A stretch of DNA of 64,000 nt, taken from the NCBI GenBank assembly GCA_018268675.1, contig JAFDWB010000005.1, positions 62,001 through 126,000 on the forward strand. Reading direction: 5' to 3'. The translations under genes and the position numbers were made by a program. Below, piece by piece: positions 1 to 64,000 of the stretch (position 1 is its first letter; each line of letters starts with the position of its first letter). The notes beneath the pieces were generated by a model that saw only the letters and a list, made by a program, of their open reading frames with translations, was not told the origin of the DNA and searched no databases. Source of the stretch: Actinomycetota bacterium (GTDB lineage: Bacteria; Actinomycetota; Thermoleophilia; Solirubrobacterales; 70-9).

Positions 1-963
1 CGTCGTGCCGCTCCCCATGAACGGGTCGAGGACGAGACCGCCGGCGGGCGCGACCAGCCTCACCAGCCACCGCATCAGCTCGATCGGCTTCAGGGTCGGA
101 TGCGGGTTCCTGACCAGACCGCCGCGACTGGCATTGGGCAGGAGGTTGAAGAAGTGCTCCGGTAGCGCCTCGCAGCCCGCGTCGCGCTCCGCCCTGGTCG
201 GCTTCGGGCAGTAGAGGAAACGGGACGGCGCGAGCTGGGTGCCACTCCCGCCCTCGCCTCCGGCGGCTGCGGCGTCGAGCAGCGCCACGGCGCAGCCCCG
301 ATCGCAGTTCTCGTCGGCGCAGTCGGGGTCGTGGGACGCGAGGGCGTTGGCGGGCAACCTGCCGTCCTCGACCCGACAGGCCTCGACGTTCATCGCCCCG
401 GTGCCGTGGCGCCCGATCGTCTCCTCGGTGGTCCCGTCGAGCGGCCTACGGGCGAGGACGATCGGCTCGAGGACCGGCTTCAGAGTCGTTCGTCGCCCGC
501 CGGGATAGCGGCGCGACTTCGACATCCCCGACGAGTAGAGCCACATCAGCGTGTCGCGGATCTCGAGGCCGGAGTCCTCGAGGCCGCAGGCCAGCCGGTG
601 GTAGGTCCTCGGGGAGCCGAAGGCGAGCAGATGGGCGCCGGGCTTCATCACACGGGCGCACTGCTCCCCCCACATCCCGCACCAGACCTCGAATGCCTTG
701 TTCTTGGTCAGCCGCCCCCGGCCTCGCCTCGCGGCGGCGGCCCTGATCGCCGCCGAATCCCAGGTCTCGTTCTGCCATCCGATCCCGTAGGGCGGATCGC
801 AGACGACGGCATCGACGCTCTCCGCCTCGAGGTCCGCCATCACCTCGATGCAGTCGCCCTGCACGAGGCGCGGCAGGTCCTGCGCCTTCCCCTTCCCCGA
901 GGGCCCGCAGGCCTCTCCTCGGCGACGGCCCTTCGGCCGTCGCGCGGTCTTGGTGGTCGTCAC
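1..963 (-). CDS. Site-specific DNA methyltransferase, amino (N6A/N4C) class, 3' end outside window
   Basis: Predicted SAM-dependent DNA methyltransferase acting on the exocyclic amino group of adenine or cytosine. The catalytic motif CDPPYGIGW lies near residue 56, and NPHPTLKP and the SAM-binding DPFMGSGTT come at the far end near residue 313. Catalytic before SAM-binding motif is the beta-class order. A TGAMNVEACRV segment sits in the middle. The GTG start at 963 overlaps the stop of the upstream gene by 4 bp (GTGA), and no upstream ATG fits. The gene runs off the left edge just after the SAM motif, so probably only a short tail is missing. It is the last visible gene of the conjugation convoy and probably modifies the element's DNA as protection from host restriction. 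The target sequence cannot be inferred. Confidence 0.88.
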   Translation of the reverse strand, partial: MTTTKTARRPKGRRRGEACGPSGKGKAQDLPRLVQGDCIEVMADLEAESVDAVVCDPPYGIGWQNETWDSAAIRAAAARRGRGRLTKNKAFEVWCGMWGEQCARVMKPGAHLLAFGSPRTYHRLACGLEDSGLEIRDTLMWLYSSGMSKSRRYPGGRRTTLKPVLEPIVLARRPLDGTTEETIGRHGTGAMNVEACRVEDGRLPANALASHDPDCADENCDRGCAVALLDAAAAGGEGGSGTQLAPSRFLYCPKPTRAERDAGCEALPEHFFNLLPNASRGGLVRNPHPTLKPIELMRWLVRLVAPAGGLVLDPFMGSGTT

Positions 964-1865
964 GTGCTGCCCTCCTCGTTTCGGTTACCGAGCCAGTCGA
1001 CGTCTTGCCCCGGGTCGCGGAGCGCGCGGAAGATCGGTGCGAACGGCCCCTCGGCGACCAGGTCCTCGAGCAGGCAGACCCGGATCTCGACCTTGGGCGT
1101 CCGGGTCAGCTGGGGTTCGGCGCGCAGGAGCGCCAAGGCGGTGTCCCGGCGACGCAGCAGCATCTCGCGGCCTGCCCCGGCCAGCATGCAGACCACGCTC
1201 GGGAATGCCGGATACCGGCGGCGCCAGAGCGGCCCGCCCTCCTCGGGGTCCTCGGCCCTGAAGAGGTCGGCGTAGCGCGCCAGCTCGGCCGCCAGACCGT
1301 CGACGGCCAGGGTCGCCCGGTCGAGCTCGAGGAAGCGGTGGTCGACGTAGACCTTCCCGGCCGTGGTGCGGACGTAGGTGAGGACGGCATCGGCGATCAC
1401 AGAGCGCCCCCGCCGCGCCGGTCGGCTCAACGGGTGCCCGACCTCGTGCCGCCAGGCCAGCGGGCCGAAGTCGTCGCCCTCCTCCCGCGCGGCCTCCAGG
1501 AAGCTGATCGCGGCCTCGTTCACCGCGAAGGTGTGCGCCCGCAGGGGGCCGACGATCTCGCCGGCGTCGAAGATGCGTGGCGTCCGTGGCAACACGCCGA
1601 CCTCGACGGCGGCGCGCACCCCCGCCTCGGTAGCGAACCAGAGGCGGCGCGGCGAACCCACGCCGGTGCTCACATGGGCGATCAGGCCGGCGGCGCCGAT
1701 CCGCGCCAGGAGGGCACGGCACCTGCGCGGCCCGGTCCCGGGCAGATGGATGACGCGGATCTGCTCGGCGGAGAGCGCCCGATGGGCGGCGACCGAGGCG
1801 ACGATGTCGATCGCCGCAGGCGGCAGCCCGCGGTGACCGGCATGGGCGGTGGAGACCGTCGTCAC
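960..1865 (-). CDS. Replication-relaxation family protein
   Basis: A 301-residue protein resembling the replication-relaxation family of actinobacterial plasmids and integrative elements, thought to help start replication or conjugative processing. The N-terminal 90 residues form a winged-helix-like segment (ALSAEQIRVIHLPG, then RRCRALLARIGAAGLI, then PRRLWFATEAG). The rest is a mixed alpha/beta domain with VYVDHRFLELDRAT near residue 175. It overlaps the coupling-protein gene upstream by 4 bp (start 1865, upstream stop 1862) and the methyltransferase downstream by 4 bp. No relaxase is visible, so this protein or a gene beyond the left edge may supply that role. The family call is from recalled sequence pattern; its biochemistry is poorly known. 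Confidence 0.72.
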   Translation of the reverse strand: MTTVSTAHAGHRGLPPAAIDIVASVAAHRALSAEQIRVIHLPGTGPRRCRALLARIGAAGLIAHVSTGVGSPRRLWFATEAGVRAAVEVGVLPRTPRIFDAGEIVGPLRAHTFAVNEAAISFLEAAREEGDDFGPLAWRHEVGHPLSRPARRGRSVIADAVLTYVRTTAGKVYVDHRFLELDRATLAVDGLAAELARYADLFRAEDPEEGGPLWRRRYPAFPSVVCMLAGAGREMLLRRRDTALALLRAEPQLTRTPKVEIRVCLLEDLVAEGPFAPIFRALRDPGQDVDWLGNRNEEGST

Positions 1866-4510
1866 GAGGGTCCCACCTCGAAGGAGTCCGCGGACGCCGG
1901 CCGTCCGGCGCCGCCGCAGTCCTCACCGCGCCGCCGGGGGCGCGCCGCCGAGCGGCGGGCGGCTCCTCGACGGCGCGAGCCGAGCTCACCGACGATCCGT
2001 GAGTCGAGCGTCGCCCGCTCGGCGAGGACCTCGGCGGAGCGCCGGCGCCGACCCGAGCACCGGATCGCCCCCTCGAGGCGCTCGAGGCCACCGGCGGGTG
2101 GGGCCCCGAGCGCGTCCCCCACCCTGACACCCCGCAGCGCGAACGGACGCGAGACCTCACCGCGGTCGGTGACCTGGGCGATGAACCGGTAGCGCGGCAG
2201 GCGCGTGATCGCCTCCGGGCTCGGTTCGCCGGCCCACTCTTTCGTCACCAGCCCGGCCGCCCGGGCGTTCAACGCCGAGACCATCATGTGGGAGCGGTTG
2301 GTGGTCAGCGAGTTGAGCGTCGCCGGGCGCAGCCGCTCGGGGTTCTGGTTCATCACGATCGCCCGCAGCCCGAACTTCGCCCCCTGCTCCTCGATCGCCG
2401 CGAGGGTGTCGGAGTCGTAGGTCTGCGCCTCGTCGAGGCCGAGCCAGAAGAGGCGTCGGTCGCGCGGGTCGAGGTCGCCCCTCGAGCGCGCGCTGTAGAA
2501 GACGTCGAAGGCGGCGAGGTTCGCGATCAGGCGCTCGCGGGTCCCACCGCCGCCGGGGCAGAAGAGGACGATGAGGCCCGCGTCCATCGCCTCGCGCAGG
2601 CTCAGGGTGCTGCGGCTCGCCCCGAGGAGCGCGGCCGTCCTCCTCGAGGCCCCGAGCCGGTCGACCAGGTTGGTCAACGGCGTCACCGCCTCGTCGGAGA
2701 GGCGTGGGAAGCGCTCGCGCCAGAAGCTCTGCGAGCCCTCCGGCAGGAACGGCAGGATCGCCTCGCGCCAGGAGGTGTCGGTCAGGAGCGTCGGGATCTG
2801 GAAGACGGTCGGCGCGAGCTCGGGCGGCAGCTCCTTTGAGATGGCCGCGAGGGCGGAGGCCGTCTGCGTGATCAGGTTGATCGCCCGGGTCGAGCGCTCG
2901 CCCCAGCCCATCGCGGTGGCGAAGGCGTCGACGACCGCCTCGACCCGGTCCTCCGCGTCGACGCCGCGCAGCTCGAAGAGGTTCCAACACGGCTGGTCGT
3001 CCCCGCCGCCGGGGCCCAGGTCGACGACGACGACACGCTCGGCGACGCCGTCCTCGCCGAGGTAGGCCTTGATCTCCTCGAGGGCGTCGCCGTGCGGGTC
3101 GAGGAAGAGACCCCCGTGCCCCGAGCGCGCGAGGTGGACGAACATGGTGGTCGCCGATGCCGTCTTCCCCCAGCGCGAGCGGCCGGCGAGGTAGGTGAAG
3201 AAGGTGTCGGCGGCGCGGACGCCGACGATCCGCTCGCCCTGCTCGCCGGAGACCCGGCCGATCGGGATCAGGTCGCCTCGTCCGGGATCGAACTCCGGCA
3301 GGTCCGGCGGCGGCGCCAGCAGGGCGCCGGAGCGGAGGACGTTGTCGGAGGCGCAGTTGACGGTCGGCGGCTTCAGGAACCCGGCGACCTCGGCCGTGGT
3401 GACCACGTTCCGACGGGCGGGCCGGAAGAGTCCCGTCCGGAGCCGGCGCTCGAAGGAGCGTCGGCGGCCGGGAAGGTCGGAGCCGAGGAAGGCGAGCCCC
3501 GCCAGGTGGAGGCCCGAGGCCCGTAGCCAGTTGCGATCGGAGAACGGCCCGAAGGCGGCGAGCAGGCCGCGCATGATCCCTTCCGCGCGGGATCGGTCCG
3601 GGGCCCGGGCGGCGAGCAGGACCTGCGCCTCGAACAGGGTCGCGCCACCACGCAGCTTGACCTCGAGGCCACGCCCGAGGTCGCGGCGCTCGGCCATCTC
3701 CCCGGGGTCGAGGCGACCCCGACGTTCGCCGCCGATGCCGCTGCTCGGAAGTTCGACCGCCTCGGTGCGGCGGAGGGCCTGGCGCCGCATCCACCAGCGA
3801 CGCCAGAGCACCCGGAACCCGCCGATCGGAAGAAGGTCGATGCAGACGTCGGCGCGCTCCCCCCGGCCCCGGTCGAGGCCGGCGAGCGCCGCGGCGAAAG
3901 GCGAGAGCGGATCCGGGTCGAGTGGCAGCCGGGCGAGGGGCTCAACATAAGGGCGTGCCAGGACCAGCTCGGTCCGCAGGGTGGTCTGCCTGTCCACCGG
4001 CGCCGCCGCGGCGCCGCCGAGCACGTCGGCGGGATCGCGTAGCTCCACGCCCCGAAAGGACCGGAGCGCGCCGCGGAGCAGGGACAGGTCGCGCTCGGCG
4101 ACGTCGAGCAGGTAGACGAGCCGACCGTCGTCGTCGTTGGTCAGGCGGACCCGCAGCGCCGACGCGCGCCGGTCCCACCAGCCGCCGATGCGCCTGCCGG
4201 AGCGGGCGAGCTGGGCGGCGAACGAGCCGACCAGCTCGGGCGCTGCATCGAATTCGTCCGCCGGCACCACGACGAACGCTCGCCGCGAGGCGAGCGTGCG
4301 GCGGGTGGCGACGTGGCGCTGCCTCGCCAGCGCGGTGGCGATCACGGTCGCGCCGAGTGCGATCGGGAGCGCCGCCGGGCCGGCGACGAGGTGCGATAGC
4401 CGGCCAGGGCCGAGACGGTCGACGAGCCGCAGCAGCGCATAGCCGGCAGCGCAGGCGAGGAGCGCGAGCAGCGGCCTCGGATCGTCCGGGCCTCGACGGC
4501 GACCGGTCAC
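1862..4510 (-). CDS. TraG/VirD4-like conjugative coupling ATPase
   Basis: An 882-residue membrane-anchored ATPase of the HerA/FtsK superfamily, resembling type IV coupling proteins that deliver DNA to the conjugation channel. Two hydrophobic segments lie near residues 14-27 and 40-62. Walker A is GRSRWGKT near residue 440, followed by GLFLDPHGDA (Walker B-like). FWLGLDEAQT near residue 685 resembles the second acidic motif of the TraM-recognition region. About 370 residues of unassigned sequence separate the membrane part from the ATPase core. The far C-terminus is Arg/Ala-rich and weakly conserved in appearance. The ATG at 4510 overlaps the upstream small gene's stop by 4 bp. VirB4 and TcpC homologues in the same operon support a transfer role rather than chromosome partition. 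Confidence 0.85.
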   Translation of the reverse strand: MTGRRRGPDDPRPLLALLACAAGYALLRLVDRLGPGRLSHLVAGPAALPIALGATVIATALARQRHVATRRTLASRRAFVVVPADEFDAAPELVGSFAAQLARSGRRIGGWWDRRASALRVRLTNDDDGRLVYLLDVAERDLSLLRGALRSFRGVELRDPADVLGGAAAAPVDRQTTLRTELVLARPYVEPLARLPLDPDPLSPFAAALAGLDRGRGERADVCIDLLPIGGFRVLWRRWWMRRQALRRTEAVELPSSGIGGERRGRLDPGEMAERRDLGRGLEVKLRGGATLFEAQVLLAARAPDRSRAEGIMRGLLAAFGPFSDRNWLRASGLHLAGLAFLGSDLPGRRRSFERRLRTGLFRPARRNVVTTAEVAGFLKPPTVNCASDNVLRSGALLAPPPDLPEFDPGRGDLIPIGRVSGEQGERIVGVRAADTFFTYLAGRSRWGKTASATTMFVHLARSGHGGLFLDPHGDALEEIKAYLGEDGVAERVVVVDLGPGGGDDQPCWNLFELRGVDAEDRVEAVVDAFATAMGWGERSTRAINLITQTASALAAISKELPPELAPTVFQIPTLLTDTSWREAILPFLPEGSQSFWRERFPRLSDEAVTPLTNLVDRLGASRRTAALLGASRSTLSLREAMDAGLIVLFCPGGGGTRERLIANLAAFDVFYSARSRGDLDPRDRRLFWLGLDEAQTYDSDTLAAIEEQGAKFGLRAIVMNQNPERLRPATLNSLTTNRSHMMVSALNARAAGLVTKEWAGEPSPEAITRLPRYRFIAQVTDRGEVSRPFALRGVRVGDALGAPPAGGLERLEGAIRCSGRRRRSAEVLAERATLDSRIVGELGSRRRGAARRSAARPRRRGEDCGGAGRPASADSFEVGPS

Positions 4511-4674
4511 GATTGCACCTCGGGGTGACGGGGGGATCTCAGCTTTCGGCGGACGCCGGATCGCGCGTCACGCCGGGGAAAACCCGACATCGGCCGCTCC
4601 TCGAGGCGGACCCCCTGGTGGACCCCCTGCCGGACCCCCCGGTGGACCCCCTGCCGGACCTCGGTCGCCGTCAT
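4507..4674 (-). CDS. Small repeat-containing protein of unknown function
   Basis: A 55-codon gene defined mainly by its junctions: its ATG (4674) overlaps the preceding stop by 4 bp and its stop overlaps the coupling-protein ATG by 4 bp. The product is Arg-rich with a short internal repeat (GVHRGVRQGVHQGV), encoded by the tandem DNA repeat at 4617-4664. Its frame continues from the frame-B remnant of the methyltransferase tail described under 4671-5438, so it may be a leftover that became a separate coding unit. No domain is recognised and it may serve only for translational coupling. Confidence 0.4.
   Translation of the reverse strand: MTATEVRQGVHRGVRQGVHQGVRLEERPMSGFPRRDARSGVRRKLRSPRHPEVQS
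4617..4664. repeat. Two tandem 24-bp units
   Basis: Two adjacent copies of a unit beginning GGTGGACCCCCTGCCGGACC, differing only in the last few bases, with a partial third unit just before 4617. The repeat is a multiple of three and encodes the GVHRGVRQ-type repeat of the small gene at 4507-4674, so copy-number change would keep the frame. Confidence 0.85.
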
Positions 4675-5438
4675 CGACGCCGCCTCCTCTTCGAGGATCC
4701 GCGCTCTGATCCGCCACGGGATCTTCCGCGCGAGGGCGTCGCCGAGGCCGGCAGGGCGGTCCACCCGATCGGGAACCCCATCAGCCACTCGACCCAGGTG
4801 GGGTTCAGCCTCCCCGGGACCTTCTTCCCGCCGGCCTCCTTCAGCCCGGCGTGGACCGCTCCCGAGAGCGTTTCCCGGGCCCGCCGGCTGTCCGGGCGGG
4901 GCGGCGTCGAGTAGCCCTTGTGCGCGTCCGACACCGTCGGCGTCGGGAAGAGCGTCACGTAGTCGGTCAGCGTGTTCCCGGAGTGGACCTTCCGGCTCCC
5001 CGGCCGGCGGCGGGCGGTGGAGTTCCGCGACGCCCGGGAGTCGGCCTGGGTCGGGGTCGGTATCCGCCCCCCTTCGGCTCGGCGCGCCGCCCGCGCCTCG
5101 GCGGGACTCGTTCCCCTGCGGCGCGCGGACGTGACCTGTGGGGACTCGCCCTCCGCCGCGAGGACGTCGGCGGTGGGCCCCGATCCGCCCGAGCCGTCCG
5201 TGGCAGGGTGTCCCGAGCCCTCGAGTGGGTAGGCGCGCCCGTCCTGTATCAACCCGTGCTTCGGCCAATTTTTCGAGAACTCGGCCCCCAGGCCGTCCGG
5301 GCCGGTCACGCCGCTCCGTGGCGCGGACGGTCCCGTTCTCCATGAGGCGCGGGAGGCGTCGTGGCTCGCGAAGGCCCCGGTCGCCGTCGGAGCGAAGACC
5401 CGGGCCCGACCGGGTCGCGTGCGGGTCGGCCGCTTCAT
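4671..5438 (-). CDS. Dcm-derived WVEWLMGFP-motif protein
   Basis: A 255-residue protein with the motif series seen in phage and mobile-element proteins often labelled DNA methyltransferase: AEFSKNWPKHGL, IPTPTQADS, LFPTPTVSDAHKG and finally LNPTWVEWLMGFPIGWT. It has no SAM-binding or PCQ catalytic motif, so it is unlikely to methylate alone. Start 5438 overlaps the stop of the cytosine methyltransferase by 4 bp, and its stop overlaps the next small gene by 4 bp; third-position GC supports this frame. Frame B of the same DNA still shows a decayed Dcm pattern (VLEKLAEARVDTGRA, later PAGLGDALARKIPWRI), so the gene appears to descend from a duplicated Dcm C-terminal half now read in another frame. 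Its role is unknown; it may be a target-recognition partner. Confidence 0.6.
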   Translation of the reverse strand: MKRPTRTRPGRARVFAPTATGAFASHDASRASWRTGPSAPRSGVTGPDGLGAEFSKNWPKHGLIQDGRAYPLEGSGHPATDGSGGSGPTADVLAAEGESPQVTSARRRGTSPAEARAARRAEGGRIPTPTQADSRASRNSTARRRPGSRKVHSGNTLTDYVTLFPTPTVSDAHKGYSTPPRPDSRRARETLSGAVHAGLKEAGGKKVPGRLNPTWVEWLMGFPIGWTALPASATPSRGRSRGGSERGSSKRRRRR

Positions 5439-6466
5439 CGACGGCTCCCCGGCTTCGGGCGCGCCGAGCGATGCCGGAAACGAGGAGACGCCCCCTTGCA
5501 GACGGCGTCGCGAGAGGCGTCGAGATACGCGGCGCTCATCGCGGCCGCCTCGTATTCGAGGATCCGGATCCCGATCCACTCGGGGATCTGCGGGATGAGG
5601 GCGTTGCCGAGGGCGGCAAGCCGGTCCACCCGATTGGGAACCCCATCAGCCACTCGACCCACTCGGGGCTCAACCGCCCACGGATCCGTCCCTCCGCCGG
5701 CTCGACATCCGGGCGAGCGGCGGCGGCGTCCTCGCCCGGGCGACCGCGACGGTTCGGTCGGGCCGCCGTTTGATCCCGGGCATCCCCGGCGCCGTACGTC
5801 GGCCAGGTCGTGGCGATGTGCTCGAGTGTTTTCTGGACGATCCGCCCTGTCTTCTTGTCGTAGAAGCGCTGGTTCGGGTGCGACGGAGGCCTGCCGTCCT
5901 TGTCGACGACCTCGATGTACCTCCAGCTGTCCGGTTCGCTGGCGCTCGGCGTCGGGAATGTGAAGGGCCGGGTAGGCGACGATCCACACGCGGCGGCGCA
6001 GGTGGGGCGCCCCGAACTCGCGAGCGGAAAGGCTCGCCCACTCCGCGTCATACCCTGCCTCGGCCAAGTCCCCGAGAACTCGACCGATCGGTGCCCGGTC
6101 CCACCGTTTCCCCTTCCCGGTGAGCAGGGCGGGCACGTTCTCCACGAGCACGTACCGGGGACGTAGTTCGCGAACGATCCGGGCGAACTCGGTCCAAAGA
6201 CCCGAGCGTGCCCCGTCGATCCCGGCTCCTTTCCCCGCGCCTGAGAGGTCCTGGCAGGGGAAGCCTCCGCAGACGACATCGACCGCGGCGAGGTTCGCCG
6301 CCCCGACCTCGCGCACGTCCTCGAACGTGCTCGCCTTCGGGAAACGCCGCTCGAGGACGGCCCTGCAATACGGGTCGAGCTCGACCTGCCACTCGATCTC
6401 GAACCCCGCCCTTTCGAGCCCGAGGTCGAAGCCGCCGATTCCCGCGAAGAGACTGCCGACATTCAC
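5435..6466 (-). CDS. DNA (cytosine-5) methyltransferase, Dcm-like, mixed-frame middle
   Basis: A 343-codon open frame with cytosine-C5 methyltransferase motifs: FAGIGGFDLGL (SAM, residue 7), GGFPCQDLS (catalytic Cys 71), VLVENV (residue 106), GAPHLRRRVWIVAYP (motif VIII) and ALGNALIPQIPEWIG (motif X). Between about residues 170 and 290 this frame loses its GC-rich third positions and reads as unstructured Arg-rich sequence, while the frame shifted +1 carries the conserved-looking recognition region. So either two compensating indels have scrambled this copy, recoding joins the frames, or the two frames encode two products. ATG 6466 overlaps the PP-loop gene's stop by 4 bp, and its stop overlaps the next gene by 4 bp. 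Expected role: modify CpG-type or other short sites on the element. Confidence 0.75.
   Translation of the reverse strand: MNVGSLFAGIGGFDLGLERAGFEIEWQVELDPYCRAVLERRFPKASTFEDVREVGAANLAAVDVVCGGFPCQDLSGAGKGAGIDGARSGLWTEFARIVRELRPRYVLVENVPALLTGKGKRWDRAPIGRVLGDLAEAGYDAEWASLSAREFGAPHLRRRVWIVAYPALHIPDAERQRTGQLEVHRGRRQGRQASVAPEPALLRQEDRADRPENTRAHRHDLADVRRRGCPGSNGGPTEPSRSPGRGRRRRSPGCRAGGGTDPWAVEPRVGRVADGVPNRVDRLAALGNALIPQIPEWIGIRILEYEAAAMSAAYLDASRDAVCKGASPRFRHRSARPKPGSRR
5536..6085 (-). other. Second conserved reading frame overlapping the Dcm gene
   Basis: In the frame shifted +1 from the Dcm gene the DNA reads FSGTWPRQGMTRSGRAFPL, FPTPSASEPDSWRYIEVVD, a Lys/Asp/Tyr-rich stretch atypical of shadow frames, ATTWPTYGAGDA and LSPEWVEWLMGFPIGWT. 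It then ends at a TGA (5536-5538) overlapping an in-frame ATG of the Dcm frame. Third positions are almost all G/C here between about 5980 and 5660 while the Dcm frame has many A/T, so this frame has been under coding selection. It mirrors the gene at 4671-5438, which also ends in a TGA overlapping an ATG. How it would be started is unclear; no good ribosome site is visible inside the Dcm gene. Confidence 0.6.
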
Positions 6467-7509
6467 CTTCTCCTCCTGGATCCGGGATCTCGCCGCGCGG
6501 CCCGGGCAGCGGATCGGCCCGGGCCGCCGGCCTTCCTTCCTCGTGGGCGGGGTCCGCCCACGAGGTCGCTGCCGTTAAGTCGCGGCTGCCCGACGGCGTC
6601 GACCTCCTTCGCGGTCGACGGCTCCTCCATGCAGGAGCAGGCACCCCACTCGGATCCGTCGAAATCGCCGGGTCGACGTTCGAGTCGCCGGCGGAACAGC
6701 CGCATCGTCAAGGGACGGGTCCGGCCGCCACGTCGGTCCCGCATGATCGAGACGTCGCGGTCGAGACGCGCGCGGATCTCTTCCTCGCGCTCCTCGTGCC
6801 AGCGGTAGCGCTCGGGGTGGCGACGGAGGAGCAGCGCAAAGGAGGCCTGCCCCGCCTTGCAGCAGAAGCCGCCGCAGTTGTTGTGGGCGAAGCCCTCCGC
6901 GTAGAGGCGGGGCGGTCGGATGCCGAGCCCCTCGAGTTCGAAGAGCAACTCCTCCTTGGAGCGCCGCGGCTTCTCAGTGAGCGGGGCCTCGATCCGCCAC
7001 GGCGCCCAGAAGCCCTCGGCGCGCTCGAGCCGGTGGACCTCCGACCAGTCGAAGCCGAGGACGCAGATCGTGTCCAGGGGATCGCGGTCCCGCTCGAGCC
7101 AGCGGCGCATCAGCCGCCGCTTCAGGATCGCCGAGCATGGGTCGACCAGCGAGTTGCCGAGGAACCGGACATCCCCGTAGACCCGATGGGGGTCGCGACC
7201 CTCGGCGATCCATTCGAGCGGTCCCAGGGCCGCGCTCGCGGCGGCGCCGAGGTCGAGCAGGTGGCGCCGCCGCCGACCCATCTCCGTCAGCGGCGGGATC
7301 GAGGCCGCCCGGGCCAGGAGCCCGGGCGGGCAGTCCCGGCCCGCGAGTCGTGCCGAGGTCTCCAGCAGGAAGCGGTAGAGATCGTCGTCCTCGATCAGCG
7401 TGTCGGCGAACAGGAGGGTCACCTGCCCGATGCCGTGCATGCCGACCGAACGCCTCGCCGCCCCCCACGACCCGACGCCGCCGGAGAACATCACGACGCG
7501 TCCCGGCAT
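6463..7509 (-). CDS. PP-loop (PAPS reductase-like) protein of the mobile element
   Basis: A 348-residue protein beginning with a P-loop-like pyrophosphatase motif VVMFSGGVGSWGAA, the signature of PAPS reductase/ATP sulfurylase-type PP-loop enzymes that adenylate or sulfurate a substrate. A Cys-rich patch (HNNCGGFCCKAGQASF, near residue 222) and a late CSCMEE could bind a metal or FeS cluster. The start at 7509 shares one base with the upstream stop (TGATG); longer upstream extensions read as low-complexity Arg-rich sequence and are rejected. Such proteins are frequent in phages and conjugative elements, where their substrate is mostly unknown. With a second PP-loop gene upstream and methyltransferases downstream, a nucleic-acid modification role is plausible but inferred. 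Confidence 0.68.
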   Translation of the reverse strand: MPGRVVMFSGGVGSWGAARRSVGMHGIGQVTLLFADTLIEDDDLYRFLLETSARLAGRDCPPGLLARAASIPPLTEMGRRRRHLLDLGAAASAALGPLEWIAEGRDPHRVYGDVRFLGNSLVDPCSAILKRRLMRRWLERDRDPLDTICVLGFDWSEVHRLERAEGFWAPWRIEAPLTEKPRRSKEELLFELEGLGIRPPRLYAEGFAHNNCGGFCCKAGQASFALLLRRHPERYRWHEEREEEIRARLDRDVSIMRDRRGGRTRPLTMRLFRRRLERRPGDFDGSEWGACSCMEEPSTAKEVDAVGQPRLNGSDLVGGPRPRGRKAGGPGRSAARAARRDPGSRRRR

Positions 7510-7973
7510 CACGCCGCCCTCCCCCAGCAGCGGCGCTCGCAGAGACGGTGACGGTCGCGGCGCGGTCGCGACGGCACGTCCCACGACTTGCGCGGGACCC
7601 GCCCGATGGCCTCGAAACCGGCGGCCCGGACGCTCGAACCCGGCTCGGTGGCCAGCGTGTAGGTGATCACCCGCCGAAAGCCGAGCGCCTGCACCTCGAC
7701 GCCCGGGATCGCGGTGCCGGTGTCGATGTAGAGGAGTTCGTCGTAGTGCTCGCGACAGCGGTGCGCGAGCACGCCGGAGTCGGTGCCGCCGGAGAGGAGG
7801 CAGACCGTCCGAAGCGGCGACCACCACTCCTTCGCCGCGGCGATCAAGGCGTCGGGATCGCCGTCGTCGCCGCGCGACGGTCGGACGCCGGGCCCGGCCG
7901 CCACCCCGCACACCTCCGTGGGAAGGACCGGCCCTGATCTCGGGCCCGCCCCCGTCGGGATCCGCCGACTCAT
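7509..7973 (-). CDS. Short PAPS reductase-like PP-loop protein
   Basis: A 154-residue protein with the PP-loop motif VCLLSGGTDSGVLAH near residue 57 and the following YIDTGTAIPGVE strand typical of PAPS-reductase-like enzymes. It is much shorter than full PAPS reductases (about 230-260 residues) and lacks their C-terminal Cys motif, so it is not expected to reduce PAPS. The C-terminal RRDRHRLCERRCWG has two Cys. The ATG at 7973 overlaps the upstream stop by 4 bp and its own stop shares a base with the next PP-loop gene, so the two are likely co-translated and could form one complex, one giving the nucleotide fold and the other the metal site. Substrate unknown. Confidence 0.65.
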   Translation of the reverse strand: MSRRIPTGAGPRSGPVLPTEVCGVAAGPGVRPSRGDDGDPDALIAAAKEWWSPLRTVCLLSGGTDSGVLAHRCREHYDELLYIDTGTAIPGVEVQALGFRRVITYTLATEPGSSVRAAGFEAIGRVPRKSWDVPSRPRRDRHRLCERRCWGRAA

Positions 7974-8245
7974 CGGCGCCACCTCACGTCGCCGATCAGC
8001 GGCAGATCGTCGTTGGCCTCGCGCTCGAAGGCGACGTCGGCGGCGGTCTCCGCGAACATCGCCCAGCGCCGGGCCTGAGCGAGGTTCACCCGCAGGTGGG
8101 GGAGGTAGCCGCCCACCCCCTCCGCCTGGTAGTGGCACTCCGACTCATACATCCACCACGGCAGCAGGCCGTACTTGAGCGCGAACCAGATCGCCCGCGC
8201 GCGAAGCCTGCCGGGCCGCCCGCCCGATCGCCGCCACTCAGACAT
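7970..8245 (-). CDS. Hypothetical protein, 91 aa
   Basis: An unrecognised 91-residue basic protein. It begins with an Arg-rich segment followed by an aromatic stretch (IWFALKYGLLPWWMYESE) that is too charged to be a confident membrane span, then a predicted helical region rich in Ala/Arg. The ATG at 8245 lies inside the end of the upstream gene (8-bp overlap) and the stop overlaps the downstream PP-loop gene by 4 bp, so it is translated as part of the operon. Sitting between the wall hydrolase block and the PP-loop pair, it could belong to either. No function is proposed. Confidence 0.6.
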   Translation of the reverse strand: MSEWRRSGGRPGRLRARAIWFALKYGLLPWWMYESECHYQAEGVGGYLPHLRVNLAQARRWAMFAETAADVAFEREANDDLPLIGDVRWRR

Positions 8246-8744
8246 GACCGCCCCCGGTCGCCTCGAAGCGGGGGAGGTAGGCGCGCCCGTCGTCGTCGTA
8301 GCGCTGTAGGAAGTCCCGCCAGGCGCCTCGCGCCGCCACGATCGTCGGCGCCTTCACCCGCAGGACCGCCTTTCCGCGCTCGACGCCGACCAGCCCGATC
8401 GACACGGCTCCGGTCCGGTATGGGACGTGCTGGAGGGCCCGGTGGGAGGCGACCTCGCGGGCGACCCGCCGGTGCGCCGCGGTGCCCGCGCGATCCTGAC
8501 CGTCCTGACCGGCGATCTGCCCGGGCGTCGGCGGGGAGGAGGCGCTCGCGCGACCGACGACCGTCGTCGATGCCGGCCGATCCCGCCCGGCCGCCGGAGC
8601 CTCCCCCCCGGGCCGATCGCCGAGACCCCCGACCACGGCGAGGGAGGCGAAGCCGACGCTCACGGCGCTCGCCAGGACCAGGATCGCCCTGGAGGCGGAT
8701 GGGTGGAGCGGCCGGTCGAGCAGCGTCCGGAGTCGCTCAACCAT
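8238..8744 (-). CDS. Single-span membrane protein of conjugation operon
   Basis: A 168-residue protein with a positively charged N-terminus, one transmembrane helix at about residues 19-41 (AILVLASAVSVGFASLAVVG), a Pro/Ala/Ser-rich linker and a C-terminal domain of about 85 residues. That domain contains HRRVAREVASHRALQHVPY and ends in a beta-rich segment (AVSIGLVGVERGKAVLRV). The topology (short cytoplasmic tail, one span, external domain) suits a channel-stabilising or substrate-binding subunit, but no family is recognised. The start at 8744 overlaps the wall hydrolase stop by 8 bp; larger upstream extensions are a shadow of that gene. Confidence 0.62.
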   Translation of the reverse strand: MVERLRTLLDRPLHPSASRAILVLASAVSVGFASLAVVGGLGDRPGGEAPAAGRDRPASTTVVGRASASSPPTPGQIAGQDGQDRAGTAAHRRVAREVASHRALQHVPYRTGAVSIGLVGVERGKAVLRVKAPTIVAARGAWRDFLQRYDDDGRAYLPRFEATGGGHV

Positions 8745-9996
8745 GTTCCACCCCCGTGCCAGCGGGGCCCGCCGCGGGCGGTTCGGCGTAGGCCCAGACG
8801 GGCCCGGGCTCGCCCATACCCTGTGCCAGCCAGGGGATGAAGGGCCCGACCCTCTCGACCCGGTCGGCGAAGTTGCCCTCGATCGTGACGATCTGATCTC
8901 CGAAGACGGCCTCGACGAGCCCCACGTGTTCGCTTTCGTGAGGACCCCAGCCGTAGAGGACGGCGTCGCCCGGAGACGGCGTCGCCGTCGGCCCGAGGTC
9001 ACGCCCCCCGTGTTCGGCGACCCAGCCATAGAAGGTTCCCGAGTAGGCGTACGGTTCGGTGCCGTCGGCCATCGCGATCCCGGCGTGCTGCCAGACCCAG
9101 GCGACGAAGAGCGCGCACCACTCCTCGCAGGGCCCGTACCTCGTGCAGTTGGAGCCGGGCGGGTGCTCTCCTTCGCCGAGCTGGGAACGCGCCACCCGGA
9201 CGATCGCCTCCCCGGAGCCGGCCGTGCCTCCTTCCGGGGTGGGCGCCGGGCAGCCCGATCCCTGTGGGACGTAGCCGGCGTCGACGGCGCGCGGGCCGTG
9301 GCCGCGGTGAGGATGACGATGACGGGGGTCGTGATGGCCGGGAGGCCGGACCGCTTCCGTGCCTTCCCGAGCTTCCGATTCGGCTTCCTGGCCGAACCCG
9401 AATTCGACCGCGCGCGCCATGACCTCGTGGGCGTAGTCCACACCCGGGCTCGAACAGGCGCCGTAGTAGCTGCAGGCCGCCTCGTAGTAGCCTTGCCAGG
9501 AGCCGCCCGCCGGGGGCGCGTGCTTCTGCCGGCGGAAGATCCGCGCCGCGGTATAGATCGCGTCGGCGGGATCGAAGATCGAGGCACCGCCGCCGTCGGC
9601 GTCGACTCTGAATTCTTCCCAGAGCGTCGGCACCGAGGGATCCGGGCTGCATTCCGATCCCCTGACGTATGCGATCTCCATCACCCCGGCGCAACCGGAG
9701 GCGGCGACTCCGCAGTGGCCGTCGTAGCCGCACTCCTGCACGCCGATCGAGGCGAGGAAGGGCCAGGAGATGTCGAATCTCCGGGCGGCCCCCATATATA
9801 TGTGCAAGCGGGCGGGCGGGATCCGGCGCGCGGCGTCGGTCGGGCTGGGTCCGGCCGCCGTGGCGGTCCCGCCACCAAGGCAGGACACCGAGGCGCCGAA
9901 GAGCGCGGTGAGCGCCGCGACGAAGAGCGCCACCGTCGTCACCGCCACCGCGAGGAAGGCGATCGGCCAGATCCGCCTTGAGGGCGCCCCGCTCAT
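8737..9996 (-). CDS. Conjugation wall hydrolase: lytic transglycosylase plus CHAP domain
   Basis: A 419-residue exported peptidoglycan hydrolase expected to open the wall for the transfer channel, comparable in layout to CwlT of ICEBs1. An N-terminal membrane anchor (residues 10-35) is followed by a lysozyme-like/transglycosylase region (residues about 55-200: WPFLASIGVQECGYDGHCG, DPADAIYTAARIFRR, GYYEAACSYYG). A His/Arg-rich linker then leads to a CHAP-type amidase/peptidase with catalytic Cys in CEEWCALFVAWVWQHAG and His in GPHESEHVGLVEAV. The many Cys suggest external disulfides. The ATG at 9996 overlaps the channel gene's stop by 4 bp. The CHAP call is strong; the transglycosylase call rests on fold-like spacing and one Glu (ECGYDG). 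Confidence 0.8.
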   Translation of the reverse strand: MSGAPSRRIWPIAFLAVAVTTVALFVAALTALFGASVSCLGGGTATAAGPSPTDAARRIPPARLHIYMGAARRFDISWPFLASIGVQECGYDGHCGVAASGCAGVMEIAYVRGSECSPDPSVPTLWEEFRVDADGGGASIFDPADAIYTAARIFRRQKHAPPAGGSWQGYYEAACSYYGACSSPGVDYAHEVMARAVEFGFGQEAESEAREGTEAVRPPGHHDPRHRHPHRGHGPRAVDAGYVPQGSGCPAPTPEGGTAGSGEAIVRVARSQLGEGEHPPGSNCTRYGPCEEWCALFVAWVWQHAGIAMADGTEPYAYSGTFYGWVAEHGGRDLGPTATPSPGDAVLYGWGPHESEHVGLVEAVFGDQIVTIEGNFADRVERVGPFIPWLAQGMGEPGPVWAYAEPPAAGPAGTGVEHG

Positions 9997-12248
9997 CGCC
10001 CGCGGCCCTCCCCGTCGCGACGCTCATCGGGTCCGCGCTCGTCTTTCTTCGCGGGAGGCTCAGGCCGCGGCGGCGCGGTCGCGGCGCGCTGATGTCGCGC
10101 GTCGTCCCGCAGCTCCTCGGCGAGGTCCGACCTCTTCCCGTCGCCGGGCTCCTGCGCGGGCGGCCGGTGGCTCTCACCGTTCGTCGGCCTCGGCGGCCGG
10201 GGTCGCGGCGGCCGGGTGGCGGGGGGCGCGACCCTGCTCGAGGGCGCAGCCCCCGCCTCGGTCGGCGTCGGCGTCGACGCACGTCCCGCCGCGCGACCAG
10301 CCCTGCGACGCGAGCGGCGCCGCCAGGCCGCCTGGCGCCCTGCGCCGCGCCGACCGCTCCCTTTCGACGGTCGGGCCTCCCCGGCGGAAGCCGCCTCCTG
10401 CTCGCCACCGCGGGCGTCCTGGTGATCAGGACGACGCCGTGGTCTGTCCATCGCCCGGTCGCCGGGCCTCCGCTCGGGCCGCCGGCGCGTGGCGCTCCGC
10501 CCGCCGGCGGCCTCCGGTCCCCGCGACCGGCCCCGGCCGCCGAGGTCGACATGCACCCGCTTGCCGCCGATCGGGACACCGGGTACGTCCAGCGGCGCGA
10601 CCGGGTTCCTGCCCCTCCCACGACCGAGGCCGAGGAACGTGCGACCTGCCCACGCGGCCCCGTTGCCGGCCCGCCGCCCCGCGCGGGAGGGAGGCCGTAG
10701 GACCGCTCTGTTCCCGACCCGCGCCCCGGCGTAGAGGGCCAGCAGGCTCAGGGTCCTGTCGCGACCGGGGGCGTCCGGCCCGGTGACGACGCCCACCAGT
10801 CCGTCCGTCAGCGAGCGCCGCTGGATGAAGACCGCCCAGAAGAACGCGCACTGCAGGCCGAAGGAGAAGAGCCAACCGAGCTGGGAGGTGGCCGAGGAGA
10901 TCGCCGCGCAGACCGCGAGCAGGATCGCCAGGATCAGCGAGTAGGCGGCCTTCCGCAGCAGGTAGCCGGCCAGCTTCGAGAGCCACGCCTTGAAGAACTG
11001 ATGTCCCCGCCCGGGGATCGTCGCCGCCACCAGCGCGACCGGGCTGAAGGCGAGCAGCAGGAGCAGTAAGACCTGGGCGACGACGATGCCGATCGAGAGC
11101 GCGCCGAGGAGGCAGAAGGCGCCGAGCTCGCAGGCGAAGACCACCACCGAGACCAGCAGGCGCTGGTACTGGCCGCCCTTTTCCATCGACGCCGCCGCGG
11201 GCGTGTCGACAGGACCCAGTTCATAGGAGCCGTTCTTCTTCCCCGGGTCGGATTCGGGCAGCTTCGAGGCGTCGCCCGCGGCGAGGGCTTCCTCCTCTTC
11301 TTCGCGTTCCTTTGAGCCGGGCGCCATCCGCAGGAAGTGGGGCCCGTACTTCTTCAGGTTGTCGACGCAGGTCTTGCCGCCGGTGGTGACCGTCTGCCCC
11401 GCTTCGAGGCTCCGGGCCGCCGCGGGCGCGATCGGCTCGACCGGGACCGATTCGGGTTCCCCTCCTTCGGCGGTGCCCGTCTTCACGCAGTGCTCGAGGC
11501 CGCCGAACTCGAGCACCGCCCAGGGCTGTGAGACCAGGAGGCCGAAGAGCTGGTCGGCGCCGGCTTCCTTGGCTTCGGACTGGGTCGAGGGCTCGCCGTC
11601 CTTCGCGATCGAGAGGAAGGCCCCCGACATCTCGTTCGTCCAGTGCGAGGCGGTGCCGATCGTCTGTCCTGGCTCCAGCACGAAGAGGAAGGCGACGCAG
11701 ACATATATGAGGGAGAGCGCGAGCTGGGAGGCGGTCTCCGCGTAGCGCCGCTGCACCAGCGCCTTCCACATCGCCCAGAGAGAGGCGAAGGAGACCGCCA
11801 GCACCATCCACGGCCCCCCGAAGACGGTGGTGTAGATGGTCCCGATCGCCCGCGAGACCGGCCCGAGCGCCCCGGCGCCGCCCGTCGCCGCCGACCCGTT
11901 GACGAGATCGAGAGAGAAGGCGAAGCCGAAGAGTTCGATCAGGAGGTTCGCGAGCCAGGCGGTGAACTGCCAGAGCAGGTTCGCGAAGAAGAAGGCGATC
12001 ATCGGCAGCAGGCCGGAGACGTCGATTCCGCTGAAGACGCCGGCCGAGATCGCGGTGAAGTGCTCGTCGAGTTCGTAGCTGCCGAGCGACCAGGTGCCCT
12101 TCAGTCCGGCGAGCGAGGGGCCCGGCCCGACGTTCGCCCAGACGTCGGCGTGCGCGAGCGGGACCGCCAGACCGAGCATGGCCACCGCCAGCCCGAGGGC
12201 GGCGAGTGGGGCCCGCCACCGCCGCAGGAGAGCCGCCGGCGCCCTCAC
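9993..12248 (-). CDS. TrbL/VirB6-like polytopic channel protein
   Basis: A 751-residue membrane protein with a signal-peptide-like start (residues 12-35), a periplasm-side segment, hydrophobic spans at roughly 75-130 and 145-205 and a second cluster near 365-475 (GAFCLLGALSIGIVVAQVLLLLLLAFSP is part of it; GWLFSFGLQCAFFWAVF closes it). The two clusters are separated by a soluble loop with Cys pairs. The last 230 residues are hydrophilic, Arg/Pro-rich and low complexity. This layout matches the VirB6/TrbL family that forms the inner-membrane channel of type IV secretion. It lies between VirB4 and the wall hydrolase, overlapping both by 4 bp. Family identity is from topology and context; no short diagnostic motif exists. 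Confidence 0.72.
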   Translation of the reverse strand: MRAPAALLRRWRAPLAALGLAVAMLGLAVPLAHADVWANVGPGPSLAGLKGTWSLGSYELDEHFTAISAGVFSGIDVSGLLPMIAFFFANLLWQFTAWLANLLIELFGFAFSLDLVNGSAATGGAGALGPVSRAIGTIYTTVFGGPWMVLAVSFASLWAMWKALVQRRYAETASQLALSLIYVCVAFLFVLEPGQTIGTASHWTNEMSGAFLSIAKDGEPSTQSEAKEAGADQLFGLLVSQPWAVLEFGGLEHCVKTGTAEGGEPESVPVEPIAPAAARSLEAGQTVTTGGKTCVDNLKKYGPHFLRMAPGSKEREEEEEALAAGDASKLPESDPGKKNGSYELGPVDTPAAASMEKGGQYQRLLVSVVVFACELGAFCLLGALSIGIVVAQVLLLLLLAFSPVALVAATIPGRGHQFFKAWLSKLAGYLLRKAAYSLILAILLAVCAAISSATSQLGWLFSFGLQCAFFWAVFIQRRSLTDGLVGVVTGPDAPGRDRTLSLLALYAGARVGNRAVLRPPSRAGRRAGNGAAWAGRTFLGLGRGRGRNPVAPLDVPGVPIGGKRVHVDLGGRGRSRGPEAAGGRSATRRRPERRPGDRAMDRPRRRPDHQDARGGEQEAASAGEARPSKGSGRRGAGRQAAWRRRSRRRAGRAAGRASTPTPTEAGAAPSSRVAPPATRPPRPRPPRPTNGESHRPPAQEPGDGKRSDLAEELRDDARHQRAATAPPRPEPPAKKDERGPDERRDGEGRGR

Positions 12249-14845
12249 GAGTCGACCTCCGTGGCGCGGTCATCGTGTCGGTGGCCGCGGCGCCGGGCGC
12301 CCGATGCCGAGGGGCCGCCACCCCGATGCCCCCGTCGCCGTCCGGCGGGGCCCGGTCCACCCTCGGCGTGGTCACCCCGGGCTCGGGAGGTCGCGTCGCC
12401 GGCGACGTGGCGGCGCGGGGAGCTCCTCCCCGGGGTGGTGTCGAGCTCGGCGAGGAGGCCCGGGTCGGGGTCGACCTGCACCTCGCCCCAGCGCCCGTCG
12501 AGGTCGCGCTGGAGCCCCCGGCCGCGCCGGTATTCGGTCAGCCGGGCGGCGAGGCCGCCCTCCTCCGGATCGAGGCCGAACTCCTCGAGCCCGCGGGCGG
12601 CGGCCCGCGGTGAGTCCTGGCCGAAGAGGAAGACCGTGCCGACCAGCTGGGCCAGCTCACCGAGATCCTCGACCTGCTGGGTCGCCAGCAGGACGGTGGC
12701 GTTGAAGGCGCGACCGAGCCGGATCAGCCGGTTCAGCAGCGCCCGCCCCTGCGAGGAGGCGAAGAACACCCAGCCCTCGTCGAGGAGGACGATCTTGTGG
12801 CGCCGGCGTTCGCCGGAGATCAGCTTCAGGGTCAGCGCGGCGACCAGCGCCAGCGTCGCCACCGAGACCCGCTCGTTGCGCGTATAGGCGGCGCGGTCGG
12901 TGCCGGGCTCGGGCAGGTTCAGTCCCGGCATCCGGATCGTGATCAGGCCCGGCTCGCCCTCGCCGCCGCCCGGCAGCTTCGCGTCGGCCTCGGCGGGGTC
13001 GGAGAAGCCGAGCCGGGCGAGGCCGAAGTCGGCGACCACCTCGAGCGCCTCCGCGGTGTCGCGGGCGCCGGGCGCCACGGATGCGCGGAGACGATCGACG
13101 ACCCCGAGCAGGCTTCGCTCGTCGTCGCGGACGGCGTCGCGGACGGCGCGATCGATCGCCACCTCCCAGGAGGAGTGCGGATCGCGCAGCAGCTCCAGCA
13201 GGTAGGAGGAGGCCAGTTCCTCGCGCAGCTCGGGCAGCCCGATCCGCAGCGGATCGAGTTTGCCGCGGTGGACCGGGTCGGCCGAGAGCTCCAGCACCTC
13301 GACCTCGCCCTCGCCGAGCCCGGAGAGCTCGGCGAGCCGGTGGTCGGGCTTCGGGTCGAAGTCGATCACGAGGCTGCCGCGCAGGAGCCCCGCGTGGGCG
13401 ATCGCCTGGGCGGCGATCGTCTTGCCCGAGCCCGGCGTCCCCGTGAAGAGGACCGCCGAGGGCCGGGAGTCGCGCGGCGCCTCGGTCGGGTCGAAGCCCA
13501 CCGGCCGCCCGGCGACCGGGTCGTAACCGAGGTAGACGCCGCCCGGCGAGCCCACCGCCGCGGTGGCGACCGGGACGCTCGCCGCCACCTGCTCGGTGGT
13601 CATCTGGCGCCGGTAGTCGGCGACGGCGCCGCCGTCCGGGCGCGGCAGGTGGTCGAGGAAGAGCGCGTGCTGGAGGCCCCGGGGGCGATGCAACGACACC
13701 TCGCCGTAGCGCTCGCGCAGGGTGGTGACCCGGGCCTCCAGCGTCTCGGGGTCGGCCGCGGCGACCGCCAGCGAGATCGAGGCGCGGAGCATCGGCGGCC
13801 GCGCGACCGAGGAGAGGATCGCCTCGTACTCGCGGGCGAGCTCGCGGTCCTCCTCGGCGAGCGCGCCGGGGCCGGTCGGCGAGCCTGCGAGCTGCTCCCT
13901 GTAGGAGTGCTCGACGTCGAGGACCCGGCGGCGGACCTGCGCGAGGGCGTCGCGGTTGCCGATCAGATCGGCGTGGAGGACCGCGTCGACCGGCCCGGCG
14001 CCTTCCAGGGGCGCGAAGAGGATCTCGGCGGCGCCGGGGAACTCGGCCTCCTCGGCCAGCGACCCCAGGCAGAGGAAAGCCTGATGGGAGTCGCCGCGCT
14101 CGGACTCGACCACCAGCGACGGCGGCTGGCCGGGCTCCTCGCGCATCGGCGCGTTGGCCGGCTCCCAGAGGTCGGATTCGAGCGGCTCGTAGAGGACGTC
14201 GGTGCCCTCGCCGCCCAGGATCAACGCGTCGGGCTGCCAGTGGCGCTCGAGGTCGGGCTCCCCGAGCCCGCGGTACGCCGCCCGGCGGAGCAGCCACTGC
14301 AGCTCCTCGGTCCCGGCGCGCCGCAGCTCGAGGACCGAGGCCGCGCGGCCGAAGGCCCGGCGCTCGGCCTCGGCGAGCGAGCGGAGCTCGGCGCCCGAGA
14401 TCGGGCTCGGCCCGCCGACGCCCACGACCTCCTCGAGCCGGCGCCTGGCCCGGCCGACCGAGCGGAGCGGACCGCCGCCCCCGCGGCCCTCGACCAGGGA
14501 GATCGCCAGGTAGACCTCGGGGACATGGGAGTCGAGCGCGGCGAGCCGGTCCTGCTGGGCCTCGAGGTGGCGATGCCACCGCCCCCGGTCGGCGTGGTCG
14601 GGGTCCGCCATCCACGCCAGCTCGGCGGCGTAGTCGGCGGCGGGGTAGGGCCGGGCGACCCGGTAGATCGAGAGGTCCGCCCCGACCGCGGCGACCAGGC
14701 GCTCGAGCCGGTGGAGGAGTCCCCACTTCTCGGCGACCGGGAGGAAGGGGTAGGAGCGCGACTCGACCCGGTAGAGCCCGGCCGCCTCGCCGCCCGGACC
14801 GATCAGGACGTTCGAGCGCGCGTAGCGCAGGGGGAACCGGATCAC
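12245..14845 (-). CDS. VirB4/TraC-type conjugation ATPase
   Basis: An 866-residue ATPase that powers assembly or substrate movement in the type IV secretion channel. The N-terminal 430 residues are the VirB4-type accessory region. Walker A is FTGTPGSGKT near residue 468, followed by SLVIDFDPKPDHRL. Walker B is KIVLLDEGWVFF near residue 682, and NATVLLATQQVEDL fits the sensor/Gln motif after it. The C-terminal 90 residues are disordered (Arg/Gly/Asp-rich). The ATG at 14845 overlaps the TcpE-like gene's stop by 4 bp. Length and motif order match actinobacterial and firmicute VirB4 proteins of conjugative elements. Confidence 0.9.
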   Translation of the reverse strand: MIRFPLRYARSNVLIGPGGEAAGLYRVESRSYPFLPVAEKWGLLHRLERLVAAVGADLSIYRVARPYPAADYAAELAWMADPDHADRGRWHRHLEAQQDRLAALDSHVPEVYLAISLVEGRGGGGPLRSVGRARRRLEEVVGVGGPSPISGAELRSLAEAERRAFGRAASVLELRRAGTEELQWLLRRAAYRGLGEPDLERHWQPDALILGGEGTDVLYEPLESDLWEPANAPMREEPGQPPSLVVESERGDSHQAFLCLGSLAEEAEFPGAAEILFAPLEGAGPVDAVLHADLIGNRDALAQVRRRVLDVEHSYREQLAGSPTGPGALAEEDRELAREYEAILSSVARPPMLRASISLAVAAADPETLEARVTTLRERYGEVSLHRPRGLQHALFLDHLPRPDGGAVADYRRQMTTEQVAASVPVATAAVGSPGGVYLGYDPVAGRPVGFDPTEAPRDSRPSAVLFTGTPGSGKTIAAQAIAHAGLLRGSLVIDFDPKPDHRLAELSGLGEGEVEVLELSADPVHRGKLDPLRIGLPELREELASSYLLELLRDPHSSWEVAIDRAVRDAVRDDERSLLGVVDRLRASVAPGARDTAEALEVVADFGLARLGFSDPAEADAKLPGGGEGEPGLITIRMPGLNLPEPGTDRAAYTRNERVSVATLALVAALTLKLISGERRRHKIVLLDEGWVFFASSQGRALLNRLIRLGRAFNATVLLATQQVEDLGELAQLVGTVFLFGQDSPRAAARGLEEFGLDPEEGGLAARLTEYRRGRGLQRDLDGRWGEVQVDPDPGLLAELDTTPGRSSPRRHVAGDATSRARGDHAEGGPGPAGRRRGHRGGGPSASGARRRGHRHDDRATEVDS

Positions 14846-15546
14846 GGCCGGACCTCCAGGGTCTGGCCGGGGCGGAGCGCGACCCGGTGGCGTAGCCTGC
14901 CTCGGCGGGAGAGTCGTCCGGGTTCGCGGACGACCAGCGCGCCGCCCAGGCGTCGCCTCACGATGACCGGGGAGGTGAAATGGACGGCGCCCGGCCCGGT
15001 GAGGCGGGCGTGGCGGAGCCGCAGCCCGCTCGCGTCATGGGCGATCCAGAGGCGGGTGTCGAGGGCGCGGCGGGTCCCGACCGGCGGCAGTCCGCGGCCG
15101 AGCGAGCGCCTCGGCGGGGCGAGGCGCAGACCCAACCACGAGATCGCGAAGCGCTCCGGGCGGCGGCCGTCCGGGGTCGCCTGGGTCGCCACCGTCGCGA
15201 TGGCGATCGGCACCACGACCAGCCTGATCGGCCAGTCGAGCGCGCCCAGGACGACCCCGGCGACCATCGTCCCCGTGGCCGCCGCGGCGGCGGCGAGGAG
15301 CCCGGCGGTCCTGTCTGCGATGGCGAGGCCGCCTGCTCCGGCCGCCGCCGCCGCGACCACGGGGACGATGAATGAGCCCGAGCCGAGCGCCAGCACCGCC
15401 ACCAGCGAGCCGGCGAACCAGCCCAGCCACCGCAGAGGGATCCCGCCGGGTACCGGGAGCGGGCGCCCCTCGACCTGATGGATGCGCCGCTCGGGCGAGA
15501 AGATCCGCTGGTAGGAGCGGACCCCGTCGGTGCCGCCGTCGGTCAC
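14842..15546 (-). CDS. TcpE/PrgI-like conjugal membrane protein
   Basis: A 234-residue protein with the TcpE-like N-terminal signature YQRIFSPERRIHQVEGRPL and then PGGIPLRWLGW. Two or three hydrophobic spans follow (residues about 40-130), and then a basic beta-rich C-terminal domain (RLTGPGAVHFTSPVIVRRRLG) of about 100 residues ends it. TcpE-family proteins pair with VirB4 at the inner membrane, and here the gene directly precedes virB4 with a 4-bp overlap. The C-terminal extension is longer than in minimal TcpE proteins. Confidence 0.68.
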   Translation of the reverse strand: MTDGGTDGVRSYQRIFSPERRIHQVEGRPLPVPGGIPLRWLGWFAGSLVAVLALGSGSFIVPVVAAAAAGAGGLAIADRTAGLLAAAAAATGTMVAGVVLGALDWPIRLVVVPIAIATVATQATPDGRRPERFAISWLGLRLAPPRRSLGRGLPPVGTRRALDTRLWIAHDASGLRLRHARLTGPGAVHFTSPVIVRRRLGGALVVREPGRLSRRGRLRHRVALRPGQTLEVRP

Positions 15547-15851
15547 GGCAGCACCTGGTGGGCGATGGCTTTCGCCGCTTCGGCGACCTGACCGGGGGCG
15601 AAGACGAGCCAGCCGACGACGATCGCCGCGCAGAAGAACATCACCAGCTCGGTGAACCGCCGGTTGACGAGGAAGAAGAGCGCGAAGATCGCGACGATCC
15701 CCGTGTAGAGCTCGCCCGCGTATTCGCGCAGCAGCCCGGCGAGGTTCGACCCGATCGAGTTGCCGCCCGCCAGCGCGGCGGCGGGCGCGACAAGCGCGAC
15801 GATCGCCGCCGCCAGCAGCGCGCCCAGGAGGGACCGCATGCGCCGCCTCAT
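15543..15851 (-). CDS. Small two-span membrane protein, pilin/VirB2-like position
   Basis: A 102-residue protein with an Arg start, a cleavable-looking signal sequence ending near ALAGG (residue 30), then two hydrophobic helices (LYTGIVAIFALFFLV and ELVMFFCAAIVVGWLVFAP). Size and topology resemble VirB2/TrbC-type pilins or TcpD-like small membrane subunits, and it sits between TcpC and TcpE homologues with 4-bp overlaps on both sides. No sequence motif distinguishes the options. Confidence 0.65.
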   Translation of the reverse strand: MRRRMRSLLGALLAAAIVALVAPAAALAGGNSIGSNLAGLLREYAGELYTGIVAIFALFFLVNRRFTELVMFFCAAIVVGWLVFAPGQVAEAAKAIAHQVLP

Positions 15852-16717
15852 GCGACCGCCCCCTCGACCGCGGCGACGTACCAGCGCCGCGCCCGCTCCG
15901 CCACCCGCAGGCGGTAGGTCAGCGGGTAGACCGCGCCGCTCGCCGGGTCGCGCAGGCTGACCCCGACGGTGATCTCGCGCACGGCACCTTCACCGCCGCC
16001 GAGCTGTCGGGATCGGCCGACCGAGGCGACATCGAGCGCGCCGCCGAGCGGCACCACGGTGGCGCCGGGCGCGAGCAGATAGGAGAGTTCGGAGGTCCTG
16101 CCGGCCGAGACATAGGCCGGGATGAACTTCGAGACCAGCTCGCCGATCGCGCCGGCGCCGGATCCGGCGATCGGCCGGGGCCGCTCGGGGTCGACCCCGG
16201 CCGGCGCCGGTACCGCGACGATGGAGGGCGCACCCAGGGCCGCCGCCTCGCCCGCCTCCTGGCGGACGATCGGGACGGCCAGATCGAGGGTGCGCGCGTC
16301 GCGGAGATCGCAGGAGACGGTGAGGACCCAGCGCCCGCCGCCGAGCGGGGCGCCCCTCACCACCTCCGCCTGGGCCACCCCGCCGGCGGGATGCGGCCGG
16401 CGTCCGGCGCCGAGATGTGCGCCTTCTGCGAGGTAGGCCCGAAGATCGTCCGGGGAGGGCGATTCGAGATAGGTCCGCGCGAAACCGACCGCCAGCGCTT
16501 CGGCCGCCCGGCCGGGCCCGCCGGACCGGGCGCGGCCGACCTCCGCCGGGCCCCGTGCGGGCGATTCGAGGAGGGCCGCACCACCCCGGATCAGCAGGAC
16601 GACGAGGACCGCCCAGAGGGCGACCCGGCCGACCGGGCGCAGCGCGGCGCCCAGCGGCCTGGCCTCGACCCCCCTTCTTCCCCTTCGTGAAAAGTCACCT
16701 GGTGACACCTGACCCAC
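15848..16717 (-). CDS. TcpC/VirB8-like conjugal transfer protein
   Basis: A 289-residue bitopic membrane protein. After a basic N-terminus there is one span at about residues 32-48 (ALWAVLVVLLIRGGAALL). Two successive external domains of similar size follow (about 70-165 and 175-289), each with the NTF2-like pattern of a helix-rich start and a beta-sheet finish (FARTYLESPSPDDLRAYL; RWVLTVSCDLRDARTLDL; VREITVGVSLRDP; ARRWYVAAVEGAVA). Two NTF2-like domains after one span is the TcpC layout, functional equivalent of VirB8. It is the first gene of the convoy, about 70 bp from a large palindrome. Confidence 0.72.
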   Translation of the reverse strand: MGQVSPGDFSRRGRRGVEARPLGAALRPVGRVALWAVLVVLLIRGGAALLESPARGPAEVGRARSGGPGRAAEALAVGFARTYLESPSPDDLRAYLAEGAHLGAGRRPHPAGGVAQAEVVRGAPLGGGRWVLTVSCDLRDARTLDLAVPIVRQEAGEAAALGAPSIVAVPAPAGVDPERPRPIAGSGAGAIGELVSKFIPAYVSAGRTSELSYLLAPGATVVPLGGALDVASVGRSRQLGGGEGAVREITVGVSLRDPASGAVYPLTYRLRVAERARRWYVAAVEGAVA

Positions 16718-16783
16718 CTCCGTCTCGCGTGTCCGCCGAATTGCGGCTTCGCTAAGACAGACGGCGAAGGTGCCCAGTTGGTC

Positions 16784-16815
16784 ACAAACGTACCGATGAC
16801 CATTTGTACGTTGGT
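16784..16815. promoter_or_regulatory. 32-bp imperfect palindrome, candidate operator
   Basis: The sequence reads symmetrically as AC-AACGTAC-ATG-CAT-GTACGTT-GT with two-base gaps, including perfect AACGTAC/GTACGTT arms at 16787-16793 and 16806-16812. It lies between the divergent conjugation convoy (start 16717) and the arsR gene, where a repressor could control the convoy. The size suits an ArsR-family dimer or two dimers. Binding is inferred. Confidence 0.6.
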
Positions 16816-16851
16816 GAAAGGGAGTGTGTTTTCAGTGGTGCGTCATCGTGT

Positions 16852-16892
16852 GCCGGCCAAATTCGCGGCCCGACCGTCTATAGGAGTAGTGA
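16852..16892 (+). promoter_or_regulatory. Promoter shared with the ECF sigma gene
   Basis: GCCGGCCAAATT (16852-16863) and CCGTCTATAG (16874-16883) are separated by the same distance as in the promoter of the sigma gene at 23118-23158, and the two stretches match over about 40 bp. The -10-like CGTCTATAG suits an ECF-type promoter. Transcription would start near 16890, ahead of arsR. Confidence 0.6.
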
Positions 16893-16925
16893 GTGTGTGT
16901 GTGTCGACGCGAGAGGAGCAGTCAG

Positions 16926-17258
16926 ATGGAGGAGGATCGATCGCCGGATGTCCGCAGGTTCTCCGAGGAGACCCTCGAATCTCTCGCCTCCATGCTGCGG
17001 GTCCTGGCCGATCCCACCCGGATCAGGTTGATCGAGGCACTTCAGGCATGCGACCGCGCGACGGTGAGCGAGCTGACCGGTCGTGTCCCGGTGGGTCAGC
17101 AGGGCGTCTCCCATCAGCTCCTCCTTCTCCATCGCGCCGGCTGCGTCACGCGGCGGCGGGAGGGGGTCCGGGTCTACTACGCGCTCAGGGACTGGAGCGG
17201 TTGGTGGCTCGTCCGTGAACTGGCGGCCGAGATCCAGTCCCGATCGGATGCCGGCTGA
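16926..17258 (+). CDS. ArsR-family transcriptional regulator
   Basis: A 110-residue winged-helix regulator with the ArsR pattern LADPTRIRLIEALQACD, ATVSELTGRV, QGVSHQLLLLHRAGCVTRRREGVRVYYAL. Cys residues at 'ACD' and 'AGC' are the only obvious ligand candidates, so a metal or thiol signal is possible but not shown. The ATG at 16926 has a GAGAGGAGCAG ribosome site upstream; an in-frame GTG at 16893 lacks one. It is divergent from the conjugation convoy with a 32-bp palindrome between, so repression of transfer genes and of itself is the natural reading. A hairpin terminator follows the gene. Confidence 0.85.
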   Translation: MEEDRSPDVRRFSEETLESLASMLRVLADPTRIRLIEALQACDRATVSELTGRVPVGQQGVSHQLLLLHRAGCVTRRREGVRVYYALRDWSGWWLVRELAAEIQSRSDAG

Positions 17259-17334
17259 GCGGACGATCGATCCTCGACACCGACGAAGCGGACCGGGGGG
17301 CCGCCGCCGTCGATCGGCAGGGCCCCCGTCGCTC

Positions 17335-17357
17335 CACCCGGATCGGGGATCCGGGTG
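17335..17357. terminator. Perfect 10-bp hairpin, bidirectional terminator candidate
   Basis: CACCCGGATC and GATCCGGGTG flank a GGG loop between the convergent arsR and LysM genes, ending one base before the LysM gene's stop. A second weaker GC-rich inverted repeat (GGGGGGCC...GGGCCCCC) precedes it at about 17294-17327. There is no U-tract, which is common in GC-rich actinobacteria. Confidence 0.6.
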
Positions 17358-17358
17358 C

Positions 17359-18228
17359 TCAGGACAGACGCAAGACCGTCCCCACGTCGATCAGGTTGGG
17401 ATCGCCGGTCCCTATCCGCCCCGCGTTCAGCATCCAGAGGTGTTCATCCTCCGCCGCGATCTGTTCGTCCGGTGCCGTCATGGGCAGGATCGCCTCGGCG
17501 ATCGTCCAAAGGCTGTCTCCTGCGGCCACCATGTAGAACCGATGTCCCTTGAGGCTCGCCAGCCTTTCCGGTGGTCCGGAAGGATTCGTCGGCGCGGTCC
17601 ATTCTTCCGGCACCTCGGCCGGTTCGGGGCCGGCCGGCGCGGACTGCGCGGCGGGCGCAGTCGTGGCCGCCTGCCCCCGGTGCGCCTGCGGGCGCGTTCC
17701 CCCCGACGGATCGGGTCCGGCACCGCTCCCCGGTTCGACGATCGCTTCGCCCTGGACCGGCGACGCGGGCGTCGGAGCCGGTTCATAGTCGGTGGTCGGT
17801 TCTTCGGGTTCGTAGCTCGGCGACGACGGCGCGGGGGCAGGTGCCGTGGCGGGCGCCGGTGCTTCGGGTTCGGGAGTTGCCACGGCGGCCGGCACCGCGG
17901 GCGGGGCGGACGCCGCCGGCGCCGGTTCGCCCGTTTCTTCCCCCCCGGCGGGCGGAACCACTTCTTCCGATTCTTCTTCCCCCGAAGCGACCGGGACTTC
18001 CCCGAGCTGGGTTTCTTCTCCCCCCGATTCGACGGCCGGCACTTCGAGAGTCGGTGGGCGGGCTCCGGGCGACGCGGTCCCCAGACCTTCGTTGTCGGAT
18101 TCGGCGAGCGCCACGGGTGGGGCGACCGTCCCGAGCAGGAGCGCCACCGCGAGGGCGGCGGCGGACGTCCTCGTCCGTAGGCTGCGACTCCGAGGGGCGG
18201 CGAGGGGCGTCGTCTTCTTTCTCCACAT
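17359..18228 (-). CDS. Secreted LysM-domain protein
   Basis: A 289-residue exported protein. A twin-basic start and hydrophobic core (ALAVALLLGTVAPPVALA) form a signal peptide cleaved near residue 42. Residues about 45-215 are a Pro/Glu/Ala-rich disordered region. The C-terminus carries one LysM-type carbohydrate-binding domain (FYMVAAGDSLWTIAEAIL, then LNAGRIGTGDPNLIDVGTVLRL) expected to bind peptidoglycan. A strong AGGAGG precedes the ATG. It lies 18 bp downstream of the 18247-18849 gene, so the two are probably co-transcribed. Its tail-end LysM and long spacer suggest a wall-tethered adaptor. Confidence 0.82.
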   Translation of the reverse strand: MWRKKTTPLAAPRSRSLRTRTSAAALAVALLLGTVAPPVALAESDNEGLGTASPGARPPTLEVPAVESGGEETQLGEVPVASGEEESEEVVPPAGGEETGEPAPAASAPPAVPAAVATPEPEAPAPATAPAPAPSSPSYEPEEPTTDYEPAPTPASPVQGEAIVEPGSGAGPDPSGGTRPQAHRGQAATTAPAAQSAPAGPEPAEVPEEWTAPTNPSGPPERLASLKGHRFYMVAAGDSLWTIAEAILPMTAPDEQIAAEDEHLWMLNAGRIGTGDPNLIDVGTVLRLS

Positions 18229-18246
18229 GAGGGCCTCCTGGAAATC

Positions 18247-18849
18247 TCAGTTCAATGGGTCGGCGACACAGCGGTATGACTTCGGACCGGTGTAATCGTC
18301 CGGGGTGAGAGCCACGTCCCCTGCACTGTTGGTGACGTAGAGCACTTCGACCAGGCCGGGTTTGGAGCTCGACGGGTACACCTGGCTCGTCAGCTCACCG
18401 CCTGGTGCGAGGACGATTTCGGTGTGCGTAAGCGCGATCGCGAGCTCGTTGTAGGTCGGGAGGCGCCTGCCGGGGCCAGCCTGCGAGTCGGTGTTCGCGC
18501 ATTCGAGCAGCGCAGTGTGGAAGGGCGCAGGGGGTCGGGCCTGCGTTTCGATGCAGGTGTCGGCGGCGGGGATGGTCCCTTCCGGGCACCGGACCAGGAG
18601 CCTTTCCGCGGTCACGCCGTCGAGCCGGGCGGCTTCCTGCGCGCGCGGCACGATCCCCAGGGTCTTCTCCTTCACCGCCTTCCCGGTGACCGAGTTAGCC
18701 TTGTAGTTGCGGGCGGTGAGCGAATGCGCCTTGATCTGGTGGCCCGAGATCTTGGTCGCCGCATAGGAGACGCCGCCGAGGGCGACGAAGAGCGCCAGCG
18801 TCGCGGTGACGTTCGCGTAGGTGAGGCGGGCACGGATCCGGTCTCGCAT
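18247..18849 (-). CDS. Thermoleophilia-type secreted protein with ALFVALGG signal
   Basis: A 200-residue exported protein starting with a signal segment ATLALFVALGGVSYAA, a pattern very common in Solirubrobacterales and useful as a taxonomic marker. It continues with KISGHQIKAHSLTARNYKANSVTGKAVKEKTL, a short repeat-like segment also typical of these proteins, and a C-terminal domain with four Cys (RCPEG, TCIE, LECANT, YRCVAD) likely forming disulfides. The biochemical role of the family is not known. It is upstream of the LysM gene and downstream of a 550-bp repeat-rich spacer. Confidence 0.7.
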   Translation of the reverse strand: MRDRIRARLTYANVTATLALFVALGGVSYAATKISGHQIKAHSLTARNYKANSVTGKAVKEKTLGIVPRAQEAARLDGVTAERLLVRCPEGTIPAADTCIETQARPPAPFHTALLECANTDSQAGPGRRLPTYNELAIALTHTEIVLAPGGELTSQVYPSSSKPGLVEVLYVTNSAGDVALTPDDYTGPKSYRCVADPLN

Positions 18850-19402
18850 GGTGTTCTCCTTGGGTCGCTCTAGGCGGTCTTCTTCGGGTGTTGGCGCTCA
18901 GGCCAGTTGTCGTTTTGACGTGCAGTTGTCATTTCGGCTCTCCAAGCCGGTTCGAGATCGTGCGCGAAGCCGGTCGCAAACTCGGCCCCAGACCCGGCTT
19001 GCGCCCGGCAGGATTCGTTTTCCGTCCGTCGTACAAGTCACTGTCCTTTTGCTCATGCGGTTCCATGTCGGCAAATGTCAACTGCGCGGCAAAACGACAA
19101 GTCGGGTGACAACTAGATGTCAAAGTGTCACCTAGCCTGAGCGCCTACATCTGTTGGGGGCCACCGAAGTTGTGGATATGGCACGTAGTTGTGACCCCCG
19201 CCGATAGGCACGATCAAGGGCTTCTCGAACTCACCATCCGGCGTCGTCGGTGGCTCCTGCTGTGAACCGCCGTCGCTGGCGCCTTGGCGAGGGACCGAGC
19301 CGACCGCTTGTCCAAGCCGTTTTTCCGTCATTTGCCACAACTACCTTCCATATCCACAGTTGGGTCACAAGTAGGGGTCATATCCACAACTTCAGTGGTC
19401 AC
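18850..19402. repeat. Repeat-rich spacer without confident genes
   Basis: A 550-bp, locally AT-richer stretch with many inverted and repeated short motifs. TTGTCGTTTTG at 18907-18917 is the exact reverse complement of 19090-19100, and AGTTGTCA at 18924-18931 is the reverse complement of 19107-19114. A 15-bp GAAGTTGTGGATATG near 19166-19180 is the exact reverse complement of a copy near 19379-19393. GTCACCTAG occurs near both ends (about 19127 and 19399), and ATATCCACA/TGTGGATAT occurs three times. Nested arms like these resemble an origin, a transfer origin or a multi-site regulatory region. Only one weak small frame is present (19128-19331, minus). Confidence 0.6.
19128..19331 (-). CDS. Doubtful small protein
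   Basis: A 67-codon frame (ATG 19331) inside the repeat-rich spacer. Its product is Gln/Pro/Gly-rich with PLIVPIGGGHNYVPYPQLRW near the end and no recognised domain. Only a weak AAGGTAG lies upstream, 16 bases from the ATG. Codon use is intermediate between coding and random. Both ends overlap the inverted repeats, so the frame may be incidental. Confidence 0.2.
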   Translation of the reverse strand: MTEKRLGQAVGSVPRQGASDGGSQQEPPTTPDGEFEKPLIVPIGGGHNYVPYPQLRWPPTDVGAQAR

Positions 19403-21679
19403 CTAGAACATCTGGCATGGTCTACCTCTCACGATCACCGTCAGGACGTGGCTGTGGCCGGGCTCTAGCGGGTAACCGGCCTCTCCGGGCAGCTCGACGC
19501 GGAAGCGGTATTCCTCGACCCCGCAGGTACGTTTGAAGGGATATTCGATGCTCCATCTTCCTTTCGCGTCGCTGCGGATCGTGCGGAAGGTGACCCATTC
19601 ATCACTGGCGCGGTACTGCAGCTCGATCAGCTTGCCGTCTGCGGGCAGGGGCCGGCCCTCGACCTCGCCGCTGAAGTCGACCGACTGGCCGTTCAGGACG
19701 TGGTCATGGTCGACCTTCAGCGTGCTCGCGCCTCGGACCAGCAGTTCGGCGCTTCCTTCCGAGGGCAGCGTGGTCGCCGTGCCGCCGTAGACGAACCGGA
19801 GGTGCCGCGAGGATTCCGCCGGCACTTCGTAGGTGAAGGCGCCGTCGGGGCCGGTGGTCACCGTCCCGACCTGTGCTTCGGCCTCTTCGGGCACCTCCTG
19901 GTAGACGGTCACCGTCGCACCGGCGAGGGGGTTCCCGGCCCTGTCGAGGAGGCGTCCGGAGAACCGGGCCTTGCCGCCGACCCCGACCGTCTCCTTCGGC
20001 ACCTCTTCGGTGGTGACGTGCCGGACCACCCGGCGCCGCCCGTGGTGGTGGAGCACCTTGCGGTGGACCTTCCGGGCCAGGATTCCGGCGCCGAGGCTGG
20101 TCGGCACCCTGAGCGGCAGCGTCACCTTCATCGGCTGCCCGTCGACACGGCTTTCGGTCGCCGCCTCGTTCCCGGCCCTGTCGGTGGCGGTGGCGCGCAG
20201 CTGGTATTCGCCGGCGGGCAGGCTCGCGTCTTCGATCCGGCCGACGAGTTCGTCGCCGCCTTCGAGCGTCGTCGCCAGCGGCTGCCAGACCCCCGAGCCC
20301 ACCCGGCTGAGCTCGATTTCGCCACCGGCGACGCCGGAGACCTTGTCGGCGACGTGGACCGCCACCCGGTCGGGATCCTGCGCGGAGGTGGGCTCGAAGC
20401 CGAGTTCGGGAGGTTCGGGGTCGAACCTCAGACGCACCGGCACCGACGCGTTCTGCGGCTGGGTGTTCCCGGCCGCGTCCTGCCGCCAGATCTGCGCTTC
20501 CCATTCGCCCGGGCCGGGCACGGTGAGCCCGCCGACCGAGGAGATCGAGGGGCCGGTCGCGGTACCCGCCTGGCATTCCTGCGTCCCTACGCGGCAGATC
20601 CGCCAGTGGGCGGCCGTGATCGGCGCCCGATCTTCTTCGGGCGCGTTCTGCCAGAGGAGCGAGAAGGAATCGCGGTTGCGCCATGCTTCGCCGCCTTCGA
20701 CGGCGACCGGCACGGCCCCGGGTGGGGTGTTGTCTATGCGGACCGTGACCGGCGAGGATTCGGCCTGGTTGCCGGCGGCGTCGGTGGCGACGAGGTGGAG
20801 TTGCTGGGTCCCTTCCGGAAGATGTTGCGTTTCGACGACAAACTGGCCGGAACCGCTGGGACACGGGATTCGCTGGGTGTAGTCACAGGCCCGGGCGCTG
20901 CTTCCGGCGGCCTGCGAACCAGCGAATCCTTCGACCTCCTTGACACCGGTGTTGTCGGAGGCTTCGTACCCAACGGTCTGGGTGCCTGAGACCCATTCGC
21001 CGGCGACGAACGGCCCGCCCGGCGAGACCGACACCGACGGCGGCGTTTCGTCGACCACCGTTACTTCCGCCGTGAACGTCTGCAGATAGTTCTGGCCCTT
21101 CGCGGAGCAGTAGTCGGCCGAGGGCGCACCCATGCACACGACGCGCTGGACGATCCTGCTGGCGCCGCCGAGTTGGTAGGCGGTCGGCCGCGGCCAACTC
21201 GAGGCCTGCGCCATCTTGACCTTCGGGCAGGAGTGATTCGCCTTGACGTTCTTGATCGTGTCGACCGATCCGTCCGGCCTGACGGCGTAGAGCTGCAAGG
21301 CATAGCGGCAGTCGCGACGGTGGGCATAGCCCGACCAGTCGAGGCTGGAGAACGTCGTCTCGGGCGGCGCTTCCAAGACGAAGGCCGACTGCGATTCGAC
21401 CGCGACGTGGCCTTCCCCGGGGACGTTGGCGGTGACCAGGCCCCGCAGGCCCGGGCCGAGGGGGTTGCAGGCGCGTCGCCACTTCATCCCTCGGGTGGCG
21501 AAGTCGGCGAAGGCGCCGGAGGAGTAGTCCCCGTTGGCCTGGCAGGTGGCGATCGTGAACTGGCCGGCCCGGGCCGGCGGTGGCCCGGCGGCCGAGGTCA
21601 ACAACGCGACGAGGACGAGCGCCGCCGTCACCAGCGACACCCGGAGCCATCGGTCGAGGAATCTGCGGGGTGGCTTCAC
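19403..21679 (-). CDS. Large secreted Ig-like repeat protein
   Basis: A 758-residue exported protein with a signal peptide (residues about 12-38, ending ARAGQ). Its N-terminal domain has paired Cys, and at least four beta-sandwich units follow with phrases such as DETPPSVSVSPGGPF, HLVATDAAGNQAESSPV, EIELSRVGSG and ATATDRAGNEAATES. A His/Arg-rich linker (KVHRKVLHHHGRRRVVRH) leads to a carboxypeptidase-regulatory-like unit (LLDRAGNPLAGATVTVYQE) and a final sandwich. It probably acts as a surface or matrix protein. The start is a GTG at 21679, one base after the sigma gene's stop, so translation is likely coupled to the sigma factor. No membrane anchor or sortase signal is visible at the C-terminus. 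Confidence 0.75.
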   Translation of the reverse strand: MKPPRRFLDRWLRVSLVTAALVLVALLTSAAGPPPARAGQFTIATCQANGDYSSGAFADFATRGMKWRRACNPLGPGLRGLVTANVPGEGHVAVESQSAFVLEAPPETTFSSLDWSGYAHRRDCRYALQLYAVRPDGSVDTIKNVKANHSCPKVKMAQASSWPRPTAYQLGGASRIVQRVVCMGAPSADYCSAKGQNYLQTFTAEVTVVDETPPSVSVSPGGPFVAGEWVSGTQTVGYEASDNTGVKEVEGFAGSQAAGSSARACDYTQRIPCPSGSGQFVVETQHLPEGTQQLHLVATDAAGNQAESSPVTVRIDNTPPGAVPVAVEGGEAWRNRDSFSLLWQNAPEEDRAPITAAHWRICRVGTQECQAGTATGPSISSVGGLTVPGPGEWEAQIWRQDAAGNTQPQNASVPVRLRFDPEPPELGFEPTSAQDPDRVAVHVADKVSGVAGGEIELSRVGSGVWQPLATTLEGGDELVGRIEDASLPAGEYQLRATATDRAGNEAATESRVDGQPMKVTLPLRVPTSLGAGILARKVHRKVLHHHGRRRVVRHVTTEEVPKETVGVGGKARFSGRLLDRAGNPLAGATVTVYQEVPEEAEAQVGTVTTGPDGAFTYEVPAESSRHLRFVYGGTATTLPSEGSAELLVRGASTLKVDHDHVLNGQSVDFSGEVEGRPLPADGKLIELQYRASDEWVTFRTIRSDAKGRWSIEYPFKRTCGVEEYRFRVELPGEAGYPLEPGHSHVLTVIVRGRPCQMF

Positions 21680-21680
21680 T

Positions 21681-23120
21681 TCATGGACCTCCGAATTGCG
21701 GTGCTGAGTTGGCCGGGACAGGCGCGGGCTTCGACGTTTCCGTGGTGGCCGCGCCCGACCCCGATGAGGAGGACGAGGATTCCGACGAGGACGATTCCGT
21801 GGAGGAGGATTCGGTCACCGGGTAGTCCGGCGTCTCCGGTTCGAACTGCGCTTCGACCGGAGCCGTCGCTTCTTCGTGTGCCGGTTCGGCTTCGTGTCTC
21901 GATCCGACTTCCGAGGCCGCCGAGGACTGGTGGGGTTCTCCCCGTTCGGTCGGGGCGGTTTCGGCTACGGGAGCTTCTTCGACCGTTTCGTAGTCCGGGG
22001 CGACCGGCGCTTCGGCGGGCGTTTCGACCGGTTCGCTCGCCGCTTCCGGTTCCTTGGCGGGCGGGGGTTCTTCCTTTGCTTCTTCGCCGGAGCCCGCGAT
22101 CAGGCCCGTCGCGGCATTCAGGGGATCGACCCCCTGCTGCGCACAGTAGGTGGCACCGCCGCCGATCGCGAGGCAACCGACCACGACCGCCGCCACGGCT
22201 CCCGGCCGGATGCCCGCGAGCGGCGTGGGATCCGGGGTGCGGGTGTACCCGGCCGCCACCGCCTGTTCCTTGACCTGGGTCGCGCCGCCGAGGGCATGGC
22301 GCCTGGCGGATGAGACCGCCTCGCCGGCCCGGCCGATAACCCGGGCGACGAGCCCCGGATGCGCCGCTTCGACGGCCACGGGACCCAGCACCGCCCCGGC
22401 CTTGTCCCTCCAGGCTTCGAGCTGGTCGGCGAGGGATCCGCACCGTCCACAACGCTCGAGATGGGCACGCGCCCGAAGCGCCTCGCCCGCCTCCGCGATC
22501 CCACAGACGAAGCGCAGGACGAGGGACTCCCCCTCCTCGCAACCGCCCCCGGCGCGCTCGGCGAGAGCCGCACGGGAGCGCTGCATGGTCTCCTCCAGGG
22601 CCCACTTCACGGTCCGCTCCTTGATCCCGAGCTCGCTCGCGATCTCCGAGCGCCGTCGCCCGGAGGCCCACAGGGAGAAGACGTCGCGCTGTCGGTCGGT
22701 CAGCGAGGCCGCGACCTCCTCGACGAGCATCCGCAGTTCGGCCTCGTCCTCGAGCGCGATCAGCTCCTCGGCCGGCCCGGGATCCGCGGATGCCGTCTCC
22801 TCGACGACATCGGCGGTCGGATCGATGACGACGGTGCGCGCCCGTCGGGCCAGCTCGTCGACCAGCAGGTTGTAGGCCGATCTGTGGAGGTAGGCGTGGA
22901 CGGCGGCCGGATCGGAGACATCCGGAGCCCGGTCGAGGAAGCGGCGACAGGCGGTCTGCACCGCCTCCTCGATCTCTTCCTCGGGGAGACCCGAGAAACG
23001 CCGGGAGAGCTGCGACCGCAGGAGGTTGCCCTGCCCCCGTCCGCGTCCGTATTCGTCGAGGATCTGCGCCGGCCTGCGGTTAACGGTGCCGGACGCGGCT
23101 GAGGCGGTGACGGAGGCCAT
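21681..23120 (-). CDS. ECF sigma factor fused to zinc-finger, membrane span and external tail
   Basis: A 479-residue protein. Residues about 15-180 hold an ECF sigma core: region 2 (VHAYLHRSAYNLLVDELARRA) and region 4 (LTDRQRDVFSLWASGRRRSEIASELGIKERTVKWAL). A Cys/His segment follows (FVCGIAEAGEALRARAHLERCGRCG) like the zinc motif of anti-sigma factors, then a span (AVAAVVVGCLAIGGGATYC) and a long Glu/Pro/Ser-rich external tail. Sigma and apparent anti-sigma parts in one chain imply a membrane-held sigma that needs cleavage or a conformational signal. The ATG at 23120 lies five bases after CTATAG, suggesting a leaderless message. Longer upstream extensions read as non-coding. The downstream Ig-like protein is probably a target or sensor partner. 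Confidence 0.82.
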   Translation of the reverse strand: MASVTASAASGTVNRRPAQILDEYGRGRGQGNLLRSQLSRRFSGLPEEEIEEAVQTACRRFLDRAPDVSDPAAVHAYLHRSAYNLLVDELARRARTVVIDPTADVVEETASADPGPAEELIALEDEAELRMLVEEVAASLTDRQRDVFSLWASGRRRSEIASELGIKERTVKWALEETMQRSRAALAERAGGGCEEGESLVLRFVCGIAEAGEALRARAHLERCGRCGSLADQLEAWRDKAGAVLGPVAVEAAHPGLVARVIGRAGEAVSSARRHALGGATQVKEQAVAAGYTRTPDPTPLAGIRPGAVAAVVVGCLAIGGGATYCAQQGVDPLNAATGLIAGSGEEAKEEPPPAKEPEAASEPVETPAEAPVAPDYETVEEAPVAETAPTERGEPHQSSAASEVGSRHEAEPAHEEATAPVEAQFEPETPDYPVTESSSTESSSSESSSSSSGSGAATTETSKPAPVPANSAPQFGGP

Positions 23121-23158
23121 CACTTCTATAGACGGCCGAGTGCGGAAATTGGCCGGCC
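23118..23158 (-). promoter_or_regulatory. Promoter of the fused sigma gene
   Basis: Read on the minus strand, GCCGGCCAATTT (23158-23147) and CCGTCTATAG (ending 23126) are spaced exactly as in the arsR promoter at 16852-16892. The ATG is five bases past the TATAG, so the transcript is probably leaderless. A sigma gene preceded by an ECF-like promoter suggests autoregulation. Confidence 0.62.
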
Positions 23159-23355
23159 CTTTCCGCAAACTCATTTTCTTCACATGTCCGCCCTCGCGAC
23201 CTCGACGATGCTCCGAAGCCCGGATAGGGGTCCCCGAAATACTCAAGCTATTCCCGTATGTTCGGGTCGGCAAACCCGCTCGGCAGGCTTTTCGACATCC
23301 GCTTCGATGGCTACCGAGAAATGGACCCGATTGAGTGCCTCCCTGGGACTGAGGG

Positions 23356-23550
23356 CTAGCGAGGACCGCCGGGCGGTCCGATGCCGAGCTGTCTGCAGAT
23401 CGCGCGGGCGAGGCGGTGATCGATCTCGCGATGGCGCGGGACGGCGGAGCGTCTCCCCGACGGCCCGACCCAGCGGGTGTGATTTCCACCCTCGTCGAGC
23501 TTGCGCGCGCCTTCCGTCTTAAGGTGCTGCTCGAGCTGGCGACGCTTCAC
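23356..23550 (-). CDS. hicA: HicA-type toxin
   Basis: A 64-residue HicA-like mRNA interferase: MKRRQLEQHLKTEGARKLDEG, then GGNHTRWVGPSGRR with the catalytic His of the family, then PRHREIDHRLARAICRQLGI. The small dsRNA-binding-like fold and the GGNH-W signature are characteristic. The gene overlaps the antitoxin by 4 bp and follows it, the antitoxin-first order seen in many hicBA pairs. It should cut translated or free mRNA when not bound by HicB. Confidence 0.86.
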   Translation of the reverse strand: MKRRQLEQHLKTEGARKLDEGGNHTRWVGPSGRRSAVPRHREIDHRLARAICRQLGIGPPGGPR

Positions 23551-23762
23551 GAAACGGTGAGATGCAGGAGCTCGCGCTCGCGCTCGTCGCCGGCCTCCAC
23601 AGGCTCGGGGGAGAGCATCAGCGCTAGAGCGTCGAGGACGTTCTCACGGGCCTGGTCGCGATCGCGACCCTGGCTCAGAACGCCTGGGACGGCAGGGATC
23701 GAGGCGACGATCCAGCCGTCGTCGCCATCCTCATAGAGGATCGTCAGATCCAGCGCTTGCAT
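23547..23762 (-). CDS. hicB: HicB-type antitoxin
   Basis: A 71-residue HicB-like antitoxin with the degenerate RNase H-like start LTILYEDGDDGWIVASIPAVPGVLSQG and a helix (DRDQARENVLDALALML). It is short and has no obvious C-terminal DNA-binding domain, so autoregulation may need another protein or the HicA complex. The ATG at 23762 leads the operon and the stop overlaps hicA by 4 bp. Confidence 0.85.
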   Translation of the reverse strand: MQALDLTILYEDGDDGWIVASIPAVPGVLSQGRDRDQARENVLDALALMLSPEPVEAGDERERELLHLTVS

Positions 23763-23911
23763 GGAGTAGACGATAGCGCCGCGGCATCAGACCGAGCTGG
23801 GACCGGCGCCCGTCGGCCGACCGCCGACGCCCGATAACTGGGCTTACGTAGACCTCCGACAACGGGCATCTTCGGAGAGTCGCCTGCGGAGCCGAAAAGA
23901 AGAGGATGGTG

Positions 23912-23946
23912 TTTAATGGACTCGTTAATTAAGCGATGTGTTAAAT
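23912..23946. promoter_or_regulatory. AT-rich palindromic operator over the arsR start
   Basis: TTTAAT (23912-23917), TTAATTAA (23925-23932) and TTAAAT (23941-23946) are symmetric about the central TTAATTAA, in a strikingly AT-rich island. The right arm covers the ATG at 23945, so a bound repressor would block both transcription and start-codon access of the regulator gene. Confidence 0.55.
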
Positions 23947-24277
23947 GCCAACCGACCAGCTCGATCTCACCTTCGCCGCCCTCGCCGATCCGACCCGGCG
24001 CTCGATCCTCTCCCGGCTCGCCGAGGGCGAGGCGACGGTGGGCGAGCTCGCCGAGCCTTTCGCGGTCAGCCTGCCGGCGATCTCGCGGCACCTGAAGGTG
24101 CTGGAGGGCGCGGGCCTGATCGTCCGCGATCGCCAGGCCCAGTGGCGGCCGAGCCGCCTGCAGACCGCACCACTCGACGAGGCCGTCGAGTGGATGCGCT
24201 CGCGCAAGGAGACCTGGGAGGGCCGGATGGACCGACTCGATGCGCATCTGCGCGCGAAAGGAGAGCAGGATGAGTGA
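23945..24277 (+). CDS. ArsR-family regulator paired with an SRPBCC protein
   Basis: A 110-residue winged-helix regulator (FAALADPTRRSILSRLAEGEATVGELAEPF, then LPAISRHLKVLEGAGLIVRDRQAQWRPSRLQTAPLDEAVEWM). The AISRHLKVLE recognition helix and the W-R-P ending are those of ArsR proteins that are encoded beside AHSA1/SRPBCC proteins; no metal-binding Cys cluster is present, so the ligand is probably organic. The next gene overlaps its end by 8 bp. Autorepression through the AT-rich palindrome is likely. Confidence 0.88.
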   Translation: MPTDQLDLTFAALADPTRRSILSRLAEGEATVGELAEPFAVSLPAISRHLKVLEGAGLIVRDRQAQWRPSRLQTAPLDEAVEWMRSRKETWEGRMDRLDAHLRAKGEQDE

Positions 24278-24731
24278 GTCGACCGCAGCCAGGGGGACCG
24301 TGCTGATCAGCCGCGTCTTCGAGGCACCACGCGAGCAGGTGTTCAACGCCTGGCTCGATCCCGACGAGGTGGCCGGCTGGTATGGCCCGGCGCAGATGGA
24401 GGCGCCGCGCGAGCGGATCTCGATCGACGCGAGGGTCGGCGGGCGATGGGAGTTGACGATGGTCCGTCGCGACGGCAAGGGCGAGATGACGATCAGCTAC
24501 GAGATCGTCGAGTTGGTCGAGCCTGAGCTCCTCGTCATGCGCTCGGACCCCATGCCGGAGATCGGGATGCACAAGGGCACGGTCGTGCGCGTCGAGCTGC
24601 ACGATCAGGGGGAGAAGACGCGGATGACGCTCAGCGACGGTCCCTATCCCGGTGACGCGGGCCATGCCGAGGCGGGCTGGAACGCGGCCCTCGAGAAGCT
24701 CGGCGCTCTCGTCGGCGGCGCCTCGCGCTAG
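24270..24731 (+). CDS. SRPBCC (AHSA1/CalC-type) ligand-binding protein
   Basis: A 153-residue START-like protein: RVFEAPREQVFNAWLDPDEVAGWYGPAQ, DARVGGRWELTMVRRDG, ISYEIVELVEPELLVM, then GWNAALEKLGALV. The family forms a deep cavity for hydrophobic ligands; substrates of the bacterial ArsR-linked members are mostly unknown. The ATG at 24270 has AAAGGAGAG upstream and overlaps the arsR stop, giving translational coupling. Confidence 0.87.
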   Translation: MSESTAARGTVLISRVFEAPREQVFNAWLDPDEVAGWYGPAQMEAPRERISIDARVGGRWELTMVRRDGKGEMTISYEIVELVEPELLVMRSDPMPEIGMHKGTVVRVELHDQGEKTRMTLSDGPYPGDAGHAEAGWNAALEKLGALVGGASR

Positions 24732-25085
24732 CCGAGCACCCTTGGCAGGCCGAAGCGGGCGAAGAGGTCGGCGTCGCGGGGGAAGCCGGTGATCCCCGCG
24801 GTCCCGGGCCAGGGGGAGAACCATCACGCCGTATGCGCGGCGTACGCCGTCCCCGTCCTCATCGGGGTAGCCGGCGAGGGCCGGCTGCTACCCGTTCCCT
24901 TACCTCGACCAGCTCGATCCGGTCGAGGCGTCCGCCGAGCGGCTGGGTGGGCAAAGAAGCGCCCGATCGCCGCCGCGCCTTCGAAGCGCGTCTCCAGGGG
25001 AGGCATCGTCAGCAGGGTGTCGTCGGTGAGCAGCGCGAAGATCGCCTCGATGTCGACCCTCGCCTTCTCCTCGGGCGGCGCCCGA
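24732..25085 (-). pseudogene. Decayed 3' copy of the SnoaL-type sigma factor gene
   Basis: This stretch closely resembles the 3' part of the sigma gene at 26554-27566 but is broken by indels. Recognisable pieces include RVDIEAIFALLTDDTLLTMPP and RFEGAAAIGRFFAHP, which match the counterpart's RVDIEAIVALLTDDALLTMPP and RFEGSEAIGRFFATE. The sigma-region half is absent. Frames change at least twice, so no full product is possible. It is probably a relic of a local duplication or recombination that also left the neighbouring transporter gene without its usual tail. Confidence 0.75.
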
Positions 25086-25172
25086 TCGCACTGCCCGCGA
25101 TCGACTGTGCTCCTCGCCGCGCACACCCGCGCGGAATGGCTCGCCCGCCGCGCGAGCGCCTCCTTCCCCGGA

Positions 25173-25946
25173 CTACCGACCGACAGCGTCGCGCTCGCGC
25201 CGCGGGCGAGAATCACTCCACAGGTCGGCAAGCACCTCGCGGATCAGGCGCAGAGCGTGGTATCCGACGACCACCGCGACGACGAGGGCCACGGCGGCGT
25301 CGAGCCAGTAAAGACCCCGGGCGGCCAGGATGATCGCCCCGGCGATCGCGACGCCGAGCGCGGCCGCTGCGTCGGCCACGGTGTCGAGCATGACCGAGCG
25401 CATGTTGAAGTCCTCCGCCTCGATCGGGCCGAGGATGCGGGCGCAGAGGATCATCGCCGCGGCGGCGACGGTGCTGACGACCATCACCGGCAGCCCGTGG
25501 ACGGTCGGGCTGCCCCCGACCAGGCGATCGATCCCCTCGACCGCGACGACGAGCGAGATCAGCAACAGGAACGAGGCGTTGACGAGGGCGGCGTAAGAGG
25601 TAACCCGTGGGTGCCCGTGCCCGCCGCGGCTCAGCTTCAGCGCCGCGAGGCTGAGGGCGACGCCGGCCGCGTCGCCGACGTAGTCGACGGCCGAGGAGAG
25701 AACGCCGAGCGAATGGGAGATCAGGCCGACCGCGACCAGGGCGACGATCATCGACAGGTTGATGGCCAGCACCAGTCCCAGGCGCGCGTCCTTCGACATC
25801 GCCCTCTCGTCGGAGTTTCGGATGACGTGATCCATAGACATGTCCGCGGCGAACCGTAGCCGCCGAAGCCCGGAGTTCAGGGCCTCCCTCGCCTCATCTT
25901 CCGGCTTCGGCTTCGGGATCATCACCTGAGAGGCGATGCCCATCAT
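25173..25946 (-). CDS. Cation diffusion facilitator-like transporter, short C-terminus
   Basis: A 257-residue protein with CDF-family membrane helices: LGLVLAINLSMIVALVAVGLI, SLGVLSSAVDYVGDAAGVAL (metal-site Asp pair), then ALVNASFLLLISLVVAVEGI and MLDTVADAAAALGVAIAGAI (second acidic site). It would export a divalent metal such as Zn or Cd in exchange for protons. The usual cytoplasmic dimerisation domain is missing: the frame ends soon after the last span. The start is uncertain; the first ATG pair is at 25946, and internal ATGs near residue 36 or 50 are possible. Upstream DNA to about 26030 also reads as protein-like sequence in frame (WHRRGDTYRVHHTPEH) without a start codon, hinting at a lost 5' part. 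Confidence 0.72.
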   Translation of the reverse strand: MMGIASQVMIPKPKPEDEAREALNSGLRRLRFAADMSMDHVIRNSDERAMSKDARLGLVLAINLSMIVALVAVGLISHSLGVLSSAVDYVGDAAGVALSLAALKLSRGGHGHPRVTSYAALVNASFLLLISLVVAVEGIDRLVGGSPTVHGLPVMVVSTVAAAAMILCARILGPIEAEDFNMRSVMLDTVADAAAALGVAIAGAIILAARGLYWLDAAVALVVAVVVGYHALRLIREVLADLWSDSRPRRERDAVGR

Positions 25947-26168
25947 GTGCTGGTTGCTCAGCGCGTGCTCCGGCGTGTGGTGGACCCGGTAAGTGTCGCC
26001 GCGGCGATGCCAGGCGACCAGGGTGATGGCACCGTCTGAGGCTAAACCTCGTATTCACGGCCCCGACCGTCTGGTCACGCTCGGGTGTTCTTCGATCGCC
26101 AGGCGACGGGCCCGACGTCGAGATCACGGAATCCCGACGCCCGTCGCTGACCGACCGAATGCATTTGT

Positions 26169-26420
26169 GTGGAGAAATACCGATGCCGCCGCCCCGGGCG
26201 TTGCCAGGCTGCCGGGATCGAATTCGCCGTCGAAAGAGAGCGCGGCGCGGCTTGGGAGATGATCGCCGAGGCGATCGAGGCGAGCTCCCACCAACAGGCC
26301 GTTGCCCGGGCCGCGCAGCGAGTCGGACGCTACCGAGTGCGATCGCTGGAGGAGCCGCAGGCGAGCCCGATGCTCTTCCGGATCCCGACCTGGGGTCCGC
26401 CGGAGGAGATCACGGAATAG
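26169..26420 (+). CDS. Small hypothetical protein
   Basis: An 83-residue protein with a helical, well-formed middle and end: AAWEMIAEAIEASSHQQAV, then GRYRVRSLEEPQASPMLF and RIPTWGPPEEITE. It resembles small uncharacterised Thermoleophilia proteins, but I cannot name a family. The GTG at 26169 is the first start in frame; a later start is possible because the first 20 residues are Arg/Cys-rich and unconvincing. It lies alone between the transporter and the broken sigma gene. Confidence 0.45.
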   Translation: MEKYRCRRPGRCQAAGIEFAVERERGAAWEMIAEAIEASSHQQAVARAAQRVGRYRVRSLEEPQASPMLFRIPTWGPPEEITE

Positions 26421-26553
26421 CCGCCCGGCGGCCAGGCGTCATCCGGCCGGCGCGAAAACACCGGCCGGACCCGGTTCCTCAAGGCGCTCTGCATGACGGA
26501 CGAAGCCACCCACGCAACCAGGCGTCCGGTGTCCGCCTTCTGATGACATCGCT

Positions 26554-27566
26554 CTAGCCCGCGCGGGAGCCGAGGACGGCCGGCAGCCCAAACCGGGCGA
26601 AGAGGGCCTCGTCGCGGGGGAAGCCGGTGATCCCCGAGATCCGGTCCCCGGCCAGGGCGAGGACCATCACGCCGTAGGCGCGGCGGACCCCGTCACGGTC
26701 CTCGTCGGCGTAGCTGGCGAGGGCCGGCTGCCCGTTGGCCCTGACCTCGACCAGCTCGATCCGGTCGAGGCGACCGCCGAGAGGCTCGGTGGCGAAGAAG
26801 CGCCCGATCGCCTCCGAGCCCTCGAAGCGCATCCGCACAGGAGGCATCGTGAGCAACGCGTCGTCGGTGAGCAGCGCGACGATCGCCTCGATGTCGACCC
26901 TCGCCCATGCCTCACGGAAGCGGGCGATCACCGCGCTCTCCACGGCGTTTCCGGCGGGCGCGTTGATCCGCGCGAGCGTCCCCTCCTCGCGCTCCTTCGC
27001 GATCGTCGCCCGGGCCCGCTGGAGGGCGCTGTTGACCGCCGCTACGCTGTCGCCGAGGCAGGCGGCGACCTCGGCGCTCCGCCAGCCGAGGGCGTCACGG
27101 AGGACGAGGACGGCGCGCTGCTTCGGCGACAGGAGCTGCATCGCCGCGATCAGCGCGAGCCCGAACCCCTCGGCGAGGATCGCCACCTCCTCGGGACCCG
27201 GCTCGCCGGCCGGGATGCCGTCGAAGAGCGTGTCGGGATAGGGCTGCAGACGGGCATCCCGCGGCGATAAGGGGGCGCGGCGCTCGATCATCCGCAAGGA
27301 GACGTTGGTCGCGATGCGATAGAGCCAGGCCGGCAGGGGCCTACGTGGCTCGAAATCCGCGATCCCCGCCAGGCGTTCAGCAGCGTCTCCTGAAGTGCGT
27401 CATCGGCATCATGCAGGGAGCCGAGCATGCGGTAGCAGTGGACGTGGAGCGCCCGGCGGTGCGGCGACGTGAGGCTGACGAAGGCTTCCTCGTCCCCGCC
27501 CTTCGCAGCCGCGAGAAGCCCTGGCTCCTCGCGGCTGTTGCCGACGGCGCGAGACGACCCGCTCAT
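26554..27566 (-). pseudogene. ECF sigma factor with C-terminal SnoaL-like domain, frameshifted
   Basis: Two adjacent frames make one sigma factor of the SigG/SigJ-like kind. The 5' part (ATG 27566) gives LLAAAKGGDEEAFVSL, RALHVHCYRMLGSLHDADDA and LQETLLNAW. The 3' part gives PAWLYRIATNVSLRM, LSPKQRAVLVLRDALGWRSAEVA and a SnoaL-like domain (RVDIEAIVALLTDDALLTMPP). They join only if one G is restored in the G run at 27364-27367, giving NAW-RG-IADFEPR. So the gene is either recently broken or carries a homopolymer base-calling error. Such sigmas use the SnoaL domain to sense a ligand instead of an anti-sigma. The ATG shares one base with the cupin gene's stop, so the two form an operon. Confidence 0.78.
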
Positions 27567-27957
27567 CACGGAGCAGGCGTCGGCAGGGGGCCGCCCAGCT
27601 CGGTCCAGGCCGACGGGGTGTGCGCCTGGCCGGGAACGCCGCCGAGGGCGATGAACCTGATCCCGTCGGCGCCGGGGACGATCTTCCGCCGCTGGTCCGG
27701 GCCGACCCGGACCATCATCCCGGGTCGCAGCTCGAAGCTCTCGCCGTCGGCCACCAGCACCGCCGAGCCCTCGAGCGGGACGTAGACCTCCTCCTGACCG
27801 GCCTCCGCGGTGGTGGCGTCGTGGGAGTGATCGGGATAGCCGTCCCATCCGGGCGGCAGCGTCATCAGCTGCATGCCCCAGGCCGTCACCCCCAGGCCGG
27901 CGCGGGCGCGGCGGGCGATCCCGTCGCGTCGAACTTCGCAAGCGTCACGTCTGGCAT
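27566..27957 (-). pseudogene. Cupin-domain protein, frameshifted near the start
   Basis: The ATG at 27957 has an ideal GAAGGAGG ribosome site and begins MPDVTLAKFDATG, but that frame stops after 23 codons. The rest of the cupin continues in the next frame: LGVTAWGMQLMTLPPG, HSHDATTAEAGQEEVYVPLEG (metal-binding His and Glu), GMMVRVGPDQRRKIVPG. Restoring one G in the GGG after FDAT would join the parts. As with the sigma gene below it, the loss is in a G run, so base-calling error is as likely as real decay. A longer frame from 28003 lacks a ribosome site. It is a small metal-binding beta-barrel of unknown substrate. Confidence 0.72.
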
Positions 27958-28044
27958 CGGGTGCCTCCTTCTCGGGGCCCACTCTGGCCCTTCCCACCTT
28001 CAATACGGGGGCATCGCAAAACTAATCGGCGGCAACCAAGCGCG

Positions 28045-28710
28045 TCAGAGGTCCGAGCGGCGGACGACACCCAGCAGCGTCCCGTCGGGAGTCGTCACCA
28101 GCGAGATCGTGAGGCCGCCCGCCTCCATCCGCCCGCGCAGGTCCTCGATCCGCACGTTGGCGCGGATCGTCGATGGCCCCGGCTCCATCACCTCCTCGGC
28201 ACTCGCGCCCGCAGCCTGCCGCAGCGCGCTCCCGCGCACCCGACCGAGCACCGTCTGATCCGCGGCGACGACGATTGCGAAGCCGTAGGGCGACACTTCG
28301 ATTCGCGCCCGCACGTCCTCGACCTTGTCGCCGGGCCAGCAGCGGACGACGTCGTCCCGCAGGACGTCGATCGCCCGCCTCTCCCTCGCCTTCTCGCCCT
28401 CGGTCGGGAGGCCGCGCGCCATGTAGTCGACCTTGCTGGGGGTGTAGTCGTGGACCTGCTCGAAGCCGAGCGAGTCGAGGCGGGCGGCGGCGCGCGGGCT
28501 CATGTCACAGAGTTGGTCCCAGCAGTAGACGATCGTCGGCCGGCGCCGGTCGAGCGCCGCGGTCGAGGTGGCGTCGAGCTCCTTCAGCGGGATGCTGATC
28601 GCGCCGGGCAGGTGCTCTTCGGCGTACTCCTCGGCGGGCAGGACCTCGATCAGGAGGGCCCCGGCGTCGAGCAGCTCGCGAAGCTCCTGATAGTCGATCC
28701 GCCGATACAT
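28045..28710 (-). CDS. Rhodanese and CBS-domain protein
   Basis: A 221-residue protein. Residues 1-105 are rhodanese-like (IDYQELRELLDAGALLIEV, EEHLPGAISIPLKELD, IVYCWDQLCDMSPRAAARL). The usual active-loop Cys is in YCWDQLCD, but the loop differs from CxxGxR, so sulfurtransfer is not certain. Residues 115-221 form a CBS pair (VVRCWPGDKVEDVRARI; VMEPGPSTIRANVRIEDL; GTLLGVVRRSDL) that would bind an adenine nucleotide. It is the last gene of the mercury/thiol operon, sharing one base with the upstream gene's stop. Role inferred: thiol or sulfane-sulfur handling linked to energy state. Confidence 0.8.
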   Translation of the reverse strand: MYRRIDYQELRELLDAGALLIEVLPAEEYAEEHLPGAISIPLKELDATSTAALDRRRPTIVYCWDQLCDMSPRAAARLDSLGFEQVHDYTPSKVDYMARGLPTEGEKARERRAIDVLRDDVVRCWPGDKVEDVRARIEVSPYGFAIVVAADQTVLGRVRGSALRQAAGASAEEVMEPGPSTIRANVRIEDLRGRMEAGGLTISLVTTPDGTLLGVVRRSDL

Positions 28711-29021
28711 CAGGCAGCGCCCCCGAGGGCCGCCCGGATCCACTCCGCGGCCGGCGTGTGGCCGAGCCCCGCCTCGTCGCGGTAGAGACGGCACTTCATC
28801 CCGAAGTCCTCGCGCTTGGCCGCGCCGGGCTCGACGTCGACGCCGTCGACCCGCACCGTCGGGGAGCCGAGGAAGCGCTCGTGCTCGGCCTCCTCGACCG
28901 TCTCGACCCGGCGCAGCTCGACCTCCACGCCGATCCCCTCGTCGGCGAGCAGGGCCCGCAGCTCCGGCAGCAGAGCCTCGTAGCTCGGGCAGCCCTCGAA
29001 GTAGAGGAGCTCCACCTTCAT
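28710..29021 (-). CDS. Thioredoxin-fold protein of the mercury/thiol operon
   Basis: A 103-residue thioredoxin-fold protein: MKVELLYFEGCPSYEALLPEL with a single N-terminal Cys in the FEGCPSY turn, then FLGSPTVRVDGVDVEPG (cis-Pro loop) and GMKCRLYRDEAGLGHTP. Proteins of this kind recur in mer and arsenic operons of actinobacteria, where a lone active-site Cys may carry a metal or mixed disulfide. A 4-bp overlap links it to the upstream double-Cys gene. Confidence 0.78.
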   Translation of the reverse strand: MKVELLYFEGCPSYEALLPELRALLADEGIGVEVELRRVETVEEAEHERFLGSPTVRVDGVDVEPGAAKREDFGMKCRLYRDEAGLGHTPAAEWIRAALGGAA

Positions 29022-29344
29022 GCCGCGAGCCTCGCCAGCAGCTCCTCGGGCCGGCGCCCGAACTCCTCAAGGCAGCCCGGGCAGCGGCAGAAGTGAATCT
29101 CCTGACCCCGATGGGTAATCGAGACGGCAAGCGCCTTCGGCTTCTCGGCGAGGCAGGTCGGGCAGACGATCCAGTCCGCGACCTCGGCCAGGTGGCGCTC
29201 CGGGTCCTCGGCGAAGAGCTCGACGCAGCCCTGGCAGCAGAAGAGCAGCCGCCGGCCGTTGTGCTCGTAGCTCGGGGCGGTGGAGCGCTCGATCCCGAGC
29301 CGCACCAGCGAGCAGCCGCAGGTCGGGCAGATCGGGCTCACCAT
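29018..29344 (-). CDS. YHS-like double metal-binding protein
   Basis: A 108-residue Cys-rich protein made of two similar halves. Each has a CPTC start (CPTCGCSLVRLG; CPTCLAEKPKAL), a central strand, and a second Cys pair followed by EEF/ELFA (LLFCCQGCVELFAEDPERH; IHFCRCPGCLEEFGRRPEE). The second Cys pairs resemble YHS domains of metal-trafficking proteins. Eight or more Cys in 108 residues point to binding of Hg, Cu or Zn. Start 29344 overlaps the MerF-like gene by 7 bp. It probably passes metal between the channel and downstream thiol proteins. Confidence 0.75.
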   Translation of the reverse strand: MVSPICPTCGCSLVRLGIERSTAPSYEHNGRRLLFCCQGCVELFAEDPERHLAEVADWIVCPTCLAEKPKALAVSITHRGQEIHFCRCPGCLEEFGRRPEELLARLAA

Positions 29345-29550
29345 TTCTCCTCCGGCGGGAGCGCGCACGAGCGACGATGGCGGTGCCAGGCGAGGGCGCC
29401 GAGCAGCGCCGCGGCCAGTAGCACCGCGAAGAGGACACCGAGGAGGGGCGCCAGCGCCGCTCCTCCCAGCGCCGCGACGACGATCGGGGCGAGGCCGCAG
29501 CAGGCGATCGCGAGGGCGCCGATCCCGAGTGCCGCGAGGCCTTCGCGCAT
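29338..29550 (-). CDS. MerF-like mercury transporter
   Basis: A 70-residue inner-membrane protein with two hydrophobic helices joined by a short turn (ALGIGALAIACCGLAPIVV and LAPLLGVLFAVLLAAALLGAL) and a vicinal Cys pair in the first helix. A tail HRRSC provides a third Cys. Size, two-helix hairpin and a CC in helix 1 match MerF, which carries Hg(II) across the membrane. Start 29550 shares one base with the repressor stop. Copper or another soft metal cannot be excluded. Confidence 0.68.
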   Translation of the reverse strand: MREGLAALGIGALAIACCGLAPIVVAALGGAALAPLLGVLFAVLLAAALLGALAWHRHRRSCALPPEEKW

Positions 29551-29915
29551 CAGCAGCCCCCTCCGTCCACGGTGCGGCAGGCGGCGACGTGCTCGGCGTT
29601 GTCGGCGAGCAGGCCGCGGCCGAGCGCCAGGACCTCGCCGACCCGCGGGTCGGCGATCCGGTAGTGGACGGTCCGGTGCTCGCGGCGGGTCTCGACGAAG
29701 CCGCACCAACGCAGGCAGGCCAGGTGCCTCGAGACCTGGGGCTGCGGCGCGTCGAGTGCCTCGACCAGCTCGCCGACCGATGCCTCGCCGCCGCCGAGGA
29801 CCTCGAGCAGCCGCAGCCGGGTCGGGTCGCCGAGGGCGCGGAAGTACTTCGCCACCAGCTCGACCGGCAGCGGGGCCTCCTCGATGCGGAATGGGGCGTC
29901 GGCCGTTATGGTCAT
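29550..29915 (-). CDS. ArsR-family metalloregulator of the mer-like operon
   Basis: A 121-residue winged-helix repressor: LVAKYFRALGDPTRLRLLEVL, EASVGELVEALDAPQPQVSRHLACLRWCGFVETRRE, VHYRIADPRVGEVLAL, ending ACRTVDGGGC. Cys in HLACLRWCG and the C-terminal pair could form a soft-metal site. In Streptomyces the mercury regulator is also of ArsR type, which fits the downstream MerF-like gene. ATG 29915 sits inside a palindrome, so autorepression is likely. Upstream in-frame codons are not credible because they would cover the operator and lack a ribosome site. Confidence 0.84.
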   Translation of the reverse strand: MTITADAPFRIEEAPLPVELVAKYFRALGDPTRLRLLEVLGGGEASVGELVEALDAPQPQVSRHLACLRWCGFVETRREHRTVHYRIADPRVGEVLALGRGLLADNAEHVAACRTVDGGGC

Positions 29916-29934
29916 ATACGGATTAGAGCATATG
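29913..29934. promoter_or_regulatory. ArsR-type operator over the start codon
   Basis: CATAT-N12-ATATG (29913-29934) is an AT-rich interrupted palindrome of the usual ArsR/SmtB size. It covers the ATG of the repressor gene at 29915, implying control of the five-gene operon. Confidence 0.62.
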
Positions 29935-30190
29935 AGATGGGCGAGCACCGGCGCAACCACGGTCGTCGAGGCAAGCCGGAGGTGTCCCCCGACCTGGTCG
30001 CTCCGCACCTGGCAGCCCTGTCGGGAGCGACGCGCGCGCCGGCCGCGCGCGGATCCATGCGGGCATCGAGCTGCGGTGCGCGGCGGGCGATCCGGAGTCG
30101 GCCCCGGGCGCCGGCTACACCCGGCAGGACCGAGCTCCTACGTGCGTCCGACCAGGGCGCCCGGACAGGGCCCTGGTTGATCGCGACCGG

Positions 30191-30562
30191 TCAGACCCCG
30201 GCCGCCGCCAGCGCCTCGTCGGGATCCGGGTAATGGACCATCTCCACCACCTTCCCGTCGCGGAAAGTGCTCAGGTTGGCGACCAGCCGAGGCTCCTCGC
30301 CCTCCTCCGGGGGCGGCCGCATGATCACCACCACCTTGTCGCCGGCTTCGACCACGTCCACCAGCTCCCCGATCGCGCCGTCCCCGGCCGCGCGCCGCAT
30401 CACCGCGAGCGCGTCCTCGCGGTTGTGGCAGGCGCCCTCCCAGGAGGGGTCGCCTCCATGCCACTTGATGTCGGGTGCGAGCAGGTCCGCGATCAGCTCG
30501 AGTTCGCCGTTCAGCGCCGCCTCGTAACCGCGACGGGCAAGATCGGCGTTGGTCTCGGTCAT
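30191..30562 (-). CDS. SnoaL/NTF2-like protein
   Basis: A 123-residue NTF2-fold protein: RRGYEAALNGELELIADLLAPDIKWHG, then VVEAGDKVVVIMRPP, LSTFRDGKVVEMVHYPDPDEAL. The family covers ketosteroid isomerase-like enzymes and stress proteins of unknown substrate. It is monocistronic, ending near a 250-bp gene-free spacer. Its ATG (30562) is 25 bp from the divergent regulon promoter at 30587, so the two may share control. Confidence 0.82.
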   Translation of the reverse strand: MTETNADLARRGYEAALNGELELIADLLAPDIKWHGGDPSWEGACHNREDALAVMRRAAGDGAIGELVDVVEAGDKVVVIMRPPPEEGEEPRLVANLSTFRDGKVVEMVHYPDPDEALAAAGV

Positions 30563-30586
30563 CCGGGGATTGTCGCATCGATCGGG

Positions 30587-30615
30587 AGAACCGTCCCGGG
30601 CAGTCTTGGGTCAGA
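30587..30615 (+). promoter_or_regulatory. Regulon promoter site 1
   Basis: AGAACCGT, 13 bases, GGGTCAGA. It lies 40 bases before the ATG of the FAD reductase at 30655, which has its own AAGGAG. One of 13 sites with invariant 13-base spacing in this window. Confidence 0.7.
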
Positions 30616-30654
30616 GGAGCGAAGCCCATCGTCTAGCCGAAGGAGTCGTCTGAG

Positions 30655-32001
30655 ATGTCGGAGCGATACGACGCGATCGTGATCGGCGCCGGCCCGGCCG
30701 GTGAGGTCGCCGTCTCCCGGCTCGCCGATGCCGGGGTGCGGACCGCCCTCGTCGAGCGGGAGCTGGTCGGCGGCGAGTGCGCCTACTGGGCCTGCATCCC
30801 GTCGAAGACGCTGCTGCGGCCGGTCGAGGTGAGCGCCGAGGCCGAGCGCACCGCAGGGACGAGCGCCCCCGCGCAGAGCTGGCCCGAGATCGCCGCCTAC
30901 CGCGACTACATGATCCGCGAGCTCGAGGACACCGCCCAGGTAGCCGGCTACCGCGAGCAGGGCGTGGATGTCTACAAGGGCGCGGGACGACTCGCCGGGC
31001 CGGGCCGGGTGCAGGTCGGGGACGACGTGCTGGAGAGCGAGCGGGTCGTGATCGCCACCGGCAGCCGTCCGCGCGTGCCGCCGATCGAGGGCCTCGGGGC
31101 GGCCGGCTACTGGACGAACCGCGAGGCGACGACGCTTCATGAGCTGCCCGAGAGCGTCCTCGCCCTCGGCGGCGGCCCGGTCGGGGTCGAGCTCGGCCAG
31201 TTCCTCGCCCGGATGGGAGCGCGGGTGACGATGCTCGAGGCGGGCGAACGACTGCTGGCCCGTGAGGACCCGGCAGTGAGCGAGCTGCTGGCCGCCCAGT
31301 TGAGAGCGGACGGGGTCGACGTCAGGCTCGGCGCCCAGGTCGAGCGCATCAGCCGCGAGGACGGCGGACGGACGGTGGCCATGCGGGGCGGCGAGAGCGT
31401 CAGGGGCCAGGAGCTCCTGCTCGCCACCGGCCGCGAGCCGCGCCTCGACGATCTCGGGCTGGAGACGGTCGGGATCCAGCCGGGCGCGCGAGGGATCGCG
31501 ATCGACGAGCGCTGCCGGGCGGCGGAGGGCGTCTGGGCGATCGGCGACGTCACCGGGGTGATGCCGTTCACGCACGTCGGCATGTACCAGGGCCGCATCG
31601 CGGTCGCCGACATCCTCGGACGGCAGGCCCGCGCCGACTACACGGCGATCCCGCGTGTCGTCTTCTGCGTGCCCGAGGTGGCCGCCGTGGGCCTGACCGA
31701 GGCCCGCGCCAGGGAGCAGGGCATCGAGGTCGCGGCAACCCGCCTGGACCTCGCCGAATCGCTGGCGCGCCCGTGGACCTATGAGCGCGACCCGCGCGGC
31801 CAACTCGGGCTCATCGCCGACCGCGGCCGCGGCGTCCTGCTCGGCGCCTGGGCGGTCGGCCCACTCGCCGGCGAGTGGATCCACTACGCGGCGCTTGCGA
31901 TCAAGACCGCCACCCCGCTGGAGGTCCTGCGCGACACCGTGGCCCAGTTCCCCACCTACAGCGAGGGCTACCTGAAGGCGATCGAGGACCTTCCCCTCTG
32001 A
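30655..32001 (+). CDS. FAD-dependent pyridine nucleotide-disulfide reductase
   Basis: A 448-residue flavoprotein of the lipoamide dehydrogenase/mercuric reductase superfamily. FAD motif GAGPAGEVAVSRL, redox pair in GGECAYWACIPSKTLL (Cys 42 and 47), NAD(P) motif GGGPVGVELGQFLARMGA near residue 170, GDVTG near 303 and a dimerisation domain ending QFPTYSEGYLKAIEDL. The catalytic His of classic reductases (HPT-E) is replaced by Phe, so the thiol substrate differs from lipoamide or glutathione. An AAGGAG precedes the ATG and regulon site 1 lies upstream. Its nearest paralogue in the window is the protein at 57217 (same GGEC start). Substrate unknown. Confidence 0.88.
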   Translation: MSERYDAIVIGAGPAGEVAVSRLADAGVRTALVERELVGGECAYWACIPSKTLLRPVEVSAEAERTAGTSAPAQSWPEIAAYRDYMIRELEDTAQVAGYREQGVDVYKGAGRLAGPGRVQVGDDVLESERVVIATGSRPRVPPIEGLGAAGYWTNREATTLHELPESVLALGGGPVGVELGQFLARMGARVTMLEAGERLLAREDPAVSELLAAQLRADGVDVRLGAQVERISREDGGRTVAMRGGESVRGQELLLATGREPRLDDLGLETVGIQPGARGIAIDERCRAAEGVWAIGDVTGVMPFTHVGMYQGRIAVADILGRQARADYTAIPRVVFCVPEVAAVGLTEARAREQGIEVAATRLDLAESLARPWTYERDPRGQLGLIADRGRGVLLGAWAVGPLAGEWIHYAALAIKTATPLEVLRDTVAQFPTYSEGYLKAIEDLPL

Positions 32002-32015
32002 GGTAGCGTGACCTC

Positions 32016-32168
32016 GTGATCGAGATCGAGAGCTCGGAGCCACTGCTCTCCCGGCGGATCCGGCAGATCGCGCCCCTGACGCCGGGCGCCTTCAGGCACC
32101 TGGTCGAGCACGGCGAGGCCCCCGCGGTCCGCCGCGCCGGGTCGACACCCACCCCGAGTTCCAGCTGA
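32016..32168 (+). CDS. Possible small protein, 50 aa
   Basis: A GTG-initiated 50-codon frame (IEIESSEPLLSRRIRQIAPL...). Third positions are GC-rich and it fits between the reductase and nrtS-like genes in the same direction, but no ribosome site or family is recognised. It could be chance. Confidence 0.28.
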   Translation: MIEIESSEPLLSRRIRQIAPLTPGAFRHLVEHGEAPAVRRAGSTPTPSSS

Positions 32169-32175
32169 GCCCAGG

Positions 32176-32424
32176 ATGAAGGACGGAGGCGTGGGGGACG
32201 CGGTGGGGTTCTGCCTGCGGCCCGAGCACCTGCGCAGCACGGTGAAGATCGCCGTCGTCGTGGGGACGATCCTCACCGCGATCAACCAGGCCGACGTCAT
32301 CCTCGGCGGCTCCGCGACGACGCTGACCTGGGTGAAGACGGCGCTCAACTACTGCGTGCCCTTCGTCGTCTCCAACCTCGGCCTGCTGGCGGGGAGGCGG
32401 GCCGAGCGCGAACGGGAGCCATAA
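32176..32424 (+). CDS. NrtS-like small membrane protein
   Basis: An 82-residue protein with two hydrophobic helices (TVKIAVVVGTILTAINQADVIL and KTALNYCVPFVVSNLGLLAG) and the conserved-looking start FCLRPEHLRSTVKIA. This matches the NrtS family described as nitrate/nitrite carriers in bacteria that lack larger transporters. It lies 3 bp upstream of a methyltransferase gene. No nitrate reductase is nearby, so the physiological role is open. Confidence 0.7.
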   Translation: MKDGGVGDAVGFCLRPEHLRSTVKIAVVVGTILTAINQADVILGGSATTLTWVKTALNYCVPFVVSNLGLLAGRRAEREREP

Positions 32425-32427
32425 GCG

Positions 32428-33051
32428 GTGTCCGTCTGGGGCCGAGAGCGGACCGCCCGTCTCTATGACCGGCAGCTCGGGCTCGAGCGCACCGCTCTAG
32501 ACGCCGCGATCGACCTTGCCGAGGTCGGCGCGAACGATCGCCTGCTCGATCTCGCCACCGGCACCGGCGGGCTGCTCCGCCGCCTCGCCGACCGCGCCGC
32601 GGCGCCACACGAGGCCATCGGCATCGACTCCTCCGCCGCGATGCTGCGGCGTGCGCCCGCGCTGCCGGAGGCCTGGCGACTGGTCGAGGCCGACGCCACC
32701 CACCTGCCTTTCCCCGCTGCCAGCTTCGACGTCGTCTCCGCCGCCTACCTCTTGCACCTGCTCGGGCCGGCCGAGCGGGGCGCGGTGCTGGCCGAGGCGT
32801 GCCGGGTGATCCGCCCGCTCGGGCGCCTCGTCGCCGTGACCGTGGCCCCGCCCCGCTCACCGCGGATGGCGCGCCTCCTCGCCGGGGCCCTCTCGCAGGC
32901 CCCGGGCACGCTCGTCGGGCTGCGCCCGCTCGACCCGCGGCCGGACCTCGAGGCGGCGGGATTCGAGGTCGTCGGAGCGCAGCGGACGAGGCGCGGCTAT
33001 CCGTCCCTGATCACGCTGGCCCGGATCGCGGCGGGCCGCGGAGCCGTCTAG
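32428..33051 (+). CDS. Class I SAM-dependent methyltransferase
   Basis: A 207-residue UbiE/COQ5-like methyltransferase: RLLDLATGTGGLLRRLAD (motif I), AIGIDSSAAMLRRA (motif II), ADATHLPFPAASFDVVSAAYLLHLL (motif IV) and RVIRPLGRLVAVTVAP. The GTG start is 3 bp after the NrtS-like stop. The substrate is a small molecule of unknown identity; the next gene is a phospholipid synthase, so a lipid or quinone substrate is conceivable. Confidence 0.84.
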   Translation: MSVWGRERTARLYDRQLGLERTALDAAIDLAEVGANDRLLDLATGTGGLLRRLADRAAAPHEAIGIDSSAAMLRRAPALPEAWRLVEADATHLPFPAASFDVVSAAYLLHLLGPAERGAVLAEACRVIRPLGRLVAVTVAPPRSPRMARLLAGALSQAPGTLVGLRPLDPRPDLEAAGFEVVGAQRTRRGYPSLITLARIAAGRGAV

Positions 33052-33060
33052 CATCGCGCC

Positions 33061-33663
33061 GTGCTGGACCAGGCCCTCCGCCCGAGGCTCGCTCCGCTGC
33101 TCGATCATGGCGCCGCCCGCCTCGAGCGCCTCGGGCTGCGGGCCGGGGCGGTGACCGGGGCCGGCCTCGCGGTCGGGATCGGCGCCTGCGTCGCCGCCGC
33201 GCTCGGCGCCTGGACCCTCGCCCTCGTCCTCTGGCTCCTCAACCGCACGCTCGACGGACTCGACGGACCCCTCGCCCGGCGCACGGGAGCGGGCGCCCTC
33301 GGCGGCCTGCTCGACTTCGTGGCCGACTTCGTCGTCTACTCGGGCTTCGTCGTCGGCGTCGCGATCGCCGAGCCCGATGCGCGGCTCGCCTGCGTCATCC
33401 TGCTGGCGACCTACCTGGTCAACAACGTGGCGCTGCTCTCCTTCTCCTCGCTGGTCGAGCGCCTCGACCTGAGCTACGGCGACGAGCGCTCGCTCCGCTT
33501 CACCTCCGGCCTGGCGGAGGGCACCGAGACGATCGTCGTCTACGTGCTGTTCTGCCTGTTCCCCGGCGCGGCGGAGGAGATCGCGTGGGGCTTCGCCGGG
33601 CTCGTCGCCCTGACCGCCATGCAGCGCCTGGCCCTCGCGGTCAGGGTGCTCGGCGGGCGGTGA
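33061..33663 (+). CDS. CDP-alcohol phosphatidyltransferase family protein
   Basis: A 200-residue integral membrane protein with the family motif DGPLARRTGAGALGGLLDFVADF, that is D-G-x2-A-R-x8-G-x3-D-x3-D, which binds metal and the CDP-alcohol. Several hydrophobic spans follow. It would join a CDP-activated lipid to an alcohol, or the reverse. It starts 9 bp after the methyltransferase gene, so co-transcription is likely. The alcohol (glycerol phosphate, inositol phosphate or other) is not predictable from sequence alone. Confidence 0.82.
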   Translation: MLDQALRPRLAPLLDHGAARLERLGLRAGAVTGAGLAVGIGACVAAALGAWTLALVLWLLNRTLDGLDGPLARRTGAGALGGLLDFVADFVVYSGFVVGVAIAEPDARLACVILLATYLVNNVALLSFSSLVERLDLSYGDERSLRFTSGLAEGTETIVVYVLFCLFPGAAEEIAWGFAGLVALTAMQRLALAVRVLGGR

Positions 33664-33676
33664 TCCTGACCGTCGC

Positions 33677-33705
33677 TGAATCGTCCACCCGCTTTCTGGG
33701 TCAAT
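33677..33705 (+). promoter_or_regulatory. Regulon promoter site 2
   Basis: TGAATCGT, 13 bases, GGGTCAAT upstream of the YnjB-like gene. An ATG at 33704 overlaps the -10 part and so cannot be the real start; starts at 33716 or 33755 remain. Confidence 0.75.
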
Positions 33706-33754
33706 GACAGGGCGCATGAAAGAGGCAGACGCGACGAGAACGAGAGCACCGCGC

Positions 33755-34912
33755 ATGCGGTCGCTGGTGGCCTCGATAGCCCTGGCCGTGGTGCTTGCCG
33801 GCTGCGGCACCGCCACGTCCTCAGCCCCGTCTCCGACCGCCTCCAACTGGTCTCAGGTCCTTGCCGAGGCGAAGGGGCAGACCGTCAACTGGTGGCTCTA
33901 CGGAGGGGACGCGGCGACCAACGCCTTCGTCGAAGACTACGTCGCGCCCGCCGCGGCCAAGCTCGGGGTCACGGTCAAGCGGGTGCCGGTGAGCGACACC
34001 GTGGACGCGGTCGACCGCGTCGTCGCCGAGCGCCGGGCCGGAGAGACCTCCGGAGGCGCGGTCGACCTGATCTGGATCAACGGCGAAAACTTCGTCGAAG
34101 GCAAGGAAGCGGGGCTGTGGCTGAGAAACTGGGCGCAGAAGCTGCCGAACTCACGCTACGTCGATTGGAGCTCGCCGATCATCAACCGCGACTTCCAGGT
34201 GCCGGTGGAAGGCCAGGAGTCCCCCTGGCAGGGGGCCGCCTTCATCTACGGCTACGACTCGGCCGCGGTCGCCTCACCGCCGAGGAGCTTCCCGGCGCTT
34301 CTCGCCTGGGCGAAGGCCCATCCGGGTCGCTTCACCTATCCGGCGCCACCGGACTTCACCGGGGCGGCGTTCGTGCGCCAGGTGATCCAACGCCTCGGCG
34401 GTGTCGCGAAGGGGCTCAGGTTCCTACGGGAACTGAAGCCGTATCAGTTCGAAGGCGGGACCCAGTTCCCGACCTCGATCGACGAACTCGACCAGCTCTT
34501 CGCCAACGGCCAGGTCGACTTCGACATGAGCTACAACGCCAGCTTCCTCAACCTCGGCGTGAAGAAGGGCGAGTTCCCGCCGACGGTGCGGCCGTTCCTG
34601 ATCGGCGGCGCGCTCGAGAACACCTCCTACGTGACCATCCCCGCGGACGCCGCGCATGTCGCCGGGGCCGAGGTGGTGGCCAACCTCCTGCTCGACCCAC
34701 GGCTGCAGGCGAAGATGGCCGACCCGGCGGTGCTCGGCACGCCCTCGGTCCTCGACCCGGCCCGGCTTCCCGCGGCCCGGGCGGCCGCCCTGCGAGGAGC
34801 CGCCTCGCGCAGCCCCTACCTGCTCACCGACCTCGGCAGGCCGCTCGGGGAGCTGCCGGCGACGCGGGACGTGCCGATCGAAGAAGCATGGAAGCGCGAA
34901 GTGCTCCGCTAG
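33755..34912 (+). CDS. YnjB-like ABC transporter substrate-binding lipoprotein
   Basis: A 385-residue lipoprotein (MRSLVASIALAVVLAGCG, lipobox Cys) similar to E. coli YnjB: QTVNWWLYGGDAATNAF, DTVDAVDRVVAERRAG, VDLIWINGENFVEGKEAGL and WAQKLPNSRYVDW are the shared segments. It would bind a solute outside the membrane for the adjacent ATPase and two permeases. The YnjBCD substrate is unknown; thiamine-like and metal-related ligands have been proposed for related proteins. I prefer ATG 33755 because it gives a standard signal peptide; ATG 33716 is only 10 bases from the -10 element and would give a leaderless product with a longer n-region. Regulon site 2 controls it. Confidence 0.85.
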   Translation: MRSLVASIALAVVLAGCGTATSSAPSPTASNWSQVLAEAKGQTVNWWLYGGDAATNAFVEDYVAPAAAKLGVTVKRVPVSDTVDAVDRVVAERRAGETSGGAVDLIWINGENFVEGKEAGLWLRNWAQKLPNSRYVDWSSPIINRDFQVPVEGQESPWQGAAFIYGYDSAAVASPPRSFPALLAWAKAHPGRFTYPAPPDFTGAAFVRQVIQRLGGVAKGLRFLRELKPYQFEGGTQFPTSIDELDQLFANGQVDFDMSYNASFLNLGVKKGEFPPTVRPFLIGGALENTSYVTIPADAAHVAGAEVVANLLLDPRLQAKMADPAVLGTPSVLDPARLPAARAAALRGAASRSPYLLTDLGRPLGELPATRDVPIEEAWKREVLR

Positions 34913-35979
34913 GCGGCCTCGGCTGCCGTGGGCTGGTCGCCGCCCCCGGCGGGTCGCCGGTGCTGCGGGGCGTCGACCTGGACGTCCCGGCCGGGACGCG
35001 GACCGTGCTCGTCGGGCCCTCCGGCGCCGGGAAGACGACGCTGCTGCGGGCGATCTGCGGCCTGCAGGCGATCGAGGCGGGCTCGATCGAGCTGGGCGGG
35101 CGCCGCATCGACCGGCTGCCCGCGTATCGCCGTCGCTGCGCCGTCGTCTTCCAGGAGCCGCGGCTCCTGCCGCACCTCGACGTCGGCGAGAACGTGGCGT
35201 TCGCGCTGCGCGCGGCGGGCGCCCGCCGCGCGGAGCGCCGCGCCCGCGCCCGCGCCCTGCTCACCGAGGTCGGCCTGGACGGCTTCGAGCGGCGGGCGGC
35301 CGACCGGCTCTCCGGCGGCGAGCAGCAGCGAGTCTCTCTCGCCCGCGCCCTCTGCGCGGAACCCGACATCCTCTTGCTGGACGAGCCGATCTCGGCCGTC
35401 GACGCCAACCGCCGTGAGGAGCTGCGCGAGCTGATCGCGAGGCTGCAGGGAGAGCGGGGGCTGACCACCCTCTTCGTCACCCACGACCGCGCCGAGGCGG
35501 CCCAGATGGGCGAGCGCGTCGCGCTCATGCTCGAGGGGCGGATCGTGCAGGAGGACGAGCCGGCGGCGCTCTTCCAGCGCCCCGCCTCGCCGGTGGTCGC
35601 CCGCTTCTTCGGCTCGGCCAACGTCCTCCGCGGCCAGGTGCGCGACGGGCGGATGTCGCTCGGGGGTGTCGAGGTGCCGGTCCCCGGGCCCGACGGCGAG
35701 GCCTGCGTGACGATCAGGCCCGAGCGGGTCCGCCTCGACCCCGCGGGACCGCTCGAGCTCCGGGTGGGCGAGGCGGCCTACACCGGCACCTGGGTGAGGC
35801 TCCGCCTGCGCGGCGAGGGCCTCGGCCTCGAGGCGATGGTCCCCCCGTCGCAGGCCCCGGCGGCGGGCGAGCTGGTGGGGGTCGCCCTGCCGCTGGAGGA
35901 GATCTGGCGGATACCGGACTTCGAGGCCGTGCCGGAGGAAGGCCGCCGCGCGGGCGTCCGGCCGCGGGGCGGGTCATGA
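34888..35979 (+). CDS. ABC transporter ATPase, YnjD-like
   Basis: A 363-residue ABC ATPase: Walker A GPSGAGKTTLL, Q-loop FQEPRLLPHLDV, signature LSGGEQQRVSLARAL, Walker B ILLLDEPISAVD and switch His THDRAEA. A C-terminal TOBE-like beta domain (about residues 245-360; ITIRPERVRL-type segment CVTIRPERVRLDP) is typical of importer ATPases for anions, polyamines or sugars. The ATG at 34888 lies inside the end of the binding-protein gene (25-bp overlap), and its stop overlaps the permease by 4 bp. Confidence 0.88.
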   Translation: MEARSAPLGGLGCRGLVAAPGGSPVLRGVDLDVPAGTRTVLVGPSGAGKTTLLRAICGLQAIEAGSIELGGRRIDRLPAYRRRCAVVFQEPRLLPHLDVGENVAFALRAAGARRAERRARARALLTEVGLDGFERRAADRLSGGEQQRVSLARALCAEPDILLLDEPISAVDANRREELRELIARLQGERGLTTLFVTHDRAEAAQMGERVALMLEGRIVQEDEPAALFQRPASPVVARFFGSANVLRGQVRDGRMSLGGVEVPVPGPDGEACVTIRPERVRLDPAGPLELRVGEAAYTGTWVRLRLRGEGLGLEAMVPPSQAPAAGELVGVALPLEEIWRIPDFEAVPEEGRRAGVRPRGGS

Positions 35980-36830
35980 GGTCGGCGGCCGCGACGGCGC
36001 GGGGCGCCACCCGCCGCGTCCCGCCCGACCTCCTGCGCCTGGCACCGGCTCTGCTGGTGACGACGCTCCTCTTCGGGGGAGCCCTCCTCGGCGCCCTCAA
36101 ACAGAGCGTCGAGCCGCCTCTCGGCGGCGGGCCCTCGACCTGGTCGCTCGCCTCCTGGCGGGCGGTCTTCGCGGACCCGACCTTCCTCGACGCCCTCTGG
36201 TTCTCGATCCGCCTGGCGGTGATCTCGAGCCTCGCCGCGGCGCTCATCGCCCTGGTGCTCGCCACCCTGCTGCGCTCCCGCGGCCCCGCCCTGAAGACGA
36301 CCTTCTCGCTGCCCGTGACGGTCCCGCACCTGATCGTCGCGGTCCTCGCCGTCGCCTGGCTCGCCCCGGGCGGGATCGCCGAGCGGGCCCTCGGGAGCCT
36401 GCCGATCGGGGTCGTCCACGCGCAGTCGGGGCTGGGGATAGTCCTCGTCTACGTCTACAAGGAGACCCCCTTCCTCGTCCTCCTGCTGCTCTCGGTCATG
36501 GGGCGGACCCTGCGCCGGCGGGAGGAGGCGAGCGCCGTGCTCGGGGCCTCTCCTTCCCAGGTCCTCCGTTGGGTCGTCTGGCCGGCGGTCCGCCGCCCGC
36601 TCGCGGTCGGCTCGATGATCGTCGGCGCCTTCGTCCTCGGCGCCTTCGAGGTGCCGCTCGTGCTCGGGCCCAACTACCCGCCCACCCTCGCCACCTACGC
36701 TTACCAGGCGACCCAGACGAGCCCCCTCTCCGGTCAGGGGAAGGCGGCGGCGAGCCTGCTCGTCGCGGCGGCGGCGGCGATCGCCCTGGGCCTCGCCGCG
36801 CTGGCCCTGGCACGGACCGAAGATGGTTGA
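35976..36830 (+). CDS. ABC transporter permease 1, YnjC-like
   Basis: A 284-residue permease with six predicted membrane helices and the cytoplasmic coupling segment EEASAVLGASPSQVLRWVVWPAVRRPLA, the EAA loop of BPD-type importers. A 4-bp overlap joins it to the ATPase gene, and the second permease starts 8 bp before its stop. YnjC in E. coli is a single fused permease; here the two halves are separate genes. Confidence 0.85.
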   Translation: MRSAAATARGATRRVPPDLLRLAPALLVTTLLFGGALLGALKQSVEPPLGGGPSTWSLASWRAVFADPTFLDALWFSIRLAVISSLAAALIALVLATLLRSRGPALKTTFSLPVTVPHLIVAVLAVAWLAPGGIAERALGSLPIGVVHAQSGLGIVLVYVYKETPFLVLLLLSVMGRTLRRREEASAVLGASPSQVLRWVVWPAVRRPLAVGSMIVGAFVLGAFEVPLVLGPNYPPTLATYAYQATQTSPLSGQGKAAASLLVAAAAAIALGLAALALARTEDG

Positions 36831-37593
36831 GCGGCGCCTGCCGAGGACCGTCGGGACCGTCGCGGTCCTCCTCTTCGCGGCGCCGCTGGCGGTGCTGGTG
36901 GTGCAGGCCTTCGCCGAGGTCTGGCGCTACCCGGCGCTGCTGCCCCAGCGCTGGGGCCTGCGCGGCTTCGAGGTCGCCTTCGAAGGCGACCAGGCCCTGC
37001 AGGCGACGCTCGACTCGTTCGAGGTCGCCCTGATCAGCACCGCCGCCGCGATCCTCCTCGCCTGGCCGGCGGCCCGGGCCCTCGCGCGGGGCCCGGCGCG
37101 CCTGCGCACGGCGGCGATCGTCTTCCTCGCGCTGCCATTGCTGGTACCGCCGCTCGCCACCGGCACCGGCCTGGCCGAGTGGTTCATCCGCCTCGGTCTG
37201 GCCGACACCCGGGTCGGGGTCGCCCTCGCCCACCTCACCGTCGTCCTCCCCTACGTCCTGCTGGTCCTGATCCCGGGCTTCAATCCGCGCCTCCGCGAGC
37301 TGGAGGAGATGGCCGCCAGCCTCGGGATGGGCCCGGTCCGGCGCCTCGTCTCGGTGACCCTGCCGGGGATCCGCGCCGTGCTCGCTGCCGCGGCGCTGCT
37401 CGGCTTCCTCGTCTCCTGGAGCCAGTATGGCAGCTCGCTGGCGGTCGGCGGCGGGCTGCCGATGCTGCCGCTCACCCTGCTCCCCTTCGTCGGCTCGGAC
37501 CCCAACGTCGCCGCCGCCCTCTCGCTGCTCTTCCTGGCGCCCGCCGTCCTCGCCCTGCTGCTCGCCTCGCGTGCGGCCCGGGAGGCCCTGTGA
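36823..37593 (+). CDS. ABC transporter permease 2, YnjC-like
   Basis: A 256-residue permease with about six helices and an EAA loop (ELEEMAASLGMGPVRRLVSVTLPGIRAVLA). It pairs with the upstream permease to form the channel. The ATG at 36823 overlaps the first permease by 8 bp and the stop overlaps the downstream reductase by 4 bp (GTGA), so transporter and reductase are one translational unit. Confidence 0.85.
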   Translation: MVERRLPRTVGTVAVLLFAAPLAVLVVQAFAEVWRYPALLPQRWGLRGFEVAFEGDQALQATLDSFEVALISTAAAILLAWPAARALARGPARLRTAAIVFLALPLLVPPLATGTGLAEWFIRLGLADTRVGVALAHLTVVLPYVLLVLIPGFNPRLRELEEMAASLGMGPVRRLVSVTLPGIRAVLAAAALLGFLVSWSQYGSSLAVGGGLPMLPLTLLPFVGSDPNVAAALSLLFLAPAVLALLLASRAAREAL

Positions 37594-39044
37594 GGCGGCG
37601 GATCGACGGCTACGACCTCGTCGTCCTCGGCGGCGGCACCGGCGGGCTGGTCTCCGCGCTGATCGCCGCCGGGGTCGGGGCCCGCGTCGCCCTGGTCGAG
37701 CGCGACCGCACCGGAGGCGACTGCCTCTGGACCGGCTGCGTGCCCAGCAAGAGCCTCCTCGCCGCCGCCGGCCTCGCCCACCGCATGCGCCACGCCGACG
37801 CCGTCGGCCTCGCGCCGGTCGAGCCCGCGATCGACTTCTCTCGCGTCATGGGGCACGTCAGGAGTGCGATCGGCGCGATCGAGCAGCAGGACTCGCCGGG
37901 GCGACTGCGCGCCGCCGGGGTCGAGGTGATCGCCGGGGAGGGTCGCTTCTCCGGCCCCGGCCAGCTCGAGGTCGGGGGTCGCCTGCTGCGCTTCCGCGCC
38001 GCGATAATCGCCACCGGCTCGGAGCCGCGACTGCCCACGCTCGAGGGACTGGCGGCGGCGGGCCCGCTCACCAGCGACACGATCTGGGATCTGGACGGGC
38101 TCCCCGCCCGGCTCGTCGTCCTCGGCGGCGGGCCGGTCGCATGCGAGCTCGGGCAGGCGTTCGGACGGCTCGGCTCGCGGGTGACGATCGTCGAGCAGGC
38201 CGCGCGGCTCCTGACCAGGGAGGAGCCACGGGCGGGCGACCTGGTCGCGACGAGACTCGCCGCGGAGGGTGCCGACGTCCGGCTCGGCGCCCACGCGGTC
38301 GCGGTCGAGGACGGCGCGCTCGTCCTCGCCGACGGACACCGGATCCCCTTCGACCGCCTGCTCGTCGCGGTCGGGCGCTCGCCGCGGAGCGTGGGCCTCG
38401 GGCTCGAGACCGTGGGCGTCGCGCTCGACGGCGAGGGCGCGGTCGAGGTCGACCGGAGGCTGCGGACCAGCGCCCGAGGCATCTACGCGGTCGGCGACGT
38501 CACCGGTCTCCTGCCGTTCACCCACGTGGCCGCCCACCACGCGCGGGTGGCCACGCCCAACGCCCTCTTCCACGCCCGCACCCGCGTCGGCGAGGCGCTG
38601 CCGTGGGCCACCTTCACCGACCCCGAGGTCGGCCGTGTCGGGCTGACCGAGGAGCAGGCGCGGCACCGCTGGGGCGCCAAGGCGGTGGTCGTCGAATCCG
38701 ACCACGGGCCCGACCGGGCGATCACCGCCGGCGAGCCGGGTGGCTTCGTGAAGCTCGTCGGCGATCCTCGGGGCACCCTCGTGGGAGCGACGGTGGTGGG
38801 ACCCGCCGCCGGCGAGACCGTGGCCGGGCTAGCCGTCCTGCTGGCGCGGCGGGCGAGGATCGAGGATGTCTCCCGCACGGTGCAGCCCTACCCGACCTTC
38901 TCCGAAGCGCCGGCCCGGGCGGCCGACGCCCACCTCGCCTCGCGTTACTCCAGGCGTCCGATCAGGGCGCTCTCGCGGGCCGCGCTCGCTCTGCTCCGCC
39001 GGGTCGATCGGCCGCGATCGGAGAATCCGCCGGAGGGCCGGTAG
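37590..39044 (+). CDS. Mercuric-reductase-like FAD disulfide reductase
   Basis: A 484-residue flavoprotein beginning with GTG. FAD motif GGGTGGLVSALIAA, redox pair in GGDCLWTGCVPSKSLL (Cys 45 and 50), NAD(P) motif GGGPVACELGQAFGRLGS, GDVTGLLPFTHVAAHHA and C-terminal VQPYPTFSEAP. The C-terminal His is replaced by Tyr, as in mercuric reductases, but the MerA C-terminal Cys pair and the MerR-type N-terminal metal domain are absent. It is the last gene of the YnjBCD-like operon, so it probably reduces something the transporter imports. A short Arg-rich tail ends the protein. Confidence 0.86.
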   Translation: MRRRIDGYDLVVLGGGTGGLVSALIAAGVGARVALVERDRTGGDCLWTGCVPSKSLLAAAGLAHRMRHADAVGLAPVEPAIDFSRVMGHVRSAIGAIEQQDSPGRLRAAGVEVIAGEGRFSGPGQLEVGGRLLRFRAAIIATGSEPRLPTLEGLAAAGPLTSDTIWDLDGLPARLVVLGGGPVACELGQAFGRLGSRVTIVEQAARLLTREEPRAGDLVATRLAAEGADVRLGAHAVAVEDGALVLADGHRIPFDRLLVAVGRSPRSVGLGLETVGVALDGEGAVEVDRRLRTSARGIYAVGDVTGLLPFTHVAAHHARVATPNALFHARTRVGEALPWATFTDPEVGRVGLTEEQARHRWGAKAVVVESDHGPDRAITAGEPGGFVKLVGDPRGTLVGATVVGPAAGETVAGLAVLLARRARIEDVSRTVQPYPTFSEAPARAADAHLASRYSRRPIRALSRAALALLRRVDRPRSENPPEGR

Positions 39045-39140
39045 GTCCCGCCGCCGACCATCGCCCTGAATCGGTCGACGGATCCGGGTCCAAGCTCGCC
39101 ATGCGCAAGGTGGGGGCGCAGGCTCCTTCAGCGCCAGGCG

Positions 39141-39169
39141 TGAATCGAATGGCCGCCGCCACGGTCAGA
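39141..39169 (+). promoter_or_regulatory. Regulon promoter site 3
   Basis: TGAATCGA, 13 bases, CGGTCAGA. It is 36 bases ahead of ATG 39206, which has an AGAGGAGGG ribosome site. Confidence 0.7.
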
Positions 39170-39205
39170 TGACCCAATGCAGGCGACAAGAGGAGGGAAG
39201 AAAAG

Positions 39206-40051
39206 ATGACCGCAGGGGCGACTGATCCGCGCCGGGAGGCGCGTGGACCGGACATGATGGCGATGGCCGGACGTGTGGGTGTCGGGGGCGCTATCGCCGG
39301 CCTCCTCGGCGGTGCCGTGATGATCGCCCTGATGGTGGTCGTGATGGGCGCCGAAGGAAGTGGCTACGCGACCCCGTTGAATCTCGGCATCCCCGCCTTC
39401 GCGAAGACGATCACGCCGCCGCTGAGCATGCTGCCGACGATGATGGGTGCGATGGGGATCCACCTGCCGCCGGAAACGATGGCGCAGTTGAAACCGGCGC
39501 TCGCCTCCGGCCACATTCCGCCGGCGATGATGAGCCAGATGGGCGAAATGCTGATGGGCATGCACATGTCCCCGGACAAGGTCCACCAGATAAGCGATCT
39601 CATGGCCGGGCACGCGTCCAACAGCACGATGGCCGATCTGCTCTCCGAAATGAGCCCGGCCGGCCGCCACGAAGTGATGGACGCTATGCCGGTCACGGGG
39701 GGCAACATGCTGCTCGGGGCGATCACCCACTTCGTCCTCGCGCTCCTCCTGGGCGTCCTGTTCGCGATGATGATCATCGGGGTCGGCATCGAGCGCCTCT
39801 CGATCGCGGCGCTCCGCACCCCCGCCGGCATCATCGCGACCAGCGTGCTCGGCGGGGCGGTGGTCTACGCGGTCAACCGGTGGATCATCCTGCCCGCGAT
39901 CGACCCGATGATGCGGCTGGTGCCGGAGGGGTGGTTCTTCGTCGCCCACCTGCTCTTCGGCCTCGTGGTCGGGATCGGCATCGCGATGATCGCCTCGCGT
40001 GAGGGGCTGCTGAAGGGCGAGGCCTCCGCCACCCAGCCCGCCGCCTCGTGA
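39206..40051 (+). CDS. Methionine-rich integral membrane protein
   Basis: A 281-residue membrane protein. A hydrophobic hairpin near residues 25-50 is followed by a soluble loop (about 60-160) very rich in Met (PPAMMSQMGEMLMGMHMSPD and similar), then three to four helices and a short tail. Met-rich external loops bind Cu(I) or Ag(I) and resist oxidation by acting as Met scavengers, so a copper or oxidant role is plausible. It is monocistronic under regulon site 3. I do not recognise a family. Confidence 0.72.
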   Translation: MTAGATDPRREARGPDMMAMAGRVGVGGAIAGLLGGAVMIALMVVVMGAEGSGYATPLNLGIPAFAKTITPPLSMLPTMMGAMGIHLPPETMAQLKPALASGHIPPAMMSQMGEMLMGMHMSPDKVHQISDLMAGHASNSTMADLLSEMSPAGRHEVMDAMPVTGGNMLLGAITHFVLALLLGVLFAMMIIGVGIERLSIAALRTPAGIIATSVLGGAVVYAVNRWIILPAIDPMMRLVPEGWFFVAHLLFGLVVGIGIAMIASREGLLKGEASATQPAAS

Positions 40052-40189
40052 CGGAGGAGGTCGACCCCCGGTGCGCGCTCTCGCCGTGGCGCACCGGTGC
40101 CGACCTCTGCCGGGACGGGATGATCGACCGGTGTCCCGGGAGACGAGAAGCCGGCGCTGGTCCTCGATGGTCGGCACGGAGGCCTGAGC

Positions 40190-41164
40190 ATGGGGAAGAT
40201 CCTCATCGCCGGCATGGCCGCGATGCTGATCTGCATCTTCCTCGGCCCCAAGTTCATCGAATACCTGCGGGTGCGCGAGTTCGGGCAGCACATCCGCGAG
40301 GACGGGCCGCAGGGGCACCACGCCAAGGCCGGCACCCCGACGATGGGCGGGCTGATCATCTTCGCCTCGATCTGCGTCCCCTACCTGGTCCTCTCCGACC
40401 GCGACGCGCAGAGCCTGACCGTCTTCGGCGTCGCGCTCGGCTGCGCCGCGATCGGCTTCGCCGACGACTACATAAAGATCGTCAAACGGCGCTCGCTGGG
40501 GCTCTCGGCGCGCTGGAAGATCCTCTTCCAGATCCTCCTGGCGCTGGTCCTCTGGTGGGTCGCCCGCCACGAGGTCGGGCTCGAACCGATCCTCTACTTC
40601 CGGATCGGCGGCGGGCAGATCGACCTCGGCCCGGTCCTTTACCTCGTCCTCGTCTTCGGCGTCCTCGCCGGCACCTCGAACGGGGTCAACCTGACCGACG
40701 GCCTCGACGGCCTCGCCGCCGGCTCCTGCGCCATCGTCCTCCTCACCTACACCGCGATCTCCTTCGTCGCCAACCAGCAGCGGGACCTGGCGCTGCTCTC
40801 GGCCTGCCTGGTCGGCGCCTGCATCGGCTTCCTCTGGTTCAACTCCTTCCCGGCCTCGATCTTCATGGGGGACACCGGCTCGCTCGGTCTGGGCGGGGCG
40901 ATCGGGGCGCTGGCGGTGATGACCCAGACCGAGGTGCTGCTGCTGATCATCGGCGGCATCTTCGTGATCGAGGCGCTCTCGGTCGCGGTCCAGGTCTTCT
41001 CCTTCAAAGCCTTCCGCCGCCGCGTCTTCCTGATGGCGCCGCTGCACCACCACTTCGAGATGATGGCCTGGTCGGAGACGAAGATCATGCTGCGCTTCTG
41101 GATCATCGCCGCCGTCTGCTCGGGGATCGGCTTCACGCTCTACCAGCATTCGATCGGGAGGTAG
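40190..41164 (+). CDS. mraY: Phospho-N-acetylmuramoyl-pentapeptide-transferase
   Basis: A 324-residue enzyme that links UDP-MurNAc-pentapeptide to undecaprenyl phosphate to make lipid I at the inner membrane. MraY motifs are present: HHAKAGTPTMGGLIIF, GFADDYIKIVKRRSLGL (catalytic Asp pair), NLTDGLDGLAAGS, FMGDTGSLGLGGAIGAL and APLHHHFE. Ten membrane segments fit. It is alone, without murF, murD, ftsW or murG, so it is either the only copy displaced from the dcw cluster or an extra, possibly specialised or inhibitor-resistant copy. Met start 40190 follows a GGAGG-like CGGAGGCC. Confidence 0.93.
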   Translation: MGKILIAGMAAMLICIFLGPKFIEYLRVREFGQHIREDGPQGHHAKAGTPTMGGLIIFASICVPYLVLSDRDAQSLTVFGVALGCAAIGFADDYIKIVKRRSLGLSARWKILFQILLALVLWWVARHEVGLEPILYFRIGGGQIDLGPVLYLVLVFGVLAGTSNGVNLTDGLDGLAAGSCAIVLLTYTAISFVANQQRDLALLSACLVGACIGFLWFNSFPASIFMGDTGSLGLGGAIGALAVMTQTEVLLLIIGGIFVIEALSVAVQVFSFKAFRRRVFLMAPLHHHFEMMAWSETKIMLRFWIIAAVCSGIGFTLYQHSIGR

Positions 41165-41166
41165 GG

Positions 41167-41180
41167 CCGGCGGCCGCCGG
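41167..41180. terminator. GC palindrome between convergent genes
   Basis: CCGGCGGCCGCCGG lies between mraY and the convergent ABC-2 permease gene. It could form a stem that ends both transcripts, but the loop would be tiny and there is no U-tract. Confidence 0.3.
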
Positions 41181-41189
41181 GGCCGGGTC

Positions 41190-41966
41190 TCAAGCCCCGT
41201 CCTCCACGAGCCGGTAGCTGCGGACCGCTAGCGCCAGCGCGATCCCCAGCCAGGCGAGCGAGAGCAACAGCAGCCGCGGGAAGTCTCCGCCGAGGTCGCC
41301 GGCAACCGCCTGGCGGAAGGCCTCGATCGGGGCCGCGAAAGGGACCGCATAGGGGGCGATCTCGGGCAGCGGGCCCGGCAGTCCTTGCAGCGGGTACTGG
41401 ACCCCGGCGAGCAGGATGACCGGCGTGAACAGGGCGATGTTGAGCTGGTTGGCGGCCTCGGGGTTGCCGGCGACGCCCGCGATCGCGAACCCGAATGCGG
41501 TCCCGGTCAGCACCGCGGTCGCGATGACCGGGAAGATCCAGAGGAGATCGGCGGTGTAGGTGACGCTTGCGCCGACGGCGACGGCCGCGGCGAGGAAGGC
41601 GACCGTCTGCAGCAGGGCGACCACGAGCCGGACCATCACCTGCGCGGCGATGAACGCCGACGCCGAGATCGGGGTGGCGGCGATCCGCTTCAGCACCCCC
41701 TCGGCCCGGTAGCCGGACGCCGTCCCGACGACCCCGTCCTGGTGGAAGTGTGCGCCGAGGAAGGCGGCGTACCCGAGCGCGGTGAAGGTTAGGAAGCCGA
41801 CCGCCCCGGCGCCGCCGGGGAGGCCGAACCGCAGGTGCCGGACGAGGGCGAGAATCGCCAGCAGGATGAACGGGCTGGCGACCGCGAACCAGACCGTGTC
41901 GAGCGAGCGGTAGAACATCTTCGCGCTGGCGAGGACGAGGGGACGCACCTGGGCCATCGCGCTCAC
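41190..41966 (-). CDS. ABC-2 type exporter permease B
   Basis: A 258-residue permease with six predicted spans: SPFILLAILALVRHLRF near the start, LKRIAATPISASAFIAAQVM, and PLQGLPGPLPEIAPYAVPFA in the loop before the last helix. The sequence parallels the adjacent permease (same KR-AATPIS-FI segment), so the pair arose by duplication and likely forms a heterodimer. Start 41966 overlaps the upstream permease stop by 4 bp. Confidence 0.86.
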   Translation of the reverse strand: MSAMAQVRPLVLASAKMFYRSLDTVWFAVASPFILLAILALVRHLRFGLPGGAGAVGFLTFTALGYAAFLGAHFHQDGVVGTASGYRAEGVLKRIAATPISASAFIAAQVMVRLVVALLQTVAFLAAAVAVGASVTYTADLLWIFPVIATAVLTGTAFGFAIAGVAGNPEAANQLNIALFTPVILLAGVQYPLQGLPGPLPEIAPYAVPFAAPIEAFRQAVAGDLGGDFPRLLLLSLAWLGIALALAVRSYRLVEDGA

Positions 41967-42724
41967 TCCTCCCTCAGCCGGTAGGCGCGGGTGGCGATCA
42001 GGAACAGCGCCACCACCCAGGCCGCGGCGACGATCAGCTCGCGCCCGAAGTGCTCGATCCCCACCCCCTGGAGGGCGATCCCCCGCAGCATGTCGAACAT
42101 CGGCGCGAACGGGATCGCGTATTCGGTGATGGCCTGGACGGCGGGGGAGAAGGCGTCGCGCGGGAACAGCCCGCCGGTGAGGTAGAGCAGCGGGATCAGC
42201 GCCATGATGTCGAGGGTGTTCGCGCCGCCGGGGGTGCGCGTGATCCCGGCCCAGATGAAGCCCAGGCTGAGCGCCGCCACGACGATCATCGTCACCGGCA
42301 CCAGCTCCCAGAGGAAGCTCGCGCCGAGCTTGATGTCGGCGCCGAGCAGCCTGGCGGCGCCGAGCACGACGATCGTCTGGGCGATCGCCACCCCCATCCG
42401 GGCGAGCAACTGGGCGCCGATGAACGTCCCGGCGGAGATAGGGGTGGCGGCGACACGCTTCAGCACCCCCTGCGCGCGGTAGCCGGCGGCGGCGCCCGTC
42501 ATCCCGTGCTCGGCGGCGTAGGTCACGTACCAGAAGGCGACTCCGGTGGCGAGGTAGCTGAAGAAGTCGATCGACCGCGAGCCGGTCTCGAAGCGGAGCT
42601 GGTGGAAGAGCGCGATCAGGGCCGCGAACATCAGCGGGGTGAGGAAGGCGACGCGAAGCGAGGCGGGCGAGCGGTAGATCATCCGCGCGCTCGCGAGGGT
42701 GAGCTGAGGGAGCCCGCGCGGCAT
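41963..42724 (-). CDS. ABC-2 type exporter permease A
   Basis: A 253-residue permease of the drug/lipid exporter kind with six spans, LKRVAATPISAGTFIGAQLLARM and a loop GLFPRDAFSPAVQAITEYAIPFAPMFDML. Its ATG shares one base with the ATPase stop, so all three exporter genes are co-translated. Confidence 0.86.
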   Translation of the reverse strand: MPRGLPQLTLASARMIYRSPASLRVAFLTPLMFAALIALFHQLRFETGSRSIDFFSYLATGVAFWYVTYAAEHGMTGAAAGYRAQGVLKRVAATPISAGTFIGAQLLARMGVAIAQTIVVLGAARLLGADIKLGASFLWELVPVTMIVVAALSLGFIWAGITRTPGGANTLDIMALIPLLYLTGGLFPRDAFSPAVQAITEYAIPFAPMFDMLRGIALQGVGIEHFGRELIVAAAWVVALFLIATRAYRLREE

Positions 42725-43740
42725 CAGTCCCGCAGCTCCCTCCCGGTCAGCTCCAGGAAGACGTCCTCGAGCGTGCCGCGGAGCACCTCGAGCGAGCGCA
42801 GGCCGAGGCCGTCCCGCCAGCTGATCAGCTCGAAGAGCGCCGCGTCGGGGTCCGCCGCGCGCAGCTCGTAGCCGTAGCCGCCGCCCGCCTCCGGGGACCC
42901 GGTCTCCATCGCCCGCTCGACCCCCGGCAGCGCCTCGAGCACCGAGATGTCGATCGGCCGCTCGGCGGCGAAGCGGACGCCGCCGGCCCGGCCGTACCGG
43001 GCGATCAGCCGCGCGGGGGTGTCGAGCGCCTGGATCTGCCCCTGGTCGATGATCGCGATCCGCTCGGCGAGGAGCTCGGCCTCCTCCATGTAGTGGGTGG
43101 TGAGGACGACGGTCTTGCCCTCCTCGCGGTTGATCTCGCCGATCAGCTCCCAGACGGTCCGGCGCGCCGCCGGGTCGAGGCCGGTGGTCGGCTCGTCGAG
43201 GAAGACCACCTCCGGGTCGTTGACCAGCGCGGCGACGACCGAGAAGCGCCGCGCCTGGCCGCCGGAGAGGTGGCGGACCTGGGCGCCGCGCTTGTCGAGC
43301 AGCCCGACCCGCGCGAGCAGCTCATGGGGCGCCCGGCGGCGGGGGTAGAAGGAGCCGAAGAGCTCGAGGATCTCCTCGAGCGTGAGGAAGTTGAAATAGG
43401 CGCCGGCCTGGAGCTGGACGCCGATCCGGCGCTTCAGCTCCTCGCGCTCGGCCACCGAGTCGAGGCCGAGGACCGAGGCATGCCCGGAGCTCGGCTCGCG
43501 GATCCCCTCGACGATCTCCAGCGTCGTCGTCTTGCCGGCGCCGTTGGGGCCGAGGAAGCCGAAGAGCTCGCCGCGGCGGACCTCGAACGAGGCGCCGTCG
43601 ACGGCGTTGAAGCCGGCGCCGTCGGCGCCCCGGTAGGTCTTGACCAGCTCGCGGACCTCGACCGCGACCTGATCGGGAGCCGGCCGCCGATCAGGTGCCG
43701 ATGCCGTCTGGGTGGCGGCGGTATTTACGTTGTAAGTCAT
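42724..43740 (-). CDS. ABC exporter ATPase, drug-resistance type
   Basis: A 338-residue ATPase: Walker A GPNGAGKTTTLEIVEG, Q-loop VQLQAGAYFNFLTLEE, signature HLSGGQARRFSVVAALV, Walker B VVFLDEPTTGLDP and switch His TTHYMEEAE. A C-terminal DrrA-type domain (about residues 230-338) ends LEDVFLELTGREL. It energises export through the two ABC-2 permeases. I take ATG 43740; a GTG two codons upstream is possible. A palindromic TTACGTTGTAA covers the start region, placing the operon under the divergent TetR regulator. Confidence 0.9.
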   Translation of the reverse strand: MTYNVNTAATQTASAPDRRPAPDQVAVEVRELVKTYRGADGAGFNAVDGASFEVRRGELFGFLGPNGAGKTTTLEIVEGIREPSSGHASVLGLDSVAEREELKRRIGVQLQAGAYFNFLTLEEILELFGSFYPRRRAPHELLARVGLLDKRGAQVRHLSGGQARRFSVVAALVNDPEVVFLDEPTTGLDPAARRTVWELIGEINREEGKTVVLTTHYMEEAELLAERIAIIDQGQIQALDTPARLIARYGRAGGVRFAAERPIDISVLEALPGVERAMETGSPEAGGGYGYELRAADPDAALFELISWRDGLGLRSLEVLRGTLEDVFLELTGRELRD

Positions 43741-43787
43741 GCCCACGGCGAGGCTAGCAGACTGACGTTGTAAGCTGTCGCTGTAAG
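43725..43787. promoter_or_regulatory. Three repeated TetR-type half-sites
   Basis: TTACGTTGTAAG (43725), TGACGTTGTAAG (43763) and TGTCGCTGTAAG (43776) lie in the 46-bp gap between the divergent exporter and tetR genes and overlap both starts. The first contains the palindrome TTAC-GTT-GTAA. This fits binding of a TetR dimer that represses both genes. Confidence 0.65.
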
Positions 43788-44521
43788 TGACGGTGGAGAC
43801 GAAGACGAAGGCAACGGACGGTCCGCGGCGAGGCCGGCGAAGGGCCGCGAAGAGCGGGCGTCCGCGCGCGCCGCTGTCGCGCGAGCGGGTCGCGAGGGAG
43901 GCCCTGGGCCTCGTCGACGAACGCGGGCTGGAGGGGCTGACGATGCGCGCCCTCGGCGAGCGCCTGGGCGTCGAGGCGATGTCCCTCTACAACCACGTCG
44001 CGGGCAGAGCCGGGCTCGAGGCAGAGATCGTCGCGCTGCTCTGGGGGGAGGCCGAGCGCTCGCTCGAGGACGGCGCGGACTGGCGGGACTCGCTCCGCTC
44101 GTTGGCGCGGTGCCTGCGGGCGTTGGCGACCGACCATCCCAGAGCCTTCCCGCTGCTGCTCGGCGCCAGCGCCTTCGCGGGGCCGATGCTGCGGGTACTC
44201 GGCCCCGGCCTCGACGTGCTTCTCGACGCCGGTTTCGGGCAGGACCGCGCGGCCCAGACCGTCAACGCGGTGGTCAGCTACGCCGCGGGCTACGGCGCGA
44301 TGGAGATCTCCTGTTTCGCGGCTGTCCGCGCCCGCGAGGCAGGCGCCGACCAATTCGCACTCGAGCTGGCCCGGCTGCTGCCGCCCGATGCGCCCCCCGA
44401 GCTGGTACGGGTCGCCCGTTGCACCTGCGGGGTCGACCCCTCCGACCAGTTCGAGTTCGGGCTCGAGGCGCTGCTCGCGGGGCTCGAGCCTGCCTGCAAC
44501 ACCCACCGCCCCGCCGCATGA
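43787..44521 (+). CDS. TetR-family regulator of the exporter
   Basis: A 244-residue regulator with an N-terminal HTH (REALGLVDERGLEGLTMRALGERLGVEAMSLYNHVAGRAGLEAEIV) and a TetR_C-like ligand domain ending with CTCGVDPSDQFEFGLEALL. GTG start, since it abuts the third half-site and no ATG is available. Divergent from the exporter, which it most likely represses until a drug or lipid ligand binds. Confidence 0.86.
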   Translation: MTVETKTKATDGPRRGRRRAAKSGRPRAPLSRERVAREALGLVDERGLEGLTMRALGERLGVEAMSLYNHVAGRAGLEAEIVALLWGEAERSLEDGADWRDSLRSLARCLRALATDHPRAFPLLLGASAFAGPMLRVLGPGLDVLLDAGFGQDRAAQTVNAVVSYAAGYGAMEISCFAAVRAREAGADQFALELARLLPPDAPPELVRVARCTCGVDPSDQFEFGLEALLAGLEPACNTHRPAA

Positions 44522-44564
44522 GCGGCTCGCCGGCGCCACCGTGATCGGTCGTCCGGTCCCTCGA

Positions 44565-44593
44565 TGAACCGATTCCCGCGACCCGGGGTCACA
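44565..44593 (+). promoter_or_regulatory. Regulon promoter site 4, ahead of an ECF sigma gene
   Basis: TGAACCGA, 13 bases, GGGTCACA. It precedes the sigma/anti-sigma pair at 44680, so the sigma factor probably transcribes its own gene. Confidence 0.72.
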
Positions 44594-44679
44594 CCAGCGT
44601 GGAAACCATCAGTTGGAGCACCGTGCCCGCCGAGTCATTGCTTCGGTCCCGTCGGCGCGGGCCTGCGATATTTGCCCCG

Positions 44680-45255
44680 ATGCGGCCGATGCCCTCCGAG
44701 GACGAGCAGCAGCTTGTGGTTCGCGCGAAGGCCGGGGAGGAGCGCGCCTTCGAGGAGTTGGTGCGCAGCCATGCCGACCACCTCTACGCGGTCGTCGTGC
44801 GGTTGCTCGGCGACCGCCATGAAGCCGAGGAGGTGACCCAGGAGACCTTCCTGCGCGCGTGGCGGGGGATCGGCTCCTTCGAGGGCAACTCGCGCTTTTT
44901 CACCTGGCTCTACCGGATCGGCATCAACGAGGCCAGGCGCCGCGCCGCGCGCAACACGATGACGTTCAGGGCCAGCCCGGTCGAGGAGCGCCCCGGCACC
45001 GAGCCGACGGACCTCAGCGAGGCGCCGGAGCCGACCGCGACCCGACATGAGCTTCAGGTCGTGCTGGAAGAGGCGATCGCGGCGCTCGACCCCGACTACC
45101 GGGCGCCCCTCGTCCTCCGCGACGTCGAGGGGCTCAGCACGTCCGAGGCGGCGGAGGCGATGGGGCTGGGCGAGGCGGCGTTCAAGAGCCGGCTGCACCG
45201 CGCCCGACTCGCCGTCCGCAAGGCCGTCGACGAGTACCTTGGGGAGGAAAGATGA
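44680..45255 (+). CDS. ECF sigma factor A
   Basis: A 191-residue sigma factor with regions 2 and 4 only. Region 2: EELVRSHADHLYAVVVRLLGDRHEAEEVTQETFLRAWRGIGSF is the conserved part, with FFTWLYRIGINEARRRA. Region 4: LDPDYRAPLVLRDVEGLSTSEAAEAMGLGEAAFKSRLHRARLAVRKAV. ATG 44680 or 44689 are both possible and a GTG at 44599 would add 27 unconserved residues. The gene overlaps its anti-sigma by 4 bp. It resembles the second sigma at 49618 closely (same FFTWLYRIG-NEARRRA and AFKSRLHRAR), so both may read the same promoters. Confidence 0.9.
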   Translation: MRPMPSEDEQQLVVRAKAGEERAFEELVRSHADHLYAVVVRLLGDRHEAEEVTQETFLRAWRGIGSFEGNSRFFTWLYRIGINEARRRAARNTMTFRASPVEERPGTEPTDLSEAPEPTATRHELQVVLEEAIAALDPDYRAPLVLRDVEGLSTSEAAEAMGLGEAAFKSRLHRARLAVRKAVDEYLGEER

Positions 45256-45515
45256 TCGGCAGGATGACCCGGCGCTACCGCTTCATGCGCGACCACATGT
45301 GGGCGAGGGGGCGATTCTCCGCCTACCTCGACCACGAACTCGACGACGCCGAAAGCGCGCGGCTCGAGCGCCACGCCCACCTTTGCCCCGGGTGCCACCG
45401 GATGCTGGAGACGCTGATCAAGACCCTCGAGGGCCTGCGCGGTCTCTCGGGTGCGAGCCGGCCGCCCAGCGACCTCGCCGACTCGGTGATCGAGCGCATC
45501 CGCAAAGAGCCTTGA
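45252..45515 (+). CDS. Anti-sigma factor with zinc finger, soluble
   Basis: An 87-residue zf-HC2-type anti-sigma: FSAYLDHELDDAESARLERHAHLCPGCHRMLE holds the H-x3-C-x2-C zinc motif that clamps ECF sigmas. It has no membrane span, so release is probably a cytoplasmic event, for example oxidation of the zinc Cys pair. ATG 45252 overlaps the sigma gene stop by 4 bp. Confidence 0.87.
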   Translation: MIGRMTRRYRFMRDHMWARGRFSAYLDHELDDAESARLERHAHLCPGCHRMLETLIKTLEGLRGLSGASRPPSDLADSVIERIRKEP

Positions 45516-45538
45516 GCTCGGCCCGCCCCGCTGTCAGG

Positions 45539-46285
45539 CTAGACCTCGTTGAAGAAGTCGAGTCCGGCGCCTTCGAGCAGATGCTGGGCCCAGATGTTGA
45601 GGCGGAACAACTCGCCGGTCCAGATCAACACGCCCATCGCGACCAGCGTCAGGCCGCCGGCCACCATCAGCGCTCCGTAGTGGCGCTTCACCAGGGCGGT
45701 GGCACTGCTCAGCCGGGCGAAGGCCAGGGCGCTGGCCAGGAAGGGAATCCCGAGCCCCGCCGAGTAGACGGCGAGCAGGAAGGCGGCGTGCCCGGCGGAT
45801 TCGCTCAGCGCCGCGGCGCTGAGGATGGCCCCCAGGGTCGGGCCGACGCAGGGCGTCCAGGCGATCGCGAAGGCGGCGCCGGCGAGGAGCGGGCCGCCGC
45901 TGCCGGCGCGCCGGATCAGACCCTCCACCCGCCACTCGCGGCTCAGCCGCATCGAGTAGCGGGAGCCGACGAAGAGCAGGCCCATCGCGACGATCATCAC
46001 CGCCGCCACCTTCTCGAGCAGGCGACGGTGGTCGCTGAGCGCGTGGCCGAGGCCGGAGGCGCTCAGCCCGAGCAGGATGAAGATCGTCGAGAAGCTGGCG
46101 ATGAAAAGCAGGCTAGGAGCGAGGACGCGGCGCGCGGGGGCGTCTTCGAGCTCGGCCGGGCTGAGCCCGACCACCGCCGCCAGGTAGCCGGGGACGAGCG
46201 GCAGCACGCAGGGCGAGAGGAAGGAGACGAGGCCAGCCGCGAGCGCCGCGAAGAGGCCGACCCCGGCGGCCGGATCGGCGCTCAT
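45539..46285 (-). CDS. ccdA: CcdA-like thiol-transfer membrane protein
   Basis: A 248-residue membrane protein with about six helices and two conserved Cys in hydrophobic surroundings (SFLSPCVLPLVPGYL and IAWTPCVGPTLGAILSAAALSESAG region). These pass electrons from cytoplasmic thioredoxin to an external thioredoxin. Its ATG overlaps the TlpA-like gene's stop by 4 bp, the usual pairing. It ends near the convergent anti-sigma gene with only 23 bp between. Confidence 0.9.
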   Translation of the reverse strand: MSADPAAGVGLFAALAAGLVSFLSPCVLPLVPGYLAAVVGLSPAELEDAPARRVLAPSLLFIASFSTIFILLGLSASGLGHALSDHRRLLEKVAAVMIVAMGLLFVGSRYSMRLSREWRVEGLIRRAGSGGPLLAGAAFAIAWTPCVGPTLGAILSAAALSESAGHAAFLLAVYSAGLGIPFLASALAFARLSSATALVKRHYGALMVAGGLTLVAMGVLIWTGELFRLNIWAQHLLEGAGLDFFNEV

Positions 46286-46932
46286 CCCCGCAGCGCGTAG
46301 CGTTCGATGTCGCCGCGCAGTTGCGCGAGCGTCACATAGCCGCCCTCCCGCACGTAGGTGCGTTCGCCGTGGCGGTCGAAGTAGATCGTCGTCGGCCAGC
46401 CCGCCCCGGCGCCGAGCGAGGCCGCCTGCGAGGCATCCTGGTCGAAGATACTCGGGTAGGTGACCGGGTATTCCTTGAGGAATTCTTCGGCGCTGCCGCG
46501 TTCGTCCTGGGAGTCGAGGCCGACGAACGCGACCTTCCCGCGCAGTTGCCTGGAGAGCTGCTGGAAGAGGGGGAACTCATCGCGGCAGTTCGGGCACCAG
46601 GAGGCCCATTGGTTGACGACGACCGGGATCCCGCGCAGTTCTTCCAGCTTCTGTCCGATCGAGCCGTCGATCACCTGGTTCGCCTCTTTTTCGTTGGCGG
46701 CGAGGCGTCTGGGTACCGAGCGCAGCTCGGCCTTGGTCAGGGGAGCGGCGGAACCCGACGATCCTCCGCCGCCGGCACCGCCCGCGGCGGCGAGCGCGAT
46801 CAGTCCGGCCGCGACCAGGACGGCGGCGACCGCCGCGAGCGCCGTCAGCCGCCCGCGGCCGGCGCCATGCGGCTCGGCGCGCTCGCTCCGCTCCTCGCGG
46901 AGCCGATCTCGTCTTGCCCGCCTACCCGACAT
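46282..46932 (-). CDS. TlpA/ResA-like thioredoxin, membrane-anchored
   Basis: A 216-residue extracytoplasmic thiol oxidoreductase. A basic start and one helix (LTALAAVAAVLVAAGLIALAAAGG) anchor it, then the TlpA fold carries WASWCPNCRDEFPLFQQL, SIFDQDASQAASLGAG and a cis-Pro segment GWPTTIYFDRHG. It should receive electrons from CcdA and reduce disulfides or haem-ligation Cys outside the membrane. I choose ATG 46932, which lies six bases past the -10 part of regulon site 5, so the message is probably leaderless; an ATG at 46968 would overlap the promoter. Confidence 0.88.
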   Translation of the reverse strand: MSGRRARRDRLREERSERAEPHGAGRGRLTALAAVAAVLVAAGLIALAAAGGAGGGGSSGSAAPLTKAELRSVPRRLAANEKEANQVIDGSIGQKLEELRGIPVVVNQWASWCPNCRDEFPLFQQLSRQLRGKVAFVGLDSQDERGSAEEFLKEYPVTYPSIFDQDASQAASLGAGAGWPTTIYFDRHGERTYVREGGYVTLAQLRGDIERYALRG

Positions 46933-46938
46933 CGACCC

Positions 46939-46967
46939 TTGGACCCACGAGCGCGCAGAACGATTCA
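46939..46967 (-). promoter_or_regulatory. Regulon promoter site 5
   Basis: On the minus strand TGAATCGT, 13 bases, GGGTCCAA, reading into the TlpA/CcdA genes. Its upstream half overlaps the stop codon of the universal stress gene, so TlpA/CcdA have their own promoter inside that operon. Confidence 0.78.
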
Positions 46968-47531
46968 AGGATCAGCGCGGACCACCGCCCGCCTTGCGGC
47001 GGCTGAATCGTCGAGGGTCGAGGTGACTCCCTGACCGCGACAGCGCGACCCGCCTCCGTGGCCCGGTGCCGCTGGCGCGACGATGACCCGCCATCCGCCC
47101 CCGTCGCGGAGTCGCTCGGCGAGCGGCGTGGCGAGGAGGCGTCGAATCCCTTCGACCCGATCGCGGGGCAGGACGATGACATCGGCACCACCGCGCTCGG
47201 CGGCGCGGGCGATTGATCCCGCCGCGGGGCCCACCGCGAGGGAGTACTCGACCGCCACGTCTGAGGCGATGATGCGGGCCGCCTCGCGAAGTTGCCCTCT
47301 GGCCCTCGACAGCAACCCCCGATTCCAGCTCGCGGCCATCTGCCGGCAGCGCGTGCAACCGACGTCGGTCGGCTCGTACGTCACCACGCAGACCACGCTC
47401 AGAGGTACCCCGAGGTCACGGGCCAGGGCGACGGCGTGGGACAGCGCCGCCCGACCCCTTCGCGTCGACCGGTAGCTGACCAGGACCCTCCGCACCGGTC
47501 CGGGGCTCGGGTCCTTCGCCAGGGGAGTCAT
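46965..47531 (-). CDS. Universal stress protein with CxxC insert, copy 1
   Basis: A 188-residue UspA-like protein: VRRVLVSYRSTRRGRAALSHAVALARDLGVPLSVVCVV, then a CTRC insertion (EPTDVGCTRCRQMAASW), ADVIVLPRDR and GGGWRVIVAPAAPG. The nucleotide-binding glycine motif is degenerate. The CxxC insert is shared with copy 2 at 52189 and could sense redox state or zinc. ATG 47531 is eight bases from the -10 part of site 6, so the transcript is near-leaderless. Confidence 0.82.
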   Translation of the reverse strand: MTPLAKDPSPGPVRRVLVSYRSTRRGRAALSHAVALARDLGVPLSVVCVVTYEPTDVGCTRCRQMAASWNRGLLSRARGQLREAARIIASDVAVEYSLAVGPAAGSIARAAERGGADVIVLPRDRVEGIRRLLATPLAERLRDGGGWRVIVAPAAPGHGGGSRCRGQGVTSTLDDSAAARRAVVRADP

Positions 47532-47539
47532 GCATCGAG

Positions 47540-47568
47540 TCAGACCCTCGCCGGTCGCCCAGGATTCA
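47540..47568 (-). promoter_or_regulatory. Regulon promoter site 6
   Basis: On the minus strand TGAATCCT, 13 bases, GGGTCTGA, reading into the universal stress gene. It is divergent from site 7, 51 bp away. Confidence 0.75.
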
Positions 47569-47619
47569 CGCCGAGGCGCGGGTCCGCCCGCGGCGACCGC
47601 GGGCCGAGCGCACCCGATG

Positions 47620-47648
47620 TGAACCGGAGCAGAGTCCCTGGGGTCCAA
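47620..47648 (+). promoter_or_regulatory. Regulon promoter site 7
   Basis: TGAACCGG, 13 bases, GGGTCCAA, five bases before the ATG of the radical-SAM gene at 47654, so transcription would begin at or near the A of the ATG. Confidence 0.78.
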
Positions 47649-47653
47649 CCGAC

Positions 47654-49054
47654 ATGAGCTCACGCATCATCGAATGGCTGCGCGCCCTCGAGCGCGCGAC
47701 GCGTCCCGAGCATCCGGATCTGACGGCGGCCCTCGCCCGGCGATGGGAGGAGCTGCCCGAGGGCGTGCGGACGCCGAACCAGATGCTCGGGCGGAGGACC
47801 GCGGGGTGCGAGGGCACCCAGGGCGTCTTCCCCGCCTGCAACCTCGCCTGCACGCCCTGCTACCACTCGCGCGAGGCCAACCGGGTGCGGGTCGACGGCG
47901 GGCACACCGTGGCCGAGGTCGACGCCCAGATGCGGCTGGCGCGCGAGCTGCACGGACCCTCCCAGCACGCGCAGCTGATCGGCGGCGAGGTGACGCTGCT
48001 TGGGCCCGAGGCGCACGCCGCCGCGCTCGAGGCGATGATCCGCCACGGTCGCAAGCCGATGTCGATGAGCCACGGCGACTTCGACTACGACTACCTCGAG
48101 GCGCTGGCGCTCGACCCGCGGACGGGGCGGCCCCGCTTCCGCCACCTCAGCTTCGCCGGGCACTTCGACTCCACCATGCACGGCCGCCACGGGATCAGGC
48201 GGGTGAGAAGCGAGTCGGAGCTGAACCCGCACCGCAGGCGCTTCTGCGAGATGTTCGAGCGACTGCGCCGCGAGCACGGGATCACCAGCTACCTGGCGCA
48301 CAGCATGACGGTGACGCCGCGTAACCTCGACCAGGTCGCCGACGTGATCCGCGACTGCCGCGACTACGGCTTCCGCATGTTCACCTTCCAGCCCGCCGCC
48401 TACCTCGGCAATCCCTCGCGCTGGAAGGAGAAGTACCGCGCCTTCGGCGACGAGGACGTCTGGCGCGAGGTCGAGCGCGGCGCCGGCGGGCGGTTGCACT
48501 GGCGGGCGCTGCAGTTCGGCGACCCGCGCTGCAACCGCACCGCCTACGGCGGCTACCTCGGCGGGCGCTACTGGCCGCTGCTCGACGAAGACGACCCGCG
48601 CGAACTGCGCATGCGCGACAGCTTCATCGCAGCCTTCGGCGGCGGTCTCGACAAGGACGGGCCGCCCTCGGTCCTGGCACTGCGGTGCGCGCGCGCCATC
48701 GCCCGCGAGCCGCGACTGCTGCCACGCGCGGTCGGCTTCACGGGCCGGCTCCTCGGCCGCATGGGCGCTCCGACCGCACTCGCCCGCGGGCGGCCGCGGC
48801 CGGTGACCTTCGCGATGCACAGCTTCATGGACGCGCGGGTCGTGCGTCCGGCCTGGGAGGCGCTCGAGCGTGGCGACGTCGCCGAGGAGCCGGAGGCCCG
48901 GGCCGCACAGGAGCGACTGCGGGCCTGCATGTACGGGATGGCCCATCCCGAGGAGGGGCGGATGGTTCCAGCCTGCGTGCAGCACTCGGTGCTCGACCCG
49001 GAGCAGAACGCGCGGCTCGCCGAGCTGCTCCCGCGCCGCGACGGCGCGGCCTGA
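47654..49054 (+). CDS. Radical SAM protein
   Basis: A 466-residue protein with a C-x3-C-x2-C iron-sulfur motif (ACNLACTPCYHSREANRV) near residue 75 and a TIM-barrel-like continuation (QLIGGEVTLLGPEAHAAALEAM as the GGE-like strand, TSYLAHSMTVTPRNLDQVADVI, FRMFTFQPAAYLG). Such enzymes cleave SAM to make a radical and modify peptides, nucleic acids or lipids. The C-terminal 150 residues, with several His/Cys (CMYGMAHPEEGRMVPAC) hint at a further cluster. No peptide substrate gene is visible beside it. It is monocistronic and near-leaderless under regulon site 7. Confidence 0.82.
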   Translation: MSSRIIEWLRALERATRPEHPDLTAALARRWEELPEGVRTPNQMLGRRTAGCEGTQGVFPACNLACTPCYHSREANRVRVDGGHTVAEVDAQMRLARELHGPSQHAQLIGGEVTLLGPEAHAAALEAMIRHGRKPMSMSHGDFDYDYLEALALDPRTGRPRFRHLSFAGHFDSTMHGRHGIRRVRSESELNPHRRRFCEMFERLRREHGITSYLAHSMTVTPRNLDQVADVIRDCRDYGFRMFTFQPAAYLGNPSRWKEKYRAFGDEDVWREVERGAGGRLHWRALQFGDPRCNRTAYGGYLGGRYWPLLDEDDPRELRMRDSFIAAFGGGLDKDGPPSVLALRCARAIAREPRLLPRAVGFTGRLLGRMGAPTALARGRPRPVTFAMHSFMDARVVRPAWEALERGDVAEEPEARAAQERLRACMYGMAHPEEGRMVPACVQHSVLDPEQNARLAELLPRRDGAA

Positions 49055-49081
49055 AGGGCGACACCGAGCGGTCGCACGCCG

Positions 49082-49110
49082 CGAATCGTTCCTACCGAGC
49101 GTGGGTCTGA
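49082..49110 (+). promoter_or_regulatory. Regulon promoter site 8
   Basis: CGAATCGT, 13 bases, GGGTCTGA. It is upstream of the glutaredoxin-sigma-anti-sigma-hydrolase operon. A GTG-initiated 10-codon leader frame starts at 49114, overlapping the next start region; it may be incidental. Confidence 0.76.
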
Positions 49111-49129
49111 ACTGTGGAGCTGGTTTCGG

Positions 49130-49621
49130 ATGCCAACCGGAGATGACCTACGCGGCAGCGAACGGGGCGGCGATCGCCGACGAGCGCGCGTCACCGTCTT
49201 CACGCTGCCCGGCTGCTGGCACTGCCACCGTGCCCGGCGACTGCTCGAGCGCCGGGGGATTGTCTATTCGGAGGTCTCGATGGCGGGCATTCCCCACTTC
49301 CGCGTCGTCCTGGTCGAGATGACCGGGGGCACCACCGTGCCGCAGATCCTCTTCGATGACGAGCCGATCGGCGGCGCCTCCGACCTCGCGCGACTCGACC
49401 GGCGCGGCGTCCTGACGGCGCGGCTGGCGGGCGAGCGCTTCCCGCGGCCGGCGCCGATCCGTCGCTTCTCGGTGCGATGCCTCGCCAGATGGGTCCTCGC
49501 GGCGCCGTCTGGGAGAGGCGGTGGCCCGTGGCGCTACCGGACCGAGCTGATCGACCGCGACGGCCGCTCCCTGGGGCCGGCGCCAGGTCGTCCGGGCGGC
49601 CACGCCGCGGCTCCGAGATGA
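49130..49621 (+). CDS. Glutaredoxin-domain protein
   Basis: A 163-residue protein whose first 90 residues are a glutaredoxin: VTVFTLPGCWHCHRARRLLERRGIVYSEV, TTVPQILFDDEPIGGASDLARL. The active CWHC is unusual for the family (CPYC/CGFS) and resembles thioredoxin-like redox relays. The C-terminal 60 residues are basic and unassigned. The stop overlaps the sigma gene by 4 bp, placing a thiol oxidoreductase directly with a sigma factor; it may reduce the anti-sigma's zinc Cys pair and end the response. Confidence 0.82.
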   Translation: MPTGDDLRGSERGGDRRRARVTVFTLPGCWHCHRARRLLERRGIVYSEVSMAGIPHFRVVLVEMTGGTTVPQILFDDEPIGGASDLARLDRRGVLTARLAGERFPRPAPIRRFSVRCLARWVLAAPSGRGGGPWRYRTELIDRDGRSLGPAPGRPGGHAAAPR

Positions 49622-50298
49622 ACACTCCCGGCCACGTCCTGGCGAGAGAGCCCGCCGACGCCGCGGACCCCCGCCGTTATCGTCTGTCCATCGTGGAGCC
49701 CGATCCTCTGCAGAGCGATGCACGGGCACGGGGAGTCGAGGAGCGGCGGCTGCTCGCCCAGGCCCAGGGCGGCGATCTCGGCGCCTTCGAGGAGCTGGTG
49801 CGGATCCACGCGCAGCGCCTCCACGGCGTGCTGCGCGGGCTCTGCGCGAACCCGCACGACGCCGAGGAGGTCGCCCAGGAGGCGTTCCTGCGGGCCTGGC
49901 GCGCGATCGGCCGCTTCGACGGCCGCTCGCAGTTCTTCACCTGGCTCTACCGGATCGGCGTCAACGAGGCCCGGCGCCGCGCCGACCGCGAGGGCGCAAG
50001 ACTGCGGGCGGTGCCGCTCGGCGAGCCACCCTACGAGGAACCTGCGGACCTCAGCGAGGCCCCCGAGCCCCGTGCCGAGCGGCGCGAGCGGCGCCTCGCG
50101 CTGGAATGTGCGGTGCGCGCCCTGCCGATCGAGCAGCGCGCCGCGCTGGTGCTGCGCGACATCGAGGGCCTCTCCACCCGCGAGGCCGCCGAGGTCCTCG
50201 GGCTGAGCGAGCCCGCCTTCAAGAGCCGGCTGCACCGCGCCCGGATGTCGGTCCGCGAGGCGCTCAGAGACGGCGAGATGGAGGAGGGCGGCGCGTGA
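49618..50298 (+). CDS. ECF sigma factor B
   Basis: A 226-residue ECF sigma: region 2 with EELVRIHAQRLHGVLRGLCANPHDAEEVAQEAFLRAWRAIGRFDGRSQFFTWLYRIGVNEARRRAD as the core, region 4 with RALPIEQRAALVLRDIEGLSTREAAEVLGLSEPAFKSRLHRARMSV. Residues 1-48 are a variable extension. It resembles sigma A at 44680 in both DNA-binding regions. ATG 49618 overlaps the glutaredoxin stop by 4 bp; GTG of the anti-sigma overlaps its stop by 4 bp. Confidence 0.9.
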   Translation: MNTPGHVLAREPADAADPRRYRLSIVEPDPLQSDARARGVEERRLLAQAQGGDLGAFEELVRIHAQRLHGVLRGLCANPHDAEEVAQEAFLRAWRAIGRFDGRSQFFTWLYRIGVNEARRRADREGARLRAVPLGEPPYEEPADLSEAPEPRAERRERRLALECAVRALPIEQRAALVLRDIEGLSTREAAEVLGLSEPAFKSRLHRARMSVREALRDGEMEEGGA

Positions 50299-50903
50299 TC
50301 GCGGCCCTGCGCAACCCGTTGGGCCGGCGAGGCCATCCCCGCCCGGAGCTGCTCTCTCGCCATATCGACGGCGAGCTCGAACCTCGCGAGCGCCTGGCGC
50401 TCGAGGCGCACCTCCGCGACTGCCCGCGCTGCCGCGAGCTGCTGGCGTCGCTCTCCGAGACCGTCTCGGAGCTGGGCTCGCTGAGGCGCACCGAGGAGCA
50501 GCCGGACCTGGCCGACTCGATAATCGCGGCGCTCCGGGCGGAGTCCCCGCCGAGCGCCGGCGCGCGGCGGCCGTCGTCGCAGGGCTCGCGCCCCGCGCTC
50601 CTGACGGTGGTGAGGGGCGACGGTCCCCCGCCGACCGTCGAGCCTGCGGCCGCCGGGCGGGCGGCGTGGCTCCGCACGGCGCTGAGGGACTGCGTGCGCC
50701 TCGCCCAGCTGCGCTTCACGGTGCCGCTGGCGATTCTCCTCGGGGTCGCGCTCAGCCTGATCAACCAGGGAGGGATGATCTTCGACGAAGGCCTCACGCT
50801 AACCACCTGCGCGATGTGCGCGCCCAACTTCATCGCCCCGTTCATCGCCCTCAACGTCGGCGCGGCGCTGGCGATCGGAGCGAGAAAGCGGAGAGGATTC
50901 TGA
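50295..50903 (+). CDS. Membrane anti-sigma factor
   Basis: A 202-residue anti-sigma with a zf-HC2 start (LLSRHIDGELEPRERLALEAHLRDCPRCRELLASL; H-x3-C-x2-C), a disordered middle, and one or two C-terminal spans (FTVPLAILLGVALSLINQGG and NFIAPFIALNVGAALAIGA) separated by CAMCAP. The external or intramembrane CxxC could sense oxidation, unlike the soluble anti-sigma at 45252. GTG start at 50295 overlaps the sigma stop. Confidence 0.84.
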   Translation: MIAALRNPLGRRGHPRPELLSRHIDGELEPRERLALEAHLRDCPRCRELLASLSETVSELGSLRRTEEQPDLADSIIAALRAESPPSAGARRPSSQGSRPALLTVVRGDGPPPTVEPAAAGRAAWLRTALRDCVRLAQLRFTVPLAILLGVALSLINQGGMIFDEGLTLTTCAMCAPNFIAPFIALNVGAALAIGARKRRGF

Positions 50904-51763
50904 GCGAGAGCCGGACCGTCAGCGCCCACCGAGCCGCCGGGCGTAGCTTCGATGCGGGCGGCGTGCGGAGCTTCGTGCGCGAGGCGGGCGAGGGCGAGCC
51001 GGTGCTCTGTATGCACGGCGTGCCGGCCTCGTGCTTCCTCTACCGGAAGGTGATCGGCGAGCTGGCCGCCCGGGGGATGCGCGGGGTCGCCTTCGATCTC
51101 CCCGGGCTCGGACTCGCCGGGCGACCTGCCGAATACGACTACACCTGGAGCGGCCTCGGACGGTTCTCGGTCGCCGCCGTCGACGCGCTCGGGCTCGACC
51201 GCTTCCATCTCGTCGTCCACGATATCGGCGGCCCGGTCGGCTTCGAGCTCGCCGCCGCCGCGCCCGGGCGGGTCGCGTCGCTGACGGTGCTGAACACGAT
51301 CGTCGAGGTCGACACGTTCAGACGCCCCTGGTCGATGGAGCCCTTCGCCCGCCGCGGCCTCGGCGAGCTCTACCTCCGCACGCTCTCCAAGCCGGCGTTC
51401 AGGGCGGTGATGCGCCTGCAGGGCATCGCCGACATGCGGGCGGTCAGGCGCGAGGAGCTCGACGCCTACCTCGAGCTGTTGAAACGGGAGGATGGCGGTC
51501 GCGCCTTCCTGCGGATCATGCGCGGCTTCGAGCGCACCGGGCAGAAGCGGGTCCTCTACGAATCGGCCCTGCGCGATGTGCCATACCCGGTGCAGATCGT
51601 CTGGGGCGAGCGCGACCCGGCGCTGAAGCTCGCCGTCCACGGCGAGCAGGCCCGCCGCGCCGCGGGCCTGGAGACCGTCCACCGGCTGCCGGGCAAGCAC
51701 TTCCTCCAGGAGGACCAGGCCCCGGCCATCGCCGAGCTGATCGGTCGCCAGGCCAGGGCGTGA
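50900..51763 (+). CDS. Alpha/beta hydrolase, haloalkane dehalogenase-like
   Basis: A hydrolase of about 287 residues with oxyanion HGVPASCFLYR, nucleophile Asp in VVHDIGGPVGFELA, cap segment and the catalytic His in LPGKHFLQEDQAP. An Asp nucleophile in HDxGG points to haloalkane dehalogenase or epoxide hydrolase activity rather than esterase. The start is uncertain: a CTG at 50900 would overlap the anti-sigma stop as CTGA, while a GTG at 50963 is the first ordinary start. It is the last gene of the sigma B operon, which suggests the stress includes electrophiles. Confidence 0.8.
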   Translation: MSESRTVSAHRAAGRSFDAGGVRSFVREAGEGEPVLCMHGVPASCFLYRKVIGELAARGMRGVAFDLPGLGLAGRPAEYDYTWSGLGRFSVAAVDALGLDRFHLVVHDIGGPVGFELAAAAPGRVASLTVLNTIVEVDTFRRPWSMEPFARRGLGELYLRTLSKPAFRAVMRLQGIADMRAVRREELDAYLELLKREDGGRAFLRIMRGFERTGQKRVLYESALRDVPYPVQIVWGERDPALKLAVHGEQARRAAGLETVHRLPGKHFLQEDQAPAIAELIGRQARA

Positions 51764-51851
51764 TCCAAGGAGCGACGGTCGTGGCTCCGAGATCGACCCT
51801 CGCCCCACCGCCGTCTGGGCTGCGACGCACCGAGACAGCGTCACCGAGCCC

Positions 51852-51880
51852 TGAATCGTTGCCGTCCCGGCGCGGTCTGA
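51852..51880 (+). promoter_or_regulatory. Regulon promoter site 9
   Basis: TGAATCGT, 13 bases, CGGTCTGA. A GTG (51885) is four bases downstream and an ATG with AGGAGA is at 51918. Confidence 0.76.
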
Positions 51881-51917
51881 TCGTGTGAAAGAGCAAGTCG
51901 AGCCGAGGAGACGATGG

Positions 51918-52199
51918 ATGAAGGCGATCTGGAACGGCACGGTCCTCGCCGAGAGCGAGGAGACGATCTATCTCGAGGGCAACCATTACTTCCCGCCCGA
52001 GAGCGTCGACCGCCGCTACCTGAAGCCGAGCGCGATGCGCTCGCTCTGCCCCTGGAAGGGCCTCGCCGGCTACTACACCGTGCAGGTCGGAGGCGAGCGA
52101 AACAGCAACGCGGCCTGGACCTACCGCCACCCCTTCCCGTGGATCCGCAGGATCCGCGACCATGTCGCCTTCTGGGGCGGGGTGGAGATCAGGGACTGA
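51918..52199 (+). CDS. DUF427 domain protein, copy 1
   Basis: A 93-residue DUF427 protein: MKAIWNGTVLAESEETIYLEGNHYFPPESV, SLCPWKGLAGYYTVQVGG, AAWTYRHPFPWIRRIRDHVAFWGGVEI. The family is a small beta-barrel of unknown function frequent in actinobacteria. ATG 51918 has a GAGGAGACG site; the in-frame GTG 51885, next to the -10 part of site 9, would add 11 residues as a leaderless product. A second copy follows the FAD reductase at 57217. Its stop overlaps the convergent stress-protein gene by 11 bp. Confidence 0.85.
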   Translation: MKAIWNGTVLAESEETIYLEGNHYFPPESVDRRYLKPSAMRSLCPWKGLAGYYTVQVGGERNSNAAWTYRHPFPWIRRIRDHVAFWGGVEIRD

Positions 52200-52707
52200 C
52201 CTCGACCGGCGCGCCGTTCCGACCCGGCGCGGCCCGGGCGACGATGACCCTCCAGCGTCCCGATTCGCGCAGACCCTCGGCCACGGTGCGGGAGAAGAGG
52301 CGTCGAATTCGACCGCCCGGTTCCCAGGGCAGCACGATCAGGTCGGCGTCGCTACGCTCGGCCGCCCGACCGAGTGCTTCCGCCGGCCGGCCCACGGCGG
52401 CGACATAGTCGACCGTGGCGCCCGGTCGAACCAACCCGGCGGCCTCCCGCAACTCCTCCGCGGCCAATGACCGCATCTCCCGATTCCAGATCACGGCACT
52501 CTGGCGACAGCGTGCGCAGCCGACGTCCGTCGGCTCTTCCGGCACCACGCTGACGACCGTCAGAGGAACGCCGAGGTCGTGCGCCAGGTCGACGGCGTAG
52601 GACAACGCCGCCCGCCCCCGACTCGAGGATCGATAGCTGACGAGGACGCGCCTCACCCGCTCGGACGTGGCCGGCCGGGACTGGCGATCCTCGGTTGCTA
52701 CGGACAT
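52189..52707 (-). CDS. Universal stress protein with CxxC insert, copy 2
   Basis: A 172-residue UspA-like protein: VRRVLVSYRSSSRGRAALSYAVDLAHDLGVPL, the insert EPTDVGCARCRQSAVIWNRE, SDADLIVLPWEPGGRIRRLF and RWRVIVARAAPG. It is clearly a paralogue of the protein at 46965 with the same C-x2-C position. A GGGTCTAA occurs upstream (52725-52732, minus) without a good -35 partner, so it may be a weak member of the regulon. Confidence 0.83.
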   Translation of the reverse strand: MSVATEDRQSRPATSERVRRVLVSYRSSSRGRAALSYAVDLAHDLGVPLTVVSVVPEEPTDVGCARCRQSAVIWNREMRSLAAEELREAAGLVRPGATVDYVAAVGRPAEALGRAAERSDADLIVLPWEPGGRIRRLFSRTVAEGLRESGRWRVIVARAAPGRNGAPVEVSP

Positions 52708-52742
52708 GGTTCCCACGTCGGAGGTTAGACCCGAGCGCATCT

Positions 52743-53084
52743 TCAAGCGACGTCCTCGAGCCCAGGGCCGAGGCCGAGCGCTTCTTCCAGCTCCACCTTG
52801 CGAAGCGCCCCGGTAACCGTGGCGACGGGTTCACCGCCCCGGTACAGGACCAGATAAGGGATCCCCTGAACGCCCGCGCGGACGGCCAACTCAGGCTCGG
52901 AGTCGACATCGACCCTCCCGACCTTCAGCGCACCGCGGCGCTCATCGGCGATTTCCTCGACGATGGGCCCGACGATGCGGCAGGGCCCACACCAGGGCGC
53001 CCAATAGTCGACCAGGACCGGCACCTCGGAGCCCTCGATCTCCCGTGCGAAGTTGCCCTGATCCAGCGTCATCACCTGGCTCAT
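52743..53084 (-). CDS. trxA: Thioredoxin
   Basis: A 113-residue thioredoxin: LVDYWAPWCGPCRIVGPIVEEIA (CGPC), KVGRVDVDSEPELAVRAGVQGIPYLVLYRGG (cis-Pro) and the usual last helix. It reduces cytoplasmic disulfides and could feed CcdA and the redox-controlled anti-sigma factors. ATG 53084 has AAGGAGG; site 10 lies 32 bases upstream. Confidence 0.92.
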   Translation of the reverse strand: MSQVMTLDQGNFAREIEGSEVPVLVDYWAPWCGPCRIVGPIVEEIADERRGALKVGRVDVDSEPELAVRAGVQGIPYLVLYRGGEPVATVTGALRKVELEEALGLGPGLEDVA

Positions 53085-53115
53085 CTCGAAACCTCCTTCG
53101 GGGATGCGTATCGGA

Positions 53116-53144
53116 TCAGACCCCCGGTGCGCGTCAAGGATTCG
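53116..53144 (-). promoter_or_regulatory. Regulon promoter site 10
   Basis: On the minus strand CGAATCCT, 13 bases, GGGTCTGA, reading into thioredoxin. Confidence 0.74.
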
Positions 53145-53186
53145 CGAAGAGATCGCCGAACGTCGCCAGCCACCGGTGCGGCGCGC

Positions 53187-53215
53187 TGAATCGTTCCTGC
53201 GCTCCGCGGGTCCAA
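53187..53215 (+). promoter_or_regulatory. Regulon promoter site 11
   Basis: TGAATCGT, 13 bases, GGGTCCAA, reading into the lipoprotein-cupredoxin-oxidoreductase operon; divergent from site 10 by 42 bp. Confidence 0.8.
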
Positions 53216-53302
53216 CCCCCAAAGCACCCGATGGCCGGCGCCGTCGCGTTCTCACGCGGCATCGGCCGCCGAGGAGGAAGAACCGATGAGCAGGAGGAGA
53301 CG

Positions 53303-54268
53303 ATGATCGCGAAGCGCTACCTGGTGGTGTCCCTGCTGGGCCTGGTGGGCCTGGCGCTCGTGGCTGCGGGCTGCGGATCCGGCGGCTCCTCGTCGAGCGG
53401 CGAAACCAGCGCCTCGAACTCGAAGCCGGCCCCCGCAGAATCGAGCGAATCGAGCGAGTCCGAAGCCGGGATGAAGGAATCGGAAGCCGGGATGCAGGAA
53501 TCCGGGGGCATGAAGGAATCCGAAGGGGCGATGGCCGAAGGGAAAGAAGGCGGGATGGAAGAAGGCGGGATGATGAGCGTCGACACCGGCGCCAAGCTCA
53601 CGGTCGACTCCCCGAAGCCGAACGAGGTCGTCTACGGCAACGACGTCGCCTTCAAGCTCGGGATCTCGAACTTCGAAGTCAACTGCGACTACGCCGGCAC
53701 GCCGAACCGCAAGGGCGTCGGCCACTACCACGTCGAGCTCGACGGGGCGCTGATCAACATGTTCTGCGCCGAAGAAGGCCAGGTCAGCATGCAGAACGTC
53801 AAGCCCGGCAAGCACACCCTCACCTTCCTCGCCGCCGACGACGAACACGCCGACGACATGAAATCGGCGAAGGAAGTCAGCTTCGACTACCAGCCGACCA
53901 ACCCGCTGCCGCCGATCACCAGCGGGCCGAGCGGCAAACCCTCGATCAAGATCCTCTCGCCGAAGCCGGGTGAAACGGTGAGCGGCGGCTTCGACATCAC
54001 GGTCGAACCGACGAACTTCAAGTTCTCCTGCGCCCTGTACGGCAAGGAAGACGTCCCGGGCTACGGCCACTGGCACATCAACGTCGACTCGACCTCGAAA
54101 GGGATGATGGGGATGGGCACGATGCTGGGGATGAGCTGCCGGCGCACCTTCCACGTCTCGCTGGCGGGGATCGAGCCCGGGCCGCACACCTTCTACGCGA
54201 TCCTCGAGGACGACCAGCACGCGCCGACGCCGGGCGCCCAGGCCTCGGTGCGGGTCAATGTCCGTTAG
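53303..54268 (+). CDS. Two-domain lipoprotein, DUF4399-like
   Basis: A 321-residue lipoprotein (lipobox LVAAGCG) with a Ser/Glu/Met/Gly-rich spacer containing repeats such as KESEAGM and EEGGMM. Two homologous beta domains follow (about 95-200: GVGHYHVELDGALINMF; about 215-321: GYGHWHINVDSTSKGM), each with a His-x-His strand like DUF4399 domains. The paired His and Met-rich spacer suggest copper or another metal. ATG 53303 has AGGAGGAGACG. A six-codon frame (53286) overlaps the start as TGATG. It heads an operon with a cupredoxin and a molybdoenzyme. Confidence 0.75.
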   Translation: MIAKRYLVVSLLGLVGLALVAAGCGSGGSSSSGETSASNSKPAPAESSESSESEAGMKESEAGMQESGGMKESEGAMAEGKEGGMEEGGMMSVDTGAKLTVDSPKPNEVVYGNDVAFKLGISNFEVNCDYAGTPNRKGVGHYHVELDGALINMFCAEEGQVSMQNVKPGKHTLTFLAADDEHADDMKSAKEVSFDYQPTNPLPPITSGPSGKPSIKILSPKPGETVSGGFDITVEPTNFKFSCALYGKEDVPGYGHWHINVDSTSKGMMGMGTMLGMSCRRTFHVSLAGIEPGPHTFYAILEDDQHAPTPGAQASVRVNVR

Positions 54269-54674
54269 GCGCTCCACCCTGGTCGCGGTCGTGATCGGGG
54301 CGCTTGCGCTTGCCACCGCCGTCGCCGGGTGCGGCGGCGGTGGCGGGTCGAGCACCGCCGGCTCCACCACGCCGACTTCCGAAGGCGGCGCGACGAGCCT
54401 CCACATCGCCGCCAACGCAGGCGGCGCGCTCGAATACAACAAGGACGAACTCGAAGCGCCGGCGGGCAAGGTGACGATCACGATGTCGAACCCGTCGAAC
54501 CTCAGCCATAGCGTGGCGATCGAAGGGCCGGGAGTGAACACCGCCGGCGAAGTGGTCGCGCACGGCGGCACCTCGAGCGTCTCGGCCAACCTCAAGCCCG
54601 GCACCTACCACTACTTCTGCACGGTCCCCGGGCACCGCGAGGCGGGCATGGAAGGAACCCTGACGGTGAAGTGA
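54258..54674 (+). CDS. Cupredoxin (plastocyanin-like) lipoprotein
   Basis: A 138-residue lipoprotein (lipobox AVAGCG) with one blue-copper domain: His in LSHSVAIEGPG, then YHYFCTVPGHREAGMEG supplying Cys, His and Met ligands. It should shuttle electrons outside the membrane. It overlaps the upstream lipoprotein gene by 11 bp and the molybdoenzyme start by one base (or as GTGA). Confidence 0.9.
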   Translation: MSVRRSTLVAVVIGALALATAVAGCGGGGGSSTAGSTTPTSEGGATSLHIAANAGGALEYNKDELEAPAGKVTITMSNPSNLSHSVAIEGPGVNTAGEVVAHGGTSSVSANLKPGTYHYFCTVPGHREAGMEGTLTVK

Positions 54675-56164
54675 TGGCCCGGGCGCGGGCGCGGCGGCGC
54701 CAGCTTGGCCTCGAAGGGGCGATCGCCGCCGCGCCCGCGCTGGCGGCGACCTGGGTCGCCCACCTCGGCTCGCCGCGGATCCCCTTCGCCCCGACGGCCC
54801 TCGCCGACCGGCTGATCCGGCTAACCCCCGGAGATGTCGCGACCGCGGCGATCGACCGGCTCCACCATGCCGCCCAGCAGCTCCTCGCCGGCGGCCTCGT
54901 GGTCGCCTTCCTGGCGACCGGGGCGATCGCCGCCGCTGCATGGCGCTCCTCCTGGCGCGCGGCGTTGCTCTTCTCCGCAATGCTCCTCGGCGGCGGCCTC
55001 GCCGACCCGGTCGAACCTTCCCCGCCGCGGGCCTTCTTGGGGGCGGCGATCGGCGGCGCCTTGTACGGCCTGGCGCTGTGGGCGCTGCGGCGCCCGCGCG
55101 AGCCGCCGCGGGTCGACCTCGGGCGCCGCCGGGCGCTGATCGCGATCGGCGCCTCGACGGCGGGCCTCCTCCTCGCCTCCGGTCCGCTCGGCCAGGCGGT
55201 CGGCTGGCTCCTCGGCCGCCCGCGGGGCCTCCGCGCCAGCGGCCTGCCGCGCGCGTCGGGGATTTCGCGCCCGCCGTTCCCCCGGATCGCCGGCCTCGTC
55301 CCCGAGGTGACGCCGGCCGTCGAGCACTACGTCGTCGACATCGACATCAACGACCCCGAGATCGACGGCCCGAGCTGGCGGCTGGAAGTCGGCGGACTGG
55401 TCGAGCGGCCACTGCGGCTGAGCTTCGCCGAGCTCGAGCGCCTCCCGCTGGTCGAGGAGGTCTCGGTCCTGACCTGCATCTCGAACGAAGTCGGCGGCCC
55501 GCTGGTCGGCGATTCCCGCTGGCAGGGCGTACGGCTCGGCGAGCTGCTGGCCAGGGCCGCCGTCCTGCCGAGCGCCCGTACCCTTCTCGTCACCTGCGCC
55601 GACGGCTACAGCGCCGGCATCCCGCTCGCCGCGGCCCTGCATCCGAGCGCCCTGGTCGCGATCGCCCAGGACGGCGAGGCATTGCTGCGCGAGCACGGCT
55701 TCCCCTGCCGGCTCCGGCTGCCAGCGCTCTACGGGATGCTGAACCCGAAGTGGGTCACCTCGATCGAACTTGTCGACCACCCCTACCGCGGCTACTGGGC
55801 CCAGCAGGGCTGGTCGCCGACCGCGGTGGTGCGAACCGAGTCGCGGATCGAAACTCCGCAAAGCGTCCGCCACGGCGAGCAAGCCTGGATCGCCGGCGTC
55901 GCCTGGGCCGGCATCCGCGGAATCCGCGCGGTCGAGGTCTCACTGGACGAAGAACGCAGCTGGCAGCAGACCCGCTTGCACCAGCCGCTCTCGCCCTGGG
56001 CCTGGACCCAGTGGGCCTACCCCTGGCTGCCCGAGCGGCCCGGCCGCCAGACGGTCCTCTGCCGCGCCGTCGACGGCAGCGGGCGTGTGCAGGAACGCCT
56101 ACGCCGCCCGCCGCACCCCTCCGGCGCCTCGGGCTATCACCGCGTCGAGATCGCCGTCGCCTGA
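54674..56164 (+). CDS. Membrane-anchored sulfite-oxidase-like molybdoenzyme
   Basis: A 496-residue protein. Residues about 10-190 hold four to five hydrophobic helices; the rest is an external molybdopterin domain of the sulfite oxidase family (WRLEVGGLVERPLRLSFAEL, LPLVEEVSVLTCISNEVGG with the Mo-ligand Cys, GVRLGELLARA, LPALYGMLNPKWVTSIELVD, PYRGYWAQQGW) and a C-terminal Ig-like dimerisation domain. The adjacent cupredoxin is a natural electron acceptor or donor. Start ATG 54674; GTG 54671 adds one residue. Sulfite, or a methionine-sulfoxide or nitro-type substrate, cannot be told apart from sequence. Confidence 0.84.
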   Translation: MARARARRRQLGLEGAIAAAPALAATWVAHLGSPRIPFAPTALADRLIRLTPGDVATAAIDRLHHAAQQLLAGGLVVAFLATGAIAAAAWRSSWRAALLFSAMLLGGGLADPVEPSPPRAFLGAAIGGALYGLALWALRRPREPPRVDLGRRRALIAIGASTAGLLLASGPLGQAVGWLLGRPRGLRASGLPRASGISRPPFPRIAGLVPEVTPAVEHYVVDIDINDPEIDGPSWRLEVGGLVERPLRLSFAELERLPLVEEVSVLTCISNEVGGPLVGDSRWQGVRLGELLARAAVLPSARTLLVTCADGYSAGIPLAAALHPSALVAIAQDGEALLREHGFPCRLRLPALYGMLNPKWVTSIELVDHPYRGYWAQQGWSPTAVVRTESRIETPQSVRHGEQAWIAGVAWAGIRGIRAVEVSLDEERSWQQTRLHQPLSPWAWTQWAYPWLPERPGRQTVLCRAVDGSGRVQERLRRPPHPSGASGYHRVEIAVA

Positions 56165-56247
56165 TCTGCGAGCCTCGGCGCCGATCCCGACCGAGGGGCG
56201 GGTCCACGCGGGCGCCGGCGGCGCTGCGCCCCGACCTCCCTCAGTGC

Positions 56248-57000
56248 TCAGACCCGGTACTCGGGGTTGACGAAGTCGAAGCGGCAGCCTGCGTCCCAGG
56301 CGGTGCGCTGGTTGCCGTGGGCGGGGATGCCGCCCGCGTCCTTCAGCATCCGCGCCAGGTGGAGCATGTTCCAGGCGGCGAAGGTGGTGTTGCGATTCGT
56401 GAAGTCGTTCTCGGGCCCGCCCGAGCCGGGGTCGAGATAGGACGGCCCCGGCCCCGCCTCGCCGATCCAGCCGGCGTCGGCCTGCGGCGGGATCGCGTAG
56501 CCGAGGTGCTGCAGCGAGTAGAGGACGTTCATCGCGCAGTGCTTGACGCCGTCCTCGTTGCCGGTCACCAGGCAACCGCCGACCCGGCCGTAGTAGGCGT
56601 ACTGCCCGTCCTCGTTCAGGAGATGCGAGTTGCCATAGAGGCGCTCGACGACCCGGGTCGCCACCGAGGACTTCTCGCCGAGCCAGATCGGCGTACCGAG
56701 GACGAGGATGTCGGCGTCGATCACCCGCTCGAAGATCTCCGGCCACTCGTCGCGCTCCCAGCCGTCCTCGGTCATGTCGGGCCAGACGCCGGTGGCGATG
56801 TCGTGGTCGACGGCGCGGATGCAGTCGACCGCGATGCCGTTGCGGCGCATGATCTCCGCCGAGACGTCCATCAGCCCCTGGGTGTTGGAGATCTCGGGGC
56901 TGCGCTTCAGGGTGCAGTTGATGAAGAGCGCCTTCAGGTCGGAGTAGTCGACATCGCTGTGCGTGCACAGCTCGGCCTGCCTCTCGGTCAGCTCGGTCAT
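56248..57000 (-). CDS. Flavodoxin/NADPH-dependent FMN reductase family protein
   Basis: A 250-residue flavoprotein: LKALFINCTLKRSPEISNTQGLMD (phosphate loop), DADILVLGTPIWLGEKSSVATRVVERL (flavin-contacting loop), YYGRVGGCLVTGNEDGVKHCAMNVLYSL. It would reduce quinones, azo or nitro compounds or an iron-sulfur carrier using NAD(P)H. Monocistronic under site 12. Confidence 0.84.
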   Translation of the reverse strand: MTELTERQAELCTHSDVDYSDLKALFINCTLKRSPEISNTQGLMDVSAEIMRRNGIAVDCIRAVDHDIATGVWPDMTEDGWERDEWPEIFERVIDADILVLGTPIWLGEKSSVATRVVERLYGNSHLLNEDGQYAYYGRVGGCLVTGNEDGVKHCAMNVLYSLQHLGYAIPPQADAGWIGEAGPGPSYLDPGSGGPENDFTNRNTTFAAWNMLHLARMLKDAGGIPAHGNQRTAWDAGCRFDFVNPEYRV

Positions 57001-57073
57001 TTCGTCTACCCCCGGATCGTCTGTCTTGCATGCTGTCCCCGGCCCACTGAGGACTCGGCTTTGTCACCGAGCT

Positions 57074-57102
57074 CAGACCTGAGCAGGTGGAAAACGATTC
57101 GG
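57074..57102 (-). promoter_or_regulatory. Regulon promoter site 12
   Basis: On the minus strand CGAATCGT, 13 bases, AGGTCTGA, 74 bases before the flavodoxin-like start. Confidence 0.74.
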
Positions 57103-57137
57103 CTCCCTCGGCCCTTCCGACCGTGCGGCAAGGCCGC

Positions 57138-57166
57138 TGAACCGTTTCGCCGCCGCGCCGATCGAA
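57138..57166 (+). promoter_or_regulatory. Regulon promoter site 13, weak -10
   Basis: TGAACCGT, 13 bases, CGATCGAA. The first half is good but the second departs from GGGTC. It is back to back with site 12 and 50 bases ahead of ATG 57217. Confidence 0.5.
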
Positions 57167-57216
57167 GTCAGTGAGAGCCAATTTGGCCTCGCAACCCGAG
57201 CGAACTGGAGCAGCAG

Positions 57217-58638
57217 ATGGAGACCGAATTCGACGTGATCGTGATCGGCGCCGGGCCGGCCGGGGAGGTGCTGGCCGGCCGGGTGGCAGAGCGCCGCGAC
57301 ATGAGCGTCGCGATCGTCGAGCGCGAGCTGGTCGGTGGCGAGTGCTCCTTCTACGCCTGCATGCCGTCCAAGGCGCTGCTGCGGCCGGCCGAGGTGCTCG
57401 CCGAGGTCGCCCGCGTGCCCGGCGCCGCAGAGGCAGCGGGCGGGCCGCTCGATGTGGCGGCGGTGCTGCGGCGTCGTGACGAGATCGTCGGCCACCTGCG
57501 CGACGACCGTCAGCTCCCCTGGCTGGAAGAGCGTGGAGTCGAGCTGATCCGCGGCCACGCCCGGCTCGAGGGCGAGCGGCGGGTGCGGGTCGGCGCGGAC
57601 ACCCTGATGGCACGCGAGGCGGTCGTGATCGCGGTCGGCAGCGGCGCCCTCGTCCCGCCGATCCCCGGGCTGGCCGAGGCGGCCGCCTGGTCGAACCGCG
57701 AGATCACCACCGCGGGCAAGGCCCCGGAGAGCCTCGTCGTGCTCGGCGGCGGCGTGGTCGGCGTCGAGATGGCGCAGGCGTGGTCGTCGCTCGGCACGCA
57801 GGTGACGGTGATCGAGGCGATGGACGGGCTCTTGCCGCGCGAGGAGCCCTTTGCCGGGGAGGAGTTGCGGGCCGCCCTCGAAGAGCACGACATCGAGGTC
57901 CGGGTCGGGGCACGCGCCGCAGTGGTCGGCCGCGCGGGCGACGGCTACGCGGTGCGCCTCGAGAGTGGTGAGGTCGTCGGCGGCGAGCGGCTGCTCGTCG
58001 CGGTCGGACGACGGCCGCTGACCGCCGACCTCGGCCTGGAGGCGGTCGGTCTCGAGCCCGGCCGCTACCTCGAGGTCGACGACGCCCTGCGGGTCGGCGG
58101 CCGCGAGTGGCTCTACGCGGTGGGTGACGTGAACGGGCGCTCGCTGCTCACCCACTCGGGCAAGTACCAGGCCCGCGTCGCCGCCGACAACATCCTCGGC
58201 TCCGACCGGATCGCGGTGGCGGACGGAGCCGGCGCGCCGCGCGTCGTCTTCACCGACCCCCAGGTGGCCGCCGTCGGGCACACGTTGCAGACGGCGCTCG
58301 CCGCGGAGATCGCCGCCGAGGCAATCGACCTGCCCACCGCGGGCACCGCCGGCGCCTCCTTCCACGGCCGCGGCGCCCCCGGCACCACCCGGTTCGTCCT
58401 CGACCGCGAGCGCGAGGTGCTGGTCGGCGTGACCTTCGTCGGTCCCGAGGTCGCCGACCTGTTGCACGCGGCGACGATCGCGATCGCCGCCGAGGTGCCG
58501 ATCGCGTCCCTGGCCGACGCGGTGCCGGCGTTCCCCACCCGCAGCGAGCTGTGGCTGAAGTTCATCGAAGCCCACGAGCGCGAGCGCCTCGCCCCGCCGC
58601 GAGGCGCGCAGCTCGTCGGCGCCGGGGGGCCGGCATGA
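57217..58638 (+). CDS. FAD-dependent disulfide reductase, second GGEC type
   Basis: A 473-residue flavoprotein closely related to the one at 30655: GAGPAGEVLAGRV, GGECSFYACMPSKALL (Cys 43 and 48), LGGGVVGVEMAQAWSSLGT, VGDVNGRSLLTHSGKYQ. The C-terminal His is again missing (AFPTRSELWLKFIEAH). ATG 57217 has GGAGCAG upstream. Its stop overlaps the DUF427 gene by 4 bp. Three such reductases in 28 kb suggests several low-molecular-weight thiols or carriers are handled. Confidence 0.88.
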   Translation: METEFDVIVIGAGPAGEVLAGRVAERRDMSVAIVERELVGGECSFYACMPSKALLRPAEVLAEVARVPGAAEAAGGPLDVAAVLRRRDEIVGHLRDDRQLPWLEERGVELIRGHARLEGERRVRVGADTLMAREAVVIAVGSGALVPPIPGLAEAAAWSNREITTAGKAPESLVVLGGGVVGVEMAQAWSSLGTQVTVIEAMDGLLPREEPFAGEELRAALEEHDIEVRVGARAAVVGRAGDGYAVRLESGEVVGGERLLVAVGRRPLTADLGLEAVGLEPGRYLEVDDALRVGGREWLYAVGDVNGRSLLTHSGKYQARVAADNILGSDRIAVADGAGAPRVVFTDPQVAAVGHTLQTALAAEIAAEAIDLPTAGTAGASFHGRGAPGTTRFVLDREREVLVGVTFVGPEVADLLHAATIAIAAEVPIASLADAVPAFPTRSELWLKFIEAHERERLAPPRGAQLVGAGGPA

Positions 58639-59024
58639 GCCCGCTGGGCACGGCGATCCGGCGGTTGCTCGGTGGCACCGAAGTCGAGGGTTCCGCGGAG
58701 CGGGGAACCGCCGATGACGGCGCCGTGCAGGCGGTCTGGAACGGCGCCGTGCTGGCCGAGAGCGAGCACACCGTGGTGGTCGAGGGCAACCACTACTTCC
58801 CGCCCGAGGACGTCGACTTCGACAACCTCGAACCGAGCGGGCGGCGGACGGTCTGCCCGTGGAAGGGCGTCGCGAGCTACCACGACGTCGTCGTCGATGG
58901 ACACCGCAACCGCGCCGCCGCCTGGTACTACGCCGACCCGAGTCCAGCGGCGGCGGAGATCCGCGACCACGTCGCCTTCTGGCACGGAGTCGAGGTGAGG
59001 CGGGCGCCCGCAGAGGGCACCTGA
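58635..59024 (+). CDS. DUF427 domain protein, copy 2
   Basis: A 129-residue protein with a 30-residue extension, then the DUF427 domain (VQAVWNGAVLAESEHTVVVEGNHYFPPEDV, RTVCPWKGVASYHDVVVDG, EIRDHVAFWHGVEV). It is 4-bp coupled to the disulfide reductase, giving the first hint that DUF427 may act with a flavin reductase. It keeps the CPWKG segment found in copy 1, whose Cys could be redox active. Confidence 0.85.
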   Translation: MSPLGTAIRRLLGGTEVEGSAERGTADDGAVQAVWNGAVLAESEHTVVVEGNHYFPPEDVDFDNLEPSGRRTVCPWKGVASYHDVVVDGHRNRAAAWYYADPSPAAAEIRDHVAFWHGVEVRRAPAEGT

Positions 59025-59184
59025 ATCGACAAGCCGTGGCCGGCGAGGCCTGGTAGCGGCTTGAAGCGGCTCACGCGAGTGCTCGCACTGGGGGTTGATC
59101 CCGGCCGAGGTATTACCCACCGCGGCCGACGTTGCCGAGCGATAGGCCGGCGACGGCCGCGACGAAGTTCCTCGCCGTCGGGGC

Positions 59185-59808
59185 CTATAGAGCCGAGGCC
59201 AGTGAGGGGGATTCCTCGACGACCTCGGTTAGTCGGACGAAGTAAGGAGGCGCCAGCTTCGCCCGCATCGCAACCCGATAACGCAGGTCCGACCGGGGTT
59301 GCCCCGTCAGCGCCTGCACCACCGCGGTCACCTGTGAGACGCCGAGCGGATTGCCGCTGAGGAGGTTCCGTAACGCGAGGAAGTCGAGCTCCGCGTCGGC
59401 GAGATCGATCGACAGCGGCTCCGATGAGGCGCAGACCAAGGCGTAGTGGGCCCGGGAGGGTCCACTAGGCGCCCCGCCACTGGTCACCCGTGCCGCAGGC
59501 GGCAGTTCGAACCGCCCACCGTCGAGACCGTGTCCAGCGCGCCAGGCGAATCGAGCGGCGGGAGCACGATCGACCGCGCGGGGCCGGCCCTTGATCGGAC
59601 TGAACAGCACCTCCGGCCGGTCGCAGTGTTCGAGCAGCGCCACCAGCCCGGGCGCCACCGAGTTGCCGATGCCCCAGAAGAAGACGCCGTCGTTGTCCTG
59701 GCGTTCGCTCTCCTTCCGCTCGAGGATCTCCTCGATGGTCTCCCCGGCCTCGGTCCCGAACCGCGTCCAACAGAAGGCATCGGGGATCACTTGCACGCGA
59801 CTCGGCAC
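59185..59808 (-). CDS. Unrecognised protein, cassette family X, copy 1
   Basis: A 207-residue protein starting near FCWTRFGTEAGETIEEILERK, then GVFFWGIGNSVAPGLVALLE, EVLFSPIKGRPRA and, at the end, YRVAMRAKLAPPYFVRLTEV. The start shares the pattern G-x5-E-[ST]-[IL]-EEI-[IL]-ERK-x2-E plus a following W-G-x-G with the protein at 61844, so they are probably distant relatives. I do not know a function. Its ATG (59808) is 22 bp from the divergent XRE gene. Confidence 0.72.
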   Translation of the reverse strand: MPSRVQVIPDAFCWTRFGTEAGETIEEILERKESERQDNDGVFFWGIGNSVAPGLVALLEHCDRPEVLFSPIKGRPRAVDRAPAARFAWRAGHGLDGGRFELPPAARVTSGGAPSGPSRAHYALVCASSEPLSIDLADAELDFLALRNLLSGNPLGVSQVTAVVQALTGQPRSDLRYRVAMRAKLAPPYFVRLTEVVEESPSLASAL

Positions 59809-59830
59809 CTGATGAATACTAATGAATTAA
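59809..59830. promoter_or_regulatory. 22-bp divergent control region of the cassette
   Basis: Between the divergent genes lies only GATGAATACTAATGAATTAA, AT-rich in a GC-rich context, with repeated ATGAAT/AATGAAT. Both promoters must extend into or across the coding starts, so the XRE protein probably represses both genes from here. Confidence 0.45.
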
Positions 59831-60148
59831 ATGGACGTCTCGGTCGAACTCAAGGCGCTCCTAGATCGTGTCGGGATTAGCCAAGCTGAGCTGGCGCGTA
59901 GGGCCGGAGTAAGCCAACCAACCGTATCGAGAGCCATGAAGCGCGCGCCCGCACGGAAGAGTGATAGTTACGCCCGATTATGCAACTACATTCGACAAGA
60001 GTCGAACGAGATCCCCCTGCCCGGCCCGGCCTGTGACGCGCTCGCGGAAATCTGGGACGGTTCACCTACTCAGGCCGAGGCCCTGGCCGCACTGATCAGG
60101 GCCGCGGGGGATCTGAGCCGGGCCGGAGCGACCGAGGACAGCCCATGA
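59831..60148 (+). CDS. XRE-family HTH regulator
   Basis: A 105-residue protein with an N-terminal Cro/C1 HTH: ELKALLDRVGISQAELARRAGVSQPTVSRAMKRAPARKS. The C-terminal half (DALAEIWDGSPTQAEALAALIRAAGDL) is helical and may dimerise or bind the peptidase. Lower-GC codons at the start differ from its neighbours. The stop overlaps the ImmA/IrrE gene by 4 bp, the usual regulator-peptidase pairing. Confidence 0.87.
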   Translation: MDVSVELKALLDRVGISQAELARRAGVSQPTVSRAMKRAPARKSDSYARLCNYIRQESNEIPLPGPACDALAEIWDGSPTQAEALAALIRAAGDLSRAGATEDSP

Positions 60149-61167
60149 CCAGCCCGACGAGCAGAGAACTGAAAGATCGCCTCGGCGCACTCGGGATGAG
60201 CGCCGACGTGGTCGACGCCGTCTGGCCGGCGTGGTGGAGCGATGAGGCCGAGGGATCACCCTCGGCGCGGACCGAGCTTCGTTTCGGAGTGTCGAGGCGG
60301 CTCGGGATCGACCCTCGCTCGCTCCTCGGTGCAGACGAGGAGCCTCGGTTCCTCTGGGGCGGCCACGAGGCGCGATTCAAGAACCTCTCCGACGCAAGCG
60401 AGGTGGAGCGCACCGGCCTCACCTCCTTCGGCCGAGCAGTCGCCTCAATCCTGCTGCAGGCCACTCCTCCGGCATCTCGGGGCATCGGCGGCACCGCCGC
60501 GCAGACGCTGAGGGACGCGATCCTCGCCGGCGGACGGCAGTTCGTCGACCTGCAGAGCCTTCTGACGGTGTGCTGGGGGGTCGGGATACCCGTGATCTAT
60601 CTACGCGTCTTCCCGTGGTCGGCGAAGAGGATGGCCGCCATGACCGTCAGGGTCGGCGAGCGCTCCGCGATCCTGCTCGGGCGCGATTCCGAATTCCCCG
60701 CCCCCGTTGCTTTTTATCTCGCTCACGAGATGGGTCACATCGGCCTGGACCATCTTTCGCCCGGTGAGGCGATCGTCAACTTCGATCCCTCCGAGCGGGC
60801 ACTCGACCCCGCCGACGAGGAGGAGAGCAAAGCCGACCGTTTCGCCATCGAGCTCCTCACCGGACGACCGGATCTGGAGGTCACCGAAGCCGAGGACAGC
60901 GCCGCCGCGAGCCCCGGGGGGCTCGCCGACGTCGTGCGTCAGGAGGGGCCCGGTCTCCACATCGAGCCTGGGACCCTCGCCCTCTGCTTCGGTTACTCGA
61001 CCCAGAATTGGGAGGCGGCGTTTGGTGCCCTCAAGGCGATCTATGCCTCACCGGCTCCCGCCTGGGCGGCCGTGAACGCGGTGGCGAGCTCCCAGCTGCA
61101 ATTCGATTCCGTCCCCCACGATGCCTCACGCTTCCTGACGGCCGTCCTCGGCAGTCCGACCGAGTAG
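60145..61167 (+). CDS. ImmA/IrrE family metallopeptidase
   Basis: A 340-residue protein. About 170 residues of helical N-terminus precede the zinc-peptidase core VAFYLAHEMGHIGLDHL (HExxH at about residue 194) and DEEESKADRFAIELL, whose Glu is the third ligand. Enzymes of this family cut XRE-type repressors after a damage or phage signal. The long N-terminal region may sense the signal. It is preceded by the XRE gene and followed by a putative toxin. Confidence 0.86.
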   Translation: MTSPTSRELKDRLGALGMSADVVDAVWPAWWSDEAEGSPSARTELRFGVSRRLGIDPRSLLGADEEPRFLWGGHEARFKNLSDASEVERTGLTSFGRAVASILLQATPPASRGIGGTAAQTLRDAILAGGRQFVDLQSLLTVCWGVGIPVIYLRVFPWSAKRMAAMTVRVGERSAILLGRDSEFPAPVAFYLAHEMGHIGLDHLSPGEAIVNFDPSERALDPADEEESKADRFAIELLTGRPDLEVTEAEDSAAASPGGLADVVRQEGPGLHIEPGTLALCFGYSTQNWEAAFGALKAIYASPAPAWAAVNAVASSQLQFDSVPHDASRFLTAVLGSPTE

Positions 61168-61183
61168 GCCCGCCGATCCGCTC

Positions 61184-61834
61184 ATGGAAACCGTGGTCGA
61201 CAACGACCTGATCCTCAAGTCGGTCTCCTACGGGTTGGCCGGTGCCTTCTGGCCTCACGGCGACCCTGAGTCGATCGGCATCCTCGGCGCGGCGAAGTAC
61301 GTGGTCGGCCACGAGGTGGACCAGGCGCCCCTGAACCGTGGTGCCGACGCCGCCCGATCGGACCTGTCCGAGCTTCTCGCACGCTGCGAGGAGCTTGAGC
61401 CGACCGACGCGGAGATCGACCTGGCGGCGCAGATCGAGCTCTGCGGCCAGGAGCACGGCCTGGCGCTCGACAACGGAGAGAGCCAGCTCGCCGCGATCGT
61501 CGTGATCCGTAACCTTGCCGTCCTTGAGACCGGCGACAAGCGTGCGATCGAAGGCTTCGAGGAGGCCCGGTGCCACCTTTCCGCACTCGAGGCGCTCCGT
61601 GGGCGAGTCCGTTGTCTCGAACAGATAGCCAGACGGGCGATCGGGGTGGAGGAGGAGTTCGACGTATTTTTCGACCGCGTCTGTGCCGAGTCGGGGGTCG
61701 ACAAGTCGCTCAGCGTCTGCCTCGGTTGTTTCGGCGACTCGCCGGCCGATCGGGCGACCGCGGTCGAAGCCCTCGACCAGTACATCCGCGAGGTCCGGCG
61801 ATCCGCGCCGGAAATGCTGATCGAGGACGACTGA
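61184..61834 (+). CDS. Unrecognised protein, possibly PIN-like
   Basis: A 216-residue acidic protein. VVDNDLILKSVSYGL at the start resembles the first acidic strand and helix of PIN nucleases, and GILGAAKYVVG fits the second helix; later DGVDKSLSVCLGCF-type residues (VDKSLSVCLGCFGDSPADRA) are Cys-bearing. Other acidic PIN positions are not assigned, so the call is tentative. It lies 16 bp after the peptidase gene. With XRE and ImmA/IrrE upstream it is the natural effector of the cassette. Confidence 0.55.
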   Translation: METVVDNDLILKSVSYGLAGAFWPHGDPESIGILGAAKYVVGHEVDQAPLNRGADAARSDLSELLARCEELEPTDAEIDLAAQIELCGQEHGLALDNGESQLAAIVVIRNLAVLETGDKRAIEGFEEARCHLSALEALRGRVRCLEQIARRAIGVEEEFDVFFDRVCAESGVDKSLSVCLGCFGDSPADRATAVEALDQYIREVRRSAPEMLIEDD

Positions 61835-61843
61835 AGGCGACCG

Positions 61844-62419
61844 CTAATCGCGGACGATGACCGCGTAGGGATCGACGACCTCGGCCACCAGACCGATCGG
61901 CACGATCTTCCCCTCGGGGTCCTCGGGCCCGTCCGGCGGGCCGACCACCTCCAGGCACGCCTTGTCGACGCGACCCTGGATGTAGCGATCGCCCCGCCTG
62001 CCCTTGCTGTTTCCGACCGCAACCTGGGTCTGCGCCAGCGGGAGCTCGAACTGCTCCTGCTTGAGGTCTTTGATCGCGAGCGCGTAGCGCGAGCCGATCA
62101 CGTTGATCGCCGGGTCGATCTTCTCCCAGTTGACCCCGTCGACCGAAAATTCGGTCGCCCGCTCGGTGACCGCGAAGTGGTTCGACTCCATCGGTTCCAT
62201 GAAGAGGTGGATCTGATTGCCTTGCTCGACGGCCCCGCGGGCGAACGGCTGGACCATCGTCAGCGGATGGCAGGTGTTCCCTCCGTATCCCCAGAGCGCG
62301 AAACCGGCCGCGTCGATCTCGGCCTGCTTACGCTCGATGATCTCCTCCAGGGACTCGTTGGCGTGGGTCCCCACCTTCATGAAGAGGATGTCTTCGCCGG
62401 GTTTGATGATCTCGCTCAC
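61844..62419 (-). CDS. Unrecognised protein, cassette family X, copy 2
   Basis: A 191-residue acidic protein: LFMKVGTHANESLEEIIERK, FALWGYGGNTCHPLTMVQPFA, HLFMEPMESNHFAV, VIGSRYALAIKDLKQEQFELPL. The E-S-L-EEIIERK and ALWGYGG segments parallel family X copy 1 at 59185. It ends 10 bp from the convergent effector gene, and its ATG overlaps the methyltransferase-like gene's stop by 4 bp, so the two are co-translated. Function unknown. Confidence 0.7.
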   Translation of the reverse strand: MSEIIKPGEDILFMKVGTHANESLEEIIERKQAEIDAAGFALWGYGGNTCHPLTMVQPFARGAVEQGNQIHLFMEPMESNHFAVTERATEFSVDGVNWEKIDPAINVIGSRYALAIKDLKQEQFELPLAQTQVAVGNSKGRRGDRYIQGRVDKACLEVVGPPDGPEDPEGKIVPIGLVAEVVDPYAVIVRD

Positions 62420-63252
62420 TCCGGGGTCTCCAGCAGCTCGAGTAGGTACTCGGATTCGTGGGCCTTGCCGTAGTCGAGCCTACTGCGCTCCCGGACGTAT
62501 CTGACCCGGGGGGTCTTGTCGCGGCCGTAGAAGTTCCCGAGCCGGACGGGATCGTCGATCCGGAGGCTCTCGGTGGGACGCCTCCCCGCCGAGACAGGCG
62601 CCAGGAAGACGTTGCAGGACTGGAGGTCGGGCGCGTCGTCGAGGTGGTAGGAATGGAGCCGAGGCAGCATCCGCTGGACGAAGAATCCCTTGTCGACGGC
62701 GAAGGACTGAAGGCTCGCGAGAACTTCCTTCGGCCAGGTCAGTTCGGGATCGTCGGCGATCACCACGACCCCCTCGCCCGCGAACTCGGTGGCCTCCATC
62801 CCCCGCTCGACGAAGACCTTGACGCTCTCGCCCTGGTTGCTCGCCCCCCACGGCGGATTGGTGTAGAAGAAGTCGAAGTCGGTGGGCCCCGGGAACGGGT
62901 CGAGGCAGTTGTAGAGGACCGAAGAAAGGCCGACGATGCGCTCAGCGTCGGCGAACCGCTCGACCGAGTTGCACATCCTCTCGTCGAAGTCGAAGACCGT
63001 CACCTTCTCCGGTCCATAAGGAAGGATGTCCCGTTTTTTCAGGTAGGCGACGCAGATCGAGATTGCATCTCCGTCGCCGATGAAGGCGAGATGTTTGCCG
63101 TCGGTCCACCGCGCGATCTGCTCCGCCTGCATCACCATATCGCCGGCCTTCATGTAGATCTGATCGAACTCCCGTAGCGGGGCAGGCCGGTTCTGGATCA
63201 CGTCGGAGATCGCGTTCACGGCGGCACGAAGGTCGATCGCGGTCCCAGGCAC
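62416..63252 (-). CDS. Methyltransferase-fold protein, BpsA/DUF43-like
   Basis: A 278-residue protein with a Rossmann SAM/aminopropyl-type fold: HLAFIGDGDAISICVAYLKK (motif I), VTVFDFDERMCNSVERFAD (motif II) and a catalytic-looking FFYTNPPWGASNQGESVKVF. The GDGDAIS and D-F-D-E segments recall branched-polyamine synthase-like proteins, whereas NPPW is typical of amino-methyltransferases. No target-recognition domain is evident. ATG 63252; a longer start is not available. It is transcribed away from the window end and coupled to family X copy 2. Confidence 0.62.
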   Translation of the reverse strand: MPGTAIDLRAAVNAISDVIQNRPAPLREFDQIYMKAGDMVMQAEQIARWTDGKHLAFIGDGDAISICVAYLKKRDILPYGPEKVTVFDFDERMCNSVERFADAERIVGLSSVLYNCLDPFPGPTDFDFFYTNPPWGASNQGESVKVFVERGMEATEFAGEGVVVIADDPELTWPKEVLASLQSFAVDKGFFVQRMLPRLHSYHLDDAPDLQSCNVFLAPVSAGRRPTESLRIDDPVRLGNFYGRDKTPRVRYVRERSRLDYGKAHESEYLLELLETPE

Positions 63253-63403
63253 GAGCCGAGTTGTATATGGGTATGGCCGTACTTCAGGTAGCGCTCGAGT
63301 GCATTTCTTCTAATTTGCGGCGAGCTCCCGCAGCGGAAGACCCCGGAGCGCGGGAAGCTGCCCTTGTTTCATGCCGACAGACGCAACGAACGGGGGGAAC
63401 ACG

Positions 63404-63592
63404 ATGACCGAGGCTCAAGAGGAATTCGTAAAGCGACTCACCGCTTGTCGCGACGAGATCGTTGACGCAAGCGGCGAACTCGACGCGATGGAGGGCCACG
63501 GGCCTGGGGGCGAACATGCAATCGGGGCGGCGCTATCGGCCATCGACGCGGCTATTCAGATCGAGAAGGAATTCACCCCCCGTCCGGCGTGA
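63404..63592 (+). CDS. Small helical protein
   Basis: A 62-residue acidic, mostly helical protein (MTEAQEEFVKRLTACRDEI and IGAALSAIDAAIQIEKEF). ATG 63404 has GGGGGAACACG upstream; a longer start at 63371 lacks one. The codon use is less GC-rich than in the rest of the window, as for the XRE gene. No family is recognised. Confidence 0.5.
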   Translation: MTEAQEEFVKRLTACRDEIVDASGELDAMEGHGPGGEHAIGAALSAIDAAIQIEKEFTPRPA

Positions 63593-64000
63593 GTCATCCG
63601 GCCGAACCTCGCGCACCACCTGGGGCCCGAATAGGGACTTCTCGTCTGGTGGGGCGGACCGCCACTCCGGTTACATCGATCTCGACCTCCTCGGTATCCG
63701 GGATGTAGGTCCGATCCGGAACGTCGGCGCCGGCGTCGGCGTCGGGGATCGTCCTCCCACTACGTCGGTCGCGCGGATCTGGGAGGGAGACCGGCCTGGA
63801 TCGGCGACGGATCGCTCCTATGCGTGTTCACCGCCCTTGTCGGCAGGGGTTCGAAATCGAGCGGCGGAGCGAATAGCCACTCGCGCGCCGAGTGCCGTTT
63901 TGCGCATCGGATATACCCCGATTGCTACGGATGCGCGGGGATCTTCGTTTTCGTTCGAACCATCTCCCCCCGTCAATGGGCACTCGCGCCTTTGAGTGCC
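63593..64000. other. No supported feature
   Basis: The last 408 bases have lower GC and no frame with convincing codon bias. A plus-strand frame runs through but is Arg/Ser-rich and overlaps the small gene in another frame. GGGGTTCGAAATC near 63847 resembles a tRNA T-loop but does not pair as one. Confidence 0.5.

Follow-up and report, generated by a model that had tools for sequence, protein, structure and literature searches.

A probable two-polypeptide DNA cytosine-5 methyltransferase whose motif IX subunit is nested in the +1 frame of a phage-type Dcm gene

Why should a gene for a Dcm-type cytosine methyltransferase be readable as a conserved protein in two frames? The question is raised by a 64,000-nucleotide stretch of DNA from an Actinomycetota bacterium (GCA_018268675.1 JAFDWB010000005.1:62001-126000; hereafter the window), in which the Dcm frame of 5435-6466 (alpha, frame A) reads VLGDLAEAGYDAEW and GVPNRVDRLAALGNAL, while the +1 frame over the same bases (beta, frame B) reads FSGTWPRQGMTRSGRAFPL and WVEWLMGFPIGWT. 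The initial annotation, whose coordinates and two-frame reading were correct, took the +1 frame for a different phage protein family that arose by overprinting the C-terminus of a Dcm. Searched separately, the frames do lead to different families, alpha to PF00145 and phrog_363 and beta to phrog_1008, and neither the nested beta (beta2) nor a second copy next to it (beta1) matched any Pfam or NCBIfam model. The evidence points to a closer relationship between the two proteins: the locus is probably that of a two-polypeptide, M.EcoHK31I-type DNA cytosine-5 methyltransferase, in which beta would be a nested specificity and motif IX subunit that joins alpha in a complex to methylate DNA. The features of the nested copy are as follows.

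5435-6466, minus strand: alpha, Dcm-type chain, 343 aa (PF00145 over residues 1-166, 7.9e-46; phrog_363 over residues 1-309, 1.1e-73)
5536-6279, minus strand: beta2, nested in the +1 frame, 247 aa (phrog_1008, 1.3e-16; same nested frame in more than 170 loci)
6025-6078, minus strand: dual-coded stretch, FSGTWPRQGMTRSGRAFPL in the beta frame over VLGDLAEAGYDAEW in the alpha frame, between motifs VI and VIII
5683-5952, minus strand: variable region, probable target-recognition region (TRD), constrained in the beta frame and disordered in alpha (pLDDT <50)
5623-5673, minus strand: motif IX in the beta frame (LSPEWVEWLMGFPIGWT), from hhalign to canonical motif IX and from substitution positions
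5591-5632, minus strand: motif X in the alpha frame (RLAALGNALIPQ), with 72% of substitutions at alpha position 3 and high AF2 confidence

Alpha is a C5 cytosine methyltransferase by its motifs I-VIII, which lie within the PF00145 match (SAM binding, PC, ENV, RxR), and it also carries motif X. It has no TRD and no motif IX on the same chain; residues ~179-286, where these would be expected, are a disordered shadow of beta, constrained mainly in the beta frame. In the AF2 model of alpha, 10-residue blocks have pLDDT values of 81-98 over residues 1-170 and 91-96 over residues 291-320, motif X is a confident helix, and pLDDT is below 50 over most of residues 179-286. The folded part is the catalytic domain of M.HhaI/M.HaeIII, superimposing over 167 columns at 1.8-2.0 A (M.HhaI 1.8 A). 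By profile comparison, beta's WVEWLMGFPIGWT can be aligned to the methyltransferase's own canonical motif IX, with GQLNPxWVEWLMGFPIGWTD of beta and RRLTPxECERLQGFPDGWTD of beta-less Dcms sharing 45% identity over 20 columns (hhalign, E 8.1e-5). A canonical motif IX stands in frame A in 7 of 202 nonredundant Dcms, each of which has 3-11 stops in frame B, and in none of the 202 does it occur together with beta. Beta itself was modeled with little confidence (mean pLDDT 63); the model puts a helix at motif IX and had no fold match in the PDB, and assignment of the TRD to beta rests on position, variability and frame. Alpha thus holds motifs I-VIII and X and beta holds the variable region and motif IX, and with a motif IX that aligns to the methyltransferase's own, beta would seem to be the half that alpha lacks.

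Nesting of beta is a family-wide arrangement and not an oddity of this locus. In Microcystis phage Mwe-JY08 the same bases gave matches to both proteins, and the nested frame was seen on translation of phage loci L001, L002, L003, L005, L006, L009 and L011. When alpha and beta HMMs were applied after beta queries, beta lay inside alpha at +1 in 176 of 177 loci, 160 of them drawn from IMG/VR with two beta queries, a few being phage loci fetched with alpha, and 6 being the window plus overlapping stretches fetched from its genome. Scanning bacterial genomes with beta1 gave 80 loci, 79 of them nested at +1, whose record titles name Actinomycetota, Bacillota, Bacteroidota, Planctomycetota, Synergistaceae, Elusimicrobia, Treponema, proteobacteria and others. 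As an answer to the ascertainment bias of the first 160 loci, which had been taken with beta peptides, Dcms were fetched again with only the alpha N-terminus, a region outside the overlap, and beta was present at +1 in 79 of the 93 nonredundant Dcms obtained. Nested beta also occurs in Salmonella phage S9-5, in Acinetobacter phage ABMM1 and on the archaeal plasmid pMETHO01 of Methanomethylovorans hollandica, where the nested frame of the Dcm ends in LNPVWTEWLMGLPTNWTALK, and it is open in genes down to 39% GC (the gene of Paenibacillus phage Shelly has 47% GC). A multi-phage alignment of beta contained no stretch conserved enough for a scan of the collection. The two families share DNA everywhere they were sampled, well outside this locus, and with hundreds of contigs showing this arrangement, we rejected the idea that sequencing frameshifts in a single Dcm created it.

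The positions at which the genes vary indicate which frame is under selection. We compared 13 pairs of genes that are at least 86% identical; alpha position 1 is here beta position 3. Their substitutions divide among alpha positions 1/2/3 as 22/8/69% (N-terminus), 37/18/45% (motifs VI-VIII), 70/17/12% (variable region), 76/9/15% (motif IX) and 20/8/72% (motif X onward). All 52 pairs taken together agree in every region except the variable one, where distant pairs align poorly. Constraint is therefore relayed along the gene, from the alpha frame in the N-terminal motifs to both frames over motifs VI-VIII, to beta over the variable region and motif IX, and back to alpha at motif X. Over the variable region and motif IX it is frame B that is constrained, and the Dcm frame is passive. 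The base composition of the window repeats the same relay. Alpha GC3 over five regions from the N-terminus to motif X is 0.85, 0.81, 0.59, 0.60 and 0.93, the drop to 0.59 and 0.60 being in the variable region and in motif IX, whose alpha GC1 is 0.84 and 0.90; high GC3 passes from the alpha frame to the beta frame and returns to alpha at motif X. In their own frames, beta2 has a GC3 of 0.80 and beta1 of 0.88. Third-position GC, one of the checks that the initial annotation had proposed, thus switches frame twice in the nested copy.

Both frames are kept open beyond chance. In 79 genes in which beta had been detected, a choice that biases toward open B frames and to which the substitution test is less exposed, synonymous shuffling of alpha with its own codons predicts 272 stops in frame B, and 11 are found; the alpha N-terminus, as a control for the same shuffle, has 175 against 194 expected. 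Alpha-preserving shuffles give 0 B-frame stops against 133 expected over alpha columns 106-160 and 11 against 126.5 over columns 161-244, and beta-preserving shuffles give 0 A-frame stops against 124 over columns 106-160 and 0 against 269.5 over the variable region and motif IX. The third frame of the same stretch has 615 stops in 12,769 codons. Third bases behave similarly: where the amino acid is the same, their identity among the 79 beta-carrying Dcms rises from 0.37-0.42 in the N-terminus to 0.52-0.60 over columns 96-145, and is 0.84 over columns 230-239 (motif IX) and 0.41 from column 247, while the 14 Dcms without a clear beta reach 0.46 over columns 230-239 and equal the others over columns 132-145. 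By both shuffles and substitutions, then, purifying selection acts on both frames and not on one only.

Beta would begin inside alpha, and it is likely made by internal initiation in the +1 frame. Of the loci, 16 have a beta frame that closes a short way upstream, and all 16 have a start codon with a Shine-Dalgarno-like stretch, against a chance expectation of 9.4; the start is often an ATG at alpha column 87 behind AAAGG, but not uniformly so. For beta2 we infer the start to be the ATG at 6279, the +1 frame being open further upstream (5536-6462). In the mechanism that we propose, alpha, the annotated Dcm, would bind SAM and carry out catalysis through motifs I-VIII and also contribute motif X, its disordered linker being merely the out-of-frame shadow of beta. 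Beta would supply the target-recognition region and motif IX, and the two chains would together form both lobes, catalytic and DNA-recognition, of a single enzyme, rather as in M.EcoHK31I. The gene upstream of alpha (6463-7911, minus strand) contains VVMFSGGVGSWGAARRSV, which we take to resemble PAPS-reductase/ATP-pyrophosphatase family phage proteins; as listed, this ORF had no Pfam match, and its start may be set too far upstream.

The window also contains a second copy of the pair, directly downstream of alpha.

4671-5438, minus strand: beta1, free-standing second beta, 255 aa (phrog_1008, 7.6e-20; own-frame GC3 as given above)
5435-5438, minus strand: ATGA overlap of the alpha stop and the beta1 start, from the sequence, with translational coupling probable
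4507-5343, minus strand: decayed Dcm-frame reading across this copy, without motifs I-V and with GNA changed to GDA

The initial annotation had recognized that this neighbor uses the second frame and retains a decayed Dcm reading in the first, and both observations hold: the Dcm-frame remnant scores about 32 bits with the alpha HMM, over positions 120-255, compared with 354 bits for the intact copy. Beta1 has its own ATG at 5438, with a Shine-Dalgarno-like GGGGAG just upstream (junction sequence GAAGCCGGGGAGCCGTCGATGAAG), and includes the domain that overlaps motifs VI-VIII. In its SATPS tail, a trace of alpha's motif X survives. We read this copy as the product of a duplication of the nested pair, after which beta was kept and alpha was lost, and not as a stage in the birth of beta. 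With the second copy reduced to beta and coupled to the alpha stop, the window would have one alpha and two possible betas. Apart from the window, the fetched loci contained no second beta N-terminus outside an alpha. Within the window's own genome beta is confined to this locus, and phrog_1008 was found in none of 20 relatives of that genome, as would be expected of a mobile or prophage element. Tentatively, the single alpha might pair with either beta2 or beta1, whose variable regions differ, to give two cytosine-methylation specificities, beta then acting as an exchangeable specificity subunit in the manner of the HsdS subunits of type I enzymes; across the family, phages might likewise diversify specificity in the beta frame while the alpha linker changes passively. 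We regard these two extensions together as possible but less likely than not.

Other explanations of the two frames have to be weighed against the two-chain reading. The constrained frames run A, B, A, just as one continuous enzyme would need if programmed frameshifting joined motifs I-VIII from the alpha frame to the variable region and motif IX from the beta frame and then to motif X from alpha, and the boundary between frames moves in some relatives (L003 and L007; L008 and L393). Such a protein would require two shifts each time it is made, and much of what is conserved would be of no use to it: the beta frame is constrained and free of stops over motifs VI-VIII, upstream of any useful shift point (0 vs 133), alpha is free of stops over the variable region (0 vs 269.5), where a chimera has no need of it, and beta1, free-standing and with an ATG and Shine-Dalgarno sequence of its own, includes the domain overlapping motifs VI-VIII. 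Given the constraint on beta over motifs VI-VIII and the open alpha frame across the variable region, we regard a single frameshifted chain as improbable. Beta could also be an independent protein, such as a regulator or inhibitor, that came to be nested in a Dcm by chance and resembles motif IX by coincidence. Its N-terminal domain, to which nothing known could be matched, the lack of a fold match and the one free-standing copy would fit this idea; the complementary content of the chains, with TRD and motif IX absent from alpha and motif IX present in beta, and the mutual exclusion of beta and a canonical alpha-frame motif IX among the 202 Dcms speak against it and make it, too, unlikely.

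That beta is a mere shadow, conserved only because a conserved Dcm is written in GC-rich DNA, has a negligible chance of being correct. Its N-terminal FSxTWPRxGMxRNG is indeed close to what VLGDLAxxGYDAEW yields in +1, and the same stretch still gives a score of 41 bits in L010, a Dcm that has no intact beta. A shadow predicts that substitutions peak at alpha position 3 along the whole overlap, and the test did not show this. It also leaves unexplained the avoidance of stops, the third-base constraint and the beta-type substitutions in the variable region and motif IX; moreover, beta is open in genes down to the lowest GC content given above and is found on an archaeal plasmid, and stops are common in the third frame. 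The origin proposed by the initial annotation, an unrelated phage family born by overprinting, fares better in part. The N-terminal region of beta does lie on Dcm motifs VI-VIII and its tail on motif X, SATPSSRRSP being exactly the +1 reading of alpha's ALGNALIPQ stretch as that annotation had noted, and these two parts we accept as overprinted on the Dcm. The core of beta, in contrast, aligns to canonical Dcm motif IX, complements the parts that alpha lacks and lies where frame B is constrained and the Dcm frame passive, and is better understood as the enzyme's own missing part; as an account of the whole protein, birth by overprinting is thus very unlikely. The two-polypeptide enzyme remains the reading that we prefer.

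Relatives of the locus vary in how the enzyme's parts are distributed between the frames. L003 and L007 have motif IX in the alpha frame again; in the latter (Mycobacterium phage Saroj, gp68) PTPxASD repeats change from the beta to the alpha frame within the variable region. Alpha ends shortly after motif VIII in L393 and in L008 (Mycobacterium phage GaugeLDP, gp82/gp81), where the TRD and motifs IX and X are in the beta frame. In L187 and L210 the Dcm ORF enters the beta frame near motif VI, an indel fusing the alpha N-terminus to beta, which may be a true variant or an assembly error. The alpha-frame segment before motif X, for example EPDIPRTATGIKNRVDRLK of L373, stands after the motif IX shadow in that locus, and less clearly so in L002 and L406, while in the window and most relatives the segment and the shadow are superimposed on the same bases. 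A tree of Dcms with and without beta (165 N-terminal columns), itself weakly resolved, has 47 label changes compared with 59 when labels are shuffled.

If the two-chain reading is correct, most phage-type Dcm genes in the alpha-only sample (79/93) would be two-subunit enzymes with a second gene hidden at +1, where gene annotation mostly misses it. The pair would be an unusually widespread case of same-strand nesting in which selection can be read frame by frame from the sequence. It would account for the low-complexity 'TRD' of these Dcms, it implies that recoding the annotated alpha gene may yield a dead enzyme, and it would correct the reading of phrog_1008 and phrog_363. These are the beta and alpha families, respectively; both are labeled DNA methyltransferase and are kept as two, and the entries returned for them hold nothing on nesting.

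Parts of this arrangement have precedents. In Paenibacillus phage Shelly, gp56 was deposited as 'g55 internal gene' inside the methyltransferase gp55, in a record that gives no function, conservation or motif assignment. The ShiLan domain likewise is a second protein in another frame within a phage methylase gene, a hidden HNH endonuclease with zinc fingers that forms an inserted homing element (PMC11855218); unlike that insertion, beta overlaps the methylase's own conserved catalytic motifs, and no HNH family is among its Pfam, NCBIfam or PHROG matches. Division of the enzyme is also familiar, since m5C enzymes cut between motif VIII and the TRD function by complementation (PMC5944983), and M.AquI is a naturally bisected m5C methyltransferase, split in the variable region (PMC3404938). 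The small chain of M.AquI carries motifs IX and X, whereas the window keeps motif X on alpha; the AquI-like split is present in relatives L393 and L008. Our search of the open-licence literature found no description of a nested two-subunit arrangement, and a plasmid search with one beta gave no enterobacterial match.

The closest parallel is M.EcoHK31I (YGGCCR), whose small-subunit gene overlaps the large-subunit gene in another frame. Its large subunit carries motifs I-VIII and X and its predicted TRD, with motif IX on the small subunit (PMC3404938). In motif layout as described there, alpha and beta resemble this enzyme in having a large chain with I-VIII and X but without IX and a second chain with IX, separate translation of the latter being likely here. 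They differ in that selection and disorder place the variable region on the small chain, while M.EcoHK31I has its predicted TRD in the large one, that nesting extends through the whole family in phages and prophages, and that the window has an extra free-standing small subunit.

Follow-up and report, generated by a model that had tools for sequence, protein, structure and literature searches.

The window, i.e., the full 64,000-nucleotide stretch analyzed here from a soil-type actinobacterium of the order Solirubrobacterales, carries two RpoE-like ECF sigma factor genes, each accompanied by its own anti-sigma factor gene (positions are those of the window, on the forward strand unless the reverse strand is stated). 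The first sigma factor, SigA, ends at 45255 and could begin at a GTG (44599) or an ATG (44680); the GTG is probably the authentic start, since it lies 33 nt after the -35 element as in the putatively leaderless genes of the regulon described below. The adjoining gene (45252..45515) encodes AntiA, an 87-residue soluble protein with a zf-HC2 domain (PF13490, E=2.6e-8), an Hx3Cx2C motif and no transmembrane segment as judged by hydropathy. The second sigma factor, SigB (49618..50298), is encoded by the second gene of an operon, which opens with a glutaredoxin-like protein (49130..49621; PF00462, E=2e-13) and closes with the 202-residue AntiB (50295..50903). AntiB combines a zf-HC2 domain (residues 1-85; PF13490) with a linker and an NrtS-like two-helix membrane domain (about residues 126-202) bearing the dyad C172-A-M-C175.

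Both sigma factors belong to the ECF group (group IV), as they possess Sigma70_r2 and Sigma70_r4_2 without a sigma3 domain and score above the TIGR02937 cut-off. They are 60% identical over 176 residues, which bears out the original prediction that their regions 2 and 4 are nearly the same; the other sigma factors of the genome are at best 29-37% identical to either. AlgU (6in7) is among their two closest solved relatives; however, unlike the RpoE/AlgU systems, neither operon contains an RseB-like gene, the partners are zf-HC2 proteins rather than versions of the RseA/MucA type, and the scores of 121.5 (SigA) and 110.9 bits (SigB) fall below the ECF02/RpoE equivalog cut-off of 236.

The two anti-sigma factors were originally contrasted as a soluble protein and a membrane protein with a zinc finger and a CxxC. 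The difference in location and the CxxC of the membrane segment withstand scrutiny, but the zinc finger does not separate the two, because AntiA is also a zf-HC2 protein; what sets AntiB apart is its two-helix membrane domain with a CxxC. Indeed, PF13490 is detected in both, placing them among the zinc-containing class I anti-sigmas, which are recognized by zf-HC2, the Hx3Cx2C motif and a location beside an ECF gene. With its soluble Hx3Cx2C protein, a regulon with thioredoxin and glutaredoxin and its feedback logic, the SigA-AntiA pair recalls SigR-RsrA. However, an identity with that system is ruled out by the HMM cut-offs (30.3 bits for AntiA and 18.1 for AntiB against 62.5 for the RsrA model TIGR03988) and by the cysteine count. 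RsrA-type switching uses a third cysteine, outside the CxxC, for the trigger disulfide; AntiA has only two cysteines, both in the CxxC, and lacks this third residue. The promoters differ as well, being GGGAAT/GTT for SigR and GAAYCG/GGTCyrA in the present case. Redox sensing is thus a candidate role for AntiA, whose zinc may be purely structural; in RsiW the zinc has been reported as structural only (PMC7406223).

For the anti-sigma domain of AntiB, the best fold matches of the structural model are RsiW (5wuq, prob 0.99) and RslA (3hug), both zinc-containing membrane anti-sigmas, with the support for a class I fold being moderate (E 0.2, prob 0.99). The sensory parts of RslA and RsiW are not known to be related to NrtS. 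The ChrR model TIGR02451 gives 29.9 bits against a cut-off of 124.5, and the C-terminus of AntiB is NrtS-like rather than a cupin. The membrane domain shares 37% identity with NrtS (BLASTP E=6e-11; hhalign 99.1%), and hydrophobicity alone does not account for this likeness, as the score of 105 exceeds the best of 2000 profile-preserving shuffles (81). The AlphaFold model displays a hairpin (helices 136-165 and 169-199) with the CxxC at its predicted tip. The NrtS model NF038050 does not match the domain at E<=10, and on these comparisons it is best described as a derived relative of NrtS without being classed as NrtS. In contrast to AntiB, NrtS is a stand-alone protein with neither an anti-sigma domain nor a CxxC; its function is nitrate/nitrite transport, in agreement with its NCBIfam name. 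The CxxC is found in all three zf-HC2/NrtS fusions but in none of eight stand-alone NrtS proteins. Such fusions occur only in G000, G127 and G117 among 399 genomes sampled from the class; 396 genomes sampled from the phylum yielded no additional ones, and a search for AntiB on plasmids found none.

A shared ECF promoter motif, tGAAYCGTT-N12/13-GGTCyrA, unites the genes around the two pairs; the RpoE/AlgU-type motif GAACTT...TCtgA resembles it. A matrix (PWM) trained only on other genomes, with a threshold of at least 15 bits, recovers 13 sites in the window (30588-57139), every one facing genes, as against a mean of 0.35 expected in third-order Markov sequences and two sites in 60 kb of flanking contig. 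The Markov, reversed and flank controls rule out a chance match in GC-rich DNA. Genome-wide, where exact patterns only were used, all five strict-form sites of the 4.2-Mb genome fall within this island, and control searches across ten genomes gave zero hits. Further, an A at +27, a position that was not selected for, is present in 22 of 24 sites of other genomes and in 9/10 island sites versus 2/20 elsewhere (Fisher 3.5e-5). As originally proposed, the motif precedes both sigma operons: GAACCG-N15-GGTCACA at 44566..44593 for sigA-antiA (PWM 22.6; an exact match in the genome scan) and GAATCGTT-N13-GGTCTGA at 49083..49110 for grx-sigB-antiB (22.5; strict pattern). The latter lies 535 nt upstream of sigB, ahead of the glutaredoxin gene, because sigB is second in its operon. 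These are predicted autoregulation sites, and the claim that the pairs reside inside their own regulon is thereby upheld.

The remaining sites cover a largely redox-related gene set. Leftmost is a site at 30588..30615 (22.3), heading an FAD oxidoreductase (30655), stand-alone NrtS (32176..32424; NF038050 42.5 bits, cut-off 25), a methyltransferase and a CDP-alcohol transferase. It is followed by sites for an ABC transporter (33755-37593) together with an FAD oxidoreductase (37590), an operon extent that is inferred (33678..33705; 20.8), and for a membrane protein at 39254 (39142..39169; 20.8). Between the two sigma pairs lie reverse-strand sites for a TlpA-like thioredoxin (46932) with CcdA/DsbD-TM (46285), identified by Pfam (46939..46966; 26.9; ATG 34 nt from the -35), and for a universal stress protein (PF00582; ATG 47531, end 46965; site 47540..47567; 20.9), along with a forward site for a radical SAM protein (47654; site 47621..47648; 23.2; ATG 33 nt from the -35). 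These intervening CcdA, TlpA, universal stress and radical SAM genes are hence regulon members and not bystanders. Downstream of AntiB are sites for a DUF427 protein (PF04248; start 51885 or 51918; site 51853..51880; 22.6), a thioredoxin (PF00085; 53084; reverse-strand site 53116..53143; 17.4), a unit comprising a DUF4399 protein (53231), a cupredoxin (54258) and the adjoining SoxC/SorA-like, sulfite-dehydrogenase-like molybdoenzyme (54674; site 53188..53215; 26.9), and an NADPH-dependent FMN reductase (PF03358; 57000; reverse-strand site 57073..57100; 22.0). A weaker site (57139..57166; 15.4) faces an FAD oxidoreductase (57217) and a second DUF427 protein (58635). In sum, the thiol/redox genes behind the motif encode thioredoxin, glutaredoxin, TlpA-CcdA and three disulfide-reductase-like flavoproteins, beside the molybdoenzyme, the transporter, NrtS and both sigma operons. 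At several of these genes the start codon lies 33-36 nt past the start of the -35 element, pointing to leaderless mRNAs.

The motif-bearing cluster is found again in relatives, mostly with one sigma factor and a soluble zinc anti-sigma. In the sigma factor tree, SigB groups with a sequence from G127, a member of another family of the same order (support 100/99), and SigA with one from G077 (93/87), whereas the AU test rejects a clade of SigA and SigB (p-AU 0.018). This rules out a recent duplication of one pair within the genome, and on the tree the two pairs are inherited separately. The fusion-type sigma factors of G127 and G117 stand behind the same motif, in its strict form in G117, so both sigma lineages fit it. 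Neither the separate inheritance nor the NrtS-derived domain had been recognized in the original prediction.

We consider it somewhat probable that the locus is a self-contained redox-defense island under a single ECF promoter type, governed by two RpoE-like ECF sigma factors of separate descent. The promoters, the genes they face, the likeness in DNA contacts, the zinc domains and the NrtS-derived domain are computed features, while the shared use of the promoters by both sigma factors is a proposal. SigA would be held by its soluble zinc anti-sigma, which would respond to cytoplasmic thiol- or zinc-damaging stress, and SigB would be kept at the membrane until freed by a change in the hairpin, triggered either by oxidation of the CxxC at its extracytoplasmic tip or by a small oxyanion that binds to the NrtS fold. 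Once free, either sigma factor would transcribe the same set. That set includes thiol-repair relays of both compartments, with thioredoxin and glutaredoxin in the cytoplasm and, across the membrane, a relay from CcdA to TlpA; by returning the sensors to their reduced state, these relays would complete a feedback loop. The same defense could thus be turned on from two cell compartments, in line with the cytoplasmic and envelope signals of the original prediction, an interpretation that the analysis supports in part.

Alternatively, the regulon might be common but each anti-sigma might bind both sigma factors, resulting in a stacked or AND-type threshold instead of two independent inputs. Such cross-binding is conceivable because the interfaces are so alike: among 16 sigma positions that contact anti-sigmas of class I (R178 and those in Table 2 of PMC7406223), SigA and SigB differ at just four (RpoE 31, 35, 135, 151), two being I/V swaps, and the anti-sigmas scarcely differ in helix 4 (DLADSVIERIR in AntiA, DLADSIIAALR in AntiB). 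AntiA and AntiB are also reciprocal best matches among zinc-motif ORFs beside the other sigma factors of the genome. However, anti-sigmas within one ECF group have mostly proven orthogonal experimentally (PMC7406223), and the two lineages have long been separated, making this arrangement rather unlikely. With two sigma factors, two anti-sigmas and 13 promoters, the choice between OR and AND logic is open to testing.

The comparison of DNA-contact residues suggested in the original prediction bears on whether the promoters are shared in full. The -35 recognition helices (AlgU numbering 168-179) are identical at 11 of 12 positions, the sole change being A/P, but four residues of the -10 loop L3 are changed (GSFEGNSRFF in SigA, GRFDGRSQFF in SigB), which counts against complete sharing. 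The sigma factors could accordingly favor different subsets, e.g., GAAYCGTT sites near SigB as opposed to sites without TT to its left. The TT is absent from all four sites left of 45600 and present in seven of nine to the right, a split chosen post hoc from the same data (p about 0.02). As the G164 island has six TT sites with only an A-type sigma and a soluble anti-sigma, and the recognition helices barely differ, such a partition appears improbable. We likewise give little credence to SigB-AntiB being a guest that landed in the SigA island by chance, serving mainly its own operon with a mere membrane anchor: while its sister sequence is from another family and G127 and G117 have the pair without a complete island adjoining, the island motif precedes its operon, whose first gene encodes a glutaredoxin, and all three fusions retain the CxxC along with many hairpin residues, beyond the needs of a plain anchor.

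Returning to joint control of one regulon, two ECF sigma factors with common targets are already known. The related RpoE1 and RpoE4 (ECF26) of Sinorhizobium meliloti respond to sulfite, have their own anti-sigmas, common target promoters and autoregulation, and count a sulfite oxidase gene and a cupredoxin gene among their targets (PMC3511301, PMC6180224), comparable to the cupredoxin and SoxC/SorA-like enzyme of the island. However, their two anti-sigmas are both of a single membrane-bound kind and respond to the same signal, as against one soluble and one NrtS-type version here, and the promoter type and sigma group are not those of the island. The pairing of a soluble and a membrane anti-sigma on one regulon appears to be new, as does an NrtS-type input for an ECF anti-sigma; a search of the available literature found no paper joining NrtS and an anti-sigma. 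The locus offers a local test case in which two separately descended ECF sigma factors would serve a single small regulon defined by its motif, and the hairpin connects signaling with a family of two-helix transporters that is still poorly understood. More tentatively, AntiB might be a transporter-derived sensor, in which an NrtS fold no longer mainly engaged in transport reports an oxyanion or, via the added CxxC, the extracytoplasmic thiol state, perhaps from within a mixed complex that also contains the regulon's stand-alone NrtS, and releases a sigma factor that shares the whole regulon with a second, cytoplasm-reporting one. The gene neighborhoods of the three fusions differ: the G117 version is without an adjacent TlpA, and in G127 TlpA is the next gene past sigB-antiB.

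The genes for the two ECF sigma factors, SigA and SigB, and for their anti-sigmas, AntiA and AntiB, lie where the original prediction had placed them, with each anti-sigma gene overlapping that of its own sigma. SigA and SigB are 60% identical over 176 residues; no other sigma in the genome is as close to either, the next being at 29-37%. Alignment to AlgU, a solved RpoE-like sigma, shows a single difference in the region 4.2 recognition helix (168-179) and four in L3, the loop recognising the -10 base. Both sigmas and their motif are RpoE-like without being ECF02 proper. Another sigma in the window, of the ECF41/SigJ type (region 4 and a SnoaL domain; 26554-27536, minus strand), has its region 2 out of frame (27360-27536 versus 26554-27369), which is a frameshift or an assembly error.

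A first scan recovered the motif GAAYCG-N15-GGTC before both sigma operons, as had been expected. Genome-wide (4.2 Mb), this loose pattern matches 38 times, 26 on one strand and 12 on the other, as against 12 and 13 for its reversed control; 10 of the 38 lie in a 27-kb part of the window. A matrix was trained on 24 sites ahead of genes, exclusively from other genomes. A T precedes the -35 in 17 of these and an A occupies +27 in 22, completing a -10 of the form GGTCyrA; neither position played any part in site choice. On the window the matrix yields 13 sites of at least 15 bits, all pointing at a gene, against 0.35 expected from third-order Markov sequences and 2 observed over 60 kb of the contig's flanks. 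The strict form GAAYCGTT-N13-GGTCNNA has five matches in the genome, all within the motif-bearing redox gene cluster around both sigma operons (the island), and no control match in any of ten genomes. Further, several regulon genes have their start codon 33-36 nt past the beginning of the -35, leaving no room for a ribosome site; hence, leaderless transcripts are likely, and by the same rule SigA would start at GTG 44599 rather than ATG 44680.

With operon extents taken from strand and spacing, the predicted regulon comprises a FAD disulfide-oxidoreductase-like protein, the transporter-family protein NrtS, a methyltransferase and a CDP-alcohol transferase (site 30588); an ABC transporter and a second FAD oxidoreductase (33678); a membrane protein (39142); SigA (44566); TlpA-CcdA (46966, minus); a universal stress protein (47567, minus); a radical SAM protein (47621); glutaredoxin-SigB-AntiB (49083); a DUF427 protein (51853); thioredoxin (53143, minus); a DUF4399 protein, a cupredoxin and a SoxC/SorA-like molybdoenzyme (53188); FMN reductase (57100, minus); and a third FAD oxidoreductase with DUF427 (57139). 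Its common thread is the repair of thiols and redox state on either side of the membrane. Two universal stress proteins (46965-47531 and 52189-52746, both minus) carry a VGCxRCRQ cysteine pair, the motif preceding the former only. The radical SAM protein (47654-49054, plus) is kept in the islands of several genomes and falls under the cut-off of all NCBIfam and Pfam models. A PRK11622-type substrate-binding protein, its ABC transporter and a CDP-alcohol transferase (33755-39044, plus) accompany the island across genomes.

The anti-sigmas had been predicted to differ, and indeed AntiB has a membrane domain while AntiA ends after 87 residues; however, the zf-HC2 finger, being present in both (38% identity over 65 residues), does not separate them. 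The C-terminal 77 residues of AntiB are 37% identical to the window's own NrtS (NF038050; E=6e-11), a relationship upheld by profile comparison (99.1%, E=6e-19) and by a score exceeding all 2000 shuffles preserving the hydropathy profile. The NrtS HMM (NF038050) does not reach this domain, which makes it a derived relative. A CxxC lies directly ahead of the N-F conserved in helix 2 in all three fusions of this kind and in none of eight stand-alone NrtS proteins. In the AlphaFold model of AntiB (pLDDT 76.8, pTM 0.42, alignment of 15 rows), four anti-sigma helices, which Foldseek matches to RsiW and RslA, are joined by a flexible linker to a hairpin (136-165/169-199) whose tip bears C172 and C175. 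As both the domain that binds sigma and the basic C-terminal end would be cytoplasmic, this tip should face outwards. Of 399 genomes sampled from the class, three have such a fusion, counting the source genome, and a sample of 396 from the phylum added no other.

Most likely, two locks would control one regulon, the soluble AntiA responding to the cytoplasm and the NrtS-type AntiB to the membrane or outer face, via thiol oxidation or an anion. The thiol reading is favoured by TlpA-CcdA in the regulon and by a TlpA gene next after SigB-AntiB in another genome, G127; the anion reading is favoured by NrtS in the regulon, and the two are not mutually exclusive. Only 4 of the 16 sigma positions that contact class I anti-sigmas (PMC7406223) differ between SigA and SigB, and helix 4 is almost identical in AntiA and AntiB; on these sequence similarities, cross-binding could turn OR logic into AND. 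The S. meliloti sigmas RpoE1 and RpoE4 have overlapping promoters, with sulfite-oxidase targets, but their anti-sigmas are of one kind and serve one signal (PMC3511301, PMC6180224), unlike the soluble and NrtS-type membrane locks seen here. Within the literature collection searched, no paper connects NrtS with an anti-sigma. The soluble partner is RsrA-like in its proposed working, yet is not RsrA.

Elsewhere in the order, the island gene set appears again with the motif and a single sigma of this family (loci L112 in genome G164, L113 in G058, L118 in G077, L119/L121 in G053, L122 and L123); the partner there is a zinc protein, soluble and 80-106 aa long, which has only two cysteines in nearly all cases. 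Among the loci examined, both kinds of pair share an island in the source genome only. In G127 and G117, the loci retrieved contain the SigB-type pair by itself, with the motif ahead of the sigma gene in each (its spacing one base longer in G127). In the tree, SigB groups with G127 (100/99) and SigA with G077 (93/87); forcing SigA and SigB into one clade is rejected (p-AU 0.018), whereas the test does not reject that the three fusion-type sigmas arose once (p-AU 0.31). These sequence-based placements argue that one promoter set brings together two modules inherited separately. In G058, G043, G033 and G125, tblastn matches to an anti-sigma-like zinc finger flank the sigma gene on both sides, as though there were a further anti-sigma upstream of it, with stop codons in several. 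A more distant cluster (L110, L140, L109; sigma about 41-46% identical) shares the FAD oxidoreductase, radical SAM and DUF427 genes, most of its genes lacking the motif, and is probably a sister system using another promoter.
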